NCBI GenBank assembly: GCA_030037735.1
Contig: JASHQC010000088.1
Span: 1-51,617 of the forward strand
Length of the DNA stretch: 51,617 bases
Origin: Thermoplasmata archaeon
GTDB lineage: Archaea > Thermoplasmatota > Thermoplasmata > Lutacidiplasmatales > UBA184
Reading direction: 5' to 3'
Shown here piece after piece: positions 1 to 51,617 of the stretch. The stretch's first letter is position 1. Each line of letters opens with the position of its first letter. Made by a program: the position numbers and the translations under genes. Under the pieces are notes generated by a model. It was not told the DNA's origin. It made no database searches and saw only the letters and a list, made by a program, of their open reading frames with translations.

Positions 1-196
1 CGGCGGGCCCCAGGGAACTTGCGGCTTCCTTGGCAAACGCATGGGATTGAATCCTATGACTAGTGTTAAGGACGACCGCGTTCGAAGCGGTATAACTCTC
101 ACACCTCGGACCCGGCGCGAATTCCTGGGGGGAGGCCGCGAGTCGGAGGGATCCTCTCTCGGCCGCGCCGCACCACCACCCAACGAGGTGGGAGCC

Positions 197-1690
197 GTGT
201 TTCGGACTTCGTTCTCTGGAGAAATTCGACGCGCCGACCAAACCGTCCGCGGTCCAATCCCACGGTCCATGCGTTGGGACACCCCGACTCGTCGTCAACG
301 TTGGAGAACCCGGCGCGGCGGCCGGTGGATGGGACTGTCGTATATCCTCCTACCGGTGGTCCTCCTCCTCCTGGGGGCGCTAAGTTTCGGGCTTGCATCG
401 GCCAAAGGGGCTGGTACCGAAACGCTGACCCTCAATCTGGGCGCCCCGTCGGCTGAGCCGACCGATTTCTGGGGGATGAATATCGCGGACGCCACTTCCG
501 CGGGCTCCAATGTGGGCGCTACCTTGCAGGAGACGCCGACGACGGTACTGGTCTACCCGGCCGGCAACCTCACGGAGCGGACCGACTTCACGACCAACAC
601 CGTCTACGGCCCGCACTCGGCGACTAAGGCCGTCGTGACGATTCAGGACTTCATCTCCGACTGCAAGGCGATCTCCTGCGAAGCGATCCTGGAACTGCCG
701 ATGGAAATTGACAACGTCTCGGTGACGGCGGCCGAGGCAGACTACGTGGTCGCGAAGCTAGACTTCCACCCCGCCTACTTCGCCTACGGCAACGAGCCCT
801 CCACGTGGAAGTGCTACAAGATTTCTTGGAGCACGCTCGCGGCATCCGGTGAGCACGCGTGCGACACCGAAGCGCCCACGCCCTCCGCGTTTGCGAACGA
901 GACCCAGGCAGCTATCTCAGCGGTTTCGACCGATCTGGGCTCCCAAGCGCCGCGCGCGCTCTGTATGAACCAGGGCACGGGCACCGGCTGGCAAAACAAC
1001 ACCCCGTGGCTCGACGCGTTGGAGGCCAACTCCTACGACAACGCCAACTGCGCCGCGTACGCGATGCACGTGAAGGCCGCGCACTCGGGCACCGCGGACC
1101 CGACGCTGGCCAATTTCTACGCGACGTTGACGGGTCCCGAGGGGCTGCCGGCCGACTACCACAACATGAGCGCGCTCACCAACGGGAAGCCGCTGCTCTT
1201 GACCGAGGTCGGTTGGACGACGCCGAACTCGGTCTACGAGCCCGTCTTCAACGGGACATGGGCCGAGAACGTCGTGCAATCCGCGATCGTGGTCGAGGCG
1301 ATGCAGAACGTTGTCCCCGACATGTCCTATTGGGTGTGGAACGAGGGCTACAGCCTCCACAATTACAACCCGTCCTCCATGTGGTCGATCTACACGAACC
1401 TCTTCACGCGACTCGGCTCGGTCTGGTACTCGACCCAGTTCACCGGCCAACGAGACGTGTTCGCGGAGGTCACGAAGAACGGGACCGCCTGGAGCGTGAT
1501 CATCGTCAGCTCCAACATCCAGAGGGGATTCACCATCTCGCTCCAGAAGACGGGGATCCCGATGACGGAGGCCGCTACCGTCTACACGGTCACCTCGACC
1601 GGGACGGCCACCGCGTCCGTCGCGAATCTCTCCAGCGGCGTCGCGCTGCCCCATCAATCCGTGGTCCTGATCACCGTCGGCACCTCGTAA
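197..1690 (+). CDS. Secreted glycoside-hydrolase-like protein, copy 1 (clan A type)
   Basis: Probably a membrane-anchored or exported sugar hydrolase with a TIM-barrel fold. A hydrophobic stretch at about residues 45-68 (SYILLPVVLLLLGALSFG) after an Arg-rich segment is the export signal or anchor. The motif YGNEPSTW puts a candidate acid/base Glu at about residue 200, and LLLTEVGW puts a candidate nucleophile Glu at about residue 337. This pair and its spacing are typical of clan GH-A families such as GH39 or GH79. The last ~90 residues look like a small beta domain. Two relatives lie at 12877-16716 and 24653-26215. The start is uncertain: GTG 197 follows a GAGGTGGGAG Shine-Dalgarno-like stretch, but ATG 269, ATG 329 or an upstream ATG at 41 are possible. 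Substrate unknown; the setting suggests a surface glycan. Confidence 0.7.
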   Translation: MFRTSFSGEIRRADQTVRGPIPRSMRWDTPTRRQRWRTRRGGRWMGLSYILLPVVLLLLGALSFGLASAKGAGTETLTLNLGAPSAEPTDFWGMNIADATSAGSNVGATLQETPTTVLVYPAGNLTERTDFTTNTVYGPHSATKAVVTIQDFISDCKAISCEAILELPMEIDNVSVTAAEADYVVAKLDFHPAYFAYGNEPSTWKCYKISWSTLAASGEHACDTEAPTPSAFANETQAAISAVSTDLGSQAPRALCMNQGTGTGWQNNTPWLDALEANSYDNANCAAYAMHVKAAHSGTADPTLANFYATLTGPEGLPADYHNMSALTNGKPLLLTEVGWTTPNSVYEPVFNGTWAENVVQSAIVVEAMQNVVPDMSYWVWNEGYSLHNYNPSSMWSIYTNLFTRLGSVWYSTQFTGQRDVFAEVTKNGTAWSVIIVSSNIQRGFTISLQKTGIPMTEAATVYTVTSTGTATASVANLSSGVALPHQSVVLITVGTS

Positions 1691-1834
1691 GCGGCGGAGC
1701 GGACGACTATCCTTTCGCCGAACGAGCCCTTCGTTCCGGTGGGCAGTCTTCGTTTGTCCAGCAAGGCCCCAGGGACGCGCCCCGGGAGGTTCCCCGGCGC
1801 CTCAACTGCGGCCCCAGAGCCGGAAGGGGGAGGC

Positions 1835-4018
1835 TTACCGTGTCGCCCCAGGCGGCGGGCTCTTTGGGTTAGAGGGAGGCCGGGGCACCGTCGCGGGCGG
1901 GGACCGCGGGGGGAGGCCGCGCGGTGACGCCCCCGGGGTCGGGGACGTCTTGGAGGGAGGCGCGGGCGGCTTCCGTCGGACCAACAGGAAGGCCACTGCG
2001 AACGCGACCGCAGCGACGACGGCGATCGCGATGATCCCGTACGGGAAGAGATCCTGAAGCGTGAACCCGGTCGAGGAACAGGAGTGGACGGTGAGGACCA
2101 CCTTGTCGTAGCCGTGCCTCCCGACGCTGTCGGTCACCGTGAAGATCACCTTCGGGAAGGCCACCGTCGGGTACTGCTGCGTGGGGGGGTCTTCGGCGGT
2201 ACTGTTATTCCCGTTGCCGAACGACCAAAAGTACGCGTACGGCGGAGTGCCGCCCGTCACATCCACCGAGAACGTGACCGTGCCCCTGACGCAGATCGTC
2301 TCGGCCGACGGGTTGATCGTCGCGGCGAGCACCGGGTTCAGGGTCACCGGGGAAGGGGAGTATCTGCCCACGATGTAGTAGAAATCCGTCAAGCTCGCCG
2401 ACGGCTGCGCCGTTCCCGGGGCAGCGTACGAATGGGAGACGTTGTAGTACAGGGTCCCGGAGGCGTTCACGTCGGTTGCTTTCCGAGCGGGAGTGCTGGA
2501 CAGGCCGTCGCCGAACGACACGTTCCAGGAGACGACGAGACCGCTGCCGGTCCCGGGCGTCGAGGTTGCATTGAAGGCGACCGGCGTCCCGGCGTCGGTG
2601 GTCGTCGGAGTCACCCGCAGGGTGGGCTCGGGAGGCACCTCGTAGACCCATTCGTTGGCGGCGCAGCCGGGCGAGCAGGAGGGACCGTATCCGCCGATGA
2701 GGATTGGGGCAACCTCCGAACTCTCTTCGGGCATCGCCGGTGAATCCACTGGGCTGTATCCGGCGGGCGCCTGAACTCCCGTGAGATTGGCCGGCAACCA
2801 GGTTCCGTTGGAGAAGAGCCAGGTGTCGTTGAGCTGGCTCTGCGTGACGCTGTCGTAGCCCGCGGTCAGGAGGATCGCCTGGAGCTGGCCGTCCCACGTC
2901 ATGGCGCTTTCCACCCGCCCCGGGGGAGTGTAGCAGGTGGTCCCCGCACAGCCCGCGTCGTCGGAGGTGACGTTGACCCACGCCCCCGCCGGGGTCAGGA
3001 GGAACGTCAGGTTCGAAGTGGCCGCCTCCCCCACGTCATACCCACCGAAAAGGATCAGATCTCCGTCGGTTGCGTCGTACGCGGCAGACGAGCCGTAGAG
3101 TTGAGTGGACGGACCCGGGTCCCCGGGGCCGGGGGCGACCGACCAACCCGTCGCGTTCAGGAGCCAAGTATCGTCATACACCGTAGAACAGCTAAAGTCG
3201 GAGCATCCGTCCACGACCACGAGCGCGTTCAGCGCGGAATCGAACGCCAGGGCACCGCCCGTCCAGCCCGCTCCCCCGCCGGGTTCATCCTCCGGGTTCC
3301 CCAAGGTCGAGGTGATGTTGGTCCACCCCGTACTGTTGAACAGCCAAGTGTCGCTGAGGGAAGGGAGGCTGGGGCTGATGCCTTCGCTCCCTCCGAACAG
3401 CACGACGCCACCGAACATCGGGTCGTAGTCCATCCCTTCCAGGATTCGTGCCGACGGGGCCGACGGGAGGCTGCGCGTGAGGTTGGTCCAACTGAAGCCA
3501 TTGTAGGTCCACGTCTGGTTCGTGGGGCAGGCCTTGGTGCCGAGAAGCGTATAGGTGCAGTCATCGAAGAGGACGAGCTCGGAGAGAAGGGGGTCATAGG
3601 CCATCCGACCGAACTCGTACACGGAAGGCAAGCCCTTGGTGGACTGGGCGGAGAGGTTGGCCGTCACGTTGAACCATTGCGGGGGGGCGTTTCCTGCGTC
3701 CACTCGAAGGGCCGAGCCCGCTCCGATACCGGTCCGCCCGGGGGCCTCGTCGCACATCATTTCTCCGCTGCCGCTCACCTCGCATCCCCCAGGTACCCCT
3801 CCGGAGGGTCCTCCCCCTTGCTCCAAGGAGGCGGCCGCCTGCCGGAGCACCGTCTGCGCGGGGCTCGATTCACCCGGCTCACTTCCAATGGCGTGAGCCG
3901 GGGTAGGGAGGGACCAAGGAAACCGCCCGCCCGCGCCCGCCGGTAGCAGTCCGAGCCCCACCACGAGGAGTACGACCGCCACGCTCCGAATGCCAGTCTG
4001 GCCTCTCTTGCGCGACAT
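1835..4018 (-). CDS. Surface protein with kelch-like propeller, PKD domains and C-terminal anchor
   Basis: An exported surface protein of about 727 residues. It begins with a basic n-region and hydrophobic signal (SVAVVLLVVGLGLLPAGAG). The next ~400 residues contain about six kelch-like blades, each with a (V/I)LFGG-type strand and a DTWLF-type strand, enough for one six-bladed propeller. Two PKD-like Ig domains follow, the second with the signature YFWSFGNGN. A single transmembrane helix (YGIIAIAVVAAVAFAVAFLL) and a Pro-rich tail starting VRRKPPAPP end the protein. This layout suggests adhesion or cell-wall contact, with the tail inside the cell. It converges on the gene ending at 1690. ATG 4018 is chosen because GGATATGAAA lies about 30 nt upstream; GTG 4033, just after GGGAG, is an in-frame alternative. 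Ligand unknown. Confidence 0.7.
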   Translation of the reverse strand: MSRKRGQTGIRSVAVVLLVVGLGLLPAGAGGRFPWSLPTPAHAIGSEPGESSPAQTVLRQAAASLEQGGGPSGGVPGGCEVSGSGEMMCDEAPGRTGIGAGSALRVDAGNAPPQWFNVTANLSAQSTKGLPSVYEFGRMAYDPLLSELVLFDDCTYTLLGTKACPTNQTWTYNGFSWTNLTRSLPSAPSARILEGMDYDPMFGGVVLFGGSEGISPSLPSLSDTWLFNSTGWTNITSTLGNPEDEPGGGAGWTGGALAFDSALNALVVVDGCSDFSCSTVYDDTWLLNATGWSVAPGPGDPGPSTQLYGSSAAYDATDGDLILFGGYDVGEAATSNLTFLLTPAGAWVNVTSDDAGCAGTTCYTPPGRVESAMTWDGQLQAILLTAGYDSVTQSQLNDTWLFSNGTWLPANLTGVQAPAGYSPVDSPAMPEESSEVAPILIGGYGPSCSPGCAANEWVYEVPPEPTLRVTPTTTDAGTPVAFNATSTPGTGSGLVVSWNVSFGDGLSSTPARKATDVNASGTLYYNVSHSYAAPGTAQPSASLTDFYYIVGRYSPSPVTLNPVLAATINPSAETICVRGTVTFSVDVTGGTPPYAYFWSFGNGNNSTAEDPPTQQYPTVAFPKVIFTVTDSVGRHGYDKVVLTVHSCSSTGFTLQDLFPYGIIAIAVVAAVAFAVAFLLVRRKPPAPPSKTSPTPGASPRGLPPRSPPATVPRPPSNPKSPPPGATR

Positions 4019-4365
4019 CGGGCTATGGGTCACTACTCCCGAGTTTCATATCCGGCCGTACATTACCTCTGATGGCATTGCCACCCATAGCACCGTCGAA
4101 CGGAGCAACTTCCGCCACGGTCCCGGACCGCAGGGACCGGCACGAGGCTCCTCCGCGCCTCACCGCGCCGCCGGATCCGAGCACGAAGCCGGGTGCTCGG
4201 CCTCCTGCGCCGCTCCGGAGCGCGATAAAGCGTGCCGGGGCACCTGGGCCGGCCAGGCGGAATCACGTGGCTCCCCGCACGGGGCAATCCGGGGATGATT
4301 CCTGCGCCCTAGGGGATGCGCAGGAGGTCTCTCGGGCCGAGGATTTGGCCGTCGGACGGCCTCCG
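4019..4365. other. Intergenic region between two minus-strand surface-protein genes
   Basis: No gene is supported here. The part nearest 4018 holds the likely promoter of the kelch-PKD gene (TATA-like ATATGAAA on the minus strand at about 4046-4053). The part nearest 4366 holds two inverted repeats that may end transcription of the large kelch gene: a perfect 7-bp stem at 4301-4324 and a 15-nt near-palindrome at 4347-4361 (GGCCGTC-G-GACGGCC). The middle shows nothing recognisable. Confidence 0.4.
4301..4324 (-). terminator. Hairpin downstream of large kelch gene
   Basis: CCTGCGC pairs perfectly with GCGCAGG across a 10-nt loop, 41 nt past the stop of the gene ending at 4366. There is no U tract, so a role in termination is only an inference from position. 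Confidence 0.3.
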
Positions 4366-7300
4366 CTACGTCCCGAGTTTGTACTCCCAGAACTGGCGGG
4401 AGATCCCACCCGCATTGATGCCTCCGAATATCAGCGGTGCCCCGTTATCGATGTCGTTCGAAACCGCCGCGTAGGCGACCTTCACGAGCCCCGGCGTGTG
4501 GTTCTGTAGTTCCGTCCAGATGCCTCCCCAGAAGGCCCAAGTATCATTGAAGTACGCCGTGCCGTTGGTGCCGGCGACCAGGAGGACCACCTGGGGCTGG
4601 AGCACCACGTCGTTGACCGGCCACGGGCAGTCGACGATCCCCGCACCGTAGCGAGGCGACGGATGGCCGGTGGGGTGAAGCTGAACCCACGCTTTCCCCG
4701 TGAACTCCCACGTGTCGCCGAGCGCCCCGGAGGCTCCCTTGCCGCCGAAGAGGACGACGTAGCCGTTATCCGCGCCGCACGCGCTCGTACCCGCCGTACA
4801 ATTTCCGGCCGAGGCGTACACCATTGCGACGCTGGCCCGCGGGGACGGCGAGACGGGGAGTGATGCGGTGATGTTCGTCCACTGCCCGGCCGTACAATTT
4901 GCCGTTGTACATTTGAACACCCACGTGTCCCCGAGGTACCCGTGGGAGTTCTGGCCCCCGAACAACACGATTTCATTAGTGGCCACATCGTAGGTCATCG
5001 ACTCGTTTGCCCGGGGGGATGGCGCCCTCGTCGGGTACAGCTCTTTCCACTGTCCGTGCCCCGGGCTCCCAAGCCACTCCCAGGTGTCCCCGAGGTAACC
5101 AATTGTCCCATTGGGCTCCAGACCCCACCCGCCGAACATCACGGTCAGGTTGTACGCCGGGACCGTAGTTTTCCACTCGAGCAGCGATTTGCTGGGCAGG
5201 AGCCCGAAGTAGGCCGCCGCGCCGAAGGCGCGGGGCGATGGGTTCTCGGGAGAGTTTGCCTCGCCCCACACCTTGGGATCCCACAGCCACGTATCGTCGA
5301 GAAGGCCTACCTTGCCGCTCGGCGTGACCCCGATGCCGCCGAACACGAGGACGTCTTCACTTCGGCCATCGTAGGTGACGATGGAGCCATACCGCGCCGA
5401 CGGCTCGAGGGGTGGGGACCAAGGGTTCCAGATCTTCGACTGATAGTCCCACCGGTCGGTGAGGAGCAGTCCGGTCGACGACTTACCGTCCACGATCAGG
5501 ACCACGTTAGACGGGGCATTCGGGTCGTCGATCGTCGCGGCGAGGAACCGGGGAACGGGGGATCCCGGGATCGCGGTTTCACGGGACGTCGCGCTGATGA
5601 CGCTCCATTGGGTTCCGAACTGCCACGCAGCGCCGAGCGTGTCGGCGCCGGGGCAACTCGGGTCCATCGGGTCGAAGGACGGAGCGGCACAGCCTCCGAA
5701 GAGGAAGACGTCGTTGCTCTTATTGTCGGGAATCATCGACATCCCCCATTCTGGAGGGGGGGCCGCGTTCCCGGTGTCGATCTGGATCCACATGCCGTCC
5801 ACGAGCTTCCAGGTGTCGTCGAGCGCTGCGCCGCCCGTCGTCCCACCGAAGAGCACCGCATAGCCGGCAACGCTGTCCCACGCGAGACCGCCGAACGCTC
5901 GGGCCGTCGGGACCGGCGTCCCCCAGACGTCGGTGACTGGCGTCCAGCGCCCGCCTTGGAACTCCCAGGTGTCCGAGAAATACGCGGTCCCGTTCGTCCC
6001 GCCAAACAGGATCAGGGACCCACTCGCGTTGTCGTACGTCATCGTCGCTCCGTAGCGGGGCGAGGGGGCGGTCTTGAGGGAGAGCTCGGTCCAGTTCCCG
6101 TGCTGGAACGTCCAGGTGTCTCCGAGCGCGGCCCCGGTGGCGCTCATCCCACCGAACATCACGACATACCCGTCGGCCACGTCGTATGCCATCGCCATGT
6201 ACGAGCGGGGCGATGGCGAGAGCGTCGGGAAAATCTCCGACCAAGCCCCCGTCGGGTACGTGAGGAAGACCCACGTCTCCCCGTTGGGACCGTATCCCGT
6301 AGAGCCCCCGAACGCGACGGCGTAGCCCTCGTGGGGGGTCTTTCCCGCGCTATAGTACTTGCCCGTCGGGTCCCACGCGAAGCCGGCGCCGACGCGTCCC
6401 GGTAGCTGCGCCCAGTCCCACTCCGATTCCGATTGGACCTGGTCCCATCCGCCAGTGGAATTTTGAGTGGGCGGTATGAACGTCCAGGTGTCCGCCGCGC
6501 CGAAGCTCTGGATTCCCACGGAACCGGGCGGGTCTCCGTCGACCATGCCGCCGAAGAGGGCCACCGTGTGGTTCGCCGCGTCGTACGTCATTCCGAACGA
6601 CTGGCGGGCCGCCGGCGCCCCGTACGGGAGATACTTGAGGCCCGGAGTCTGGACCCCGGGCTGAGGGACGATTTGCTTCCAGGTACCGTTGGCGTAGCTC
6701 CAGGTGTCTCCGTACGCCGTGCACGACGCGCCGGCACAGCTCGCACCCCCGAAGAGCAACGTCGCATTCACGCCCGTGGCGTTGTCGTACGCCAATCCCG
6801 CCTCGAAGCGCGCGGGAGGCGACTTCGAGGGGGAAAGTTGAGTCCACTGCCCGTCGGCGAACTCCCAAGTGTCACCCAGGTACTTCGATCCCGTGAACCC
6901 TCCGAAGAGGAGGATGTACTCATTCGCGGCGTCGAACGTCGAGACGCTCCCCCAGCGACTACTGGGGGAGGTCGAGGGAGAGATCTGGGTCCATTCCCCC
7001 CGCGCGAACGTCCAGGTGTCTCCCAGCGCGGCGCCAGATGCGCTCATCCCGCCGAAGAGGACGAGTTGGCCGGTCGTGTTATCGTAACTCATCGTGGCGT
7101 CCTCCCGCGCGGAGGGGCTAGTCGCAGGGCTCAGCTGGTGCCATTCCCCTCTCGCGAAGGCCCAGGTGTCTCCGAGGACGTGGCCATCGTACCCCCCGAA
7201 GAGGACCAGGTAGCCTTCGGCGGCGTCGAACGCCATCGTCGCGTTGTCGCGCGGTGAAGGGCTCTCGGTGGGCGTAAGATCGACCCACATGTTGTGCCAG

Positions 7301-7803
7301 AACTCCCACGTGTCGCCGAGGTAGGACGTCCCGTTAGACCCGCCGAACAGAATGACAGACTGGTTGGCGGCGTCGTAAGCCATCACGGGCCCCACGCGCG
7401 GGCCAGGGCTCATCACGGACTCCCACTTGAGGTAGGACGCGCAAGAGCCATTCACGACGGCCGGCGCGTCGGAGCACTGCGGGGACGACCCGGCCGCGGG
7501 ACCCTGCCCGTCCGCGAGCGAAGCTTGGGCCTGGGCGAGCTGAGCCGCCCCAGTAACGTTCCCGGAAGGTACCACCGGGGACTGGGCCACCGTGCCCATC
7601 GACTGGAAGGTGGCGTACGTCGAGTTCGTGAGGCCAGACAGCAATAGGATACCGAGGACCCCGACGACCCCGGCGATGACCGTTCCGCTGCCTCGGCCTC
7701 TCCGGTAGGGGGACGCCCCCGTGAGTCGCCATCGCCGATCCGCTCTCCGGGGATCAAGCCCGCGACCGCAAGGGCTCGAAGAATCGGCTATCGACGTCGT
7801 CAT
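4366..7803 (-). CDS. Giant kelch-repeat surface protein (about 18 blades)
   Basis: A protein of about 1145 residues made almost entirely of kelch-type beta-propeller blades. I count about 18 repeats, each with an (V/I/L)LFGG strand, a short loop, and a (L/S)GDTWEF-type strand followed by W(T/V)(Q/E)L and SPSPR; three six-bladed propellers would fit. The N-terminus is Arg-rich and then hydrophobic (SGTVIAGVVGVLGILLLSGL), acting as signal or N-terminal anchor. No C-terminal helix is seen, unlike the other large surface proteins here. Many Asn-X-Ser/Thr sites suggest N-glycosylation. ATG 7803 is chosen because a TATA box at 7835-7843 places the transcript start near 7812; the frame stays open 49 codons further upstream, but that stretch contains the promoter. 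Likely extracellular binding or adhesion; partner unknown. Confidence 0.75.
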   Translation of the reverse strand: MTTSIADSSSPCGRGLDPRRADRRWRLTGASPYRRGRGSGTVIAGVVGVLGILLLSGLTNSTYATFQSMGTVAQSPVVPSGNVTGAAQLAQAQASLADGQGPAAGSSPQCSDAPAVVNGSCASYLKWESVMSPGPRVGPVMAYDAANQSVILFGGSNGTSYLGDTWEFWHNMWVDLTPTESPSPRDNATMAFDAAEGYLVLFGGYDGHVLGDTWAFARGEWHQLSPATSPSAREDATMSYDNTTGQLVLFGGMSASGAALGDTWTFARGEWTQISPSTSPSSRWGSVSTFDAANEYILLFGGFTGSKYLGDTWEFADGQWTQLSPSKSPPARFEAGLAYDNATGVNATLLFGGASCAGASCTAYGDTWSYANGTWKQIVPQPGVQTPGLKYLPYGAPAARQSFGMTYDAANHTVALFGGMVDGDPPGSVGIQSFGAADTWTFIPPTQNSTGGWDQVQSESEWDWAQLPGRVGAGFAWDPTGKYYSAGKTPHEGYAVAFGGSTGYGPNGETWVFLTYPTGAWSEIFPTLSPSPRSYMAMAYDVADGYVVMFGGMSATGAALGDTWTFQHGNWTELSLKTAPSPRYGATMTYDNASGSLILFGGTNGTAYFSDTWEFQGGRWTPVTDVWGTPVPTARAFGGLAWDSVAGYAVLFGGTTGGAALDDTWKLVDGMWIQIDTGNAAPPPEWGMSMIPDNKSNDVFLFGGCAAPSFDPMDPSCPGADTLGAAWQFGTQWSVISATSRETAIPGSPVPRFLAATIDDPNAPSNVVLIVDGKSSTGLLLTDRWDYQSKIWNPWSPPLEPSARYGSIVTYDGRSEDVLVFGGIGVTPSGKVGLLDDTWLWDPKVWGEANSPENPSPRAFGAAAYFGLLPSKSLLEWKTTVPAYNLTVMFGGWGLEPNGTIGYLGDTWEWLGSPGHGQWKELYPTRAPSPRANESMTYDVATNEIVLFGGQNSHGYLGDTWVFKCTTANCTAGQWTNITASLPVSPSPRASVAMVYASAGNCTAGTSACGADNGYVVLFGGKGASGALGDTWEFTGKAWVQLHPTGHPSPRYGAGIVDCPWPVNDVVLQPQVVLLVAGTNGTAYFNDTWAFWGGIWTELQNHTPGLVKVAYAAVSNDIDNGAPLIFGGINAGGISRQFWEYKLGT

Positions 7804-7834
7804 TCGCCCGGGAGCACCCCGAACAGACTTACAG

Positions 7835-7843
7835 TATAAATAC
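7835..7843 (-). promoter_or_regulatory. TATA box of the giant kelch gene
   Basis: On the minus strand the bases read ATTTATACT, centred about 36 nt before ATG 7803. With the usual archaeal spacing of about 27 nt, transcription would start near 7812 and leave a leader of about 9 nt. Confidence 0.6.
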
Positions 7844-8059
7844 GCATCGTAAAACTCGAGACGCACCCCAGCTCTGGCTCCCGGCGTGCGTGCCCCGGAT
7901 CGACCGGAGCGCGCGGTGACTCCCTCGAACAAGGGGCAGTACGAGAGCAAGCGGACCGACGGAGAAAGGGGTCAAGACCTTGGTGTGCCACCGCCCGCCC
8001 TTCTCGCGCTCCACCGTTCAGCGATAGTGAAGGGCAGGGTCCCTTCCTCGCGGCCAACT

Positions 8060-9019
8060 CTACCCCCCGGGGGCCATAGCGTCGGCGCTGGTCTGCCACG
8101 CCCATTGGCGGCGCAGACCGTCCGCAAGGGAAACTCGGGGTTGAAAATGCAAGAGCTCCCGGGCTCGGCGGGTGTCCGCCCAGGTCGCTCGCGGGTCTCC
8201 TGGCGGGGCCTCGCCGGATTGGGTCTCAACGGGGTGCCCGGCTAACTCACCTAGGATCCGGAGCACTTCGCTCAGCCCGGCGGGCGTACCCCCTCCCAGA
8301 TTGATGGCCCCGTCGGCCTTTTCGGTCTGGCCCGCGGCAAGTACTCCGTCGACGATGTCGTCGACGAAGGTGAAGTCTCGTGTCTGGCGCCCGTCCCCGT
8401 ACAACGTGATCGCCTTTCCCAAGCGGACCGCTTCGATGAACCGATGGAAAGCCATGTCTGGACGCTGGCCGGGCCCATACACCGTGAAGAACCGAAGGGA
8501 CGCGGCCGAGAGATCATGCGCACGGGCGTAGAGCCCGACGAGATGCTCTCCCGCAAGCTTCGTCACGCCATAGGGTGAGATCGGGTTCGGAGTGGCGGTC
8601 TCGGGGGTGGGACCGGCCGGCTGCTCTCCGTAGATCGATGAGGAACTCGCGTAGACGAACCGGGTGGGTCGCACGCGCACGGATGCCTCAAGCAGACGCT
8701 GGGTGACCAAGACGTTGTTGCGCAGGTACCGCTCGAAGTGGGCTCCCCAACTGCCCCGGACTCCTGGCTGGGCGGCGAGGTGGAAGATTCGGCAGCCCGG
8801 CTCCCACACGGTCGACGGGTCAAATCCCAGCAGATCTCGTTCTACGAGCCGAAAGTTCGGGTTTCGGCGGACCTCGGTTAGATTCCTCTCCTTCGCGGCC
8901 CGGGCGTAATAATCGTCAAAGGAATCTATCCCGACGACGGACTGCCCCTCTGCCAGCAGGCGTCTGACGAGGCGACTCCCGATGAACCCCGCCGCCCCCG
9001 TCACGACATCCGCTGGCAC
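8060..9019 (-). CDS. NAD-dependent nucleotide-sugar epimerase (UDP-glucuronate/glucose 4-epimerase type)
   Basis: Extended short-chain dehydrogenase/reductase of 319 residues that should interconvert a UDP-hexose or UDP-hexuronate for glycan building. The Rossmann motif TGAAGFIGS lies at residues 6-14. GIDSFDDYY resembles UDP-glucuronate 4-epimerases more than GalE proper. The catalytic Ser-Tyr-Lys set is visible in YASSSSIYG and SPYGVTK, and LRFFTVYGPGQRPDMA is a family hallmark. The chosen GTG 9019 gives the normal short N-terminus (VPADVVTG) and lies about 27 nt after a TATA-like box at 9042-9049, so the mRNA is probably leaderless. The frame stays open upstream to 9118, but that would swallow the promoter. 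It is divergent from the glycosyltransferase at 9202. Confidence 0.85.
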   Translation of the reverse strand: MPADVVTGAAGFIGSRLVRRLLAEGQSVVGIDSFDDYYARAAKERNLTEVRRNPNFRLVERDLLGFDPSTVWEPGCRIFHLAAQPGVRGSWGAHFERYLRNNVLVTQRLLEASVRVRPTRFVYASSSSIYGEQPAGPTPETATPNPISPYGVTKLAGEHLVGLYARAHDLSAASLRFFTVYGPGQRPDMAFHRFIEAVRLGKAITLYGDGRQTRDFTFVDDIVDGVLAAGQTEKADGAINLGGGTPAGLSEVLRILGELAGHPVETQSGEAPPGDPRATWADTRRARELLHFQPRVSLADGLRRQWAWQTSADAMAPGG

Positions 9020-9041
9020 GCTGGGCGCGGAAGAGCGGTGG

Positions 9042-9049
9042 TTCTTAAG
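9042..9049 (-). promoter_or_regulatory. TATA-like box of the epimerase gene
   Basis: The minus strand reads CTTAAGAA, centred about 27 nt before GTG 9019. This supports a leaderless transcript and decides the start codon. Confidence 0.5.
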
Positions 9050-9201
9050 CCCCATCGGTCCCGGTCCGGACCCACCTGAAACGTCACTTTCCGGAGGAAG
9101 GCTCCTCCTCTCAGTCACGGGGGCGAAGGAGCCAAATGCGGGATGGGGCTCGGCGCGGCCTTCGGGATTCGACGTTCGGGCGGAGGCAAGTACACAATCG
9201 G

Positions 9202-10302
9202 ATGCGGGTGCTGTTCGCCATCGCGCACTTGGACAAGGGGGGAGGGCAGGTGGTCCAAGCCCTCCAGCTGTTTCGAGCGTTGCGCCAGAAGGTCGACGGT
9301 CATCTCCTCTGCCTGTCGGCTCGCGGGGACGGGCCGTCGATCGATCCCGAGGAAGGGATCGAGGTCATCGGCCCGCTGACCTTCCCGGGCGGCATCTTCC
9401 GGCTGCGGCGGGCAATTCAGGATCAGATGCGGTCGTACGACCTCGTCCAAGCCTACGACTTCTACTACGCACTCCCCGCGGCGCGTCTCGCCCGAGCCCA
9501 CCCGATCATCGTTCGGGTCGGCGCCCATCCGGTCGACGACCTTGGAAGCCGGTATCGGTGGGCCGGTCGAGCCTGGATGAGACTCACGAACCCCTGGGTG
9601 TACTCCGACACAACGGTCGTCGTCAACGCGGAGCACCTCGTATCCACATTTCCCCGGGGGAAAGCCGTCTTCATCCCGAACGGGGTGGACACCCTCCGTT
9701 TTGCGGCCTCCCCGCGTATCGATGTCGCGAGGACCGAGCTGGGTCTGCCACTCGGTGTGCCTCTCCTCACGTTCACCGGTAAGATCCTCCCCCGGAAGAA
9801 CCTCGAAGACGTCTTCGGGCTACTCCGAGCCGAGCCGACGTACCACCTCCTCCTGGTCGGAACCACGTCGGAGCCGTACTATGGGGACCGATACTACCGA
9901 CGGTTGTGCGCCGAATTTCCCGATGTGCTTCCGCGGGTACACAGCGTCGGCGAAGTCCCAATGGAGAAGATTCCGAAGTTCCTCGAGGCGACGGACGTGT
10001 TCGTCTTTCCTTCCCGGCTTGAGGGGATGCCGAACTCCGTGCTCGAGGCGATGGCCGCCGGGTTGCCGGTCGTGGCCACCGACATCCCGGCGCATCAACA
10101 GGTCTTAACTCCGGAAACGGGCGTCCTCTATCGCACGCCGGACGAGCTGCGCCAGGCCGTGGCGCGATTGGTCGCCGACGGCTCGCTACGTCGTGCGATC
10201 GGTGAACGCGCGCGGACCCTCGTCGAGCAGCATTTCAGTCTCGATTCGGCGGCCCGAGCGTACTTTGCACTCTACGAACACACGATCGCCGCCGGGAAAT
10301 AG
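9202..10302 (+). CDS. Glycosyltransferase, GT4 family
   Basis: A GT-B fold enzyme of 366 residues that transfers a sugar from a nucleotide-activated donor. The N-terminal domain opens with MRVLFAIAHLDKGGGQ, where the Gly-rich loop is typical of GT4. The C-terminal donor domain has GKILPRKNLEDV, FVFPSRLEGMPNSVLEAMAAGLPVVATD and the E-x7-E pattern that binds the nucleotide sugar. ATG 9202 gives the standard family N-terminus; a GGAGG sequence lies about 14 nt upstream. It is followed by a hairpin at 10316-10356 and then by an SDR and a second GT4 gene, so it belongs to a glycan-assembly cluster. Acceptor and donor cannot be read from the sequence. Confidence 0.85.
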   Translation: MRVLFAIAHLDKGGGQVVQALQLFRALRQKVDGHLLCLSARGDGPSIDPEEGIEVIGPLTFPGGIFRLRRAIQDQMRSYDLVQAYDFYYALPAARLARAHPIIVRVGAHPVDDLGSRYRWAGRAWMRLTNPWVYSDTTVVVNAEHLVSTFPRGKAVFIPNGVDTLRFAASPRIDVARTELGLPLGVPLLTFTGKILPRKNLEDVFGLLRAEPTYHLLLVGTTSEPYYGDRYYRRLCAEFPDVLPRVHSVGEVPMEKIPKFLEATDVFVFPSRLEGMPNSVLEAMAAGLPVVATDIPAHQQVLTPETGVLYRTPDELRQAVARLVADGSLRRAIGERARTLVEQHFSLDSAARAYFALYEHTIAAGK

Positions 10303-10315
10303 GCAGACGGAAGGC

Positions 10316-10356
10316 TCCGGCCTCACGGGGCTGACTTGCGTCAGGTGGGGGCCGGA
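10316..10356 (+). terminator. Two-part hairpin after GT4 gene
   Basis: TCCGGCC (10316-10322) pairs with GGCCGGA (10350-10356), and inside it CTGAC pairs with GTCAG around a TTGC loop. It begins 14 nt after the stop at 10302. The position suggests a transcription terminator, though no U tract follows. Confidence 0.45.
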
Positions 10357-10549
10357 CCACCCCACGCCGCCGTCCCGCCCGCCGAGGGCCTTTAGGGCGT
10401 GCTCACCAATCCAGCCGATGGTCCGACGGACCCCAACGCCCCGGGAAGGCCTCCTTGCCGCAGCCAAAAGGCTTAGAACCGCCCCAAGGCAGTGATATGC
10501 CTACGGCGGGGCGAGAGTCCATGCTCCATCAACAGTCGGAGGGCCCGCG

Positions 10550-11425
10550 ATGAAACTCCTCATCACCGGCGCGGCGGGATTCATCGGCGCCCACTGTGTG
10601 AGGTACTTCACGGCGCAGGGCCACGACGTTGTTGCAACCGATATCGCCGCGAGGAACGGAATCCTCGCGCTCGACGTCGCCGACCCCGTGGCGGTCCACT
10701 CGATGGTCGCGTCGACCCGACCTCAAGTGATACTGCATCTCGCCGCTTTGGCGTCCGTTCCCCTCTGCGAGTCGGACCCGGAGACCTGCTGGAAAACCAA
10801 CCTACAGGGAACGGTATACATGGCCCAGGCCGCAGCGTACGGCGGCGCTCGAATCGTGTTCTTCTCGACGGCCGCCGTGTATGGCAAGCCCGACCAGCTC
10901 CCCACGCCGGTCACCGCGCCGGTCGCCCCCACGAATCTTTACGGGCTTTCGAAGGGCGGCGGCGAGCTCGCGGTCCGGGGATTCGCGAAGGACCACGTGG
11001 TGCTTCGGCTGTTCAACATCTACGGCGAGGGATGCGCTCGTTCGTACGTCATTCCGGACCTCATTCTGAAGCTCCGCTCGACCGATGGCGAGCTGCTGCT
11101 GCAGGGAACCGGCAACGAGTCGCGCGATTTCCTGTACATTTCGGATCTGCTGCGACTAATCGAAGCGGCCCTTTCGGCTCCCTCCGGGTCCGTCTACAAC
11201 GCCGGATCGGGCACGACGATCACCATCCGCGAGCTCGCCGCCCGCGTCGCCCGATTGGCCGGGCGGCCCGGAACGACCTTCCGGTTCTCGGGCCCACGCG
11301 CGGGAGACTTCCCCATCAATTTCGCAGACATCTCTCCGGGGAACGTGCCGCCCGGTTGGAAACCGCTCGTGTCGCTGGAGGACGGCGTCCGCCGGATGAT
11401 CCGAGAACAGACTCCGCCTAGCTGA
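10550..11425 (+). CDS. NAD-dependent epimerase/dehydratase (extended SDR)
   Basis: Nucleotide-sugar modifying enzyme of 291 residues. It starts with the Rossmann motif LLITGAAGFIGAH. HLAALASVPLCESDP and the NLQGT segment follow, then FFSTAAVYGK and LYGLSKGGGE, which give the Ser/Thr-Tyr-Lys catalytic set. LRLFNIYGEG and SRDFLYISDL are typical of UDP-glucose 4-epimerase and dTDP-sugar enzymes. The protein is somewhat shorter than the usual 310-330 residues because the region after the Rossmann beta2 strand is compact. ATG 10550 is preceded by GGAGGG at a good distance. The GT4 gene starts about 60 nt after it ends, so the two are probably co-transcribed. The exact sugar cannot be assigned. Confidence 0.8.
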   Translation: MKLLITGAAGFIGAHCVRYFTAQGHDVVATDIAARNGILALDVADPVAVHSMVASTRPQVILHLAALASVPLCESDPETCWKTNLQGTVYMAQAAAYGGARIVFFSTAAVYGKPDQLPTPVTAPVAPTNLYGLSKGGGELAVRGFAKDHVVLRLFNIYGEGCARSYVIPDLILKLRSTDGELLLQGTGNESRDFLYISDLLRLIEAALSAPSGSVYNAGSGTTITIRELAARVARLAGRPGTTFRFSGPRAGDFPINFADISPGNVPPGWKPLVSLEDGVRRMIREQTPPS

Positions 11426-11486
11426 AGGAGCGTGGGCCGATGCACTCCCCTCCATCGCAGATCCGTCACCCCCTGGAACGCGGTCC

Positions 11487-12698
11487 GTGAAGGTTTGCTT
11501 CCTCGCGCCCGAACTGCTCCCCAACCGCGGAGGAGTTGGCAGTTACTGCATCGGCCTAATCCGCGAACTGTCCCGCCGCGTGGAGGTCGTGGTCGTTTCG
11601 CCTCGGCGATGGGAGGGTTCGGAAACGTACGGCGCGCCGGAGATCGAGGCCTATTTCGACCACCAGGTCCGGGCGGAGGTCATCTCGGAGTCCCGCGATT
11701 CTTTCGTCTACAATGCGCGCTTCCAGGCGGCCCTGCTGCGCCAGTTCCCCACTCTCGAGCGAGCCGAACGGTTCGACCTGGTGCACTCCCAGCACGCCCA
11801 TATGCCCGACCTCCTCTCGGGAGCCCTGAACCCCACCCCCCCGACCGTGCGGACGGTCCACAGCACGATCGAGGGACAGCGCGAGGGAATTCGCGAGGCA
11901 GACCGCCAGGGCGGTGGCCGGGACACTGCAGATCAGTGGCAGATCGCCCTGGCACCGTTCCTGGCGGGGGCCGAACGATCGGTTCTGGGCCGGCGCCACG
12001 ACCAGTATCTCGCGGTTTCGGACTGGACCCGAGAACAGCTGTTGGGGCTGGGCATTGCGGGGGAACGTATCCGCGTCGCTCACTGCGGCGTCGACCCCAA
12101 GATTTTCCGCCCCGAGCTGCGAGAGCCAGGGTTGCTCAAGGGACCCGGCGCCCAACACGTGGTGTTATTTCCTAGCCGGTTGACCATGATTAGAGGATCT
12201 GCCGTCTTGGCCAAGGCGATTCCGTTGGTACTGCGAGAGGTCCCCGATACGGTGTTCGTCATCACCGGACGGAAGTCGGACGACGCCCGGAAGGTCCTTC
12301 CGTTGCCACCGGAATCCGAGGAGCACGTTCGCTTCTTGGGACACCAGCCGTACGACCGGCTCCCAACGATCTATGCCTCCTCGGATGTGGTCGTGGTTCC
12401 GACGTTCTACGACAATTTTCCCATCCGGGTCCTCGAAGCCCTGGCCTCGGGCGTCCCGGTCGTGGCGAGTCCGGTAGGAGGGATTCCGGAGGTGGTTTTG
12501 CAGGAAAAGACGGGGCTCTTGACCGCTACCGGATCCGCTCCTGCCCTCGCGGAGGGAGTGATCCGGCTCCTCCGCGATGAGGACCTCCGGGACCGGCTCG
12601 GAAGGCAGGGGCGGGCCCTCGTGGCCGAGCAATTCACCTGGCGACGGGCGGCGGACATCACCCTCGAAGCCTACCAGACTGTGGCCGCCGCCGGTTAG
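11487..12698 (+). CDS. Glycosyltransferase, GT4 family
   Basis: GT-B fold transferase of 403 residues with a GTG start. The N-terminal domain opens with VKVCFLAPELLPNRGGVGSY, the usual GT4 Gly loop. HSQHAHMPDLLS and RTVHSTIEG mark the acceptor domain. CGVDPKIFRP starts the donor domain, and VPTFYDNFPIRVLEALASGVPVVASPVGG contains the E-x7-E nucleotide-sugar motif. It is likely co-transcribed with the SDR that ends at 11425 and is followed by a strong GC-rich hairpin (12702-12761). With the neighbouring epimerases it probably helps build a surface or N-linked oligosaccharide. No transmembrane segment is seen, so it acts in the cytoplasm or at the inner membrane face. Confidence 0.85.
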   Translation: MKVCFLAPELLPNRGGVGSYCIGLIRELSRRVEVVVVSPRRWEGSETYGAPEIEAYFDHQVRAEVISESRDSFVYNARFQAALLRQFPTLERAERFDLVHSQHAHMPDLLSGALNPTPPTVRTVHSTIEGQREGIREADRQGGGRDTADQWQIALAPFLAGAERSVLGRRHDQYLAVSDWTREQLLGLGIAGERIRVAHCGVDPKIFRPELREPGLLKGPGAQHVVLFPSRLTMIRGSAVLAKAIPLVLREVPDTVFVITGRKSDDARKVLPLPPESEEHVRFLGHQPYDRLPTIYASSDVVVVPTFYDNFPIRVLEALASGVPVVASPVGGIPEVVLQEKTGLLTATGSAPALAEGVIRLLRDEDLRDRLGRQGRALVAEQFTWRRAADITLEAYQTVAAAG

Positions 12699-12701
12699 GG
12701 T

Positions 12702-12761
12702 CACCCCCCCTCCACCGTGTCCCCCGGGCGCAAGGTGGGCCCGGGGGCGCGGTGAGGGGTG
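12702..12761 (+). terminator. Strong GC-rich hairpin after GT4 gene
   Basis: CCCCCGGG (12721-12728) pairs perfectly with CCCGGGGG (12740-12747). An outer stem forms from CACCCC and CACCG on the left with CGGTG and GGGGTG on the right, giving a stem of about 18 bp with a bulge. It starts 4 nt past the stop at 12698. There is no U tract. Confidence 0.5.
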
Positions 12762-12788
12762 TCTGGCGAGCCCCGCGGGTTCTCGATG

Positions 12789-12796
12789 CATATATC
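12789..12796 (+). promoter_or_regulatory. TATA box of the repeat-bearing surface protein
   Basis: CATATATC sits in otherwise GC-rich DNA just after the hairpin at 12702-12761. Transcription should start near 12818, leaving a leader of about 59 nt that carries the Shine-Dalgarno GGGAGGT used by GTG 12877. Confidence 0.55.
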
Positions 12797-12876
12797 AGCC
12801 AGAACCGCGTGTTACGCCTCCCCCCATCGGGGGGCGGGGGAGCCGGCGCCTCCCCCGCGAACGGGAGGTTGCCCGG

Positions 12877-15800
12877 GTGGAGCGGGGAAGAGAGATCGCT
12901 GGCTCGCCGGCCCTGAGTCGCTCGACCCGGGTCCGGCTGGAGGGAAGCGGTATCGCGCTCGCCGCGGCGTTCCTCGTCCTCGGCATGTTAGGCCTCCCCG
13001 CGTCGCCTCTCGCCGACGCCGGGTCTTCGGGGGTATCCGCCGCGGGGTCGGGCATTGCCGACCTTACGAATATCAGCGTGAGCAATGTCTCGCTCGAGGG
13101 CCCGGGTTCCCACTTCTGGGCCGTGTCGGTCGAGGGAGGCAACCCGGACCCCAACACCGCGTCGTTCAAGGGCTTCCTGAACGCGTCTCCCTTCACCGTG
13201 CTGCGGTACGGGGCGACTTGGGTCGACGAGGAGAACTGGTCGCGGGGATGCCTATACAGCGGGACCTCGACCTGCGAGCCAGTGCAAAACAACGTCACCG
13301 ATTACGCCCACCTCTGTCTCTCCTCCCCACGCTACTACTGTATCCTGGGCGTCCCCGCCGAGATCAACAACGTTTCCACGATGGCCTATGAGGTCGAGTG
13401 GCTCCAACGCACGACCGGTTGGGAACCCAACTGCTGGGCAATCGGGAATGAGCCGGCGGTGTGGACTCACTTTGGAATTCCGTGGAAATCTTGGCAATCG
13501 ACCGATAAGCGGACCCCTACCGCGGCCCAGTTTGCCCGCGTCGCGGAAAATTACACCGACACCCTGCGCTCGATCGACGGCCCCGGCACCTGCATCATCG
13601 GACTCGAGTCGAATGAGCCGATCTCCAACATCGAGTCCTTCACGAATGCCGTGACGACCGCGGTACCCAACGACACGGCCGTCTCCTTCCATTCCTATCC
13701 CGACAACGAGTGCACGCTCGATGGGGTAAAGGGAACAACCGCCCCGATCACCCAGCTCCTCTCCCCGGCGAACCTCACGCTCACCCTAGCCTCCTACAAC
13801 GACTCGGTGGCCTACGCGCACGGCCTTCCCGTGTACCTCCAAGAATTCAACATGGGTCACTCGAAGACCCCCACGTCGTGCAATCCGTTTGTGACCGGAT
13901 ACACGGACGCCGTGTTCACCTCCGCCGTCGTCGCTCAGGCGCTCACGTACGGGGTTCCCGAGTTCACTTTCTTCCACTTCGACTGCTACACGCCGGGTTG
14001 CCTCGTGAACGAGAGCACGGGGGTCCCCACTCCCACCTACTGGCTTTACACGGACCTGCTCTCCCAGATGGATCTCGAGCAAATCTCCGCGGTGAACTTT
14101 ACGGAGGGCGGGAGCCCGGAGACCTTCGCCGTTCTGGGAGAGAACGGAACCCACGACCGGACGCTGTTGCTCTCCAACGCCCAACCATACGGATGGCTCA
14201 ACCTCAGCGTCGCCTCGTTCCTGCCTTCCCTCCCCACGGACTGGCAGATGCAAGTCATCTCCCAGAACGCGGAGACCGGGGTGACGACCTCCCCAGTGTG
14301 GAACTTGACGACCGCGCCCGCCACTCTCGAGATCCGGAACCAGAGCACCGTGCTCGTGCATTTCTGGAGCAGCCTCCCCTTCTCTTCACCCGTGACCTTC
14401 ACGGAGACCGGACTGCCGGCCGGGACGACTTGGTCCGTAAGCCTCCCCGGTCAGGACCCGATCGAAACAACGATTCCGAGCTCCGGCAGTCCGGACCCCA
14501 CGATCACTCTGAGCGACGGGTCGTATTCCTTTTCCGAAGCGAGCTCGAACAGCTCCTGGGCCCCTCCTCCGGCCTTTCCGACCTTTTTCGTCGATGGTTC
14601 TTCCCTTACCATCCCGATCGCCTTCTCGCTGGTGACGTACCCGGTACAGTTCACCCAGACGGGTCTCCCCGACGGGACGGACTGGACGGTGACCTTCAAC
14701 GGCACCTCGTTGACGGGCACGACCTCGCCGACCCCCGACCCGCTCCTCTTCCCTGCGGTCCCCAACGGCACCTACTCGTACTCGATCGCCGACGTACCGG
14801 GATTCCATGAGACCACCCTTCCGTACACCGGTATCCTTACCGTCGTCGGGGCCGCTCTGGCCGAGACCATCGCCTTCAACTCGGTCAATTACACCGCCAC
14901 GATCTCGGAGTCGGGATTACCCTCCGGTCGTACGTGGAGCGTCACGCTGAACGGAACCCCGATGAGCCTCACAACCAATGGAGGGGCCGACACCCTTTCC
15001 TGGACCGGCCTGGAGAACGGGACCTACGCCTACGCTATCGCCGACAACTCGGGCTGGCACCAAACGGATCTCGCCTACAGCGGCTCGATTGTTGTGGATG
15101 GCGGGGTGCAGGCAATCGACGGCACCGGTATGGGCTACACCGACTCGTTGGCCTACACCCTGGTAACCTACGAGGCGACGTTCAGCGAATCGACGTTGCC
15201 GTCCGGGCTGACCTGGCAAATCATCCTCAACGGGATCACGCAGCAGCTCACCACCAATGGAGGGCTCGATACGCTGACCTGGTCGGGGTTGGCGAACGGC
15301 ACCTATAGCTACGCCATCTCGGACATCTCCGGTTGGCACCAGACGACCTTGCCCCAGAGCGGCGAACTGGTTGTGGATGGCCAGAACGCCGCCATCGATG
15401 GCACAGGAATCGGCGCGGCGTGGACGCTCGTCTACGGGGAGGCGACGTACTCGGTGACGTTCTCCGAGAGCGGGCTGCCTTCCGGTCTCCCCTGGAGTGT
15501 GACCTTCGATGGGGCGCCGTTGAGCCTCACGACGGACGGGGGGACCGACGCGCTGACGTTCAACGTGCCGAACGGCACGTACGCCTACTCGATCGTGGGG
15601 ACCCCGGGGTCCCACGAGAGCACGATCCCATATGCTGGCACGGAGACGGTTGCCGGAGCGGACGTGGTGGTGGGGGTGACCTACGTTCCAGTGACCTATT
15701 CGGTCTCGTTCACGGAGAGCGGTCTGCCCTCGGGCCTTCTCTGGACGCTGACGGTGAACGGGGCGGCGGAGGGGCTCACGACCGACGGCGGCACCGACAC

Positions 15801-16716
15801 ACTCACGTTCCTCGAACCCAACGGCACGTACGCGTACTCGATCACGGGCTCCCCCGGCTGGCACCAGAAGGCCCTTCCGTATACCGGCAGCGTCACGGTG
15901 AGCAACGCCTCCGTGACGGAGCCGACGTTGGCCTACGCCGCGGTCACCTACAAGGCGACGTTCACCGAGAGCGGTCTCCCATCCGGGACCGAGTGGTCGA
16001 TCGGGATCGATGGCCAGACACTCACGTCGACCACCACGAAAATCGTCGCGGTCTTGGGCAACGGGACCTTTCCCTTTACCGTGAGCGACGTTCCGGCGTA
16101 CACGTCGACGCCGGCGACGGGGAGCATCACCATTTCCGGGGCCTCCGTCAGTCGAACGCTGAAGTTCGCCACGTCGGACTATACGATCACCTTCGCCGAG
16201 GGGGGGCTTCCCTCCGGCACCCAATGGTGCGTCGTGCTCACCCCGTCCGATGACTCGTTCTGCTCCACGACAACGACCATCCAGGTTCTCCAGCCGGATG
16301 GCTCGTACGACTACTCGATCACCGCAATCCCGGGCTACCACATCAAGACGGGTTCCTACGCTGGCGTCGTCACGGTAAACGGCGCCAACCCGGCCCGGAT
16401 CACGGTCAAGTGGACGGCGGTGGAGTACACCGTGAAGTTCGCCGAAACGGGACTCCCGAAGGACACGAGCTGGTCGGTGACCGTCGACGGGAAGACCAAG
16501 TCGGGCACGGCGAAGTCGATCTCGTTCAGCCTGGCGAACGCGACCTACGCGTTCACGATCACGGCCTCGGGATATTCGGCGAAGTCCACCCCGGCGAGCC
16601 CCCTGACGGTGGCGGGTGGCGGCGTGACCGTGGCAGTAACGTTCAGCGCGAGTGGCTCGTCGTCGAGCCCCGCGGGAACTGCGGCGAGCGAAGTCGGCCT
16701 TTCCCGACGGGAGTGA
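12877..16716 (+). CDS. Secreted glycoside-hydrolase-like protein, copy 2, with nine GLPSGTxW repeats
   Basis: A large exported protein of 1279 residues. GTG 12877 follows GGGAGGT by 6 nt and gives a clean signal peptide (VRLEGSGIALAAAFLVLGMLG). Residues ~60-490 form a TIM-barrel hydrolase-like domain related to copies at 197 and 24653. AIGNEPAVW holds a candidate acid/base Glu at about residue 192, and VYLQEFNMG a candidate nucleophile at about residue 323. From about residue 505 there are nine tandem repeats of about 80 residues, each opening with F-(T/S/A)-E-x-GLP-x-(G/D)-T-x-W and containing a (P/A)NGTY-type turn; they resemble PEGA-like beta domains. No C-terminal membrane helix is present, so the repeats may attach the enzyme to the surface or extend it. 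It converges on the gene ending at 16739. Confidence 0.75.
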   Translation: MERGREIAGSPALSRSTRVRLEGSGIALAAAFLVLGMLGLPASPLADAGSSGVSAAGSGIADLTNISVSNVSLEGPGSHFWAVSVEGGNPDPNTASFKGFLNASPFTVLRYGATWVDEENWSRGCLYSGTSTCEPVQNNVTDYAHLCLSSPRYYCILGVPAEINNVSTMAYEVEWLQRTTGWEPNCWAIGNEPAVWTHFGIPWKSWQSTDKRTPTAAQFARVAENYTDTLRSIDGPGTCIIGLESNEPISNIESFTNAVTTAVPNDTAVSFHSYPDNECTLDGVKGTTAPITQLLSPANLTLTLASYNDSVAYAHGLPVYLQEFNMGHSKTPTSCNPFVTGYTDAVFTSAVVAQALTYGVPEFTFFHFDCYTPGCLVNESTGVPTPTYWLYTDLLSQMDLEQISAVNFTEGGSPETFAVLGENGTHDRTLLLSNAQPYGWLNLSVASFLPSLPTDWQMQVISQNAETGVTTSPVWNLTTAPATLEIRNQSTVLVHFWSSLPFSSPVTFTETGLPAGTTWSVSLPGQDPIETTIPSSGSPDPTITLSDGSYSFSEASSNSSWAPPPAFPTFFVDGSSLTIPIAFSLVTYPVQFTQTGLPDGTDWTVTFNGTSLTGTTSPTPDPLLFPAVPNGTYSYSIADVPGFHETTLPYTGILTVVGAALAETIAFNSVNYTATISESGLPSGRTWSVTLNGTPMSLTTNGGADTLSWTGLENGTYAYAIADNSGWHQTDLAYSGSIVVDGGVQAIDGTGMGYTDSLAYTLVTYEATFSESTLPSGLTWQIILNGITQQLTTNGGLDTLTWSGLANGTYSYAISDISGWHQTTLPQSGELVVDGQNAAIDGTGIGAAWTLVYGEATYSVTFSESGLPSGLPWSVTFDGAPLSLTTDGGTDALTFNVPNGTYAYSIVGTPGSHESTIPYAGTETVAGADVVVGVTYVPVTYSVSFTESGLPSGLLWTLTVNGAAEGLTTDGGTDTLTFLEPNGTYAYSITGSPGWHQKALPYTGSVTVSNASVTEPTLAYAAVTYKATFTESGLPSGTEWSIGIDGQTLTSTTTKIVAVLGNGTFPFTVSDVPAYTSTPATGSITISGASVSRTLKFATSDYTITFAEGGLPSGTQWCVVLTPSDDSFCSTTTTIQVLQPDGSYDYSITAIPGYHIKTGSYAGVVTVNGANPARITVKWTAVEYTVKFAETGLPKDTSWSVTVDGKTKSGTAKSISFSLANATYAFTITASGYSAKSTPASPLTVAGGGVTVAVTFSASGSSSSPAGTAASEVGLSRRE
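14390..16650 (+). repeat. Nine protein-coding tandem repeats (GLPSGTxW module)
   Basis: Diverged in-frame repeats with a period of roughly 240-270 bases, inside the gene at 12877-16716. Each encodes a module that starts with a GLP-x-x-x-x-W core. Two central copies (starting near 15170 and 15460) and their neighbours share long near-identical stretches such as LTTNGGLDTLTW and LTTDGGTDTLTF, suggesting recent internal duplication. Confidence 0.7.
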
Positions 16717-16731
16717 GCGGCGCCGCCGCTC
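16715..16731. terminator. Short hairpin between convergent genes
   Basis: GAGCGGC pairs perfectly with GCCGCTC around a GCC loop, exactly between the stops at 16716 and 16739. It could end transcription from both sides. Confidence 0.4.
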
Positions 16732-16738
16732 GACCGCA

Positions 16739-18166
16739 TCAGCCGACCTGCGCGTACCCGCCCACCGAACGTTCGTAGTAAAAGAAGTTCCAGCTTGGCG
16801 GGACCCCGACGGCGAACGGGATCATGTATTCCGGTCCTAGCCGGACCGGGACACTGAGATTCCCTCCCGTGATCCGAAGGTTGGCGAAGGAGCCGTTGAA
16901 GAAATACCGAGAGACCGGGACCTTGGACGAAGACTGCCACTCGATCTGGGTATAGGCCGCGACGAACGCCGGTCCGGTGTACGGTATCGTGGCCGTCCAC
17001 CGGGCGTCCGGGGCGCTGACATTGTGGTCGATCAATGTGAAGACGATCTCCTGTAGGGCCGGCACGCGTTCGATCGTGAGGGTCAACACCGTGCCCGGCG
17101 GCGACGGGAATCCGGAACTGACGACCCCAATCTGGCTTTCCTGGAAGTAGAACGGATTGCACGCCTTGGGGACGTACCAGGGCGCGATATGGCCGTTCGG
17201 ATCCAGGTCGACGCCGAGCTGAAAGAACCCGTGGCACGTCGCGTAGTCGGCTCCGCCGGGATTCATCGCGTTGATCTGGACGCTCAAGATCCCCGTGCGG
17301 GGAACGTTCCAGTTCGCGAGACGAATCGTGCCTGACAGGGTGTCGAAGTGCGGGAGCAGGGTAACCAGGACCCCCGAGCCCTGGCCATATCCGTCGCTCG
17401 GGTTCGGAGCGAACTGGTCGTTCAGCGCCTCGGCGATCTCGTACGTCGTGAGGATGTAGTCCGTGTACGCGACTTGACCCGCGGTCGTCAGAATGAGCGC
17501 TTCGGTGTACCGCCCTGCCGCCGGAACGGAAAGGCCGACAGTGGCCGGGAACGCGGTCTGGTCGACAAAGACGTCCATCCGCCATTTCGCCGCCGTAGAG
17601 TTCGCCCCGTTCACTCGGTAGACGTTGGCCGTCACGTACGTCCATCCCGGGGGCTGGGCGGTCCCGCGCGGCACCGGTCCGAGGTCTGAGAGGTGCGTCA
17701 CTCCGGGCCCTGCCCAGATCTGGCCCCCTCCAACTCCGATGAGGAGTACGGGCGCGCCGCTCGCACCCAGTCCGATGAATCCGGAAGCCCCGGGCCCCGT
17801 GTGGATCTCGCCTTGAATCGAGAGGAACGGCTGGCCCACCACGATGCCGCGGGTGGCGAGATCGAGCTGGGGGTGATCTCCGGCGGACGAAACCAACGAC
17901 GGCTCGCCGGCGTAGCTGGGCCGGTTTTGAACGGTGAAGGAGCCTTCGAGCGCCCGCCAGCCATCGGCCTGGAGATCTTCAAAGGTCGAGACAAAGGCAA
18001 ACGCCCCCCGGGGAGCGAACGCGGCGGCCGACGGACCGCGCACTTCCCGTACGGGTGCGAGGGACTGGGCGGCGGACCCCGGAAGCGCTGCCACGGCGGG
18101 AATCAGCAAAGCCGACGCGAGAAGTAATGCCATGATGGGCCGAGAAGGACGGTGACCGGCCCGCAC
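16739..18166 (-). CDS. Secreted protein of unknown function
   Basis: An exported protein of 475 residues that I do not recognise. The signal peptide is clear (PIMALLLASALLIPAVAALPGSAA). The body is rich in beta strands, Gly and aromatic residues. Its first half opens FEDLQADGWRALEGSF and resembles a concanavalin-like lectin jelly roll in texture, which is only an impression. Several Asn-X-Ser/Thr sites (NSTAAK, NVSAPD, NGSFAN, NLSVPV) suggest glycosylation. There is no C-terminal anchor. GTG 18166 lies about 25 nt after a TATA-like GAGTAATAGCC, consistent with a leaderless message; ATG 18133 would give a shorter signal. It lies between the repeat protein and the sulfotransferase, so a role at the cell surface is likely. 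Confidence 0.6.
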   Translation of the reverse strand: MRAGHRPSRPIMALLLASALLIPAVAALPGSAAQSLAPVREVRGPSAAAFAPRGAFAFVSTFEDLQADGWRALEGSFTVQNRPSYAGEPSLVSSAGDHPQLDLATRGIVVGQPFLSIQGEIHTGPGASGFIGLGASGAPVLLIGVGGGQIWAGPGVTHLSDLGPVPRGTAQPPGWTYVTANVYRVNGANSTAAKWRMDVFVDQTAFPATVGLSVPAAGRYTEALILTTAGQVAYTDYILTTYEIAEALNDQFAPNPSDGYGQGSGVLVTLLPHFDTLSGTIRLANWNVPRTGILSVQINAMNPGGADYATCHGFFQLGVDLDPNGHIAPWYVPKACNPFYFQESQIGVVSSGFPSPPGTVLTLTIERVPALQEIVFTLIDHNVSAPDARWTATIPYTGPAFVAAYTQIEWQSSSKVPVSRYFFNGSFANLRITGGNLSVPVRLGPEYMIPFAVGVPPSWNFFYYERSVGGYAQVG

Positions 18167-18185
18167 ATCCTCGCGTATCCGCTTT

Positions 18186-18196
18186 GGCTATTACTC
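18186..18196 (-). promoter_or_regulatory. TATA-like box of secreted-protein gene
   Basis: The minus strand reads GAGTAATAGCC, centred about 25 nt before GTG 18166, giving a leaderless or near-leaderless transcript. Confidence 0.4.
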
Positions 18197-18294
18197 ACCT
18201 TCTGGAAAGGAGCGGCAGGGTGCCTCCATGCGCCCGGCACTTCGCAGTCGCCTGGCCTTGGCCGGTGCGTGAACGAAGCCCTCGGTAGAGGCCC

Positions 18295-19281
18295 TCACGT
18301 ACCGGTGCGCCGTCGGTAGCCGTAGAGCCGGGCGAGCCATCCCGAACTGAGCCAAAAGAGCGCCCGGCTGGCACGGGGCAATCGGGTCGTCCAGCCGAAA
18401 TCCCCCTTCAGCACGATGGATCCCTGGAGGCGATTGCGGTTCCCGGCGGCGATATGCCGCATTGGGATCGGTTCCTGCGCTTCCACCCGCGCGATGACTG
18501 CGCTCAGGTCCACGCCCGCGAACCGACCGATCCGCTCGAGGGTCTCTCGGGGATGCGTGACCAGGTCCTCATACCGAACCCGGAGATACCGGTTCCGATC
18601 TCCCGAGCAGAGGAGCGTAGCGAAGAGATTGCCCGCGACCCACCTCGCCACCACAAAGGGAGGGAACCGGATCCAAGGTCCTCCGGCTTCGGGACTGTCC
18701 TTCAGCTGCGACTCCGACCAGAGAAGCGCCCGGCCGTCCCGGACGAGGTGAAGGTATCTCACCGAGAGCCGTCGAGGGTCGTTCAGCCGATAGACCCAAC
18801 CGCGGAGGGCGCCGAGACTCGATTCCACGATCAGCCGAGAGCCGGTGTCCCGAGCCAGGATCCGAAGGAATGCCTCCATCGCCTCCGTGTGCCGTTGGAG
18901 TTCCCGTCGTGCGGCGCCCCGGGCTGACAACGTCCGGAGAAGCGAACTCCAGGTTTCATAGCGAAGCTGGCCGTTCCGCAGGTCTTGGAGGCGTTGCGCC
19001 TGCTCTAACTCCTGACGTACAGGCGCCCAAAGCGCGCAACTGAGCACCGGGCTCCCGCACGAACACAGCCGGGCCGGGTCCCCCGGGGTCCATATCGGTG
19101 AGGGAAAACGATACAGTTCGCCCACGAAGAAGATCTCCGGATGCCCGGCGAGCACGGCCCCGAGCGCCGTCGCTCCCGATTTGTGGTGTCCTACGATGTA
19201 CAGCAGCTCGAGCGGCGGAGTACCCGCGGCGGGAGCGGCTCTCTCGGCCAACGGGACCGCCGTCACAAACCTCCGTCCCAA
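18295..19281 (-). CDS. PAPS-dependent sulfotransferase
   Basis: A cytosolic or membrane-associated P-loop enzyme of 328 residues that should move sulfate from 3'-phosphoadenosine 5'-phosphosulfate to a sugar or other acceptor. IVGHHKSGATALGAVLAGHP near the N-terminus matches the 5'-phosphosulfate loop. LHLVRDGRALLWSES matches the 3'-phosphate motif, and YEDLVTHPRETLERIGRFAGVDL is the usual sulfotransferase C-terminal element. A Cys-rich insert (CSCGSPVLSC) after the first motif is common in prokaryotic members. The ATP sulfurylase and APS kinase genes next door, on the other strand, supply its donor. The start is ambiguous: TTG 19281 is used here, but GTG 19266 right after GGAGGTT is as plausible. 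A TATA-like AAATTAAAG lies at 19325-19333. Confidence 0.85.
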   Translation of the reverse strand: MGRRFVTAVPLAERAAPAAGTPPLELLYIVGHHKSGATALGAVLAGHPEIFFVGELYRFPSPIWTPGDPARLCSCGSPVLSCALWAPVRQELEQAQRLQDLRNGQLRYETWSSLLRTLSARGAARRELQRHTEAMEAFLRILARDTGSRLIVESSLGALRGWVYRLNDPRRLSVRYLHLVRDGRALLWSESQLKDSPEAGGPWIRFPPFVVARWVAGNLFATLLCSGDRNRYLRVRYEDLVTHPRETLERIGRFAGVDLSAVIARVEAQEPIPMRHIAAGNRNRLQGSIVLKGDFGWTTRLPRASRALFWLSSGWLARLYGYRRRTGT

Positions 19282-19602
19282 GAGGGGCCGATTTCGCTCC
19301 CGATCTTCATCCGCGATCTGCCCCCTTTAATTTGGCCCCTGGAGAGGGGATCTGAACTGCCCGAGGGACACCCGGGCCACGGCTCCTCCGTTCCTCCGGA
19401 ACCCTCTGCTCGCTCATAGTGCGGTGGTTGGGGCCCGGTTCCACTATCCCGGGAACCGCTGACGGGCATAAGACGGGTCGGGGCGGGTTGCCACCGCGAA
19501 AAGCCTTTCCACCGCTACGTCTGCGGCTCCCGGCCGCACGGCGGGATCGCTCCGGGTACCGGCGTCTACTCCGTCCCGGCGCCACTCCCCCTTCGTGGTT
19601 GG
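19282..19602. other. Divergent promoter region of sulfotransferase and ATP sulfurylase genes
   Basis: No gene is supported here. The minus-strand promoter is clear: CAAATTAAAG at about 19325-19334, placing the sulfotransferase transcript start near 19303 with a GGAGGTTT ribosome-binding sequence in the leader. On the plus strand GCATAAGAC at about 19467-19475 is the best TATA-like candidate for the sulfurylase, with a leader of about 100 nt. The two genes therefore share a control region and may be co-regulated. Confidence 0.5.
19325..19333 (-). promoter_or_regulatory. TATA box of the sulfotransferase gene
   Basis: The minus strand reads AAATTAAAG in a GC-rich setting, 44-67 nt upstream of the two candidate starts of the sulfotransferase. 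Confidence 0.5.
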
Positions 19603-20781
19603 ATGGACGCCTTCATGGAACCAGCGCCGCACGGGGGAAAACTCGTTAACCGCCAGATGTCCGAGACCGAGAGAACTCGGCGCGAGGGGGAGCTGGGCGA
19701 CCTCCCCCAGCTCGTCCCTTTCGTGGACCAAATTTACGATACGGAGAAGATCGGGATAGGCGCCTACAGTCCCCTGGAAGGTTTCATGGACTCGGCCACG
19801 CTCGATTCGGTGCTCCGCGCAGGCCGGCTTCCGAATGGGCTGCCTTGGACTATGCCCGTGCTCCTCCCAATCCCCCCGGCCACCGACCCGGAGATTGCCG
19901 CGAGGCTTCAACCGGGAGAGGAGGTCGCCCTGCTGGACCCCGGCCGTCGGTTCCTCGGCCTGCTCCACGTGACCGAGCGGTTCCGTTACGACAAGAAAGC
20001 CCTCGCCCAATCGGTGTACGGAACGACCGACCCGGCCCATCCGAACGTGCAGGACCTGGCGACGGCGGGCGAGGAAACGCTCGCCGGAACAGTCGAACTG
20101 GCCCAGCGTCTGGCGTTGCCCCGGGGCCGATCCGAGATGACCCCGGCGGAGACACGGGCGGCATTTGCCGCCAAGGGATGGAAGAACGTGGCGGCGTACC
20201 AATGCCGGAACCCCCCGCACACCGCCCATGAGTACATCCAGCGGCTGACCCTGGAACGGGAGGACGTGGACGGCCTGCTCGTCCATCCGGTCGTCGGCCG
20301 GCTCAAGAAGGGAGACTACCGCCCGGAGGTGATCCTTCAGGCCTACGAAGCGCTGCTGACCCACTATTATCCCGCCGACCGCGTCCTGCTGAGTCCGCTC
20401 ACAATCTCGATGCGCTACGCCGGTCCGAAGGCGGCGCTCTTTCTGGCCATCGTCCGGAAGAACTACGGTTGTGGGCTCTACATTGTGGGACGGGACCAGG
20501 CCGGCGTGGGCCGATTCTACGCCCCGACGGCCGCGCACCGGATTTTCGACGAATACGATATCGGCGTGACCCCTCTTCGGTACGATGAGTCCTTTTTCTG
20601 CCGTTCTTGCGGTTGGATGGCGAGCGCGAAGACGTGCGCCCATCCTCCCTCCGACCGGATCGACACGAGCCAGACCCGCATCCGCAAGGCGCTAAGCGAC
20701 GGCGGCGAACTTCCGGTCGAGCTTCTCCGACCGGAGGTCGCGGCGATCCTCCGCGGGCCCGACGTCCTGCTCACGGAGTGA
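19603..20781 (+). CDS. sat: Sulfate adenylyltransferase (ATP sulfurylase)
   Basis: Makes adenosine 5'-phosphosulfate from ATP and sulfate. The 392 residues match the single-chain bacterial and archaeal Sat family. PHGGKLVNR near the N-terminus is a family hallmark and supports the start. QCRNPPHTAHEY at about residues 205-216 carries the HxxH nucleotide-binding motif. MRYAGPKAAL and GRDQAGVG are the other conserved blocks; the last is usually GRDHAG, so His is Gln here. FFCRSCGWMASAKTC near residues 330-345 looks like the zinc site seen in Thermus-type enzymes. The APS kinase follows 208 nt later with its own TATA-like box. No sulfite-forming reductase lies in the window, so the product more likely feeds sulfation than assimilation or respiration; this is inference. 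Confidence 0.95.
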   Translation: MDAFMEPAPHGGKLVNRQMSETERTRREGELGDLPQLVPFVDQIYDTEKIGIGAYSPLEGFMDSATLDSVLRAGRLPNGLPWTMPVLLPIPPATDPEIAARLQPGEEVALLDPGRRFLGLLHVTERFRYDKKALAQSVYGTTDPAHPNVQDLATAGEETLAGTVELAQRLALPRGRSEMTPAETRAAFAAKGWKNVAAYQCRNPPHTAHEYIQRLTLEREDVDGLLVHPVVGRLKKGDYRPEVILQAYEALLTHYYPADRVLLSPLTISMRYAGPKAALFLAIVRKNYGCGLYIVGRDQAGVGRFYAPTAAHRIFDEYDIGVTPLRYDESFFCRSCGWMASAKTCAHPPSDRIDTSQTRIRKALSDGGELPVELLRPEVAAILRGPDVLLTE

Positions 20782-20989
20782 CAACCCCCGGCTCCCCGTG
20801 CCCCTCGCGTCGCAAGGATCCAGCGGACGCCTTCCTGATCCCGCCGGGCCGTTACAAAATCCTTGCCCAAGTTCCTCCGGTCTTCGGGTCCGATGGGGCC
20901 TCGACCGGGCGGGGAGAATACGTTCCCCTACGCATAGCGAAACGGCCATAAGCTAGGGTCACTCCTCCCGCGACCCTCAGGTGGTCGGC

Positions 20990-21595
20990 ATGGCACCTCG
21001 CGCCGCCGGATTCTGCATTTGGCTCACGGGGCTCCCGAGCGCCGGGAAGACCACCATCGCCCACGAGCTGACGCCGCTGCTTCGGGCCCGCGGTTGGTAC
21101 GCCGAACTGCTCGACGGGGACGAGATCCGGAAGGGACTGAGCGCGGACCTCGGGTTTGATCGGAAATCCCGCGAAACGCACGCCGGCCGGGTCGCGTTCG
21201 TCGCGAAGCTACTGGCGCGGAACGGGGCCATTCCGCTGGTCGCTCTCATCTCCCCGTACCGGACCTCGCGGGCCAAAGCCCGGACCGAGATCGGTCGTTT
21301 TGTCGAGGTGTATGTCAACACCCCATTGGACGTCTGCGAGCAGAGGGATGTGAAGGGGCTCTACAAGCGGGCGCGGGCGGGCGAGATCAAGGACATGACG
21401 GGCGTCGACGATCCCTACGAACCCCCGGAGGCCCCGGATCTCGTCGTCGATGCGGTGAGAAACAGCCCCCGTGAGTCGGCGGTGTACATCGTCCGGGAGC
21501 TCGAACGCCAGGGTTGGCTTCCTCCGGCCAGTCCGACCGACCTCCCGGTGGGATTTCCCGAGTCCTCCCCTTCTCGCTCCTGGGCCACGCCATAG
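20990..21595 (+). CDS. cysC: Adenylylsulfate (APS) kinase
   Basis: Phosphorylates APS to PAPS, the donor for sulfotransferases. The 201 residues include the P-loop GLPSAGKTT, DGDEIRKGLSADLGF, the ISPYRTSR block, and the loop VYVNTPLDVCEQRDVKGLYKRARAGEIKDMTGVDDPYE, all diagnostic of CysC. A freestanding kinase of about 200 residues is the normal bacterial size. ATG 20990 is preceded by CAGGTGGT; a GTG nine bases upstream is an in-frame alternative. GGCCATAAGC at about 20942-20951 is a TATA-like box. It sits between ATP sulfurylase and a HAD phosphatase on the same strand. With the divergent sulfotransferase it completes a three-step sulfate activation and transfer set. Confidence 0.93.
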   Translation: MAPRAAGFCIWLTGLPSAGKTTIAHELTPLLRARGWYAELLDGDEIRKGLSADLGFDRKSRETHAGRVAFVAKLLARNGAIPLVALISPYRTSRAKARTEIGRFVEVYVNTPLDVCEQRDVKGLYKRARAGEIKDMTGVDDPYEPPEAPDLVVDAVRNSPRESAVYIVRELERQGWLPPASPTDLPVGFPESSPSRSWATP

Positions 21596-21676
21596 GCCAC
21601 GGGGTCCGGTGGGGGGCAAGGTTCCTGTGTTCGGAAAGTCCCTCTCCCTGTCCCGCGGCGGGGGCCGCAATCCGTG

Positions 21677-22504
21677 ATGGCCGTCCCCGGTCCCTCCTCT
21701 CGCGCCGCCCCCGAAGCGCTCCGGGGGGGCGGCCCTCGCCTCCAGATCCTGCTCGATTTCGACGGGACGCTCGTCGAACCGAACGTTGCGATCGTTCTCG
21801 TCGAGCGGTTCTGCCCCGATGGCCAGCGAGTGGCCCACGAGATCGACCAAGAGCTGCACGCCGGACACATCACCTTACGCGAGGCCTGGGCCCGTCAAGT
21901 CGCGTTGCTTCCCCCGTCCCGCCTCCACGAAATGACCGACTTCGTGGCCCGGGAAGTCCCTCTACGTCGTGGCGCCCGGCGGTTGCTCGGGCTTCTCCGC
22001 GAGCACAACGTCCCGACCGCGATCGTGTCCGGTGGACTCGAATTCTTCATTCGCCCGGTGCTGGCGCGCGAAGGGCTCGAGTACCCGCTGTTCGCCGACG
22101 GAATCGAATACGACGGGGAGGCGCGGCTCCGCGTCGTGCACCCGTACGGGCATCCGACGTGCCGGCTCTGCGGCATCTGCAAGGCCAACGTGGCCCTACG
22201 CTTCGGCGCGCCAGGGGTCTCGACGGTCTTCATCGGGGACGGGAGCACGGACAAGTACGCCGCCGAAGTGGCGGAGATCGTCTTCGCCCGACATCGCCTC
22301 CAGGAGTACTGTGCCCGGGCCAACGTCCCTTTCTTCCCGTTCGACGATTTTGACCCTGTGACGAACCGGCTGGAAGGATGGCTCACGGGGGTCCATCCGC
22401 TGCCGCCTCCTCGTTCCCGGGGGCTTGCCACAAGCGCCTGCCCGATTTCTCAGGAACTCTCCCGGAGTCCCCCCCGAGACGTGGGGCAGGGTGTGGTCCG
22501 CTAG
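21677..22504 (+). CDS. HAD-superfamily phosphatase (MtnX/SerB-like)
   Basis: A cytosolic phosphatase of 275 residues in the haloacid dehalogenase superfamily. LLDFDGTLVEP holds the Asp nucleophile (DxDGT form), VSGGLEFFI the Ser/Thr motif II, and VFIGDGSTDKYAA the acidic motif IV. CRLCGICKAN inserts a Cys cluster where the methionine-salvage phosphatase MtnX has CGCCK, so this is the closest type I recognise. No other salvage gene is nearby. Its place 81 nt after APS kinase hints at dephosphorylation of a sulfate-transfer product such as 3'-phosphoadenosine 5'-phosphate, but known PAP phosphatases belong to other folds, so this is speculative. ATG 21677 is used; GTG 21674 is equally possible. 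The last ~40 residues look disordered. Confidence 0.7.
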   Translation: MAVPGPSSRAAPEALRGGGPRLQILLDFDGTLVEPNVAIVLVERFCPDGQRVAHEIDQELHAGHITLREAWARQVALLPPSRLHEMTDFVAREVPLRRGARRLLGLLREHNVPTAIVSGGLEFFIRPVLAREGLEYPLFADGIEYDGEARLRVVHPYGHPTCRLCGICKANVALRFGAPGVSTVFIGDGSTDKYAAEVAEIVFARHRLQEYCARANVPFFPFDDFDPVTNRLEGWLTGVHPLPPPRSRGLATSACPISQELSRSPPRDVGQGVVR

Positions 22505-22526
22505 GCCGTGGTGGCAAATCCGGGGG

Positions 22527-24032
22527 TTACGATCGGACCTGGCCCCAGCCGATTCTCGGGCCCGACCCTCCCGGGGGGCGGGATCGAGGGTTCGTTGGCG
22601 CGGATTCGGACTCGTGAACATCGTGGAGTTCCTCGTCCGTCTCTTGGACCGAAATCCCGTTAGCCTGCAAGAAGGTCGAGCGTACCCCCCGGTCATCGGT
22701 GTACAGTTTGGCCGCGAGGTCGCGAATCGGATCGAGGAGGTCGCCGGGGCTCTTCGGCGAAGGCAGATAGCCCCCGCTGCGCGCGGCGGGCGTGGGAGAC
22801 GGGCCCGTTCCCGGGGGCCTGTCGTACATTTCGCGACCCGGCATCTGCACATAGAGCGCCCGACGGCCCCGGCCGAGCCGGATGACCGGACCCACGTGCC
22901 CGCTCGAGGGAACCGGCGGGTTGAGGACCGACGTCGTCGGAGCACGGCTCCCTCCGGACGTAGCCACGGGCGGGGAAGCAGGACCAGGGAGAGGAGCGGG
23001 GAGGGGAGGCTCGGGTCGCACGACCACCCGGGGTCGAAGTCCGCTTCGTTCGAGAAGGAACGCCACCGCGTGGGCATCGGGCTCTTGCGATGGCGGGGTG
23101 ACGAGGATCAGGTCCCCCCCGCCCACCAACGCGGTCACTAGGAGATCTCGGATGACTGCCGGTAGGGAGGACGTGGCGGGAGGCGCCGCCTGCAACGACT
23201 TGTGGCCGTGGCGGATGATGCTGAGCAGGATCCGAATCCCGTCCGAGACCGCGTGGAGCTTCGGCTCTCCGACCCGCTCGCCGTACGGGATGGGGATCTG
23301 AAAGATTGTCCAGCCGGCCCGCTGGCCCTTGAGGAACAGCTCCGCCTCGATGCCGAAGTCGTGGGACAGAATGTTGAGCTCCCGGGCCCGCTCGACCTGG
23401 ACTCCCCAGAAGCCGCTGCACACGTCCAGAATTCGGGAGCGGCTGACCTGGCCCGCGACGAAATTGAGCAACGCGTTCCCGATCCGATGCACCAGCTCCC
23501 GGGTGTTCCGGGGGGGGCCGGTCCCCGTTTGTCGCACACCGACCACGAGATGACTGCCGGCATCCAGGAGTTCCAGCGTGGGCAGAACCGACTTTCCGGG
23601 GTACGACCCATCGGCGTCGAGCACCACCGCGAACTGAACGTTCCTTTCGGCGAGCCAGTCGAGCGCCTCCCGAATCGCCCCTCCTTTTCCGTGGCTCTTC
23701 TGACGGAGCACCGGGACGCCCCAGGAAGCGGCCACCTCGGTGGTGCGGTCGATCGACCCACCGTCAACGACCAAAGGTCGCACCCGCCACCCGGCGGCCG
23801 CGAGTCGCTTGAAAGGAATGCTGAGGAGGGTCTGGGAGAGCCCGGCCTCCTCGTTCAGCGCCGGTAGGATGATCGCGGCGTTCGCCTCCTCGAACGAGCC
23901 GGCCATCACGAACGGGGAAGTGGAGTCCTGGCTCAAAAACGGGGCGGTCGATTCGGGCCGATGATCAGCTCGCCCCTCAATGACGTATAACGGAACCGAG
24001 GCGCTAGAAAATGATTCATCGATGGTTGCCAT
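22527..24032 (-). CDS. GT2 glycosyltransferase (dolichyl-phosphate sugar synthase-like) with long C-terminal extension
   Basis: A GT-A fold enzyme likely to make a polyprenyl-phosphate sugar or to transfer a sugar at the membrane. AIILPALNEEAGLSQTLL starts the domain, VVDGGSIDRTTEVA and VLDADGSYPG give the nucleotide and metal DxD-type sites, and CSGFWGVQV and IEAELFLKGQRAGW match dolichol-phosphate mannose synthase relatives. The catalytic domain ends near residue 300. The next ~200 residues are unusual: a short alpha/beta stretch (GGDLILVTPPSQEPDA), a Pro-rich linker, and an acidic tail. No membrane helix is seen. ATG 24032 gives a 42-residue disordered leader; ATG 23906 (MAGSFEEANAAIILP) fits the family better and may be the true start. 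It converges on the HAD gene. Confidence 0.8.
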   Translation of the reverse strand: MATIDESFSSASVPLYVIEGRADHRPESTAPFLSQDSTSPFVMAGSFEEANAAIILPALNEEAGLSQTLLSIPFKRLAAAGWRVRPLVVDGGSIDRTTEVAASWGVPVLRQKSHGKGGAIREALDWLAERNVQFAVVLDADGSYPGKSVLPTLELLDAGSHLVVGVRQTGTGPPRNTRELVHRIGNALLNFVAGQVSRSRILDVCSGFWGVQVERARELNILSHDFGIEAELFLKGQRAGWTIFQIPIPYGERVGEPKLHAVSDGIRILLSIIRHGHKSLQAAPPATSSLPAVIRDLLVTALVGGGDLILVTPPSQEPDAHAVAFLLERSGLRPRVVVRPEPPLPAPLPGPASPPVATSGGSRAPTTSVLNPPVPSSGHVGPVIRLGRGRRALYVQMPGREMYDRPPGTGPSPTPAARSGGYLPSPKSPGDLLDPIRDLAAKLYTDDRGVRSTFLQANGISVQETDEELHDVHESESAPTNPRSRPPGGSGPRIGWGQVRS

Positions 24033-24652
24033 CTAGTGCTCACATCCGTTCGGCCAATGCCGCCACCGAGCGTCTCACAGGACGGCGGACTTGACCGAGA
24101 GCAGAGATCCGGTCCGTGCCGATCTCACATGAAATTACGTCCAAGCCAAAAGTGCTCACCCGCGAGCGGCTGCGAGCCCCCGACGTATAACCCCCCTGCA
24201 GCGGCAAGGCTGAGACCCGGAGTGGGCCCGTAGGAACAACCCCCTAATAGACGTTCGTGCGACTCGTTACTAGCTCAAGCACAACCCGAAAGCATTCCGA
24301 CAGGTCCCGGATCTCCCCGAAACCGTCGAGCTCCGGTGAGGGGCGGGGGGGCCCCATAAATGTAAGGGAATTCTTTCCCGCTGAGACCCGGCGGCTGCGG
24401 GGGACGGGTAGCCGACTACCAAAACCCATCCGAAGCGAGGATGGAGTTCCCTCCTCCCCGCGGGCTGTCTCAATGGCCTCGACTCGTCCGAGGTTTCTCA
24501 GCAGAGGCGGCCGCGGAGGAACGGGGCAGAATCGTCTCCGAATGGGCCCGGAAGCGGGAAAATTTGCATTGGACAAAGGCGTATTTGTCGCGAGCCGGAC
24601 TTGCACCGTCAGCTGGAGCCCGAGGGGGGAGGGGGACGGGAGACCCAATCGG
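24033..24652. other. 620-bp region between divergent GT2 and hydrolase-like genes
   Basis: No convincing gene is seen. The plus-strand frame upstream of 24653 is open for 132 codons but encodes low-complexity Arg/Pro/Ser sequence typical of GC-rich non-coding DNA. AT-rich islands that could be promoters are CGTATAAC at about 24183-24190, CCATAAATG at 24354-24362 and GAAAATTTGC at 24558-24567; the last would place a plus-strand start near 24590, about 60 nt before ATG 24653. A small inverted repeat (GGGAA-TTCT-TTCCC) lies near 24365-24379. The sequence GACGTATAAC occurs both here and within the first codons of the GT2 gene. Confidence 0.4.
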
Positions 24653-26215
24653 ATGAAAGTTAGCGCCTGGAGTCTGGCGGCACTGGCTGTTGGCCTAACC
24701 ATTGCGCTGCTGGTGACTTCGTTCAGCGTTTCGACGATGTCCCCCGGAGTACCAGAGGGCCCTTCGGCCATTACCCCCCTTGACACCGCCACCGGTGCCG
24801 TGGTCGTAGGGGCCTTCTCACTCGCGACCCCAGCCCCGGCGGCATTCTGGGGCGTCAATGTTGCCGCCGCTCAGCGGTTCGATGCTGCCGATGCTGCCGC
24901 CGTCGCCGCGACCCCTGTGACCTACATCCGGTTCCCCGCCGGGGTACTCGGGGAGGAGTTCAACTACACTTCGGGGGTAATCACAGGTCAATCGGGTTCA
25001 CGGAGCGATGCCACTACCAGTACCAAAGAGTTCGTCGCCTCTTGCAAGACGATAGCCTGTCGAGCGATCCTGCAGCTGCCGGCGGAAATTGACTCCCCGG
25101 CGACCGCCGCGTACTACGCCAGCTACGTGGTCCATACCTTGGGATACCAACCGGCCTACTGGGAGATCGGAAACGGTCCCGCCGGTTGGACCCATTTCGA
25201 TCTCCCATGGTCCGAGTGGAAGTCCAAAGGCGGGGGGAACGCCACCCCTCTCCAGTTCGCCAATCTCGTTCATGCCTACATCCAGGCCGTCCTCAAGGTC
25301 GACCCAGCCGCTCAGTTCATCGCGCTGGGCGCCGGGATGGGGGCCAAGGACTATTCCAAGCCATGGGTCGAGGAGCTCGCCAAGGTAGATGGGAGCGAGC
25401 TGGCCGGAATCTCCGTTCACTCCTACGTCGAGGGAGGCCCCTCCCATCCAACGGACGCCGAACTGTTTGCGAACCTGAACGGAATCTACTCCCTCCCGGC
25501 CCAGGTCTCCGCCGATCGGTCGTACATCACGGCCGCCTGCCCGAGCTGCACAAAGCTCCAGATCTTCGTCTCCGAGATCAATGCCGCCGAAGCGAGCCCG
25601 TACAGCAAGCTTCTCCCGACGTTTGCCGGGACACTGTATCTCGCCGTGGAGACGGTCCAGGGACTGTCGCTCCATGTGGCCAACCTCGACTGGTTTGCCT
25701 ACGACAGCGACTACCAGGGGTCCTGGTCCCGGCACCCGATGGACTGGCAAATGCAGTACTTTCTGTTCAGTGACCTGCTGACCCATTTGTACCCTGACAC
25801 GCTCCCCACGACGGTGACGGGACCCTCGACCCTGTATGGGATCGCGACGTACGACCGGTCCGGCCTCGCCCTGCTCTTGGTGAATGTCGACACCTCGACC
25901 GCCGTGACCGTCAATATTGCCTCGGCAGGGTTTATCCTGGGTCGTGCCGACGTCACGCAGTACTCGTGGCAGGATGGCGCCCACGAGCCCACCAAGGCCT
26001 CCGTCGCGCTATCGAGCACCGTGAAGGTCCCGGCCATGTCGATCGTCCTATTGACCGTCGAGTCGGCCGGCATGAAGTCTCCCGCGTCCGGGAGCGAACC
26101 CGCTTCAGTGGTGATCACCCCAGTCGGTCCGCCCCGGACGTTCGAGCTGGTTTCGGGGTCGGAGGGCCTCACGGCCCCCGCGACGTTTGCGATCTCTAGC
26201 CGGGCCGACACCTAG
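24653..26215 (+). CDS. Secreted glycoside-hydrolase-like protein, copy 3, lacking the usual acid/base Glu
   Basis: An exported protein of 520 residues in the same family as 197-1690 and 12877-16716. ATG 24653 follows a GGGGGAGGGGG stretch and starts a signal sequence (WSLAALAVGLTIALLVTSF). The TIM-barrel-like domain has EIGNGPAGW where the others have GNEP, so the presumed acid/base Glu is Gly at about residue 175 (GGT at 25175-25177). The candidate nucleophile Glu remains in IFVSEINAAE at about residue 308. The C-terminal ~100 residues look like a small beta domain with TATYDRSG-type turns, followed by a Ser/Pro-rich end. It may bind glycans without cleaving them, or use another residue. It is followed by a flavoprotein gene 53 nt downstream. 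Confidence 0.72.
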   Translation: MKVSAWSLAALAVGLTIALLVTSFSVSTMSPGVPEGPSAITPLDTATGAVVVGAFSLATPAPAAFWGVNVAAAQRFDAADAAAVAATPVTYIRFPAGVLGEEFNYTSGVITGQSGSRSDATTSTKEFVASCKTIACRAILQLPAEIDSPATAAYYASYVVHTLGYQPAYWEIGNGPAGWTHFDLPWSEWKSKGGGNATPLQFANLVHAYIQAVLKVDPAAQFIALGAGMGAKDYSKPWVEELAKVDGSELAGISVHSYVEGGPSHPTDAELFANLNGIYSLPAQVSADRSYITAACPSCTKLQIFVSEINAAEASPYSKLLPTFAGTLYLAVETVQGLSLHVANLDWFAYDSDYQGSWSRHPMDWQMQYFLFSDLLTHLYPDTLPTTVTGPSTLYGIATYDRSGLALLLVNVDTSTAVTVNIASAGFILGRADVTQYSWQDGAHEPTKASVALSSTVKVPAMSIVLLTVESAGMKSPASGSEPASVVITPVGPPRTFELVSGSEGLTAPATFAISSRADT

Positions 26216-26268
26216 GGCCCCCCCTGCCGTTCGAAACCGATATCCCGCCGACGGCGTTCCGGGCCGCC

Positions 26269-27807
26269 GTGGCCGAGTTCGACGCCGTGGTCCTCGGCGC
26301 CGGCCACAACGGACTGACCTGTGCCGCCTACCTCGCGAAGGCCGGACTGAACGTCTGCGTCCTCGAACGCCGGTCGATTCCTGGCGGCGCGACGATCACG
26401 GAGGAGCTCTGGCCCGGAATTCGCGTCTCCCGCGCAAGCTACGTTCCGGGTCTCATGGACAAGATCGTCTCGGACCTCGACCTCGTCCGGCACGGACTCG
26501 AACTCCACCCCGTGGATCCGCAGAACTTCGCGCCGTTCCCGAGCGGTCGTCACCTGTTCACGTATCTCTCCGACGAGCGTTGCCAGAGAGAACTGGCCCG
26601 CTTGTCAGCGAAGGATGCCGCGGCGTTCCCTCGATTCTCCCGGTTCCTCCGCCAATTCGCCGAAACGGTCGAGCCGCTCCTCTTGAGCCCGCCGCCGGAG
26701 TTGAGTGACCTGCTCGGCTTCTTCGAGGGAACCCAGCTCGAAGAGGTGGCCCGCCAGATCCTCCTCACCAGCTGCGCCGATCTGCTTCGGGAGACCTTCG
26801 AGTCGGAGGAGGTACGCGGCGCCTTCGCCATGAACGGCGTCCTCAACACCAGTATGGGACCGGATACGATCGGCACTTCGTACATCCTCGCCATGGCGCT
26901 CGGCAAGCGGGGGTACGATTACGCCGTCGGCGGCACGGGGGCGGTCTCCCGGGCCCTGGCCGCCTCGTTCGCGAGTCATGGGGGCGCGCTGTTCACCAAT
27001 TCGCCAGTGAAGCGAATCCTGGTATCCGACGGCCACGCCACGGGGGTCGAGCTCGCCGATGGGAAGCGGATCGCCGCCCGCCTCGTCGTGTCGAACGCCG
27101 ACCCCAAGCGGACGTTCCTCGACCTGCTCGAGCCGGGAACGCTCGACAGCGGGTTCGTGCACCGGGTGTCCAAGCTGCGGGCCTTCGGGACATCCCTCAA
27201 GATCAATCTCGCCCTTCGGGGCCCGCTCGAATTCCAGGCCCTTCCCGGCAAGGAGATCGGGCCCCAGCACCAGGCCCTGACCGACATCGGCCCTTCCCTG
27301 GACTACATTCAGAAGGCCTACGACGCCGCGAAGTGGGGAAGGTTGCCGGAGGAGCCTCCACTCAGCATCTTCTGTCAGACCGCCTGGGATGCCACGATGG
27401 CGCCCCCGGGGGTCCACACCCTCAGCATCATCGCAAAGTACAATCCCTATGTTCTCGCCACGGGCCGCTGGGACGACCTCAAGGAACGGGCGGTCGAGAA
27501 CGCCCTGAACGTACTAGAGCGCTATGCTCCCGGCACTCGGGCCCGAATCCTTCACCTGGAGGCGCTCACGCCGCTGGACCTCGAGAACCTGATCGGCCTC
27601 ACGGAGGGGAACGTCACCCACCTCGACCAGACGCTCAACCAGATGCTCTCCTTCCGCCCCTTGTTGGGATGGGCCCATTACCGAACGCCGGTCGAGGGGC
27701 TCTATCTCTGCGGGGCTGGGACGCACCCCGGCGGAGGCGTCAAGGGCGCTCCGGGCCACAACGCGGCGCATGTCATTTTGGAGGACCTGGGCCCCTCGGC
27801 GGGATGA
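26269..27807 (+). CDS. FAD-dependent oxidoreductase, CrtI/PYROXD2 type
   Basis: A flavoprotein of 512 residues from the phytoene-dehydrogenase-related group (COG1233 type). VVLGAGHNGLTCAAYLAKAG is the FAD-binding GxGxxG motif, followed by VLERRSIPGGATITEE. YAVGGTGAVSRALAASF and VKRILVSDGHATGVEL are conserved mid-protein blocks. YLCGAGTHPGGGVKGAPGHNAA at the C-terminus is the second FAD motif of the group. The sequence is closer to PYROXD2-like proteins than to true carotene desaturases, and no carotenoid genes are nearby, so the substrate is open. The start is GTG 26269. It is followed by a nested hairpin at 27816-27841. Confidence 0.82.
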   Translation: MAEFDAVVLGAGHNGLTCAAYLAKAGLNVCVLERRSIPGGATITEELWPGIRVSRASYVPGLMDKIVSDLDLVRHGLELHPVDPQNFAPFPSGRHLFTYLSDERCQRELARLSAKDAAAFPRFSRFLRQFAETVEPLLLSPPPELSDLLGFFEGTQLEEVARQILLTSCADLLRETFESEEVRGAFAMNGVLNTSMGPDTIGTSYILAMALGKRGYDYAVGGTGAVSRALAASFASHGGALFTNSPVKRILVSDGHATGVELADGKRIAARLVVSNADPKRTFLDLLEPGTLDSGFVHRVSKLRAFGTSLKINLALRGPLEFQALPGKEIGPQHQALTDIGPSLDYIQKAYDAAKWGRLPEEPPLSIFCQTAWDATMAPPGVHTLSIIAKYNPYVLATGRWDDLKERAVENALNVLERYAPGTRARILHLEALTPLDLENLIGLTEGNVTHLDQTLNQMLSFRPLLGWAHYRTPVEGLYLCGAGTHPGGGVKGAPGHNAAHVILEDLGPSAG

Positions 27808-27815
27808 GACGGGAA

Positions 27816-27841
27816 CCGAAGCCCGGGTCGGGTAACTTCGG
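27816..27841 (+). terminator. Nested hairpin after the flavoprotein gene
   Basis: CCGAAG (27816-27821) pairs with CTTCGG (27836-27841), and CCCG pairs with CGGG inside it around GGT. It starts 9 nt after the stop at 27807. Confidence 0.45.
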
Positions 27842-28047
27842 CGGGCGGTTCGTCGTTCCCCCAGGCGGTGCGACGCCGTGGCCCGAGCCATGCTCCTGCT
27901 CATTCGGACGGGGTGTGGAGTGGGTCGATCCCCGGCGGTCAGAGCGGAGCGACGGGGCAGGGCCTTGCGGCGGAAATGCCCCGGACGCGGGTGGAGGGAA
28001 AGGCCGCACTTCCCGGGAGTCGACGGGTCCGAACTCCCCGACCGTTC

Positions 28048-28320
28048 CAGGAGCACCAGGGGTATGATTGGGGACTCCATTCGCTTCTTCGGCGCTCGCT
28101 CGCTGGGCGACGCCCGCATCTGGTAGGCTAGGTAGGATAGGAGAGCGCCGACCACCGCGAGGACGGCCACCACCCCGAGGCTACTCGCGGCCCCGAGTGC
28201 ATGGCGGAGCACGAGGTCCATCGCCTCGAATGCGACTGCGATCACCCCACCGACGAAGACCAACGCGCCGCCCACGACAGGAAGGAGGCGTCCAACCGCG
28301 GCGATATACGAAGTCGGCAG
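28048..28320 (-). pseudogene. Degraded paralogue of the neighbouring four-helix membrane protein
   Basis: The minus-strand frame from 28320 encodes PTSYIAAVGRLLPVVGGALV and FVGGVIAVAFEAMDLVLRH, then a second helix (SLGVVAVLAVVGALLSYLAY). It aligns without gaps to the start of the protein encoded at 28778-29176, including the same 16 residues between the start and the GGAL motif. The aligned start codon is CTG, not ATG, behind a GGAGG sequence. After ESPIIPLVLL similarity stops: helices 3 and 4 are missing and the frame runs on as Arg/Ser-rich sequence into the antisense of the flavoprotein gene. The copy is therefore truncated and probably non-functional. It keeps the upstream element shared with the intact gene (28404-28433). 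Confidence 0.55.
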
Positions 28321-28777
28321 CGCTTCCTCCGGCCGCTGTTCGATGGACCCCGGTGGTCCCGCAAGGGGCCCTGTGGGACTGGCCTCGGGTTTTTCGCGCT
28401 ACTCCATATCAAGCTATGTCCAACGTGAAAGTTGTCGTTGCGTCGCAACACCGAGCTCGCCCGGCGCGGCCGGGTCGATCGCCCCTCTTCTCGGTGGATC
28501 GATCCGCCCAATCCCGCCTCTCCGTTCCGGGGAGCGGGTCGGTTGTTGGATTCTTACTCCCACCCGCGCGCGGAACGAGGCAGTTTCTTGCCCAAGTCGG
28601 TAGGGACCCGAGCTCGGCCCCACCAACAGCACAAGATTACTCATCTTGAGGCGACAGCCTTCGCGGCGCTGAGTTTCTTGGAACACCCGGGGTAACTCGG
28701 TTTGTCCGAGGGGAAGGTTCGGGAAGGGGTTACGCGCCACCGCGGGAGGTGGACGGGGAGGGGCGACAGGCACCGCC
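28321..28777. other. Intergenic region upstream of the degraded paralogue
   Basis: No gene is supported. The notable content is the shared upstream element at 28404-28433, 84 nt before the CTG of the degraded copy. A perfect 6-bp hairpin (CAAGAT-TACTC-ATCTTG) lies at 28632-28648. The rest is GC-rich, with weak open frames of Arg/Pro-rich composition. Confidence 0.4.
28404..28433 (-). promoter_or_regulatory. Shared upstream element, degraded-copy version
   Basis: On the plus strand the core is ATCAAGCTATGTCCAAC, preceded by CCAT and followed by NNNAAAGTT. The same element, ATCAAACTTTGTCCAAC, stands before the intact paralogue. It sits 84 nt from the aligned start here and 88 nt there. Confidence 0.5.
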
Positions 28778-29176
28778 TCATGCGGTCGACGCGACCTCTC
28801 GGAAGGCCTTCTGGCCCGGCTCGATCAGGTACAGCGCCCCCGCCACGATCGCCAAGATGCCGCCCACGAGGGCCAGCGCGTTCGCGCCGAGGTCCGTCAC
28901 GCCCCAGCTGATCAAGGCGAGGAGCACGAGAAGGACCCCGCTCACGACGGGCTTGTCCTTCCATTCGTGCTCACCCATATAGGCAAACAGCAGGACGAGG
29001 CCGCCCAGGACCACCAACACGGCGGTTTCGCTGAATGCTCCCATCGCGCCGGCGGTGCGTCCGAGGATCAGGTCTGCGACCCCGATGGCGGCGGCGACTA
29101 CTCCACCTACCGTGAGAAGCGCCCCACCGATGAGGCCTAGCAGATGGCCCATCCCACGTTCGGTAACATTTTCCAT
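28778..29176 (-). CDS. Small four-helix membrane protein
   Basis: An integral membrane protein of 132 residues with four predicted helices: LIGGALLTVGGVVAAAIGVADLI, TAVLVVLGGLVLLFAYM, VSGVLLVLLALISWGV and ALALVGGILAIVAGALYLI. A short charged loop (GEHEWKDKP) separates helices 2 and 3. I do not recognise a named family; the texture resembles small DUF-type archaeal membrane proteins. ATG 29176 is preceded by GGAGGTGAG, a nearly perfect Shine-Dalgarno sequence, which is rare in this window and fixes the start. An upstream element at 29264-29293 is shared with a degraded copy at 28048-28320. It is divergent from the trehalose/MscS operon, whose theme of membrane and osmotic stress may be relevant. 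Confidence 0.7.
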   Translation of the reverse strand: MENVTERGMGHLLGLIGGALLTVGGVVAAAIGVADLILGRTAGAMGAFSETAVLVVLGGLVLLFAYMGEHEWKDKPVVSGVLLVLLALISWGVTDLGANALALVGGILAIVAGALYLIEPGQKAFREVASTA

Positions 29177-29263
29177 TCGTTTCTCACCTCCCTCAGTGCG
29201 CTCCACCCGGGCCCCGTTCGAAGGGGCCTCGGACGGGCAGGCCGAGTTGTCCTCCGGCCCGCC

Positions 29264-29293
29264 CCAAATCAAACTTTGTCCAACCCCAAACTT
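29264..29293 (-). promoter_or_regulatory. Shared upstream element, intact-gene version
   Basis: On the plus strand the core is ATCAAACTTTGTCCAAC, preceded by CCAA and followed by NNNAAACTT. About 20 of 26 core positions match the copy at 28404-28433. Position and spacing suggest a promoter or operator read on the minus strand. Confidence 0.5.
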
Positions 29294-29404
29294 CCGCGAT
29301 TGGCGAAGGGCCCAAGGGGGAAGGGAAATTGCCAAGAGGCCGATTGTGGGTCGTTCTAGGGATTGCCACGTAGGCGCAGCGAATCCCCTGCACCGACGTT
29401 AGAG

Positions 29405-29416
29405 AATATGATATAG
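29405..29416 (+). promoter_or_regulatory. TATA box of the trehalose/MscS operon
   Basis: AATATGATATAG stands out in GC-rich DNA. A transcript start near 29437 would leave a short leader containing GTGGAGGA, the likely ribosome-binding site for ATG 29457. Confidence 0.55.
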
Positions 29417-29456
29417 CGAGGTCTCAGGAAACCCGCGCCACGTGGAGGAACCCCGG

Positions 29457-30839
29457 ATGGCCCCCCTGTCGCTCTGCATCAACACGCAGACCCCGCTCAT
29501 TCAGTTCCTTGCCCCTTCGGAGGCCACTCTTAGGGAATCGACCCGGGGCGGACTTAACGGTCTCGACGGGCTCCGGGAGGACGTGGATTACCGGTTCTCT
29601 CCCGGTGGGGTCACTCGGATGGTCTACCCGCTGGTGCGGCGACTGCTGGAAACGAGGGTGCTGGAAGAGGCTCACTGGGTGGCGTTCAACCCTCGCGGGC
29701 CGCGCACTTTCCGACTGGACGGGCTGACCCTCCACAGCGTCTCGATCGGGAGCGGGCGGATGGAAGGCTACGGGAAGGTGAAGGAGGCCATCTGGGGCCG
29801 GATCCACGAGATTGACGCGGCCGAGCCCCATGACGACCTGTTCTGGACCGAGGCGTTCTCCGAGTACGCCTACTACAACCGGATCTCGGCGGAGAGGATT
29901 CGGCAGCTGGACGAGGAGCACGACTTCGACGTGTTCTATGTGCACGACTTCCAGCAGATGCCGGTGGGCCACATGCTCGGCACGCTCAAGCCGAAGATTT
30001 TCCGGTGGCACATCCCGTTCGATGCGTCGGTCATACCGGAGCACTGGCGGGCGACGTTGACCAATTACCTCAACAGCTACGACGTGCTCGTGGTGAGCGC
30101 CCACAAGTACGCCGCGTCCCTGACCGCCTTCGAACCGAAGGGGAGGATCCTACGACTGTACCCCTACGTCGACCCCGAGGACTACACACGGCCGAGTCCT
30201 GCGACGGTGGCGGCGATTTCCAAGCGATTCGGCCTCGCGCCCGGGGACGATGTGGCGCTCGTGGTCGGCCGCATGGACCCCATCAAGGGGCAAGACCGAG
30301 CGATCGAGGCCCTCGCGATGCTGGCGCCGGAGTTCCCGTCGCTCAAGCTCGTCCTCGTAGGGAACGGAAGCTTCTCGGGGTCGAAGAGCGGCCTGGGGCT
30401 TTCGAAGTCCGAGGCCTGGCGAGCGCATCTCGAGGAGACGGTCAAGACCGCGGGGCTCGGGGGCCGCGTTATCTTCACCGGCCATCTGATTCAAGAGGAG
30501 CTCGATTGCATGTATGAGCGGTGCCGGTTCACCATCCTGCCCTCGGTTCGAGAGGGGTTTGGGCTCGTCGCCGTGGAAAGCTGGCTCCACGGCAAGCCGA
30601 CCATCGTCACCCAACGGTCGGGGATCGCCGAACTGGTCGAGGATGGAACGAACGGCCTCTTGTTCGACCCCGACGACCCCGGGACCCTCGCGGAGCAGAT
30701 GCGACGTCTATTGTCTTCCCAGTCGGAGCCGCTGCGCGCCCGGCTGGCCCGCAACGGACGCATCACATCCAAGAAGTGCTTCCTCGACGCCGCAGAGAAG
30801 GCGGAGCGACAGCTCCTCGCCGAGGTCACGGAGGCGTAG
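29457..30839 (+). CDS. GT4-type glycosyltransferase, trehalose (phosphate) synthase-like
   Basis: A GT-B transferase of 460 residues. The N-terminal domain has SPGGVTRMVYPLVRRLL and, near residue 160, FYVHDFQQMPVGHML followed by RWHIPFDASVIPEHW. This VHD-x-HIPF arrangement is the hallmark of OtsA-type trehalose-6-phosphate synthases. The donor domain has VGRMDPIKGQDRAIEAL, FTGHLIQEEL and ILPSVREGFGLVAVESWLHGKPTIVT with the E-x7-E motif, which is of GT4 style. The first gene of a tight operon, it ends where the MscS gene begins and is followed by a GH15 trehalase-like enzyme, which supports trehalose or a related glucoside as product. ATG 29457 follows GGAGG; GTG 29442 would overlap that site. 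No separate trehalose-phosphate phosphatase is present nearby. Confidence 0.75.
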   Translation: MAPLSLCINTQTPLIQFLAPSEATLRESTRGGLNGLDGLREDVDYRFSPGGVTRMVYPLVRRLLETRVLEEAHWVAFNPRGPRTFRLDGLTLHSVSIGSGRMEGYGKVKEAIWGRIHEIDAAEPHDDLFWTEAFSEYAYYNRISAERIRQLDEEHDFDVFYVHDFQQMPVGHMLGTLKPKIFRWHIPFDASVIPEHWRATLTNYLNSYDVLVVSAHKYAASLTAFEPKGRILRLYPYVDPEDYTRPSPATVAAISKRFGLAPGDDVALVVGRMDPIKGQDRAIEALAMLAPEFPSLKLVLVGNGSFSGSKSGLGLSKSEAWRAHLEETVKTAGLGGRVIFTGHLIQEELDCMYERCRFTILPSVREGFGLVAVESWLHGKPTIVTQRSGIAELVEDGTNGLLFDPDDPGTLAEQMRRLLSSQSEPLRARLARNGRITSKKCFLDAAEKAERQLLAEVTEA

Positions 30840-31598
30840 ATGGTCAGCTGGAGCATGCTGTGGGGCCTGTTCGTCCCGTACATCTCCGCCCTGGTGATCG
30901 TCCTCGTCACGGTCGTCCTCGCCTGGCTCGTCAACCTGATCATCCCACGGCTCGTCCGCCAAAGCTCGCCGCAGATGGGCGGCGCCGCGCGTCGATTGGG
31001 GGTGACCGTCGTCGCGCTGATCGGGGGAACCCTGGCCCTCCAGGCGCTCGGCGTGAGCCCGGGGATACTGCTGCTGGTGATCGCTCTCCTGGGGGTCTCG
31101 ATCCTCGTGGCGCTTTGGGCCCCCCTCAGCAACTACGGGTCGAAGTACTTCTCCGACATCTACACGCCGTTCCGGGTGGGCGACACGATCAAGGTGCAAG
31201 GGTACTCTGGGAAGGTCCTCGAGATCAACGCCATGTCGACGATCCTGCTCACGGACGACGAACAGCTGGTCTCGGTCCCCAACATGACCATGATCCGGGA
31301 CGTGGTCGTGAACACGTCTCCGCAGGCCTGGAAGGAGGTCGTCATTCCGGTCTCGCTGAGCGGCACCATCGACCTCGCGTCCTTCGAGAGCGAGCTCCGC
31401 AAGTCCCTCGCCAAGCTAAGGACACGGCTCGACCGTCGGTTTCCCCCGGTGCTTACCACCAAGTCGCGGACCCCCCAATCGACGGAGCTCATCCTCATCG
31501 TGATGTTGCGCGTGCCGGAGGATCGCGATACCATTACGCTCGAAGTGAACAAACGCCTCTCCGAGGTGATCGAGCAGGTGCGGGGAGTCAAGCGCTGA
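30840..31598 (+). CDS. Small-conductance mechanosensitive channel, MscS family
   Basis: A membrane channel of 252 residues that opens under membrane tension to release solutes on hypo-osmotic shock. It has three helices: VPYISALVIVLVTVVLAWLV, LGVTVVALIGGTLALQAL and the pore-type helix GILLLVIALLGVSILVALWAP. These are followed by the MscS beta domain signature YTPFRVGDTIKVQGYSGKV, LLTDDEQLVSVPN, and the alpha/beta C-terminal domain. Its size is typical of minimal MscS proteins. ATG 30840 begins on the base right after the stop of the upstream glycosyltransferase, and the next gene starts 19 nt after it ends, so the three are one operon. Confidence 0.9.
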   Translation: MVSWSMLWGLFVPYISALVIVLVTVVLAWLVNLIIPRLVRQSSPQMGGAARRLGVTVVALIGGTLALQALGVSPGILLLVIALLGVSILVALWAPLSNYGSKYFSDIYTPFRVGDTIKVQGYSGKVLEINAMSTILLTDDEQLVSVPNMTMIRDVVVNTSPQAWKEVVIPVSLSGTIDLASFESELRKSLAKLRTRLDRRFPPVLTTKSRTPQSTELILIVMLRVPEDRDTITLEVNKRLSEVIEQVRGVKR

Positions 31599-31617
31599 CC
31601 GCCGGGGCCCGCGACCG

Positions 31618-33507
31618 ATGACGGGGGAGGGGGCTGTTTCTCCGACGGGCGAAGGCCGTACCCTCGGAACCACCTCGTCCGTGGCCCCCATCGACGCGTC
31701 GGAGCCGGGCGAGCCGTGGTTACCGCTGACCGACTACGGACTGATTGGCAACGAGAAGACCGGAGCGTTGGTCTCCCGACACGGCTCCATCGACTGGGCT
31801 TGCTTCCCGCGCTTCGACAGCCCCAGCGTCTTCGGCCGGTTGCTCGATCGCCAGCGAGGCGGGTCGCACCGGTTGGCGCCCACCGAGCACTACACCGCGC
31901 ACCACCAGTACGTTACCGGCACCAACATTCTGACGACGTTCTTCGAGATTCGACCGGGCGTCGCCCTCACGCTGACCGACTTCATGCCGATGGGGCCTCC
32001 GGGCACTTCCGTCGGAGGAGACCCCCGCATCGTGCGACAGTTGAGGGCCCGCGGGGCACCCGTGGCGGTCTCCATAGGGGCCGATCCGCGGTTCGACTAC
32101 GGCCGCGCGACGTCCACATGGATGATTGAGAAGGAACTCGCCGTCGCGAAGAGTGCTGCGGGACAGATGTCGTTCACCAGCCCCTGGCCCTGGCGGACGG
32201 AGGGGCCCGCCGCGATTTCCACCGGGGTCGTTGTGCCCAACGTCGTCGTGTTCGCCCAAGTGCGATTTGGGGACCCCCCGTCAGTGGACCCCTCCCCGGC
32301 ATCCCTCCTGGCGGTCACCGATGCCTACTGGAGGGGGTGGGTCTCCCCGCCGGACGCCCCACTCCGTCGAGTGGCCGCGCGCTGGCAGCCGTGGGTGGAA
32401 CGGTCGGAGCTGGTCCTCAAGCTGCTCTCCTACGCCGACGTGGGGGCTTTCGTCGCCGCCCCCACCACGTCGCTTCCGGAGTGGCCGAGTGGTGCTCGGA
32501 ACTGGGACTATCGCTACGTCTGGATTCGAGATGCGGCGTTCACCGCCCAGGTCTTCCTTCTGCTAGGCCACATCAGCGAGGCGCGGGCCTACTTGGGATG
32601 GGCGTTCGACCGCGCCTCGTCGCTCCAAGGGGACGAGGAACTCCGTCCCGTGTACACCGTGGACGGCGGAGTACCGCCGGCTGAGATCGAGCTGAGACAC
32701 CTCGAGGGCTATCGGGGATCGCGGCCGGTCCGCGTCGGCAACGGCGCCTCCGACCAGCGCCAGCTGGATATTTACGGGGAGATTCTCGACTCGGCCCTGA
32801 TTCTTGAGCGGCTGGACCCGGCGTTCGTCCGGGACCACTGGTCGACCATCGAACGGCTCGCCCAGCGTGTCACGGCGCGCTGGGCAGTGCCCGACAGCGG
32901 CATATGGGAGGACCGGGGCGATCCCGCTCACCACGTCTATTCCAAGCTGATGTGCTGGGTCGCCCTCGACCGAGCCATCCAACTGGCCCAGAAGTTCGGC
33001 AAGCGAGAACCGGTCGACCGGTGGACCCGGGTCGCGGAGGAGATCCGGGCCGCCATCCTCTCGCGCGGATACGACGACCAGCTAGGTACCTTCGTTCAGG
33101 CCTTCGACCGGCCTGTTCTGGACGCCAGTGCCTTGCGCATCGGTCTTTCAGGGTTCCTCCCTCCCACCGACCCGCGGGTGGTCAGCACGATTGCGGCCAT
33201 CGAGCGCACCCTCGGCCCGGGACCGTTCCTTCAGCGGTATGAGGGACACGACGGGATTGGGGGACCGGAAGGGTCGTTCCTTCTCTGCGCCTTTTGGCTC
33301 GTCGAAGCGCTGGCGCGAAGCGGACAGATGGATCGCGCGTTGCAGCATTGGCGCGCCCTGCTCGACATCGCAGGCCCGCTCCTGCTCTTCTCGGAAGAAT
33401 TCGACCCGGCCTCGAACCAGCCGCTCGGCAATTACCCGCAGGCATTCACTCATATCGGGCTGTTGCGAGCGGCCTTCGCATTGGGGCTCTTGGCGCCCGA
33501 CGAGTGA
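31618..33507 (+). CDS. GH15 family glycoside hydrolase (trehalase- or glucoamylase-like)
   Basis: An (alpha/alpha)6-barrel hydrolase of 629 residues with an N-terminal beta domain (YGLIGNEKTGALVSRHGSIDW). YRYVWIRDAAFT near residue 302 contributes the substrate-binding Arg-Asp. IWEDRG near residue 431 and GGPEGSFLLCAFWLVEAL near 551 hold conserved acidic residues, and LLFSEEFDP with LGNYPQAFTHIGL near 592-615 closes the active site. GH15 members of Thermoplasmatales are known trehalases, so with the upstream trehalose-synthase-like gene this is the favoured activity; glucoamylase or glucodextranase action cannot be excluded. There is no signal peptide, so it acts inside the cell. It is followed by a perfect 12-bp hairpin. 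Confidence 0.85.
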   Translation: MTGEGAVSPTGEGRTLGTTSSVAPIDASEPGEPWLPLTDYGLIGNEKTGALVSRHGSIDWACFPRFDSPSVFGRLLDRQRGGSHRLAPTEHYTAHHQYVTGTNILTTFFEIRPGVALTLTDFMPMGPPGTSVGGDPRIVRQLRARGAPVAVSIGADPRFDYGRATSTWMIEKELAVAKSAAGQMSFTSPWPWRTEGPAAISTGVVVPNVVVFAQVRFGDPPSVDPSPASLLAVTDAYWRGWVSPPDAPLRRVAARWQPWVERSELVLKLLSYADVGAFVAAPTTSLPEWPSGARNWDYRYVWIRDAAFTAQVFLLLGHISEARAYLGWAFDRASSLQGDEELRPVYTVDGGVPPAEIELRHLEGYRGSRPVRVGNGASDQRQLDIYGEILDSALILERLDPAFVRDHWSTIERLAQRVTARWAVPDSGIWEDRGDPAHHVYSKLMCWVALDRAIQLAQKFGKREPVDRWTRVAEEIRAAILSRGYDDQLGTFVQAFDRPVLDASALRIGLSGFLPPTDPRVVSTIAAIERTLGPGPFLQRYEGHDGIGGPEGSFLLCAFWLVEALARSGQMDRALQHWRALLDIAGPLLLFSEEFDPASNQPLGNYPQAFTHIGLLRAAFALGLLAPDE

Positions 33508-33569
33508 GGCCGCCTCCGTACCGGGCCCCACCGAGTCCGAGCGAGCCGCAGAATTCCCCCCCAGCGTGC

Positions 33570-33600
33570 GGGGCGGTTCCCAAGCAGGGGGAACCGCCCC
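33570..33600. terminator. Perfect 12-bp hairpin between convergent genes
   Basis: GGGGCGGTTCCC (33570-33581) pairs without mismatch with GGGAACCGCCCC (33589-33600) around a 7-nt loop. It lies 63 nt after the GH15 stop and 34 nt after the permease stop on the other strand. It should work equally on both strands. No U tract is present. Confidence 0.6.
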
Positions 33601-33633
33601 TCGATGCCCAGTTGGCCCCGGATACCGATCGAA

Positions 33634-35292
33634 TTATTCGGGAGGAATCTCCTTGAAGGCCATGTCCAGCGGCCGACCCTGGGCGCGCCGCCAGTACTTG
33701 GCGATGAAGTAGATCGCTGCGAAGATGATGATGAAGCCGGCCACGGCCTCGATGGCGAGCGGAGTGTTCGCCGCGTACACCGAGTTGGTCAGTTCGAGGT
33801 AGATCACCAGGACCGAGAACACGATCGTGCCGATCCCGGTAAGGGCGATGATGGGGATGCCCCCGATCCGGTAATTGGCCGGGCTCGCGTCGTGGATCTT
33901 CTTGAGCCGGTACGGAAAGATCACGGCGGCGATCCCCACGAGGAGCAGCGGGGTGAGACAGGCGTACCACGTGAGCACCGTCGAGAACAGGTAGATCTTG
34001 GCCGCCGTGTACGGGATGTTGAGCAGCAGCAGCGAGAGCTCGCTCAGGATCACGAGCACGATGATGGCGTTGACCGGCGTATGGAGCCGGGGACTCACGT
34101 CCGAGAGCCGCCGCGGCAGCACGCCGTCAAAGCTCCAGGCGAGCATGCTGCGGGAGCCCATGTAATAGAACCCCGGGATGTAGATGCACATCTGCAGCAC
34201 GCCCATCATCGCCACGAAGCCGATGATGACCGAGTTGTTCGTCAACATGAGCGACAGGAAGTTGGCATACGGCAGCACCGGGAAGTAGGGGATGCCGGAT
34301 GCGGGCGTGGGCTGCAGAATCAGGAAGTCCGTCGCCGAGACGAACGGCTCGCCGACCGTGTGGTACAGGGCGACGAAGAACAGCGCCGTGAGCGCCATGG
34401 CGAAGAACATCGCGCCGAACATCCCGTACAGGGAGTTCCGAGCCGGCCGGCGGATTTCGCCGCCCAGATAGGTCGACGAGATGAAGTTGAATCCGTAGAG
34501 GGAGAGCACGGGGAAGATCAGGAGGGTGTCGAAGCCCGACGTCTGGCTCGGGTTCGTCCATCCTAACCCTCGGGCATCCGCGAAGACCGTCTGGTAGTAG
34601 TTAGCCCCGTACCCCTGCGACGCGGAGAACCGGTTGAAGTCGGCGACGAAGGTGGCATGGGTGGCGGAGAACAAGAGGCCGATCATCGTCAGGACCGCGA
34701 TGAAAACTAGGACGTAGACGACGTTCTGGATCCGGAAGTAGAATCGCTTCCCGGCGATCGCAGGGAGCGCGAGCAAGACGATCTCGAGGGTGCCCAGAAT
34801 GATGACCCCGGTCGTCTTGGTGAGGTCGGCGGAGAGGGTAACGAGGCCGCTGCTGTGGGTAAGCACGCCAATCAGAAGGAACCCGATGGAGAGACCCGTG
34901 GTCTGAATGGTGACACCCGTGATGCCGTTGTAGATCAGCAGCGTCAGAATGTAGCTGGCGTTCCCGATGAATCCGAGCGAGGGCAACAGGGTCCGAGAGA
35001 CGAAGATATAGTCCCCGCCACTGCGGGGCATCGCCACGTGGAAGGCGTAGTACGTGTAGATCAGCATGGTCGAGAGCACGGCGGTGAACCCGAACGCTTC
35101 GAAGACGTTCCCGCCGATGAGCGGTATCAGCGAGACGACGAAGTAGAGCTCGAACAGGAACCCCAGGATCGCGAAGTTGAACAGCGCGACATCCCACGTG
35201 GACAGCTCGCGGACGAGCCCAGTCGCCTCACGTTCGAACGCTCGGACAGGGACGCCCGTTGCCGTCGCGGCGGGATCGGCCGTCGGTATCAC
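33634..35292 (-). CDS. Amino-acid permease, APC superfamily
   Basis: An integral membrane transporter of 552 residues with about 12 helices, taking up an amino acid or amine by proton or ion coupling. TGLVRELSTWDVALFNFAILG begins helix 1. The block AMPRSGGDYIFVSRTLLPSLGF after helix 2 is a strong APC family mark. ALFFVALYHTVGEP and the long loop before AMMGVLQMCIYIPGFYYMGSR follow the usual pattern. The size is larger than the common 450-480 residues because of long extracellular loops (for example FNRFSASQGYGANYYQTVF). GTG 35292 lies about 9 nt after the start predicted from the TATA box GATTTAAATC at 35323-35332. Substrate unknown. Confidence 0.85.
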   Translation of the reverse strand: MIPTADPAATATGVPVRAFEREATGLVRELSTWDVALFNFAILGFLFELYFVVSLIPLIGGNVFEAFGFTAVLSTMLIYTYYAFHVAMPRSGGDYIFVSRTLLPSLGFIGNASYILTLLIYNGITGVTIQTTGLSIGFLLIGVLTHSSGLVTLSADLTKTTGVIILGTLEIVLLALPAIAGKRFYFRIQNVVYVLVFIAVLTMIGLLFSATHATFVADFNRFSASQGYGANYYQTVFADARGLGWTNPSQTSGFDTLLIFPVLSLYGFNFISSTYLGGEIRRPARNSLYGMFGAMFFAMALTALFFVALYHTVGEPFVSATDFLILQPTPASGIPYFPVLPYANFLSLMLTNNSVIIGFVAMMGVLQMCIYIPGFYYMGSRSMLAWSFDGVLPRRLSDVSPRLHTPVNAIIVLVILSELSLLLLNIPYTAAKIYLFSTVLTWYACLTPLLLVGIAAVIFPYRLKKIHDASPANYRIGGIPIIALTGIGTIVFSVLVIYLELTNSVYAANTPLAIEAVAGFIIIFAAIYFIAKYWRRAQGRPLDMAFKEIPPE

Positions 35293-35322
35293 CTAAGACG
35301 GGAACGTCCCAAGGACTTCCGT

Positions 35323-35332
35323 GATTTAAATC
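35323..35332 (-). promoter_or_regulatory. TATA box of the APC permease gene
   Basis: GATTTAAATC is centred about 36 nt before GTG 35292. It is one of the clearest TATA boxes in the window and supports the GTG start. Confidence 0.6.
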
Positions 35333-35442
35333 TGTGCGAAGCCGTAGCACCCTCTATTCGACAACTGTCGCACGAAGGTCCGGATTCCAGAACCGCTGGC
35401 CCTCTTTCCGCCCTCGGTGAGAGCCTGCGGACCTCACCTCAG

Positions 35443-35451
35443 TCTAATACG
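35443..35451 (+). promoter_or_regulatory. TATA-like box of the metallophosphoesterase gene
   Basis: TCTAATACG is centred about 29 nt before ATG 35476, giving a leaderless or near-leaderless message. Confidence 0.4.
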
Positions 35452-35475
35452 GGGGGCCTGCTTCATAGTGCCCAG

Positions 35476-36441
35476 ATGGCCACACGGTCGATCTTCTTCG
35501 TCGCCGACCTCCACGGGTCCGAACCGGTCCTCAACAAAGTGATCAACTCGGCCAAGTTCTATGGCGTCGATACCATCGTCATCGGCGGCGACATCACCGG
35601 CAAGCTCCTGATCCCGATCGTCGACATTGGCGGGGGACGGTACTCGCTCGAGCTCTACGGAGTGCCGAAGACGATCGAGGCGAAAGAACTCGAGGAGACC
35701 AAGAAGAAGATCCGCGGAACGGGATCGTACTGGACCCTGGTCAGCCGGTCCGAGTACGATGCCATGGCCACGAACAAGGCCGAAGTGAAGCGACACTTTC
35801 TCGAGAAGATGCTCGAGCACTTGCAATCGGTCTACGCGAAGGCCGAGGACCGGCTCAAGCCCAACGGCGTCAAGCTCTACATCATTCCCGGGAACGACGA
35901 CTATGTGGAGGTCGCGGAGTACCTCAAGTCTCGGTCGAGCGACGTGGTGGTCAACTTCGAGCAGCAGATCGTGGAGCTCGGAGAGTATCAGTTGGTGGGC
36001 TACGGCAAGTCCAATCCGACCCCGTGGCACACCCCTCGAGAGACGTCCGACGCCATCCTCGGGCAAGAGCTCCGGCAGCTGACGGCCAAGGCGGATCCGT
36101 CCCGGACCTTGCTCATTGCCCACGCCCCGCCGGTGGACACCACCATCGACAAGGCCCCGAAGCTGACCGCCGACATGAAGCCGGTCGTCGGGGGGGGTCA
36201 CATGGAAATGGTCTCCGTCGGAAGCGCGGAGGTACGTCGTGTGATCGAGGAGTTCGAGCCGGTCGCCGCGTTCCACGGCCACATCCACGAGTCTCCGGGC
36301 GTCGACACGGTAATCGGCCAGCACGGCAAGAAGGTGCCGGTGATGAATCCGGGAAGCCAATACAGCTCGGGCGTCCTGCAGGGAATCCTCGTTCAGCTGG
36401 CCAATGGCAAGGTCAAGGGCTACAATTTTACGACAGGCTGA
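35476..36441 (+). CDS. Calcineurin-like metallophosphoesterase
   Basis: A cytosolic hydrolase of 321 residues using a two-metal centre. FFVADLHGSEP holds the first Asp-His pair, VIGGDITGK the bridging Asp, and IIPGNDDYVEV the GNDD motif, where Asp replaces the usual His of GNHD. LLIAHAPPVD and FHGHIHESPG supply the last His ligands. The motif order matches archaeal phosphoesterases of the YfcE/Rv0805 type, with a long helical insert (about residues 75-125) before the GNDD motif. ATG 35476 is well placed after a TATA-like box; the frame is open far upstream, but that part is antisense to the permease. Its last 22 bases overlap the end of the convergent SRPBCC gene. Substrate unknown. Confidence 0.85.
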   Translation: MATRSIFFVADLHGSEPVLNKVINSAKFYGVDTIVIGGDITGKLLIPIVDIGGGRYSLELYGVPKTIEAKELEETKKKIRGTGSYWTLVSRSEYDAMATNKAEVKRHFLEKMLEHLQSVYAKAEDRLKPNGVKLYIIPGNDDYVEVAEYLKSRSSDVVVNFEQQIVELGEYQLVGYGKSNPTPWHTPRETSDAILGQELRQLTAKADPSRTLLIAHAPPVDTTIDKAPKLTADMKPVVGGGHMEMVSVGSAEVRRVIEEFEPVAAFHGHIHESPGVDTVIGQHGKKVPVMNPGSQYSSGVLQGILVQLANGKVKGYNFTTG

Positions 36442-36932
36442 TCCGTCGCCGGTGCCGGGGCTGTGGCCGGGGCTGGGGCCGGGACTGGTACCGGGGCGGG
36501 GGCCGGGGCCGCGAGTCGGGCCGTGAGCTTGGACTCGAAGTCGGCCGGATATTCCTTCATCGACTTGGCGACCAGGTTGTTGATGATGTACTTGAGGGCG
36601 CCCTGCCCCTCGTAACTCAGGTTGAGCGCTACCTCGGTATGGGCGTCGTCCTTGGCCCGCAGCTGCATCGATCCTTCGATGCGTACCTCCTTGGCCACAG
36701 CCACGAACGCTACCTTCTCCGGCGGCGTCGGTGCATGTTCCACGTCGAAGGTCAGCTCCCGGTGGATCAACCCCTGCTTGACGGCCACCTTCCAGACCGC
36801 CTTCGTCGGGGACAGGTTCTGCATCGAGATCACCCCCGGGATCGTTGCGGCGAGGAAGTCCGGGTCGGTCAGCACTTGGAACACCTGAGGAACCGTTCCG
36901 GGCGCGTTCAGGGTCGAGGACACGGTCGGCAT
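36420..36932 (-). CDS. SRPBCC (CoxG-like) domain protein with Pro/Ala tail
   Basis: A protein of 170 residues. Residues 1-140 fit the START/Bet v1 fold of the CoxG or polyketide-cyclase type: NAPGTVPQVFQVLTDPDFLAATIPGV is the classic CoxG opening (a component of carbon monoxide dehydrogenase maturation in bacteria, but widespread elsewhere). The tail is a low-complexity repeat of Pro, Ala and Val, likely a flexible linker. No CO dehydrogenase gene is in the window, so a ligand-binding or membrane-associated role is all that can be said. ATG 36932 gives the family N-terminus. A weak TATA-like GTTATTACC lies about 40 nt upstream. Confidence 0.75.
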   Translation of the reverse strand: MPTVSSTLNAPGTVPQVFQVLTDPDFLAATIPGVISMQNLSPTKAVWKVAVKQGLIHRELTFDVEHAPTPPEKVAFVAVAKEVRIEGSMQLRAKDDAHTEVALNLSYEGQGALKYIINNLVAKSMKEYPADFESKLTARLAAPAPAPVPVPAPAPATAPAPATDQPVVKL

Positions 36933-37036
36933 GGGCGTACGGGCTCCGAGGGCGCAGCCAGTCCTAACCGGGTAATAACGCCGAGCGCCACCAGCATTCC
37001 ACCGATCGGGTGAGTCCCTCTTCCGAAGCCCATTTA

Positions 37037-37058
37037 CGCGGAGGGGATTCCCCACGCG
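37037..37058. promoter_or_regulatory. Inverted repeat just before the aminotransferase gene
   Basis: CGCG-GA-GGGG-ATT-CCCC-A-CGCG forms an imperfect hairpin or dyad, 12 nt before ATG 37071. It could be an operator in the divergent promoter region; chance in GC-rich DNA is also possible. Confidence 0.25.
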
Positions 37059-37070
37059 GTCCAGGCCTCG

Positions 37071-38282
37071 ATGACACCAAGCAGGGCCCCACGGTCCGTG
37101 GGCAAGATCGACGACCCCCGCGTGAGCGAACGGGTCCAAGCTTTCCCGGAGTCCGTGATCCGCGAAATGACCCGGATCGCCGCCCTGCACCCGGGAACGG
37201 TCAATCTGGCTCAGGGGTTCCCGGACTTTGACCCGCCCCCCGAGCTGATCGAGGCCGTGAAGAGAGCGGTTCACCAAGGCGGGAGTCAGTACTCGATTAC
37301 GTGGGGCGACCCGACCCTCCGGGCGGCAATCTCCCGTAAGGCGAAGGAATTCAACGGGATCGAGTCGGACCCGGAGAAAAACCTCGTCGTGACCTGCGGA
37401 GCGACGGAGGCAATGATGGCGAGCATGCTCTCGCTCATCAACCCGGGCGACGAGGCGATCATCTTCGAGCCGTTCTACGAGAACTACGGGCCCGATGCCC
37501 GCGTGAGCGGGGCCCGGCCGCGTCACGTCCGGCTCGAGTGGCCGGACTGGCGCTTCGACCCCGAGACGGTCAAGGGCGCTTTCAATCCAAAGACCAAGGT
37601 CCTAATCCTCAACACGCCCAACAATCCTACCGGGAAGGTATTCACCCGAGACGAGCTGAAGCTGCTCGCCGACCTCTGCACGGACCACGACGTGGTGGCC
37701 ATCACGGACGAGATCTACGAGCACATGGTCTACGACGGCGGCCGGCACGTCTCCCTCGCGACCGTCGGAAGCATGGCCGAACGGACGGTCACCATCAACG
37801 GTCTTTCCAAGACCTACGCCGCGACCGGCTGGCGCGTGGGATGGGCAATCGCCCCGCCGACGCTCGCGGCGGCGATTCGAAGAGCCCACGACTTCCTCAC
37901 CGTCTGCGCGCCGACCGCGTTCCAACTGGCGGGAGTGGTCGCGCTCGCTTTGCCCCCCGCGTACTACGACGAGCTGCAGCGCACGTATCAGGCGAAGCGG
38001 GACAGGCTCGTGAAGGCGCTGCAGGCCGCGGGGATCGATTGTCGTCCGCCGGGAGGCACCTACTACGTGATGACCGACTTCTCCGCTTTCCCATTCAAGG
38101 ACGATTGGGAGTTCGCCATGCACCTGATCGACCGCTGCGGCATTGCTACGGTTCCCGGCAGCAGCTTCTACTCGGACCCCCGATCGGGCCGCCGGAAGGT
38201 CCGGTTCGTCTTTTGCAAGAGGGAGAGCACCCTCGACGAGACGGCCCGTCGGCTGGAGAAGCTCCGGTCGCCCGCGACCTGA
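37071..38282 (+). CDS. PLP-dependent aminotransferase, class I/II
   Basis: A fold-type I enzyme of 403 residues that moves an amino group between an amino acid and a 2-oxoacid. FPESVIREMTRIAAL and NLAQGFPDFDPPPELI open the protein as in aspartate, kynurenine and methionine aminotransferases. LNTPNNPTGKVFTRDEL and ITDEIYEHMVYDGG bind the cofactor. SKTYAATGWRVGW holds the Schiff-base lysine at about residue 247. The C-terminal KVRFVFCKRESTLDEAxxRL-like element carries the substrate Arg. It resembles the kynurenine/glutamine aminotransferase group, but the substrate cannot be fixed. It is divergent from the SRPBCC gene, and its 3' end lies just before the promoter of the next surface protein. 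Confidence 0.88.
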   Translation: MTPSRAPRSVGKIDDPRVSERVQAFPESVIREMTRIAALHPGTVNLAQGFPDFDPPPELIEAVKRAVHQGGSQYSITWGDPTLRAAISRKAKEFNGIESDPEKNLVVTCGATEAMMASMLSLINPGDEAIIFEPFYENYGPDARVSGARPRHVRLEWPDWRFDPETVKGAFNPKTKVLILNTPNNPTGKVFTRDELKLLADLCTDHDVVAITDEIYEHMVYDGGRHVSLATVGSMAERTVTINGLSKTYAATGWRVGWAIAPPTLAAAIRRAHDFLTVCAPTAFQLAGVVALALPPAYYDELQRTYQAKRDRLVKALQAAGIDCRPPGGTYYVMTDFSAFPFKDDWEFAMHLIDRCGIATVPGSSFYSDPRSGRRKVRFVFCKRESTLDETARRLEKLRSPAT

Positions 38283-38319
38283 GCCAACACGCCGCCCCTG
38301 ACCGTCCCCCGGCCCTCCG

Positions 38320-38328
38320 CATAAATAG
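38320..38328 (+). promoter_or_regulatory. TATA box of the anchored surface protein
   Basis: CATAAATAG lies 38 nt past the aminotransferase stop. Transcription should begin near 38350, leaving a leader of about 16 nt before GTG 38366. Confidence 0.55.
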
Positions 38329-38365
38329 CACCCGCGCCGTTGTGACCCACGACCGACATGCGCCG

Positions 38366-40807
38366 GTGGGTCTGCCTCCCCAATTCGCGCCGGAGGATCG
38401 AACGATTCTAGCCCTCGCTCCCCGACGAACCTTCCAAGCGGTCGCCGCCGCGGTTCTGCTCACCCTCGTCAGTCTGTCACCGTTGGGCGGCGTAAGCGGG
38501 AGCGCGTCGCACTCCGCCGCATCGCGGCTTACCACTGTCGTCGCCTCTCCCACTACGGGCGAGGCTCCCGAACCCCAGAACAACAACTCGAGCCTGGAGT
38601 GCGCCGGGATGTACTGGGCAACTTGGGTGTGGACCAACTACTCCCCGCCCTGGTGTTACGGGGAGGACGAAGCCACCGTAAGCTTCGTCTCCAACGCGCC
38701 CGGCTCGGGAGAGGACGCGAACTACTCCTTCATCCTCCCCGCGGACGGAACGTACACCCAGGGCGACTTCTACGACACCATCTGGCTGGGGGGCGCGGTG
38801 TACGATAAGGGGTCGCTGGACAACCAATCCTACCTCGAGTTCCAGTTCTACCCGGCGCCTCCCGAGTATTCGGGCGGTGGGAGTGGGGTGCAGGACTGTC
38901 TCCCGAACGGAGCGTTCTACCCCAACTACACCGCCGGCTCCAACGAGTGGTTCGCCTGCGCAGTCGTTTGGCAGGTCACCACTTCCGAGAACGCTGCCTT
39001 CGCCGGACCCCTCGACCTACTGGGCACAACGTCGATCTTCATCCTGCACAGCAACGACCAGGTCTACGTCAACGAGAGTGGAGTGGCCCAGAGCACGACC
39101 CAGCCGTGGCAGATCTCGGTGACCGATGGAACGACGCACGCCTCGGGAGTCATCTCCTTGCAGAACGGGTCGAAGATCCTGTCCCCCTACTACTCGACGG
39201 CGGCGAAGGGAAACGACCTCATCTGGGGCGCCGACACGCCGGGGGCGATCTCCCTCGCGTACGAGGATGGCCACTCCCTTAATCCGGCCATACCGGAGGG
39301 CGGGTACTACAACGGATGCTACCCGGGCGATGGGGTCTGCGACAGCTATTGGCCCGGCCGCTGGGCTCAGAGCGGTCAGATGCAGCTCTCCTTACCAGTG
39401 ATGGGCTCGCCCGGGAATCAAACGTATCCGTACGACATCGGGTTTGGCTCGCCCACGGAAGGGGAGGACTGGATCAACGGCACGAGCGCAATCGGCTATA
39501 ACGAGGCCATGTGCGGCGGCGAGCCGAGCTGGTCGACCCTGAAGAACTGCCTCTACCCATGGTACACCTACCGGGCCGAGAACTACTCGTTCGACTTCGG
39601 CGCCAACAACCAGACCAACGACACGCACGACTACGGCAGTCTGTACGAGTTCCCGGCCGCCGTCCCGCCCAACGCAGTGGCGTTCCACGCGGCACCCTGG
39701 GGCGTCCTCGACACCACTGTGTCTCCTGCCTTCGCCCATGTCGAGTTCAACCGCGTGGGCGGCATGGAGGCGGTCCCCGTTCTTTCGAACGACACCGTGT
39801 ATCACCAGTTCATGGAGGGAGCGTACTGGCTCAACGTAAGCTACCCGGGCTGCGTGAGCTCGTCGACCTCCCTCTATCTCGCCGCCGGCGCCGTTTACGA
39901 TACTCCCATTCAGCTCAGTTGCGTCGGACTTTTTCCGGTAACATACAGCGAGACCGGCCTCCCGGCGGGCACATCCTGGTACGTTGCCTACGACGGCTAC
40001 ACGTTCTCGAAGACGAGTTCGTCCATCTCCGTCTATGAGCCCAACGGGACCCAGTCGTACTCCGTGCGGTCGCCGGTCCCGGGAACTCCGGGTGTTCGCT
40101 ATGTGGCCACCCCGAGCAACGGAACCATTGATGTTCAAGCGGCGCCGGCGAGCCAGAGCATCGTCTACGCCACTCAATTCGAGTTCCTCGGCGTCTCCTC
40201 TCCCGTCGCCGTCGGGGTGATCGAGCCGAATCTCACCTGGGAACCTCCCGGTACCCATCTTCAGGTCACCGCCTTACCCGGCCCCTCGTGGGTGTTCGTG
40301 TCGTGGAGCGGGGTGGGGAACGGGAGCTACAACGGAACGGCGAACCCGGCCCCGGTGGTGATGAACGGGCCCGTCCAGGAAGCCGCGTTCTTCTACTTCC
40401 TCTACACGGTCTCGTTCACGGAAACGGGGCTTCCCTCGCACACGAGCTGGGGCGTTGACCTGAATGGGGTCTTCCGCAGCGCATCGGGTCCGACGATCAG
40501 CTTCCAGATGGCGAACGGCTCCTACACGTACAACATCTCGGGGCCATCGGGTTACAACATCAGCACCCCGACGGGCTCGGGCACCGTCCACGGCTCCGAC
40601 GTGAGTGTGGCGATTCTGTTCACGGCCATCGTCCTATTGGGCCTCACCGGCACCGAGCTCGAGCTGATCTTGCTCGTCGTGGTCGCGGTGGGCATCGCCC
40701 TGGGCGTCAACGTGGCCTACTGGTACACCCATCGGAAGCGACCGCCGGCGCCTCCGCCCCCTTCGGCGGGCCCGCCTCCTCCCTGGCTCGGAGGTCCGCC
40801 CCAGTGA
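38366..40807 (+). CDS. Large anchored surface glycoprotein with two GLPxxTxW modules
   Basis: An exported protein of about 813 residues. A signal peptide (TFQAVAAAVLLTLVSLSPLGG) follows a short basic start. The first ~520 residues are aromatic and Cys/Gly/Asn rich (CAGMYWATWVWTN, GGYYNGCYPGDGVC); I do not recognise the fold, though catalytic motifs are not apparent. Two modules of the YSETGLPAGTSWYV and FTETGLPSHTSWGV type follow, like those repeated nine times at 12877-16716. A C-terminal helix (LELILLVVVAVGIALGVNVAYW) ends in THRKRPPAPPPP, a Pro-rich tail close to the VRRKPPAPP tail of the kelch-PKD protein. Many Asn-X-Ser/Thr sites are present. GTG 38366 is chosen from TATA spacing; GTG 38342 is possible. 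The frame is open much further upstream only because it overlaps the aminotransferase. Confidence 0.7.
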   Translation: MGLPPQFAPEDRTILALAPRRTFQAVAAAVLLTLVSLSPLGGVSGSASHSAASRLTTVVASPTTGEAPEPQNNNSSLECAGMYWATWVWTNYSPPWCYGEDEATVSFVSNAPGSGEDANYSFILPADGTYTQGDFYDTIWLGGAVYDKGSLDNQSYLEFQFYPAPPEYSGGGSGVQDCLPNGAFYPNYTAGSNEWFACAVVWQVTTSENAAFAGPLDLLGTTSIFILHSNDQVYVNESGVAQSTTQPWQISVTDGTTHASGVISLQNGSKILSPYYSTAAKGNDLIWGADTPGAISLAYEDGHSLNPAIPEGGYYNGCYPGDGVCDSYWPGRWAQSGQMQLSLPVMGSPGNQTYPYDIGFGSPTEGEDWINGTSAIGYNEAMCGGEPSWSTLKNCLYPWYTYRAENYSFDFGANNQTNDTHDYGSLYEFPAAVPPNAVAFHAAPWGVLDTTVSPAFAHVEFNRVGGMEAVPVLSNDTVYHQFMEGAYWLNVSYPGCVSSSTSLYLAAGAVYDTPIQLSCVGLFPVTYSETGLPAGTSWYVAYDGYTFSKTSSSISVYEPNGTQSYSVRSPVPGTPGVRYVATPSNGTIDVQAAPASQSIVYATQFEFLGVSSPVAVGVIEPNLTWEPPGTHLQVTALPGPSWVFVSWSGVGNGSYNGTANPAPVVMNGPVQEAAFFYFLYTVSFTETGLPSHTSWGVDLNGVFRSASGPTISFQMANGSYTYNISGPSGYNISTPTGSGTVHGSDVSVAILFTAIVLLGLTGTELELILLVVVAVGIALGVNVAYWYTHRKRPPAPPPPSAGPPPPWLGGPPQ

Positions 40808-40835
40808 GCCGAGCGGTGACGGACCGACTTCCCGA

Positions 40836-41384
40836 CTAGTCCGCGCACGGCATCCCCGCGAGCCGCAGGACGTCCTGGTGGGATCGTACGTAGTCCGTTC
40901 GACGGGTCATGGACACCTCGACGAAGCGAAGGTCCGTCCACGCCGAGTGGTGGGGCGGCCGGTCCGAGAAGTTGTCGATCACGTACACGAAGCCGATGTC
41001 CCAGTGAAGGTCCCCTTTAGCCGCGGTGGGCCGCTGGTCGGAATCCGACATCAAGAGAGGTGTCGGCAATGGGCTGAGCTCGACGCCAAGCTGCTCCCGG
41101 GCGATTCGGTGGGCCGACTCTTCGGGGGCCTCGTAGTACAGCAACTGGCACGACGGGAGCATCCAGCCTGTCGACCACTGATGGGCCCGGCTGGGGTCCA
41201 AACCTCCGATGTGCGCCCACGGCCCGGCGGGGTCGATGCGACCCACCAGCACACGGTCCGGTTGCCCCCGAGGCCGAATCACGAGGAACGTCGAGAGGCA
41301 GAGGCCGTCTGTCGGGACCGCGAAGACCATGCGGTCCGTCTGGGCGGTCGGGCGAAAGCGGGCGAACTTGCGTTCCTCGGCCAT
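40836..41384 (-). CDS. Nudix-like protein with degenerate Nudix box
   Basis: A protein of 182 residues. VLVGRIDPAGPWAHIGG, a WMLPSCQLLYYEAPEESA stretch and REQLGVELSP follow the order of a Nudix domain, and HWDIGFVYVID resembles its later strand. In the Nudix box the usual REUxEExGU is shortened to REQLGVE, so two acidic metal ligands are missing. Hydrolase activity is doubtful; a binding or regulatory role is possible. ATG 41384 lies about 39 nt after the TATA-like GGAAATACT (41419-41427), giving a leader of about 12 nt. It is divergent from the membrane protein at 41492 and converges on the surface protein at 40807. The assignment to Nudix is moderate. Confidence 0.55.
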   Translation of the reverse strand: MAEERKFARFRPTAQTDRMVFAVPTDGLCLSTFLVIRPRGQPDRVLVGRIDPAGPWAHIGGLDPSRAHQWSTGWMLPSCQLLYYEAPEESAHRIAREQLGVELSPLPTPLLMSDSDQRPTAAKGDLHWDIGFVYVIDNFSDRPPHHSAWTDLRFVEVSMTRRTDYVRSHQDVLRLAGMPCAD

Positions 41385-41491
41385 GCTCCGGATTCCCGAC
41401 CGGCCGCGTAGCCGCCGAAGTATTTCCCTCGACCGCTGTCCCAGCGCCCGGCGAGTTCTTGTAGAGACGGCCGACTGCCCTCGCGACCCTC

Positions 41492-42346
41492 ATGGGCACT
41501 TTCTCGGACTCCTGGCGGCTCACCAAGATCTCCTTCGGCCTGGTCTTTCAGGATAGCGCGCTCCTCGTCTTCCCGCTTGTCGCCGGCCTCTCGGCGATCG
41601 CCGTCCTCGCCCTATTCGCCCTGGGCACCTTCTACTTGGCCCCGCTCCTGCTCATCGGCGGAAGTTTATCGACCTCCTACGAGGTCGTGGGACTCGTGCT
41701 GTTCGTGGCGGCCTACCTTTCGACAACGTTCATCACCATCTACGCGACCGGCGCGTTGATCGGCGCGGCCACCCTCAAGCTCGAGGGGCAGCAGCCCACC
41801 GCGTCCGAGGGGTGGAAGATCGCCCGAGCCAACCTGTCGCGCCTGCTCGTATGGGCGCTCATCTCGGCCACCGTAGGGTTGCTCATCCAGCTGGTATCGT
41901 CCCGGTTCCGAGGGGCCGCCGGGATCGTCATCGGCGGAATTGCGGGAGCTACCTGGGCGATCGCGACCTACTTCGTAATCCCGGTCATCATTTACCAGAA
42001 ATCGACCCCGTGGCAATCCCTCGGCCGCTCGGCGAAATTGTTCCTCAATACCTTCGGCCGGACCTTGGTCACGAACATCGTCTTGGCCCTGATCGTGGGG
42101 GCCGGAATCGTCGCCGCGGTCGTGCTCGGCGTGCTGGGGCTGTTCCTCCTCTTCAGCGGGAGCACGATCCTCGGAATTGCCCTCATCGTGACGGCTCTGG
42201 GGGTCGGCGTGCTGGTCGCGCTGCTGGGCGCCTCGGCCGAGGGCGTGCTGCGAGCGGCCCTCTACCGGTATGCCACGACCGGGAAAATCGACCCGGACCT
42301 GATGCCGACGGCGTACAAGACGGCGGTCCGGGGCCCGCTTCCTTAG
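41492..42346 (+). CDS. Multipass membrane protein (DUF6159-like)
   Basis: An integral membrane protein of 284 residues with about six helices, including LLVFPLVAGLSAIAVLALFALGTFY, VVGLVLFVAAYLSTTFITIYATGAL and TNIVLALIVGAGIVAAVVLGVLGLFLLF. The N-terminal SWRLTKISFGLVFQD and the loop YFVIPVIIYQKSTPWQSLGRSAKLF resemble the uncharacterised DUF6159 family found in archaea and bacteria, as far as I can recall. A C-terminal amphipathic region ends EGVLRAALYRYATTGKI, typical of the same group. No function is known. It ends one base before the convergent lhgO gene, so the two transcripts must overlap. Confidence 0.7.
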   Translation: MGTFSDSWRLTKISFGLVFQDSALLVFPLVAGLSAIAVLALFALGTFYLAPLLLIGGSLSTSYEVVGLVLFVAAYLSTTFITIYATGALIGAATLKLEGQQPTASEGWKIARANLSRLLVWALISATVGLLIQLVSSRFRGAAGIVIGGIAGATWAIATYFVIPVIIYQKSTPWQSLGRSAKLFLNTFGRTLVTNIVLALIVGAGIVAAVVLGVLGLFLLFSGSTILGIALIVTALGVGVLVALLGASAEGVLRAALYRYATTGKIDPDLMPTAYKTAVRGPLP

Positions 42347-42347
42347 G

Positions 42348-43571
42348 TCACCCGGCGACCCGGAAGAGGTCCGGAAATCGCTGGCGGACCAGGTTACAGA
42401 CGTACTCCCCGATCGCCAGCGAGGCGGTCGCCGCCGGCGAGGGCGCGTTCAACACGTGGACCATTCCGGGCGAATCGGCGATCAGGAAGTCGTCGACGAG
42501 CCTCCCGTCCGGCGTCACCGCTTGGGCCCGGACGCCACTGCCGCCCGGGACGAGGTCCGCCTCGCGGAGGTCCGGGACCATGCGCTGAAGGTCGCGGACG
42601 AACGCTCCGCGGTCCAGCGACCGGTGGATCTCCGCGATCTCGGTCCGGCCGTACCGCCGCAGCAGCCGGGGTGTTCCGGGGTAGATGAGGTTCTCGGCTA
42701 TGTCTCGCCAGCGGAATTCCCGCCAGGAGTATCCCTCGCGCGAGAGAGCAGGGACTGCGTTGGGTCCGGCCTCTACCTCTCCGTGAATCGTGCGCGTGAA
42801 GTGCACGCCAAGGAAGGGCAGCTCGGGGTCGGGGGTGGGATACACTAGACCCCGGACCATCGACCGGCGGTCCGGTCGAAGAAGGTAGTACTCGCCCCGA
42901 AACGGGACGATTCGTGCGGGAGGCTCGATGCCGCTCCAGCGGGCCACCCGGTCCGAGTAGAGCCCGGCGCAATTTACGACGGCCCGGGCGCGGAGCAACC
43001 CGCTCGCTGTGAGGACGCCCGCGTATCCGTTCCCACTGCGGAGGTCCGTGACCTCCGTACCGGTCCGGATCTCGCCACCGTGGGCAGCAACCTCTTGCGC
43101 GTAGCCTCTCGAGACCGCGAGATAGTCGACGATGCCCGTCGCCGGCACGTGGAGCCCCCCCACCGAGCGGACATGGGGCTCGACCTCCTGGACCTCGGCC
43201 GGCGACAGACGGCGTACGCCGGGAATGGCGTTCGCCGACGCTCGACGTTCCAGCTCGGCCAGCCGCGGGCGATCCGAATCACGCGTGGCCACGATGAGCT
43301 TGCCGCACAGCTCATAGGGAATGCGATGGGCGTCGCAGAACTCGACGAGGCGACGTCGACCTTCGACGCAGAGTTGGGCCTTGAGCGAGCCGGGGCGGTA
43401 GTAGATGCCGGAATGGATTACGCCGCTGTTGTGACCGGTTTGATGCTGGGCGATATCGGGTTCCTTCTCTAGGACCACCACCGGCACGCTGGACCGTTGT
43501 ACGATCGCGAGGGCCGAAGCGAGACCGACGATCCCGCCGCCGATGACCACTATGGGGTCGTTCTCGGCCAC
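42348..43571 (-). CDS. lhgO: L-2-hydroxyglutarate oxidase/dehydrogenase
   Basis: A FAD enzyme of 407 residues of the DAO family that oxidises L-2-hydroxyglutarate to 2-oxoglutarate. IVVIGGGIVGLASALAI is the FAD motif. EKEPDIAQHQTGHNSGVIHSGIYYRPGSLKA is almost diagnostic for LhgO. GLHVPATGIVDYLAVSRGYA and the C-terminal PGGSGVRAQAVTPDG with VLNAPSPAATASLAIGEYV complete the family pattern. The start is GTG 43571, 22 nt after the stop of the class III CoA-transferase, so the two form an operon with the CoA-transferase first. In bacteria LhgO acts in glutarate and lysine breakdown next to a CoA-transferase of this type, which fits the pairing; no CsiD-like hydroxylase gene is in the window. Confidence 0.9.
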   Translation of the reverse strand: MAENDPIVVIGGGIVGLASALAIVQRSSVPVVVLEKEPDIAQHQTGHNSGVIHSGIYYRPGSLKAQLCVEGRRRLVEFCDAHRIPYELCGKLIVATRDSDRPRLAELERRASANAIPGVRRLSPAEVQEVEPHVRSVGGLHVPATGIVDYLAVSRGYAQEVAAHGGEIRTGTEVTDLRSGNGYAGVLTASGLLRARAVVNCAGLYSDRVARWSGIEPPARIVPFRGEYYLLRPDRRSMVRGLVYPTPDPELPFLGVHFTRTIHGEVEAGPNAVPALSREGYSWREFRWRDIAENLIYPGTPRLLRRYGRTEIAEIHRSLDRGAFVRDLQRMVPDLREADLVPGGSGVRAQAVTPDGRLVDDFLIADSPGMVHVLNAPSPAATASLAIGEYVCNLVRQRFPDLFRVAG

Positions 43572-43593
43572 GACGCGGTTCCTGATGTCCGGG

Positions 43594-44811
43594 TCACGGG
43601 GTGGAGCTCGCGCCCTCGTCCCATTCCGTTTGGAGTCGGGCGATCTCGGATTCCGAGTACCCGAGGCTCTTCAGGATCTCGGCGGTGTGCTGCCCCAGGT
43701 CCGGGGCCGGGCGGTGAACGACGGGGCCCCGTCGTTCCGTGCCGAGCGGGATGGCACCGACCAGTACCGAGGTTCCGCCCGGCGCCCGCATCTCCGTCAG
43801 GGCGCTGTTGTGGATCACTTGCGGGTCCCAGAGGAGTTCGGGGATGGTCTGGTAAGGACCGCACGGGACCCCGGCCCCGCTCAGGTCATGAACCAGGGCC
43901 GCCGTAGGAGTACTCCGGAACGTCGGGCCCAGGAGATCGATGAGCTCGGCCCGATGGGCTACCCGGTCGTCGTTGGTCCGAAATCGCGGGTCGCGCGAGA
44001 GGTCCTCCCGGCGCAGGACGCCGCACAAGCGCTGAAACTGTGTGTCCGTGCCGACGGCGAGGGCCACGTACCCGTCGCTCGTGGGCATCAGCTGATACGG
44101 GACGATCAGCGGATGTCCGGCCCCGGTCGGTTGCGGAGCTTCGTGCGTGAGAGAGTAGCCGGCGATCCAGTACCCCAGGAGGCTTGTCGCAGTGTCCAGG
44201 AGATTGACCTCCACCGGGCGAGGGGTCGCAGGTAAGCTCTCCCGCTTGCGCAACTCGAGCAGTATTCCGATCACCGCGTACAGTCCGGCGACGAGGTCGA
44301 AGAACGCCAACGGGGTGCGCATCGGAGCTCCCGGTGTCCCGGTGAGGCTCATCAGTCCCGAGCGGGCCTGGATGACGAAGTCGAACGAAGGGTCGTTGCG
44401 GCTCGGTCCTTCTGGACCGTATCCCGTCACCGCCGCATGGACCAGCCCGGGATGGACCGCCTGCAGGGTGGCTTCGTCCAGTCCCAACTGCTGAAGCGTG
44501 CCGGGACGAAAGTTCTCCACCAGCACGTCCGCCGGGGCAAGCAACCGGAGCAGCGCCTCTTTTCCGGAGGCGCTCTTCAGGTCGACGACGATCGAGCGTT
44601 TGTTCCGGTTCACGGAGAGATAGTATGCGGAGTTACGGGGGCTTGCGAACGGGGGGCCCCAACCCCTTGAGAGGTCCCCGGACCCGGGCTTTTCCACCTT
44701 GATGACATCGGCGCCCAGGTCTCCCAGGATCATGCCGCAAAAGGGCCCGGCGACCCCCTGGGAGATCTCGACGACCCTTACGCCGGCCAAGGGCAGAGGC
44801 GGAAGGCCCAT
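43594..44811 (-). CDS. Class III CoA-transferase (CaiB/BaiF family)
   Basis: A cytosolic enzyme of 405 residues that moves CoA between carboxylic acids. LAGVRVVEISQGVAGPFCGMILGDLGADVIKVEKPGSGD is the family opening; the next conserved block is NRNKRSIVVDLKSASGK, then ADVLVENFRPGTLQQLGLD, which carries the region of the catalytic Asp seen later in SFDFVIQARSGLMSLTG. It resembles succinyl-CoA:glutarate CoA-transferase and formyl-CoA transferase. ATG 44811 follows the TATA-like CATCATTAAGG (44834-44844) by 27 nt, so the message is leaderless. It is the first gene of an operon with lhgO, which favours glutarate or 2-hydroxyglutarate as substrate; this is inference. Confidence 0.88.
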   Translation of the reverse strand: MGLPPLPLAGVRVVEISQGVAGPFCGMILGDLGADVIKVEKPGSGDLSRGWGPPFASPRNSAYYLSVNRNKRSIVVDLKSASGKEALLRLLAPADVLVENFRPGTLQQLGLDEATLQAVHPGLVHAAVTGYGPEGPSRNDPSFDFVIQARSGLMSLTGTPGAPMRTPLAFFDLVAGLYAVIGILLELRKRESLPATPRPVEVNLLDTATSLLGYWIAGYSLTHEAPQPTGAGHPLIVPYQLMPTSDGYVALAVGTDTQFQRLCGVLRREDLSRDPRFRTNDDRVAHRAELIDLLGPTFRSTPTAALVHDLSGAGVPCGPYQTIPELLWDPQVIHNSALTEMRAPGGTSVLVGAIPLGTERRGPVVHRPAPDLGQHTAEILKSLGYSESEIARLQTEWDEGASSTP

Positions 44812-44833
44812 CGCCCCGCCCAGACGATGGGCA

Positions 44834-44844
44834 CCTTAATGATG
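44834..44844 (-). promoter_or_regulatory. TATA box of the CoA-transferase/lhgO operon
   Basis: The minus strand reads CATCATTAAGG, centred about 27 nt before ATG 44811, which indicates a leaderless transcript. Confidence 0.5.
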
Positions 44845-44942
44845 CGCGGTGAGCGGTCGAAGGCTGCTACGGCGGAGTCCAACATTTCTATAGGTCTCGA
44901 CTCTGTTCCGGGTTCGCCGTTCGAACGGGAAGAGGGGCGGCC

Positions 44943-45185
44943 ATGCAGAAGATCCCGGTGGGACGCTGGTTCTTCTGGGCCGGCGTTCTGGTGCTCGTCG
45001 CCAGCATCGTCGTTTCCGCGCTCTACGGGGCACTGCTCAGCCCGCCGTTTGGAACGGAGTACAATGTCCTTCCCGGCTTCGTGATCGTGGCGATCGTACT
45101 ACTGCTCATCAGCGTCACCATTGACACGACCCCCGCTCCAGCCGCGGGCGGGGACTCCGCGGAGTCCCGGACCGGCGACCAATGA
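44943..45185 (+). CDS. Small two-helix membrane protein
   Basis: An 80-residue membrane protein with helices WFFWAGVLVLVASIVVSALYGALL and GFVIVAIVLLLISVTI, and a short polar tail rich in Ala, Gly and Ser. I do not recognise a family. ATG 44943 follows GAAGAGGGGCGG, a fair ribosome-binding site. Its stop overlaps the next start in an ATGA arrangement, so the two proteins are probably translated together and may interact. Confidence 0.6.
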   Translation: MQKIPVGRWFFWAGVLVLVASIVVSALYGALLSPPFGTEYNVLPGFVIVAIVLLLISVTIDTTPAPAAGGDSAESRTGDQ

Positions 45186-45670
45186 ACGGTTCGTCCACCC
45201 CTTCCCCGCCCGTTGTGGTTCGCCCCGGGCGGGGCACGCCGCCCAGCCCACGGTCCACTCGATGGGTCGACCGGGGATTGGCGGTGGGGTGTGCCGTTGT
45301 CGTGGCGGTAAGCATGCTGGTTTGGACTGGGGTGGTGCCCTCCGGGCTCTACCCCTCTAGTCCTCTCCGATGGACCGTCGAATTGCGGACCTGTCCCAGC
45401 GCGATCTACGCCCAATCGATTCAGTACGCCTTCCCCCTGTGGGCTACCGTTCACGTCCGATGGACCTCCGGCAGCGGCTTCGTGGATTACTACATCCTCA
45501 ACACGGGATTCGGTCGCGCGTCGTACCCTCTCGCCCAAGCAGGGGTCAGCGGTAGCGGTTCGTTCGTGTCGGACGCCACGTTCTATGAATTCGTCGTCTT
45601 GGGCGTTTTGGTCAACCTGACCGGCTGCTCGGTGACTTCGGTGACGACCACCGTGAGCTATACCCTCTGA
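45182..45670 (+). CDS. Single-helix anchored extracytoplasmic protein, unknown
   Basis: A protein of 162 residues with a Pro/Arg-rich cytoplasmic start, one helix (GLAVGCAVVVAVSMLVWTGVV) and an outside beta-rich domain of about 110 residues (IQYAFPLWATVHVRWTSGSGFVDYYIL, FYEFVVLGVLVNLTGCSV). Two Cys residues, at about 70 and 151, could form a disulfide. I do not recognise the family. ATG 45182 overlaps the stop of the small membrane protein before it. The next gene starts 40 nt downstream. Confidence 0.6.
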   Translation: MNGSSTPSPPVVVRPGRGTPPSPRSTRWVDRGLAVGCAVVVAVSMLVWTGVVPSGLYPSSPLRWTVELRTCPSAIYAQSIQYAFPLWATVHVRWTSGSGFVDYYILNTGFGRASYPLAQAGVSGSGSFVSDATFYEFVVLGVLVNLTGCSVTSVTTTVSYTL

Positions 45671-45709
45671 GCGGCAAACTGTTTTGGCGCCGGGCCGTCT
45701 CCGGCGGCC

Positions 45710-46663
45710 GTGAATATCCGGGCCGTACTGCCGGCGTTCCTCCCCGTCGATGAAATCCGCCGCCGGCTGCTGCAGTTGATGCCCGACCTGGACATCGTTT
45801 CCGAGCCGACGGCTTCTGGGCGGTATCCCCTCGGAGAGATCGAGGCGATCGTCCTCACGACTTTCCATGACCTCACGGCGCAGGACATCGCGAAGATGCC
45901 GGCGCTTCGGTTCGTTCAGGTCGCGAGCACGGGATACGATCGGGTCGACCTGGCGGCCTGCCGGGCCCGCGGGATCATGGTCTCGAACATCCCGGTCGCG
46001 AACTCGAAGACCGTCGCGGAGCACGTGATCCTGCTCGCCCTGGCCTCGCTGCGGGATTTGATCCCGGTCGACCGGGAGCTGCGGAGCGGCCGCTGGCCGA
46101 TGATCATGGGCGCTCAGGAGCTCGGGGGCAAGGTCTTCGGCATCGTGGGGGCCGGACGAATCGGACGGGAGCTGGCCGCCCGCCTCGTGCCGTTCGAGGT
46201 CTCGTCCATCTACTCCGACAAGGTGCCCCTCTCCGACGATCAGGAACGAACCCTGGGGCTTACGCGCGTGCCGCTCGAGGAGCTCCTCGCGCAATCAGAT
46301 ATCGTCTCGCTGCACCTGCCGCTATCCGAGGAGACGCGAGGCATCCTCGGAGAGGCCCAACTGGCCCAAATGAAGGCCGGCGCGTTGCTCATCAACACCG
46401 CGCGGGCGGAGCTCGTCGACACGGCCGCGCTCGCACGGGCCGTCGGAGAGGGCCGCCTTCGGACCGCGCTTGACGTGTACCCCACAGAGCCACCAGACTT
46501 CAAGGACCCGATCTTCCGGGCCGAGCACACGGTGTTCACCCCGCACATCGCCGGGGTGACTCAGGAGGCGCAGATGCGGTTCCTCCAGGAGACGGTCAAG
46601 AACGTGATGCGATTCGCGTCGGGGAAGGAGCCTCAGTTCCGGGTCGACATGCAGGCCGCCTAG
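45710..46663 (+). CDS. D-2-hydroxyacid dehydrogenase (NAD-dependent)
   Basis: A cytosolic oxidoreductase of 317 residues that interconverts a 2-hydroxyacid and a 2-oxoacid. VQVASTGYDRVDLAACRARGIMVSNIP and NSKTVAEHVILLALA form the catalytic domain. KVFGIVGAGRIGRELAARL is the NAD-binding GxGxxG. The catalytic set is visible: Arg in INTARAELVD, Glu in DVYPTEPPD and His in FTPHIAGVT. It belongs to the phosphoglycerate/glyoxylate/hydroxypyruvate reductase superfamily. GTG 45710 is the start. The ThDP enzyme gene starts 27 nt after it, so both are probably one operon and may act on the same 2-oxoacid. Confidence 0.88.
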   Translation: MNIRAVLPAFLPVDEIRRRLLQLMPDLDIVSEPTASGRYPLGEIEAIVLTTFHDLTAQDIAKMPALRFVQVASTGYDRVDLAACRARGIMVSNIPVANSKTVAEHVILLALASLRDLIPVDRELRSGRWPMIMGAQELGGKVFGIVGAGRIGRELAARLVPFEVSSIYSDKVPLSDDQERTLGLTRVPLEELLAQSDIVSLHLPLSEETRGILGEAQLAQMKAGALLINTARAELVDTAALARAVGEGRLRTALDVYPTEPPDFKDPIFRAEHTVFTPHIAGVTQEAQMRFLQETVKNVMRFASGKEPQFRVDMQAA

Positions 46664-46690
46664 ACGCTCGCGCCACGGTCAGGATCCGAG

Positions 46691-48262
46691 GTGGGGACCA
46701 CGAAGGTCGCCGAGCAGATTTCTGAACTGTTCGCCCGGCGAGGAGTCCACGAGATCTTCGGGAATCCAGGAACGACGGAGCTTCCGTTCCTCGAAGGCAT
46801 CCATCAACACTACTACCTGACGCTCCACGACTCGATCGCCGCCGGCGCCGCAGACGGACTGGCCCAGGTCACCGGGTCCGTAGCGGTGGCGAACTTGCAT
46901 GCCGCGCCCGGGCTTGGCAACTCGATCGCCTTCATCGACACCGCGCGACGGAACCGATCGCCGGTGCTCCTCACCGTCGGCCAGCAGGATCAACGACATG
47001 CCGAGTACGAACCGCTTCTCCAGGGGAACTTTGACTCGATGGTCGCTGGCCTGGTGAAGTATTCCCACGAGGTCACCTCCTCTTCGGAGGTCAATACCGC
47101 GGTTGACCTCGCGTTCCGCCACGCCATGGAACCCCCTCGGGGCCCAGTCCTCCTGAGCCTTCCGATGGACGTGATGGAGGCGGTCGGACTCCCCTCCGAC
47201 TTGCCCACCGCTTCTCCGACTCCCCTCGCTGAACCGGTCGAGGCCATCGCGGAACGGCTGGCCGCCGCATCGAACCCGGCCATCGTCGCGGGCTACGAGG
47301 TCGACGTCGATGACGCCTTCGCCGAACTTGCCGAGCTAGCCAAGAAGCTCGGTGCTCCCGTCTATGCCGAACCGCTTTGCTCCCGCGCACCGGTGGCGCT
47401 GCCATTCGCGAACTTCGCCGGCGATCTCCTACCGGCCTCCGCGCTGATTGATTCGGCTCTCGGAGACCACGACCTGATCCTCCTCGTCGGGGCCGACCTC
47501 ACGCTCTACCCCTACACTCCGGCGCCCCTCCTCCCGGGGAAGGACCTGATCTACGTCGGTTCCGATCCCACGGTGGCGCACAAGCTTCACGCCGCCCACG
47601 CACGAGGGAACGTGAAAGGACAACTGGCCCGGCTTCTTCCACTCGTTCCTGCGAGGGCGCAGGCGTTCCGACGGCCTCCGGACTTCGGACGCGCCAACCG
47701 CGTGGCGCGCGCGGCACCGAGATTGGGGGGCGTCTACGTGCTCGACGCCGCCTCGCGCCTCTTCGCCGACCACACGATCGTGGACGAGGCCGTGTCGCTC
47801 ACGCCCACCCTCAAGTCGATGGGCGTGTATCACGGCCGCAACAGCTACTTTGCTTCCCGCAGCGGACAACTGGGGTGGGGACTCGCAGCGTCGATTGGCC
47901 TCGGTCTCCGGCTCCCCAAGGTCCTTGCGGTCGTCGGCGACGGGGCACTCCAGTACACGATCCAGAGCCTTTCGACCCTCACCCGGTATCACATCCCCGT
48001 CAAGGTCTTGGTCGTGAACAATCAAAGCTACGCAATCCTCCGAAGTTACTCCAAGGCCTTTCACGCGGCGCTGACCGATGCTGACTACCTCCAAGTGCCC
48101 GGGGTCGACGTCGAAGCGCTAGCGAAGGGCTACGGGGTCCCCGCCCAATCCGTCGACCGACCGAATCGACTCGAAGAGGGACTCCGCTGGCTCCGGGAAA
48201 CATCGGGGCCCGCGCTGCTCAACGTGGCAATCGACCCGACCGTGCCTGACCTCTTCGCGTGA
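46691..48262 (+). CDS. ThDP-dependent decarboxylase, benzoylformate-decarboxylase-like, with altered catalytic residues
   Basis: An enzyme of 523 residues with the three-domain pyruvate-decarboxylase fold. IFGNPGTTELPFL closely matches benzoylformate decarboxylase (BFD). GDGALQYTIQSLSTLTRYHIPVKVLVVNN is the ThDP/Mg motif. Aligned to Pseudomonas putida BFD from memory, His70 is kept (NLHAAPG, residue 70), but the cofactor-activating Glu47 is Asp here (LTLHDSIAAG, residue 47), Ser26 is Thr, and the region of His281 reads GADLTLYPYTP with no His. Activity as a simple BFD is therefore doubtful; a carboligase or other 2-oxoacid chemistry is possible. GTG 46691 is the start. A hairpin at 48266-48279 follows the stop. 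Confidence 0.85.
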   Translation: MGTTKVAEQISELFARRGVHEIFGNPGTTELPFLEGIHQHYYLTLHDSIAAGAADGLAQVTGSVAVANLHAAPGLGNSIAFIDTARRNRSPVLLTVGQQDQRHAEYEPLLQGNFDSMVAGLVKYSHEVTSSSEVNTAVDLAFRHAMEPPRGPVLLSLPMDVMEAVGLPSDLPTASPTPLAEPVEAIAERLAAASNPAIVAGYEVDVDDAFAELAELAKKLGAPVYAEPLCSRAPVALPFANFAGDLLPASALIDSALGDHDLILLVGADLTLYPYTPAPLLPGKDLIYVGSDPTVAHKLHAAHARGNVKGQLARLLPLVPARAQAFRRPPDFGRANRVARAAPRLGGVYVLDAASRLFADHTIVDEAVSLTPTLKSMGVYHGRNSYFASRSGQLGWGLAASIGLGLRLPKVLAVVGDGALQYTIQSLSTLTRYHIPVKVLVVNNQSYAILRSYSKAFHAALTDADYLQVPGVDVEALAKGYGVPAQSVDRPNRLEEGLRWLRETSGPALLNVAIDPTVPDLFA

Positions 48263-48265
48263 TAG

Positions 48266-48279
48266 GCGCCTTGGGGCGC
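48266..48279 (+). terminator. Short hairpin after ThDP enzyme gene
   Basis: GCGCC pairs with GGCGC around TTGG, 3 nt past the stop at 48262. It could be a weak terminator. Confidence 0.35.
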
Positions 48280-48372
48280 TGGCGACGCGTGCTACTTGCC
48301 ACAGTTATTGCCCTTGTCCGAACCGGCGCATGATATGGACATTTCGTCGGTCCCGGTGGAGGTCGTGCGCTC

Positions 48373-48678
48373 TCATGCCTTCCCGGCGGCGGAGCTGAGG
48401 GCGAAGGCTCGCGACGAAGGGAGGCCGACCGTCGAGAACCCGAAGAGGATGCCGGGCTCCAATTGCAGAGCCCTGTATAGTCCCCCAAGTCCGGCGCCGA
48501 TGGCCATCAACCGCATCGTAACGATGGAACTTTGGAATCCTATGCCTGACATCCGGCCCCCGTTGAACCGGACGAAGAAGAACGGTACTCCGAGTAGGGC
48601 TAGGGGAAGCAGTAGGCAACCGACAAAATCTGGGAAACGGGAGAGCGTCGACAGTTCCGCGTAGTATGGCTGGCTCAC
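48373..48678 (-). CDS. Small membrane protein, possibly the 3' part of a broken gene
   Basis: The frame from GTG 48678 encodes 101 residues with at least two hydrophobic segments (FVGCLLLPLALLGVPFFFVRF and MRLMAIGAGLGGLYRALQL). The same frame is hydrophobic even before this start: SAWVLVLLAVGV is encoded at 48679-48714, directly after a TGA at 48715-48717. Upstream of that TGA the frame continues open to 48954, encoding a Gly/Pro-rich cytosolic-looking segment. One reading is that a longer membrane protein has been split by a nonsense mutation; another is that only the 101-residue protein is made. No family is recognised. Confidence 0.4.
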   Translation of the reverse strand: MSQPYYAELSTLSRFPDFVGCLLLPLALLGVPFFFVRFNGGRMSGIGFQSSIVTMRLMAIGAGLGGLYRALQLEPGILFGFSTVGLPSSRAFALSSAAGKA

Positions 48679-48928
48679 GCCGACGGCAAGTAGTACGAGG
48701 ACCCAGGCAGACCTTCAAGAGAAGATAGGGCGGGATGGAGGGCTCTCCGATGGAATCGGCGGCTCGGCGGGCTCGGCCGGCGCTGCGCCCCCCGGCACGA
48801 ACGGGCGTTGCCCGCTTCCGGGAAGGGCGCTCCCTGCCGGGTCGACGTACGATTCCCAGATCGAGCCGGAGCCGGAACGAGCGCCGCCTTTGACACCGTT
48901 TATGGGCCGCCACATGCCGCGGGGGGCT

Positions 48929-49351
48929 TTACGGCCGCTCCCGGTCACGACCACGGTCGCGATCGCGCCATCGGGTGGTCAATAACTCGATCCCGAGGGC
49001 AGAGTACGCGATGCGGTCGAGGCTCTCGGACGTAAGGGCCGTGGGTGCCGCCTTGAACGCGCCGGACCGGGCCACCTGCTGCAGCCGTTCAACCGCGATG
49101 CGGAAATCCGCTTCTTTTGCGAGGACCTGTTCGAGTCGCTGCAGGAGCTCCTCCGCCCGAGGAGTCGTTACGTATCCTCCGTTCGTCGTCATGAGAAGCT
49201 GGTTCTCGATGCAATATTTCAGGTAGTGCGAGAAGGAGGCTCGATTCAGATTGGCCCGGTTCATGAGGGGGGTTTTGCGAGTCTCCGTATGCGCCGCGCT
49301 GAGGAAATCCCTCAGCATCTCGAGCTGTCGGCGATAGTGCCTCGTCGACAC
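48929..49351 (-). CDS. Winged-helix transcriptional regulator (ArnR1/HTH_45-like)
   Basis: A DNA-binding protein of 140 residues. The pattern LEMLRDFLSAAHTETRKTPLMNRANLNRASFSHYLKYCIENQLLM, then GGYVTTPRAEELLQRL, is a classic archaeal winged helix of the HTH_45 type in which helix 3 is NRASFSHYLKYC. A C-terminal helical part ends in a very basic RDRDRGRDRERP tail. It likely represses or activates a nearby promoter, and the inverted repeat AGTATA-N10-TATACT in its own upstream region (49412-49433) is a candidate autoregulatory site. The start is GTG 49351, about 50 nt past the predicted transcript start. Confidence 0.75.
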   Translation of the reverse strand: MSTRHYRRQLEMLRDFLSAAHTETRKTPLMNRANLNRASFSHYLKYCIENQLLMTTNGGYVTTPRAEELLQRLEQVLAKEADFRIAVERLQQVARSGAFKAAPTALTSESLDRIAYSALGIELLTTRWRDRDRGRDRERP

Positions 49352-49411
49352 TTGGCTGAGTCCCCCCGCAGGAAGGAGAACGTCCGGTCCCCCGCCTCGG
49401 TGAGGCGCTGC

Positions 49412-49433
49412 AGTATAACAGGTTCAATATACT
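49412..49433 (-). promoter_or_regulatory. Promoter with inverted repeat upstream of winged-helix gene
   Basis: AGTATA (49412-49417) and TATACT (49428-49433) are exact inverse copies separated by 10 nt; each arm is itself TATA-like. The site lies 61-82 nt before GTG 49351. It could be both the core promoter and the operator of the regulator. Confidence 0.45.
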
Positions 49434-49552
49434 ATTCGGTCTCCGCGCTTGACCCAAAAGTGTGGCGCCCGCCGAGAGGGTCCGCCGGGCCCTAGGGCCC
49501 ACGCCTTGAGCCGCCTGGGCGCTCGTGAGGGCACCTTTCTGCGCGGAGAGCT

Positions 49553-49560
49553 GTTATCTG
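49553..49560 (+). promoter_or_regulatory. TATA-like box of the VOC protein gene
   Basis: GTTATCTG is centred 27 nt before ATG 49583, which supports that start and a leaderless message. Confidence 0.4.
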
Positions 49561-49582
49561 GAAAGTGACGTTCCTGCAATCG

Positions 49583-49942
49583 ATGAAGCTCTCGCCGTAC
49601 TCGGTTGCCGTCGCGGTCTCCAACGGAAAGCGGGCTCTCGCGTTCTACCACGGAAAGCTAGGGCTCGACGTCCTCGCGAACCAGGACCATTGGGTCGTCG
49701 TCGGACGTAAGAGAGGGGGTCTCGCCATCCATCTATGTGAATTCGGCAAGCCGACGCCGAAGTCCGAGAAGGGAAATACCGGGATCCTGTTTCTGACGGA
49801 CGAGTCGATGGAGAGGACCTACCAGAAGCTCAAGCGGAAAGGCGTAAAGTTCAGTGTTCCGCCGAAGAAGGTGGATTGGGGCTGGGTGTGCAAGTTCCTC
49901 GACCCCGACGGCAACGAGATCTGGCTCGGGCCCAAGGAATAG
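49583..49942 (+). CDS. VOC-superfamily protein (glyoxalase/bleomycin-resistance fold)
   Basis: A small metal-binding or ligand-binding protein of 119 residues with two beta-alpha-beta-beta-beta units. YSVAVAVSNGKRALAFYHGKLGLDVLANQDHWVVVG is the first unit; GNTGILFLTDESMERTYQKLKRKGVKF and FLDPDGNEIWLGPKE form the second, ending in the characteristic DPDGN-x-(I/F) element. The usual first metal His of the fold is not obvious (VAVAV where His is often found), so it may be a binding protein instead of an enzyme. ATG 49583 is preferred over GTG 49565 because of the TATA spacing. Confidence 0.8.
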   Translation: MKLSPYSVAVAVSNGKRALAFYHGKLGLDVLANQDHWVVVGRKRGGLAIHLCEFGKPTPKSEKGNTGILFLTDESMERTYQKLKRKGVKFSVPPKKVDWGWVCKFLDPDGNEIWLGPKE

Positions 49943-49997
49943 GTCGCTCGTTCCTCCGAATCTCCTTCACTGCACCGGGCCGTTCCACCAAAGCACC

Positions 49998-50006
49998 ACA
50001 TATACG
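49998..50006 (+). promoter_or_regulatory. TATA box of the DUF998-like gene
   Basis: ACATATACG lies about 38 nt before TTG 50040. A GAGAGAGGTGG sequence at 50023-50033 may serve as ribosome-binding site. Confidence 0.5.
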
Positions 50007-50039
50007 GGCTAGTCTAGTCCGCGAGAGAGGTGGCGCCCG

Positions 50040-50699
50040 TTGCCCGGTCTAGGTCCTCTGATACCGGTCCGTGCCCGTCAAGCCGGCGCTGTGGTCCTCC
50101 TCGCGTCGCTGCAGTTCATCGTCGCGATGATCGTGGTCCAGCTCAAGTACCCCGGATACAGCGATATCGGGAACTACATCAGTGACCTGGGCGGCCCGCA
50201 CTCGCCCTGGGCCGTCGTCTTCAACGCCTCCGTCATTGTCCTGGGCCTGCTGACGCTCCTAGGAGCCTTCCTTCTCCTCTCCGCCTTCAACCGCCGTCTC
50301 AGCCGGACCCTGGGGCTGGGTTTCCTTGCCATCGCCGGGATCGGAGCCATCCTGGTGGGGGTGTTCCCCGAGAACTCCACGGCGCTGGGCGGCCACGCCC
50401 ATACAGTTGCCGCCGACATCGCGTTCATCGCGGCCGGCTTGGCACTCATCAACCTGCCGGGTGCCATGCTCCGGGACACCCGCTGGGAGGGATACCGGGC
50501 CTTCACCTTCCTCCTGGGCCTCATCACGCTCGTCGCGATCGTGTTCTTCGCGACTGACAAATGGGGCGCCCTCGGGCCGGGCGGGTTGGAGCGAGTCGTC
50601 GTGGCCCCGATCCTCCTCTGGTCGATCGTGATCGGGATCCATTTGCTGAGTCTCCCCACTTACCAGAGAGTCCCGATCGCTCGCTCCACCTCGATCTGA
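50040..50699 (+). CDS. DUF998-like membrane protein
   Basis: An integral membrane protein of 219 residues with about six helices. AGAVVLLASLQFIVAMIVVQ starts helix 1, then YSDIGNYISDLGG and the helix VVFNASVIVLGLLTLLGAFLLL follow; the SDLG and FN(A/S)S elements are the marks of DUF998. VGVFPENSTALGGHAHTVAADIAFIAAGLA contains the conserved FPE and HxHxxxA residues that may bind metal. Function is unknown. The start is TTG 50040, the only start-like codon that fits the ribosome-binding site; this is plausible but not certain. Confidence 0.8.
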   Translation: MPGLGPLIPVRARQAGAVVLLASLQFIVAMIVVQLKYPGYSDIGNYISDLGGPHSPWAVVFNASVIVLGLLTLLGAFLLLSAFNRRLSRTLGLGFLAIAGIGAILVGVFPENSTALGGHAHTVAADIAFIAAGLALINLPGAMLRDTRWEGYRAFTFLLGLITLVAIVFFATDKWGALGPGGLERVVVAPILLWSIVIGIHLLSLPTYQRVPIARSTSI

Positions 50700-50856
50700 A
50701 TCCGCCGCCGCCCGGGATTTTACCTCTCCGTACAGGCGCCGCCGTTGGCGGCCGAGGGAGGACGGTAACCTTCCCACCCGGAGGAGGTTAAGCGGCCTGA
50801 GGACCTGGTCCTCTCGTTCCCCGCGGCTGCGCTAGGTTATCGGGACAGGACCGACC

Positions 50857-51617
50857 ATGCAGAAGACCAGTACCCAACCTCCGATCCCTCAGGCCGTGAT
50901 CCTCGGCGCGGGCTATGCCGGGCTATCGGTGGCGAAGGCGATCCACCGCCACGCGGGCCATCGGGTCCACGTCGTGCTGGTCGATCGATCCCCGGAGCAC
51001 GTGCTCCGTACCGAGCTTTACCAAGTCGACGAGATGGCTATCGCCGGCAAGAACCGGAGACGGTGGGCCCTCCCGATTGCCGAAGTGTTGGACGGGCGGA
51101 TCGCACGCTTCGTCCAGGGCACCGTGACGGGGATCGACCTCTCGTCCCGGACGGTCCGTCTCGGGAACGGAACGCTGCCGTTCGATTACCTGGTGATCTG
51201 TCTCGGCTCCGAGCCCAGCTACTTCGGAATCGCCGGCGCCAAGGAGTTCGCGCAAGAGGTCTACTCGCTGACGGGCGCGATGCGGCTCGCGGCCCGACTC
51301 GTCGAAGCGGAACGGGAGGCCGCGAAGACGCCGGGAGCGTCCCGGCCTCGGGTCGTGGTCGTAGGAGGGGGTTCGACCGGCACCGAAGTGGCTGCGGAGG
51401 TGGCTACGGCGGACTGGACAACCATCGCGGACCCGAGCGCGCCGCTACCTCAGGTCACGCTGCTGACGGGCCCGATGCCTCTGCTCCAAGGGTTTCCGGA
51501 GCCAATCATTCGGCATTCCCGCGACCTCCTCGAGAAATCCCGTGTCGAGATCCGGGAAGACACCCCGGTGGCTCGAGTGGACCCCGGACGGCTCACACTC
51601 AAGGACGGCTCGACCGT
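50857..51617 (+). CDS. NADH dehydrogenase type II-like flavoprotein (3' end cut by window)
   Basis: The first 253 codons of a FAD/NAD enzyme that runs off the window. PPIPQAVILGAGYAGLSVAKAIHRH is the FAD motif, FDYLVICLGSEPSYFGIAGAKEFA the conserved NDH-2 segment, and RPRVVVVGGGSTGTEVAAEV the NAD-binding GxGxxG. NDH-2 proteins oxidise NADH and pass electrons to quinone at the inner membrane face; sulfide:quinone reductase is a close relative, but the usual Cys residues of that enzyme are not seen in this part. ATG 50857 gives the expected N-terminus. There is a TATA-like GGTTATCGG about 20 nt before it. Confidence 0.85.
   Translation, partial: MQKTSTQPPIPQAVILGAGYAGLSVAKAIHRHAGHRVHVVLVDRSPEHVLRTELYQVDEMAIAGKNRRRWALPIAEVLDGRIARFVQGTVTGIDLSSRTVRLGNGTLPFDYLVICLGSEPSYFGIAGAKEFAQEVYSLTGAMRLAARLVEAEREAAKTPGASRPRVVVVGGGSTGTEVAAEVATADWTTIADPSAPLPQVTLLTGPMPLLQGFPEPIIRHSRDLLEKSRVEIREDTPVARVDPGRLTLKDGST

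Follow-up and report, generated by a model that had tools for sequence, protein, structure and literature searches.

A probable glycan-sulfation locus with adjacent PAPS-making genes in a Thermoplasmatota archaeon

A sulfotransferase gene lying beside the genes for ATP sulfurylase (SAT) and APS kinase (CysC), among genes for surface-glycan synthesis, raises the question of whether the PAPS made by this pair serves the sulfation of a glycan, the sulfation of some other acceptor, or the reduction of sulfate. The locus was found in a stretch of 51,617 nucleotides, hereafter the window, meaning the whole stretch of DNA analysed. Its host is an uncultured Thermoplasmatota archaeon of acid soil that shares its genus with SubAcS15-31, whose genome has been published under Ca. 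Lutacidiplasmatales; the host's own genome is designated G000.

The gene trio and its setting

The sulfotransferase ST-A and the PAPS-making pair are encoded together, within a surface-glycan gene region (Table 1). The initial annotation had described ST-A as divergent from the SAT and APS kinase genes and as set among glycosyltransferases, epimerases and secreted or repeat proteins; the first point was borne out by the open reading frames, Pfam and NCBIfam, and the second by profile searches and hydrophobic N-termini, the GT2, GT4 and epimerase assignments being generic.

Table 1. Features of the sulfation region and its neighbours in the window
Feature	Position	Strand	Assignment	Basis or remark
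Kelch/PKD proteins	1835-7950			Profile matches
EPIM1	8060..9118	-	Nucleotide-sugar epimerase/dehydratase, GalE/RfbB-like	Profile matches
GT4a	9136..10302	+	Glycosyltransferase (GT4)	Profile matches
EPIM2	10550..11425	+	Nucleotide-sugar epimerase/reductase	Profile matches
GT4b	11487..12698	+	Glycosyltransferase (GT4)	Pfam
Repeat protein	12577..16716	+	Large secreted repeat protein, hydrolase-like N-terminal part	Hydrophobic N-terminal segment; start probably 12877
ST-A	18295..19281	-	PAPS-dependent sulfotransferase (Sulfotransfer_3), soluble, 328 aa (predicted)	Pfam, motifs, AlphaFold fold
SAT	19603..20781	+	ATP sulfurylase, archaeal single-chain type with PUA_2, 392 aa	Pfam, NCBIfam, motifs, tree
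CysC	20981..21595	+	APS kinase, 204 aa	Pfam, NCBIfam, motifs, tree
HADp	21674..22504	+	HAD-IB (MtnX/SerB-like) phosphatase	Pfam, NCBIfam; directly after APS kinase
GT2	22527..24032	-	Glycosyltransferase, AglJ / dolichyl-phosphate hexose transferase-like	Pfam; TIGR04182 3e-31, below cut-off
Secreted protein	24257..26215	+	Member of a multi-copy family, weakly GH79/GH44-like	Start probably 24653

ST-A matched Pfam Sulfotransfer_3 at 47.5 bits (cut-off 27). SAT matched Pfam ATP-sulfurylase (260.5 bits) in addition to PUA_2, and scored 406.7 bits against NCBIfam NF003166 (sulfate adenylyltransferase), above the cut-off of 387, and 307 bits against TIGR00339, slightly below the cut-off of 322.95; its translation contains RNPPHTAH, the catalytic RNPxHxxH motif, and the ATG at 19657 may be its true start. 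GRDQAG is kept in nearly all relatives of family f1. The APS kinase matched Pfam APS_kinase (202 bits) and TIGR00455 apsK (207.7 bits, cut-off 138.7), carrying the P-loop GLPSAGKTT and the motifs ISPYR and KGLY. No clear archaeal TATA box was recognised by eye in the intergenic region 19282-19602, on whose ST-A side an AT-rich stretch occurs at about 19327-19335.

Three proteins, encoded at 12577-16716, 16739-18166 and 24257-26215, each begin with a hydrophobic segment and matched no Pfam family. The first holds 28 N-x-S/T sites. The family of the third, relatives of which were found near other ST-A genes, resembles GH79/GH44 weakly in sequence (E about 5e-4); its AlphaFold model (24653-26215, pLDDT 38) was set aside.

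Predicted PAPS use by ST-A and recurrence of the linkage

We infer from its motifs and its predicted fold that ST-A uses PAPS as donor. The 5'-phosphosulfate loop (5'-PSB, R/K-S-G-x-T) reads KSGAT in the window copy and KSGAT or RSGST among six aligned members, in which G36 and T38 are invariant, and the pattern is present in 75 of 85 relatives. The six members also keep the 3'-PB motif VRDGR....S and a CSCG motif; R181 and S189, the Arg...Ser of 3'-phosphate binding, are invariant among them and align to LMVRDGRASVHS of TPST2. In a Foldseek search, the best matches of the AlphaFold model (pLDDT 81, pTM 0.84) were the PAP-bound sulfotransferases TPST2 and TPST1 (E 2e-10 to 3e-8), and the closest solved folds comprise TPST1/2 and the cyanobacterial olefin-synthase sulfotransferase. 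At the sequence level, ST-A matches cyanobacterial PAPS sulfotransferases (4gox, E 6e-21).

G000 encodes three Sulfotransfer_3 sulfotransferases of this one family, two of them outside the window, and ST-A belongs to an expanded clade specific to the order. Three ST-A ortholog groups are common to G000 and the relative G061; this one-to-one matching of the paralogs suggests that there are several acceptor positions. The two further sulfotransferases and the HAD phosphatase had been missed by the initial annotation.

Conserved linkage in related genomes, which that annotation had suggested looking for, was seen in G005, where SAT, CysC, ST-A, GT4a, GT4b, GT2 and EPIM1 all lie within 12 kb, and in G061, where HADp, GT2, EPIM2, GT4b, three ST-A genes, GT4a, EPIM1 and CysC lie within 21 kb. 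The G061 GT4b (77% identity) adjoins the orthologous ST-A, and EPIM2 is 65% identical; the G061 SAT lies apart from that locus, at a distance of about 29 kb, and was ruled out as an ortholog of the window SAT by the SAT tree, which places it in a different lineage. What G000 has on contigs C3, C58 and C63 forms one region in G061. The main parts of the locus were found together in SubAcS15-31, and most of them in YP4.bin112. Recurrence of the arrangement in independent assemblies indicates neither chance nor a binning artefact.

Glycosyltransferases or epimerases adjoin ST-A in most of the archaeal ST-A loci found, GT4a doing so in AcS1-45, JOPF135 and SubAcS13-64, and a flippase gene adjoins ST-A on another contig of the host (G000:C58) and lies near ST-A in G005. 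GT2 adjoins SAT in G005, G028 and G030, the last two having SAT in one run with GT2, phosphomannomutase, flippase and GT4. The presence of SAT was rejected as a pointer to ST-A. SAT occurs in about three quarters of the genomes of family f1, most of which lack a detected Sulfotransfer_3 (ST-A) gene; co-occurrence is therefore weak, and only physical linkage counts.

Acceptor and competing uses of APS and PAPS

We consider it likely that the region 18295-21595 is a glycan-sulfation locus, the sulfated glycan being built by the neighbouring enzymes. SAT would convert sulfate and ATP to APS, the APS kinase would convert APS to PAPS, and ST-A would transfer the sulfuryl group of PAPS to a sugar hydroxyl. 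The acceptor is probably a lipid-linked or surface glycan, which at the time of sulfation would be a lipid-linked or cytoplasmic oligosaccharide made by the products of the neighbouring GT4, GT2 and epimerase genes; once sulfated, it may be flipped and then displayed on surface proteins or as envelope polysaccharide. No STT3/AglB gene lies near the cluster and the single STT3 match in G000 is on another contig (G000:C59), so the locus has no direct link to N-glycosylation.

Recycling of PAP would fall to a phosphatase, which could be the neighbouring HAD enzyme or a member of the IMP family encoded elsewhere. HADp may, tentatively, be a candidate PAP phosphatase: no more than 3 kb separates its gene from SAT in G029 and G024, and it also occurs inside the G061 glycan region. 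It was rejected as a fixed member of the module, occurring in 14 f1 genomes mostly at a distance from SAT, with no close copy found in G005 or G002. CysQ was discarded, as the sole IMP-family candidate (G000:C39) falls short of the cut-offs of both HisN and CysQ, with a score that places it between the two, and so was DHH, which had no match anywhere in G000 (85% complete), including the interval between SAT and APS kinase.

The host had been proposed to sulfate an exported glycan, lipid or surface protein. The use of PAPS for sulfation is supported by the lack of detected reductases, the three sulfotransferases, their motifs and the linkage to glycosyltransferases and epimerases; this support stops short of singling out an exported glycan over a lipid or protein. 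The acceptor could be tyrosines of the secreted Kelch, PKD and repeat proteins, or a membrane lipid, with the glycosyltransferases as neighbours only, and both the tyrosylprotein sulfotransferases heading the matches of the predicted structure and the large secreted proteins flanking ST-A would fit; we nevertheless regard this as unlikely. The HMM alignment of ST-A with TPST2 keeps GE, but the residue that follows is Leu, opposite what we take to be the catalytic Glu99 of TPST. Moreover, the solved relatives nearest by sequence are polyketide-pathway sulfotransferases rather than TPST, ST-A is repeatedly found beside GT4 and epimerase genes, and a cytoplasmic ST-A would meet proteins before export, unlike the lumenal TPST.

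Assimilatory sulfate reduction, in which SAT and CysC would supply PAPS reductase and sulfite reductase on the way to cysteine while the sulfotransferase merely shares the PAPS pool, appears improbable and is already disfavoured for the window's genus. As initially stated, neither reductase was found in the window, and searches of the rest of G000 (85% complete, E <= 1e-3) gave no PAPS_reduct or NIR_SIR match either. PAPS reductase was not found in G005 (5 contigs, 93%), G002 or G061, PAPS_reduct scores in congeners reaching at most about 23 bits, whereas genuine CysH of other genera scores 150-177 bits; NIR_SIR was detected in just 5 of 61 relatives, all outside the genus, and the published analysis of the order found dsrAB solely in TMEG-bg1, a different member (PMC9287336). 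Sulfation is the best reading because no recognisable PAPS or sulfite reductase occurs in G000 or the sampled congeners. Three relatives that also carry ST-A (G062, G063 and G065) have a PAPS reductase gene (NF002537 210 bits for the G062 copy, cut-off 154) directly before sat-cysC, away from their sulfotransferases, and their SAT is sister to the window SAT (99/99). The donor genes are therefore not sulfation-only across the order, and calling the locus dedicated was an overstatement; the co-occurrence of PAPS reductase with sat/cysC, named at the outset as contrary evidence, holds for these three genomes and not for G000.

That SAT runs in reverse with AprAB to gain ATP from sulfite, APS kinase and sulfotransferase being minor side users, is very improbable: aprBA adjoins SAT in G027 (AprA 929 bits, AprB 179 bits), aprAB cluster members lie beside SAT in G006 and G047, and sulfite oxidation has been proposed for the order, but through a molybdenum sulfite oxidase (PMC9287336), and no aprAB is annotated among the window genes. 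Among close relatives, one SAT/APS kinase pair is found in use in different settings.

A bolder form of the glycan-sulfation reading, which we hold to be improbable, is a multiply sulfated, glycosaminoglycan-like surface glycan, with three ST-A ortholog groups acting at different positions with PAPS made in the locus, the HAD-IB phosphatase replacing DHH/CysQ in PAP recycling, and the secreted GH79-like (heparanase-like) proteins remodelling the product. If true, this would be an archaeal counterpart, reached by convergence, of animal heparan sulfate.

Comparison with known sulfation systems

Clusters of SAT, a DHH pApase, in some cases a phosphodiesterase, and APS kinase have been described in Pyrococcus yayanosii, Aciduliprofundum boonei, Ferroglobus and others, and the same work on the Pyrococcus pApase notes a sulfotransferase beside the SAT/APS-kinase cluster of other archaea (PMC8268124); the initial view that such loci are rarely described was therefore too strong. 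These clusters share with the window a PAPS-making pair and, in some, an adjacent sulfotransferase, whereas in the window CopG-like and DHH genes are absent, the sulfotransferase belongs to another subfamily and is divergent from the donor genes, the surroundings are glycosyltransferase and epimerase genes, and SAT and APS kinase occupy long separate branches of their trees. In the class relatives G042, G051 and G055, a Sulfotransfer_1 gene stands between DHH and APS kinase, and SAT lies upstream wherever the contig includes it.

In Halobacterium salinarum, Agl30 and Agl31 sulfate an N-linked tetrasaccharide, in a paper that mentions no PAPS supply genes (PMC11980604). The proposed system has in common with it archaeal glycan sulfation and more than one sulfotransferase in a glycosylation gene region; ST-A has the P-loop PAPS-type sulfotransferase fold, unlike Agl30/Agl31 of the alkaline-phosphatase superfamily, and the window contains no aglB. 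The UDP-sulfoquinovose route of Sulfolobus N-glycans likewise places sulfur on archaeal surface glycans through an epimerase-like enzyme, Agl3, which uses sulfite rather than PAPS and yields a sulfonate (PMC4388408). EPIM1 and EPIM2 were rejected as UDP-sulfoquinovose synthases (Agl3/SQD1), scoring only 26.3 and 24.3 bits against NF041015 (cut-off 575).

Further comparators are bacterial clusters for sulfated exopolysaccharides or capsules and the PF13469 sulfotransferases of Chloroflexota, Cyanobacteria and Actinomycetota. ST-A belongs to the same sulfotransferase family (31-36% identity, with shared CSCG/CACG and H..GN motifs), and glycosyltransferases adjoin the sulfotransferase in Anaerolineae and Caldilineae loci. 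The archaeal host, the expanded order-specific ST-A clade and the archaeal-type SAT in place of CysDN set the window apart from these. Because sulfate esters stay charged at a pH low enough to protonate carboxylates, a sulfated coat would suit acid-soil archaea.

What is new is an arrangement of known parts, with no new kind of system: sulfotransferases of bacterial type, forming a clade-specific set, lie together with their donor supply within a surface-glycan locus. The main text of the order's description is without sulfotransferases, PAPS or adenylyl genes (PMC9287336). If correct, the glycan-sulfation reading provides the genes for PAPS-based sulfation in an order of acidophilic archaea without cultured members, and points to a second archaeal route to glycan sulfation, with a fold different from that of haloarchaeal Agl30/31.

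Layout and recurrence of the proposed sulfation locus

The sulfotransferase, ATP sulfurylase (SAT) and APS kinase (CysC) that the initial annotation had placed together at 18295-21595 are all real genes with exactly those coordinates. The sulfotransferase (ST-A) and SAT are divergent, with starts approximately 320 bp apart, and a HAD-IB phosphatase gene begins 79 bp past CysC, followed on the opposite strand by an AglJ-like GT2. Upstream, the region carries a pair each of GT4 glycosyltransferase and epimerase genes, along with genes for large secreted repeat proteins.

Features of the proposed sulfation and glycan region (window positions)
Feature	Position	Strand	Basis
Epimerase EPIM1	8060-9118	-	
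GT4a	9136-10302		
Epimerase EPIM2	10550-11425	+	
GT4b	11487-12698		
ST-A, Sulfotransfer_3 protein	18295-19281	-	profile search
SAT, single-chain	19603-20781	+	profile search
CysC	20981-21595	+	profile search
HAD-IB phosphatase	21674-22504	+	
GT2, AglJ-like	22527-24032	-	
Secreted protein, weak GH79/GH44 similarity (E about 5e-4)	24257-26215		
CrtO/CrtI-like carotenoid oxidoreductase, adjoining the glycan region	26269-27807		

The secreted family is multi-copy near sulfotransferase genes (also L065:5938-7569, L065:7981-9567 and L066:7358-9919). All results derive from MAG sequences, with relatives taken from a scan of one genome collection; gene starts are uncertain predictions. The window, contig 3 of its assembly (G000; 1.77 Mb, 85% complete, 1.4% contamination), belongs to the acid-soil Thermoplasmatota order Ca. 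Lutacidiplasmatales, since its congener SubAcS15-31 (G005) is entered there (PMC9287336).

The linkage of sulfation and glycan genes, for which the initial annotation had suggested searching related genomes, recurs in two of them and exceeds chance. In G005, EPIM1, ST-A, GT4a, GT4b, GT2, SAT and CysC all lie inside 12 kb, and the cluster then runs into genes syntenic with the window from 36420 on. In YP4.bin112 (G061), 21 kb hold the HAD-IB gene, GT2, EPIM2, GT4b, three ST-A genes, a Kelch protein, GH652, GT4a, EPIM1 and CysC; SAT is found ~29 kb further along and falls in a different lineage of the SAT tree, so that strict SAT linkage is shown in two species, and CysC linkage in three. GT4 and epimerase genes are recurrent neighbours across archaeal ST-A loci.

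Donor synthesis, sulfate reduction and PAP removal

The proposed lack of reductases holds in G000 and the sampled congeners, but not in every ST-A carrier. PAPS_reduct and NIR_SIR gave zero matches in G000 (85% complete); in the five other congeners NIR_SIR had no match and PAPS_reduct reached ~23 bits at best, versus 150-177 bits in genera with CysH (PAPS reductase). With the G005 assembly almost closed, at 93% completeness, this absence is credible. Conversely, the ST-A carriers G062 (C127, L217), G063 (C33, L219) and G065 (C89, L218) possess a cysH-sat-cysC row; their SATs branch as sister to the lineage of the window's SAT, and no ST-A was found beside SAT in these three. On the simplest history, sat-cysC would have supplied a reductase in one lineage and, in the genus of the window, been retained for sulfation.

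Elsewhere, aprB-aprA adjoins SAT in L096 (G027, where AprAB was identified), L081 (G006) and L120 (G047), the latter two copies being cluster members; these relatives are proposed to oxidise sulfite by a different enzyme. In L097 (G028) and L098 (G030), SAT is co-directional with an AglJ-like GT2, phosphomannomutase, a flippase and GT4; no Sulfotransfer_3 gene was detected in either genome, whose sulfotransferase may belong to another family. Given these arrangements and the cysH-sat-cysC row, SAT serves several settings within the order.

Extra APS-kinase paralogs are kept in the genus (L068 on G000:C38, L075, L076, L080, L074), also in the genomes G003 and G004, where no SAT was found; some are without the ISPYR motif. 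Almost every member of this archaeal family (window 20134-20754 and relatives) has GRDQAG in place of the SAT motif GRDHAG; in genus g3 the sequence is GRDAAG. A second ATP sulfurylase stretch (G005:C2:576982-577611) has in-frame stops and is probably a pseudogene.

Sulfotransferases are inhibited by PAP. In class relatives a DHH gene adjoins SAT; Pyrococcus has this arrangement too, and its DHH protein is a proven pApase (PMC8268124). The G000 genome gave no DHH match. The HAD-IB gene that follows CysC counts as a candidate PAP phosphatase, because close copies lie <=3 kb from SAT in G029 and G024, two cases expected by chance roughly 1 in 1000 across 13 other carrier genomes (our post-hoc estimate). 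An alternative candidate would be the IMP-family enzyme encoded on G000:C39. Class members from other families and orders (L112-L119) carry a conserved ~75-aa gene before SAT, in the place of the Pyrococcus CopG-like regulator; a Pfam search of one copy gave no match.

Sulfotransferase origin and acceptor

An alignment of six archaeal ST-A proteins shows the PAPS 5'-loop, a CSCG motif and a C-terminal H...GNR motif in common, together with the 3'-phosphate motif VRDGR....S, in which one protein has Q at the second Arg. The structural model (pLDDT 81) matches tyrosylprotein sulfotransferases with bound PAP, as well as cyanobacterial olefin-synthase and CurM sulfotransferases; no membrane segment was predicted. 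In the tree, one supported clade holds 16 of the 18 archaeal ST-A genes. The closest bacterial relatives are from Chloroflexota, Cyanobacteria and one pseudomonadote, making it likely that the gene was acquired from bacteria and then duplicated. Three ortholog pairs are common to G000 and G061.

A second type, ST-B (RSGTS ... GHYEN ... WKDPWTVLTLE), occurs in glycosyltransferase clusters (L069:9374-10210, L067:4609-5430 and relatives).

Gene neighbourhood favours a glycan as the sulfate acceptor. Three features support a lipid-linked intermediate: the AglJ-like GT2, a MOP-family flippase next to one ST-A (G000:C58) and, in G029, the position of ST-B beside GT2, the HAD-IB gene, SAT and CysC, close to a cis-prenyltransferase gene. 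STT3 is located elsewhere in G000; therefore N-glycan, surface polysaccharide and glycolipid all stand as alternative candidate products.

Comparison with known systems

No paper on PAPS sulfotransferases in Ca. Lutacidiplasmatales was found in the open literature. SAT/APS-kinase clusters with a nearby sulfotransferase are already known in archaea (PMC8268124), and the haloarchaeal N-glycan sulfotransferases Agl30/31 have an alkaline-phosphatase fold (PMC11980604). The parts are individually ordinary; what is new is their combination and host, namely a clade-specific, expanded P-loop sulfotransferase family together with donor synthesis inside a glycan locus.
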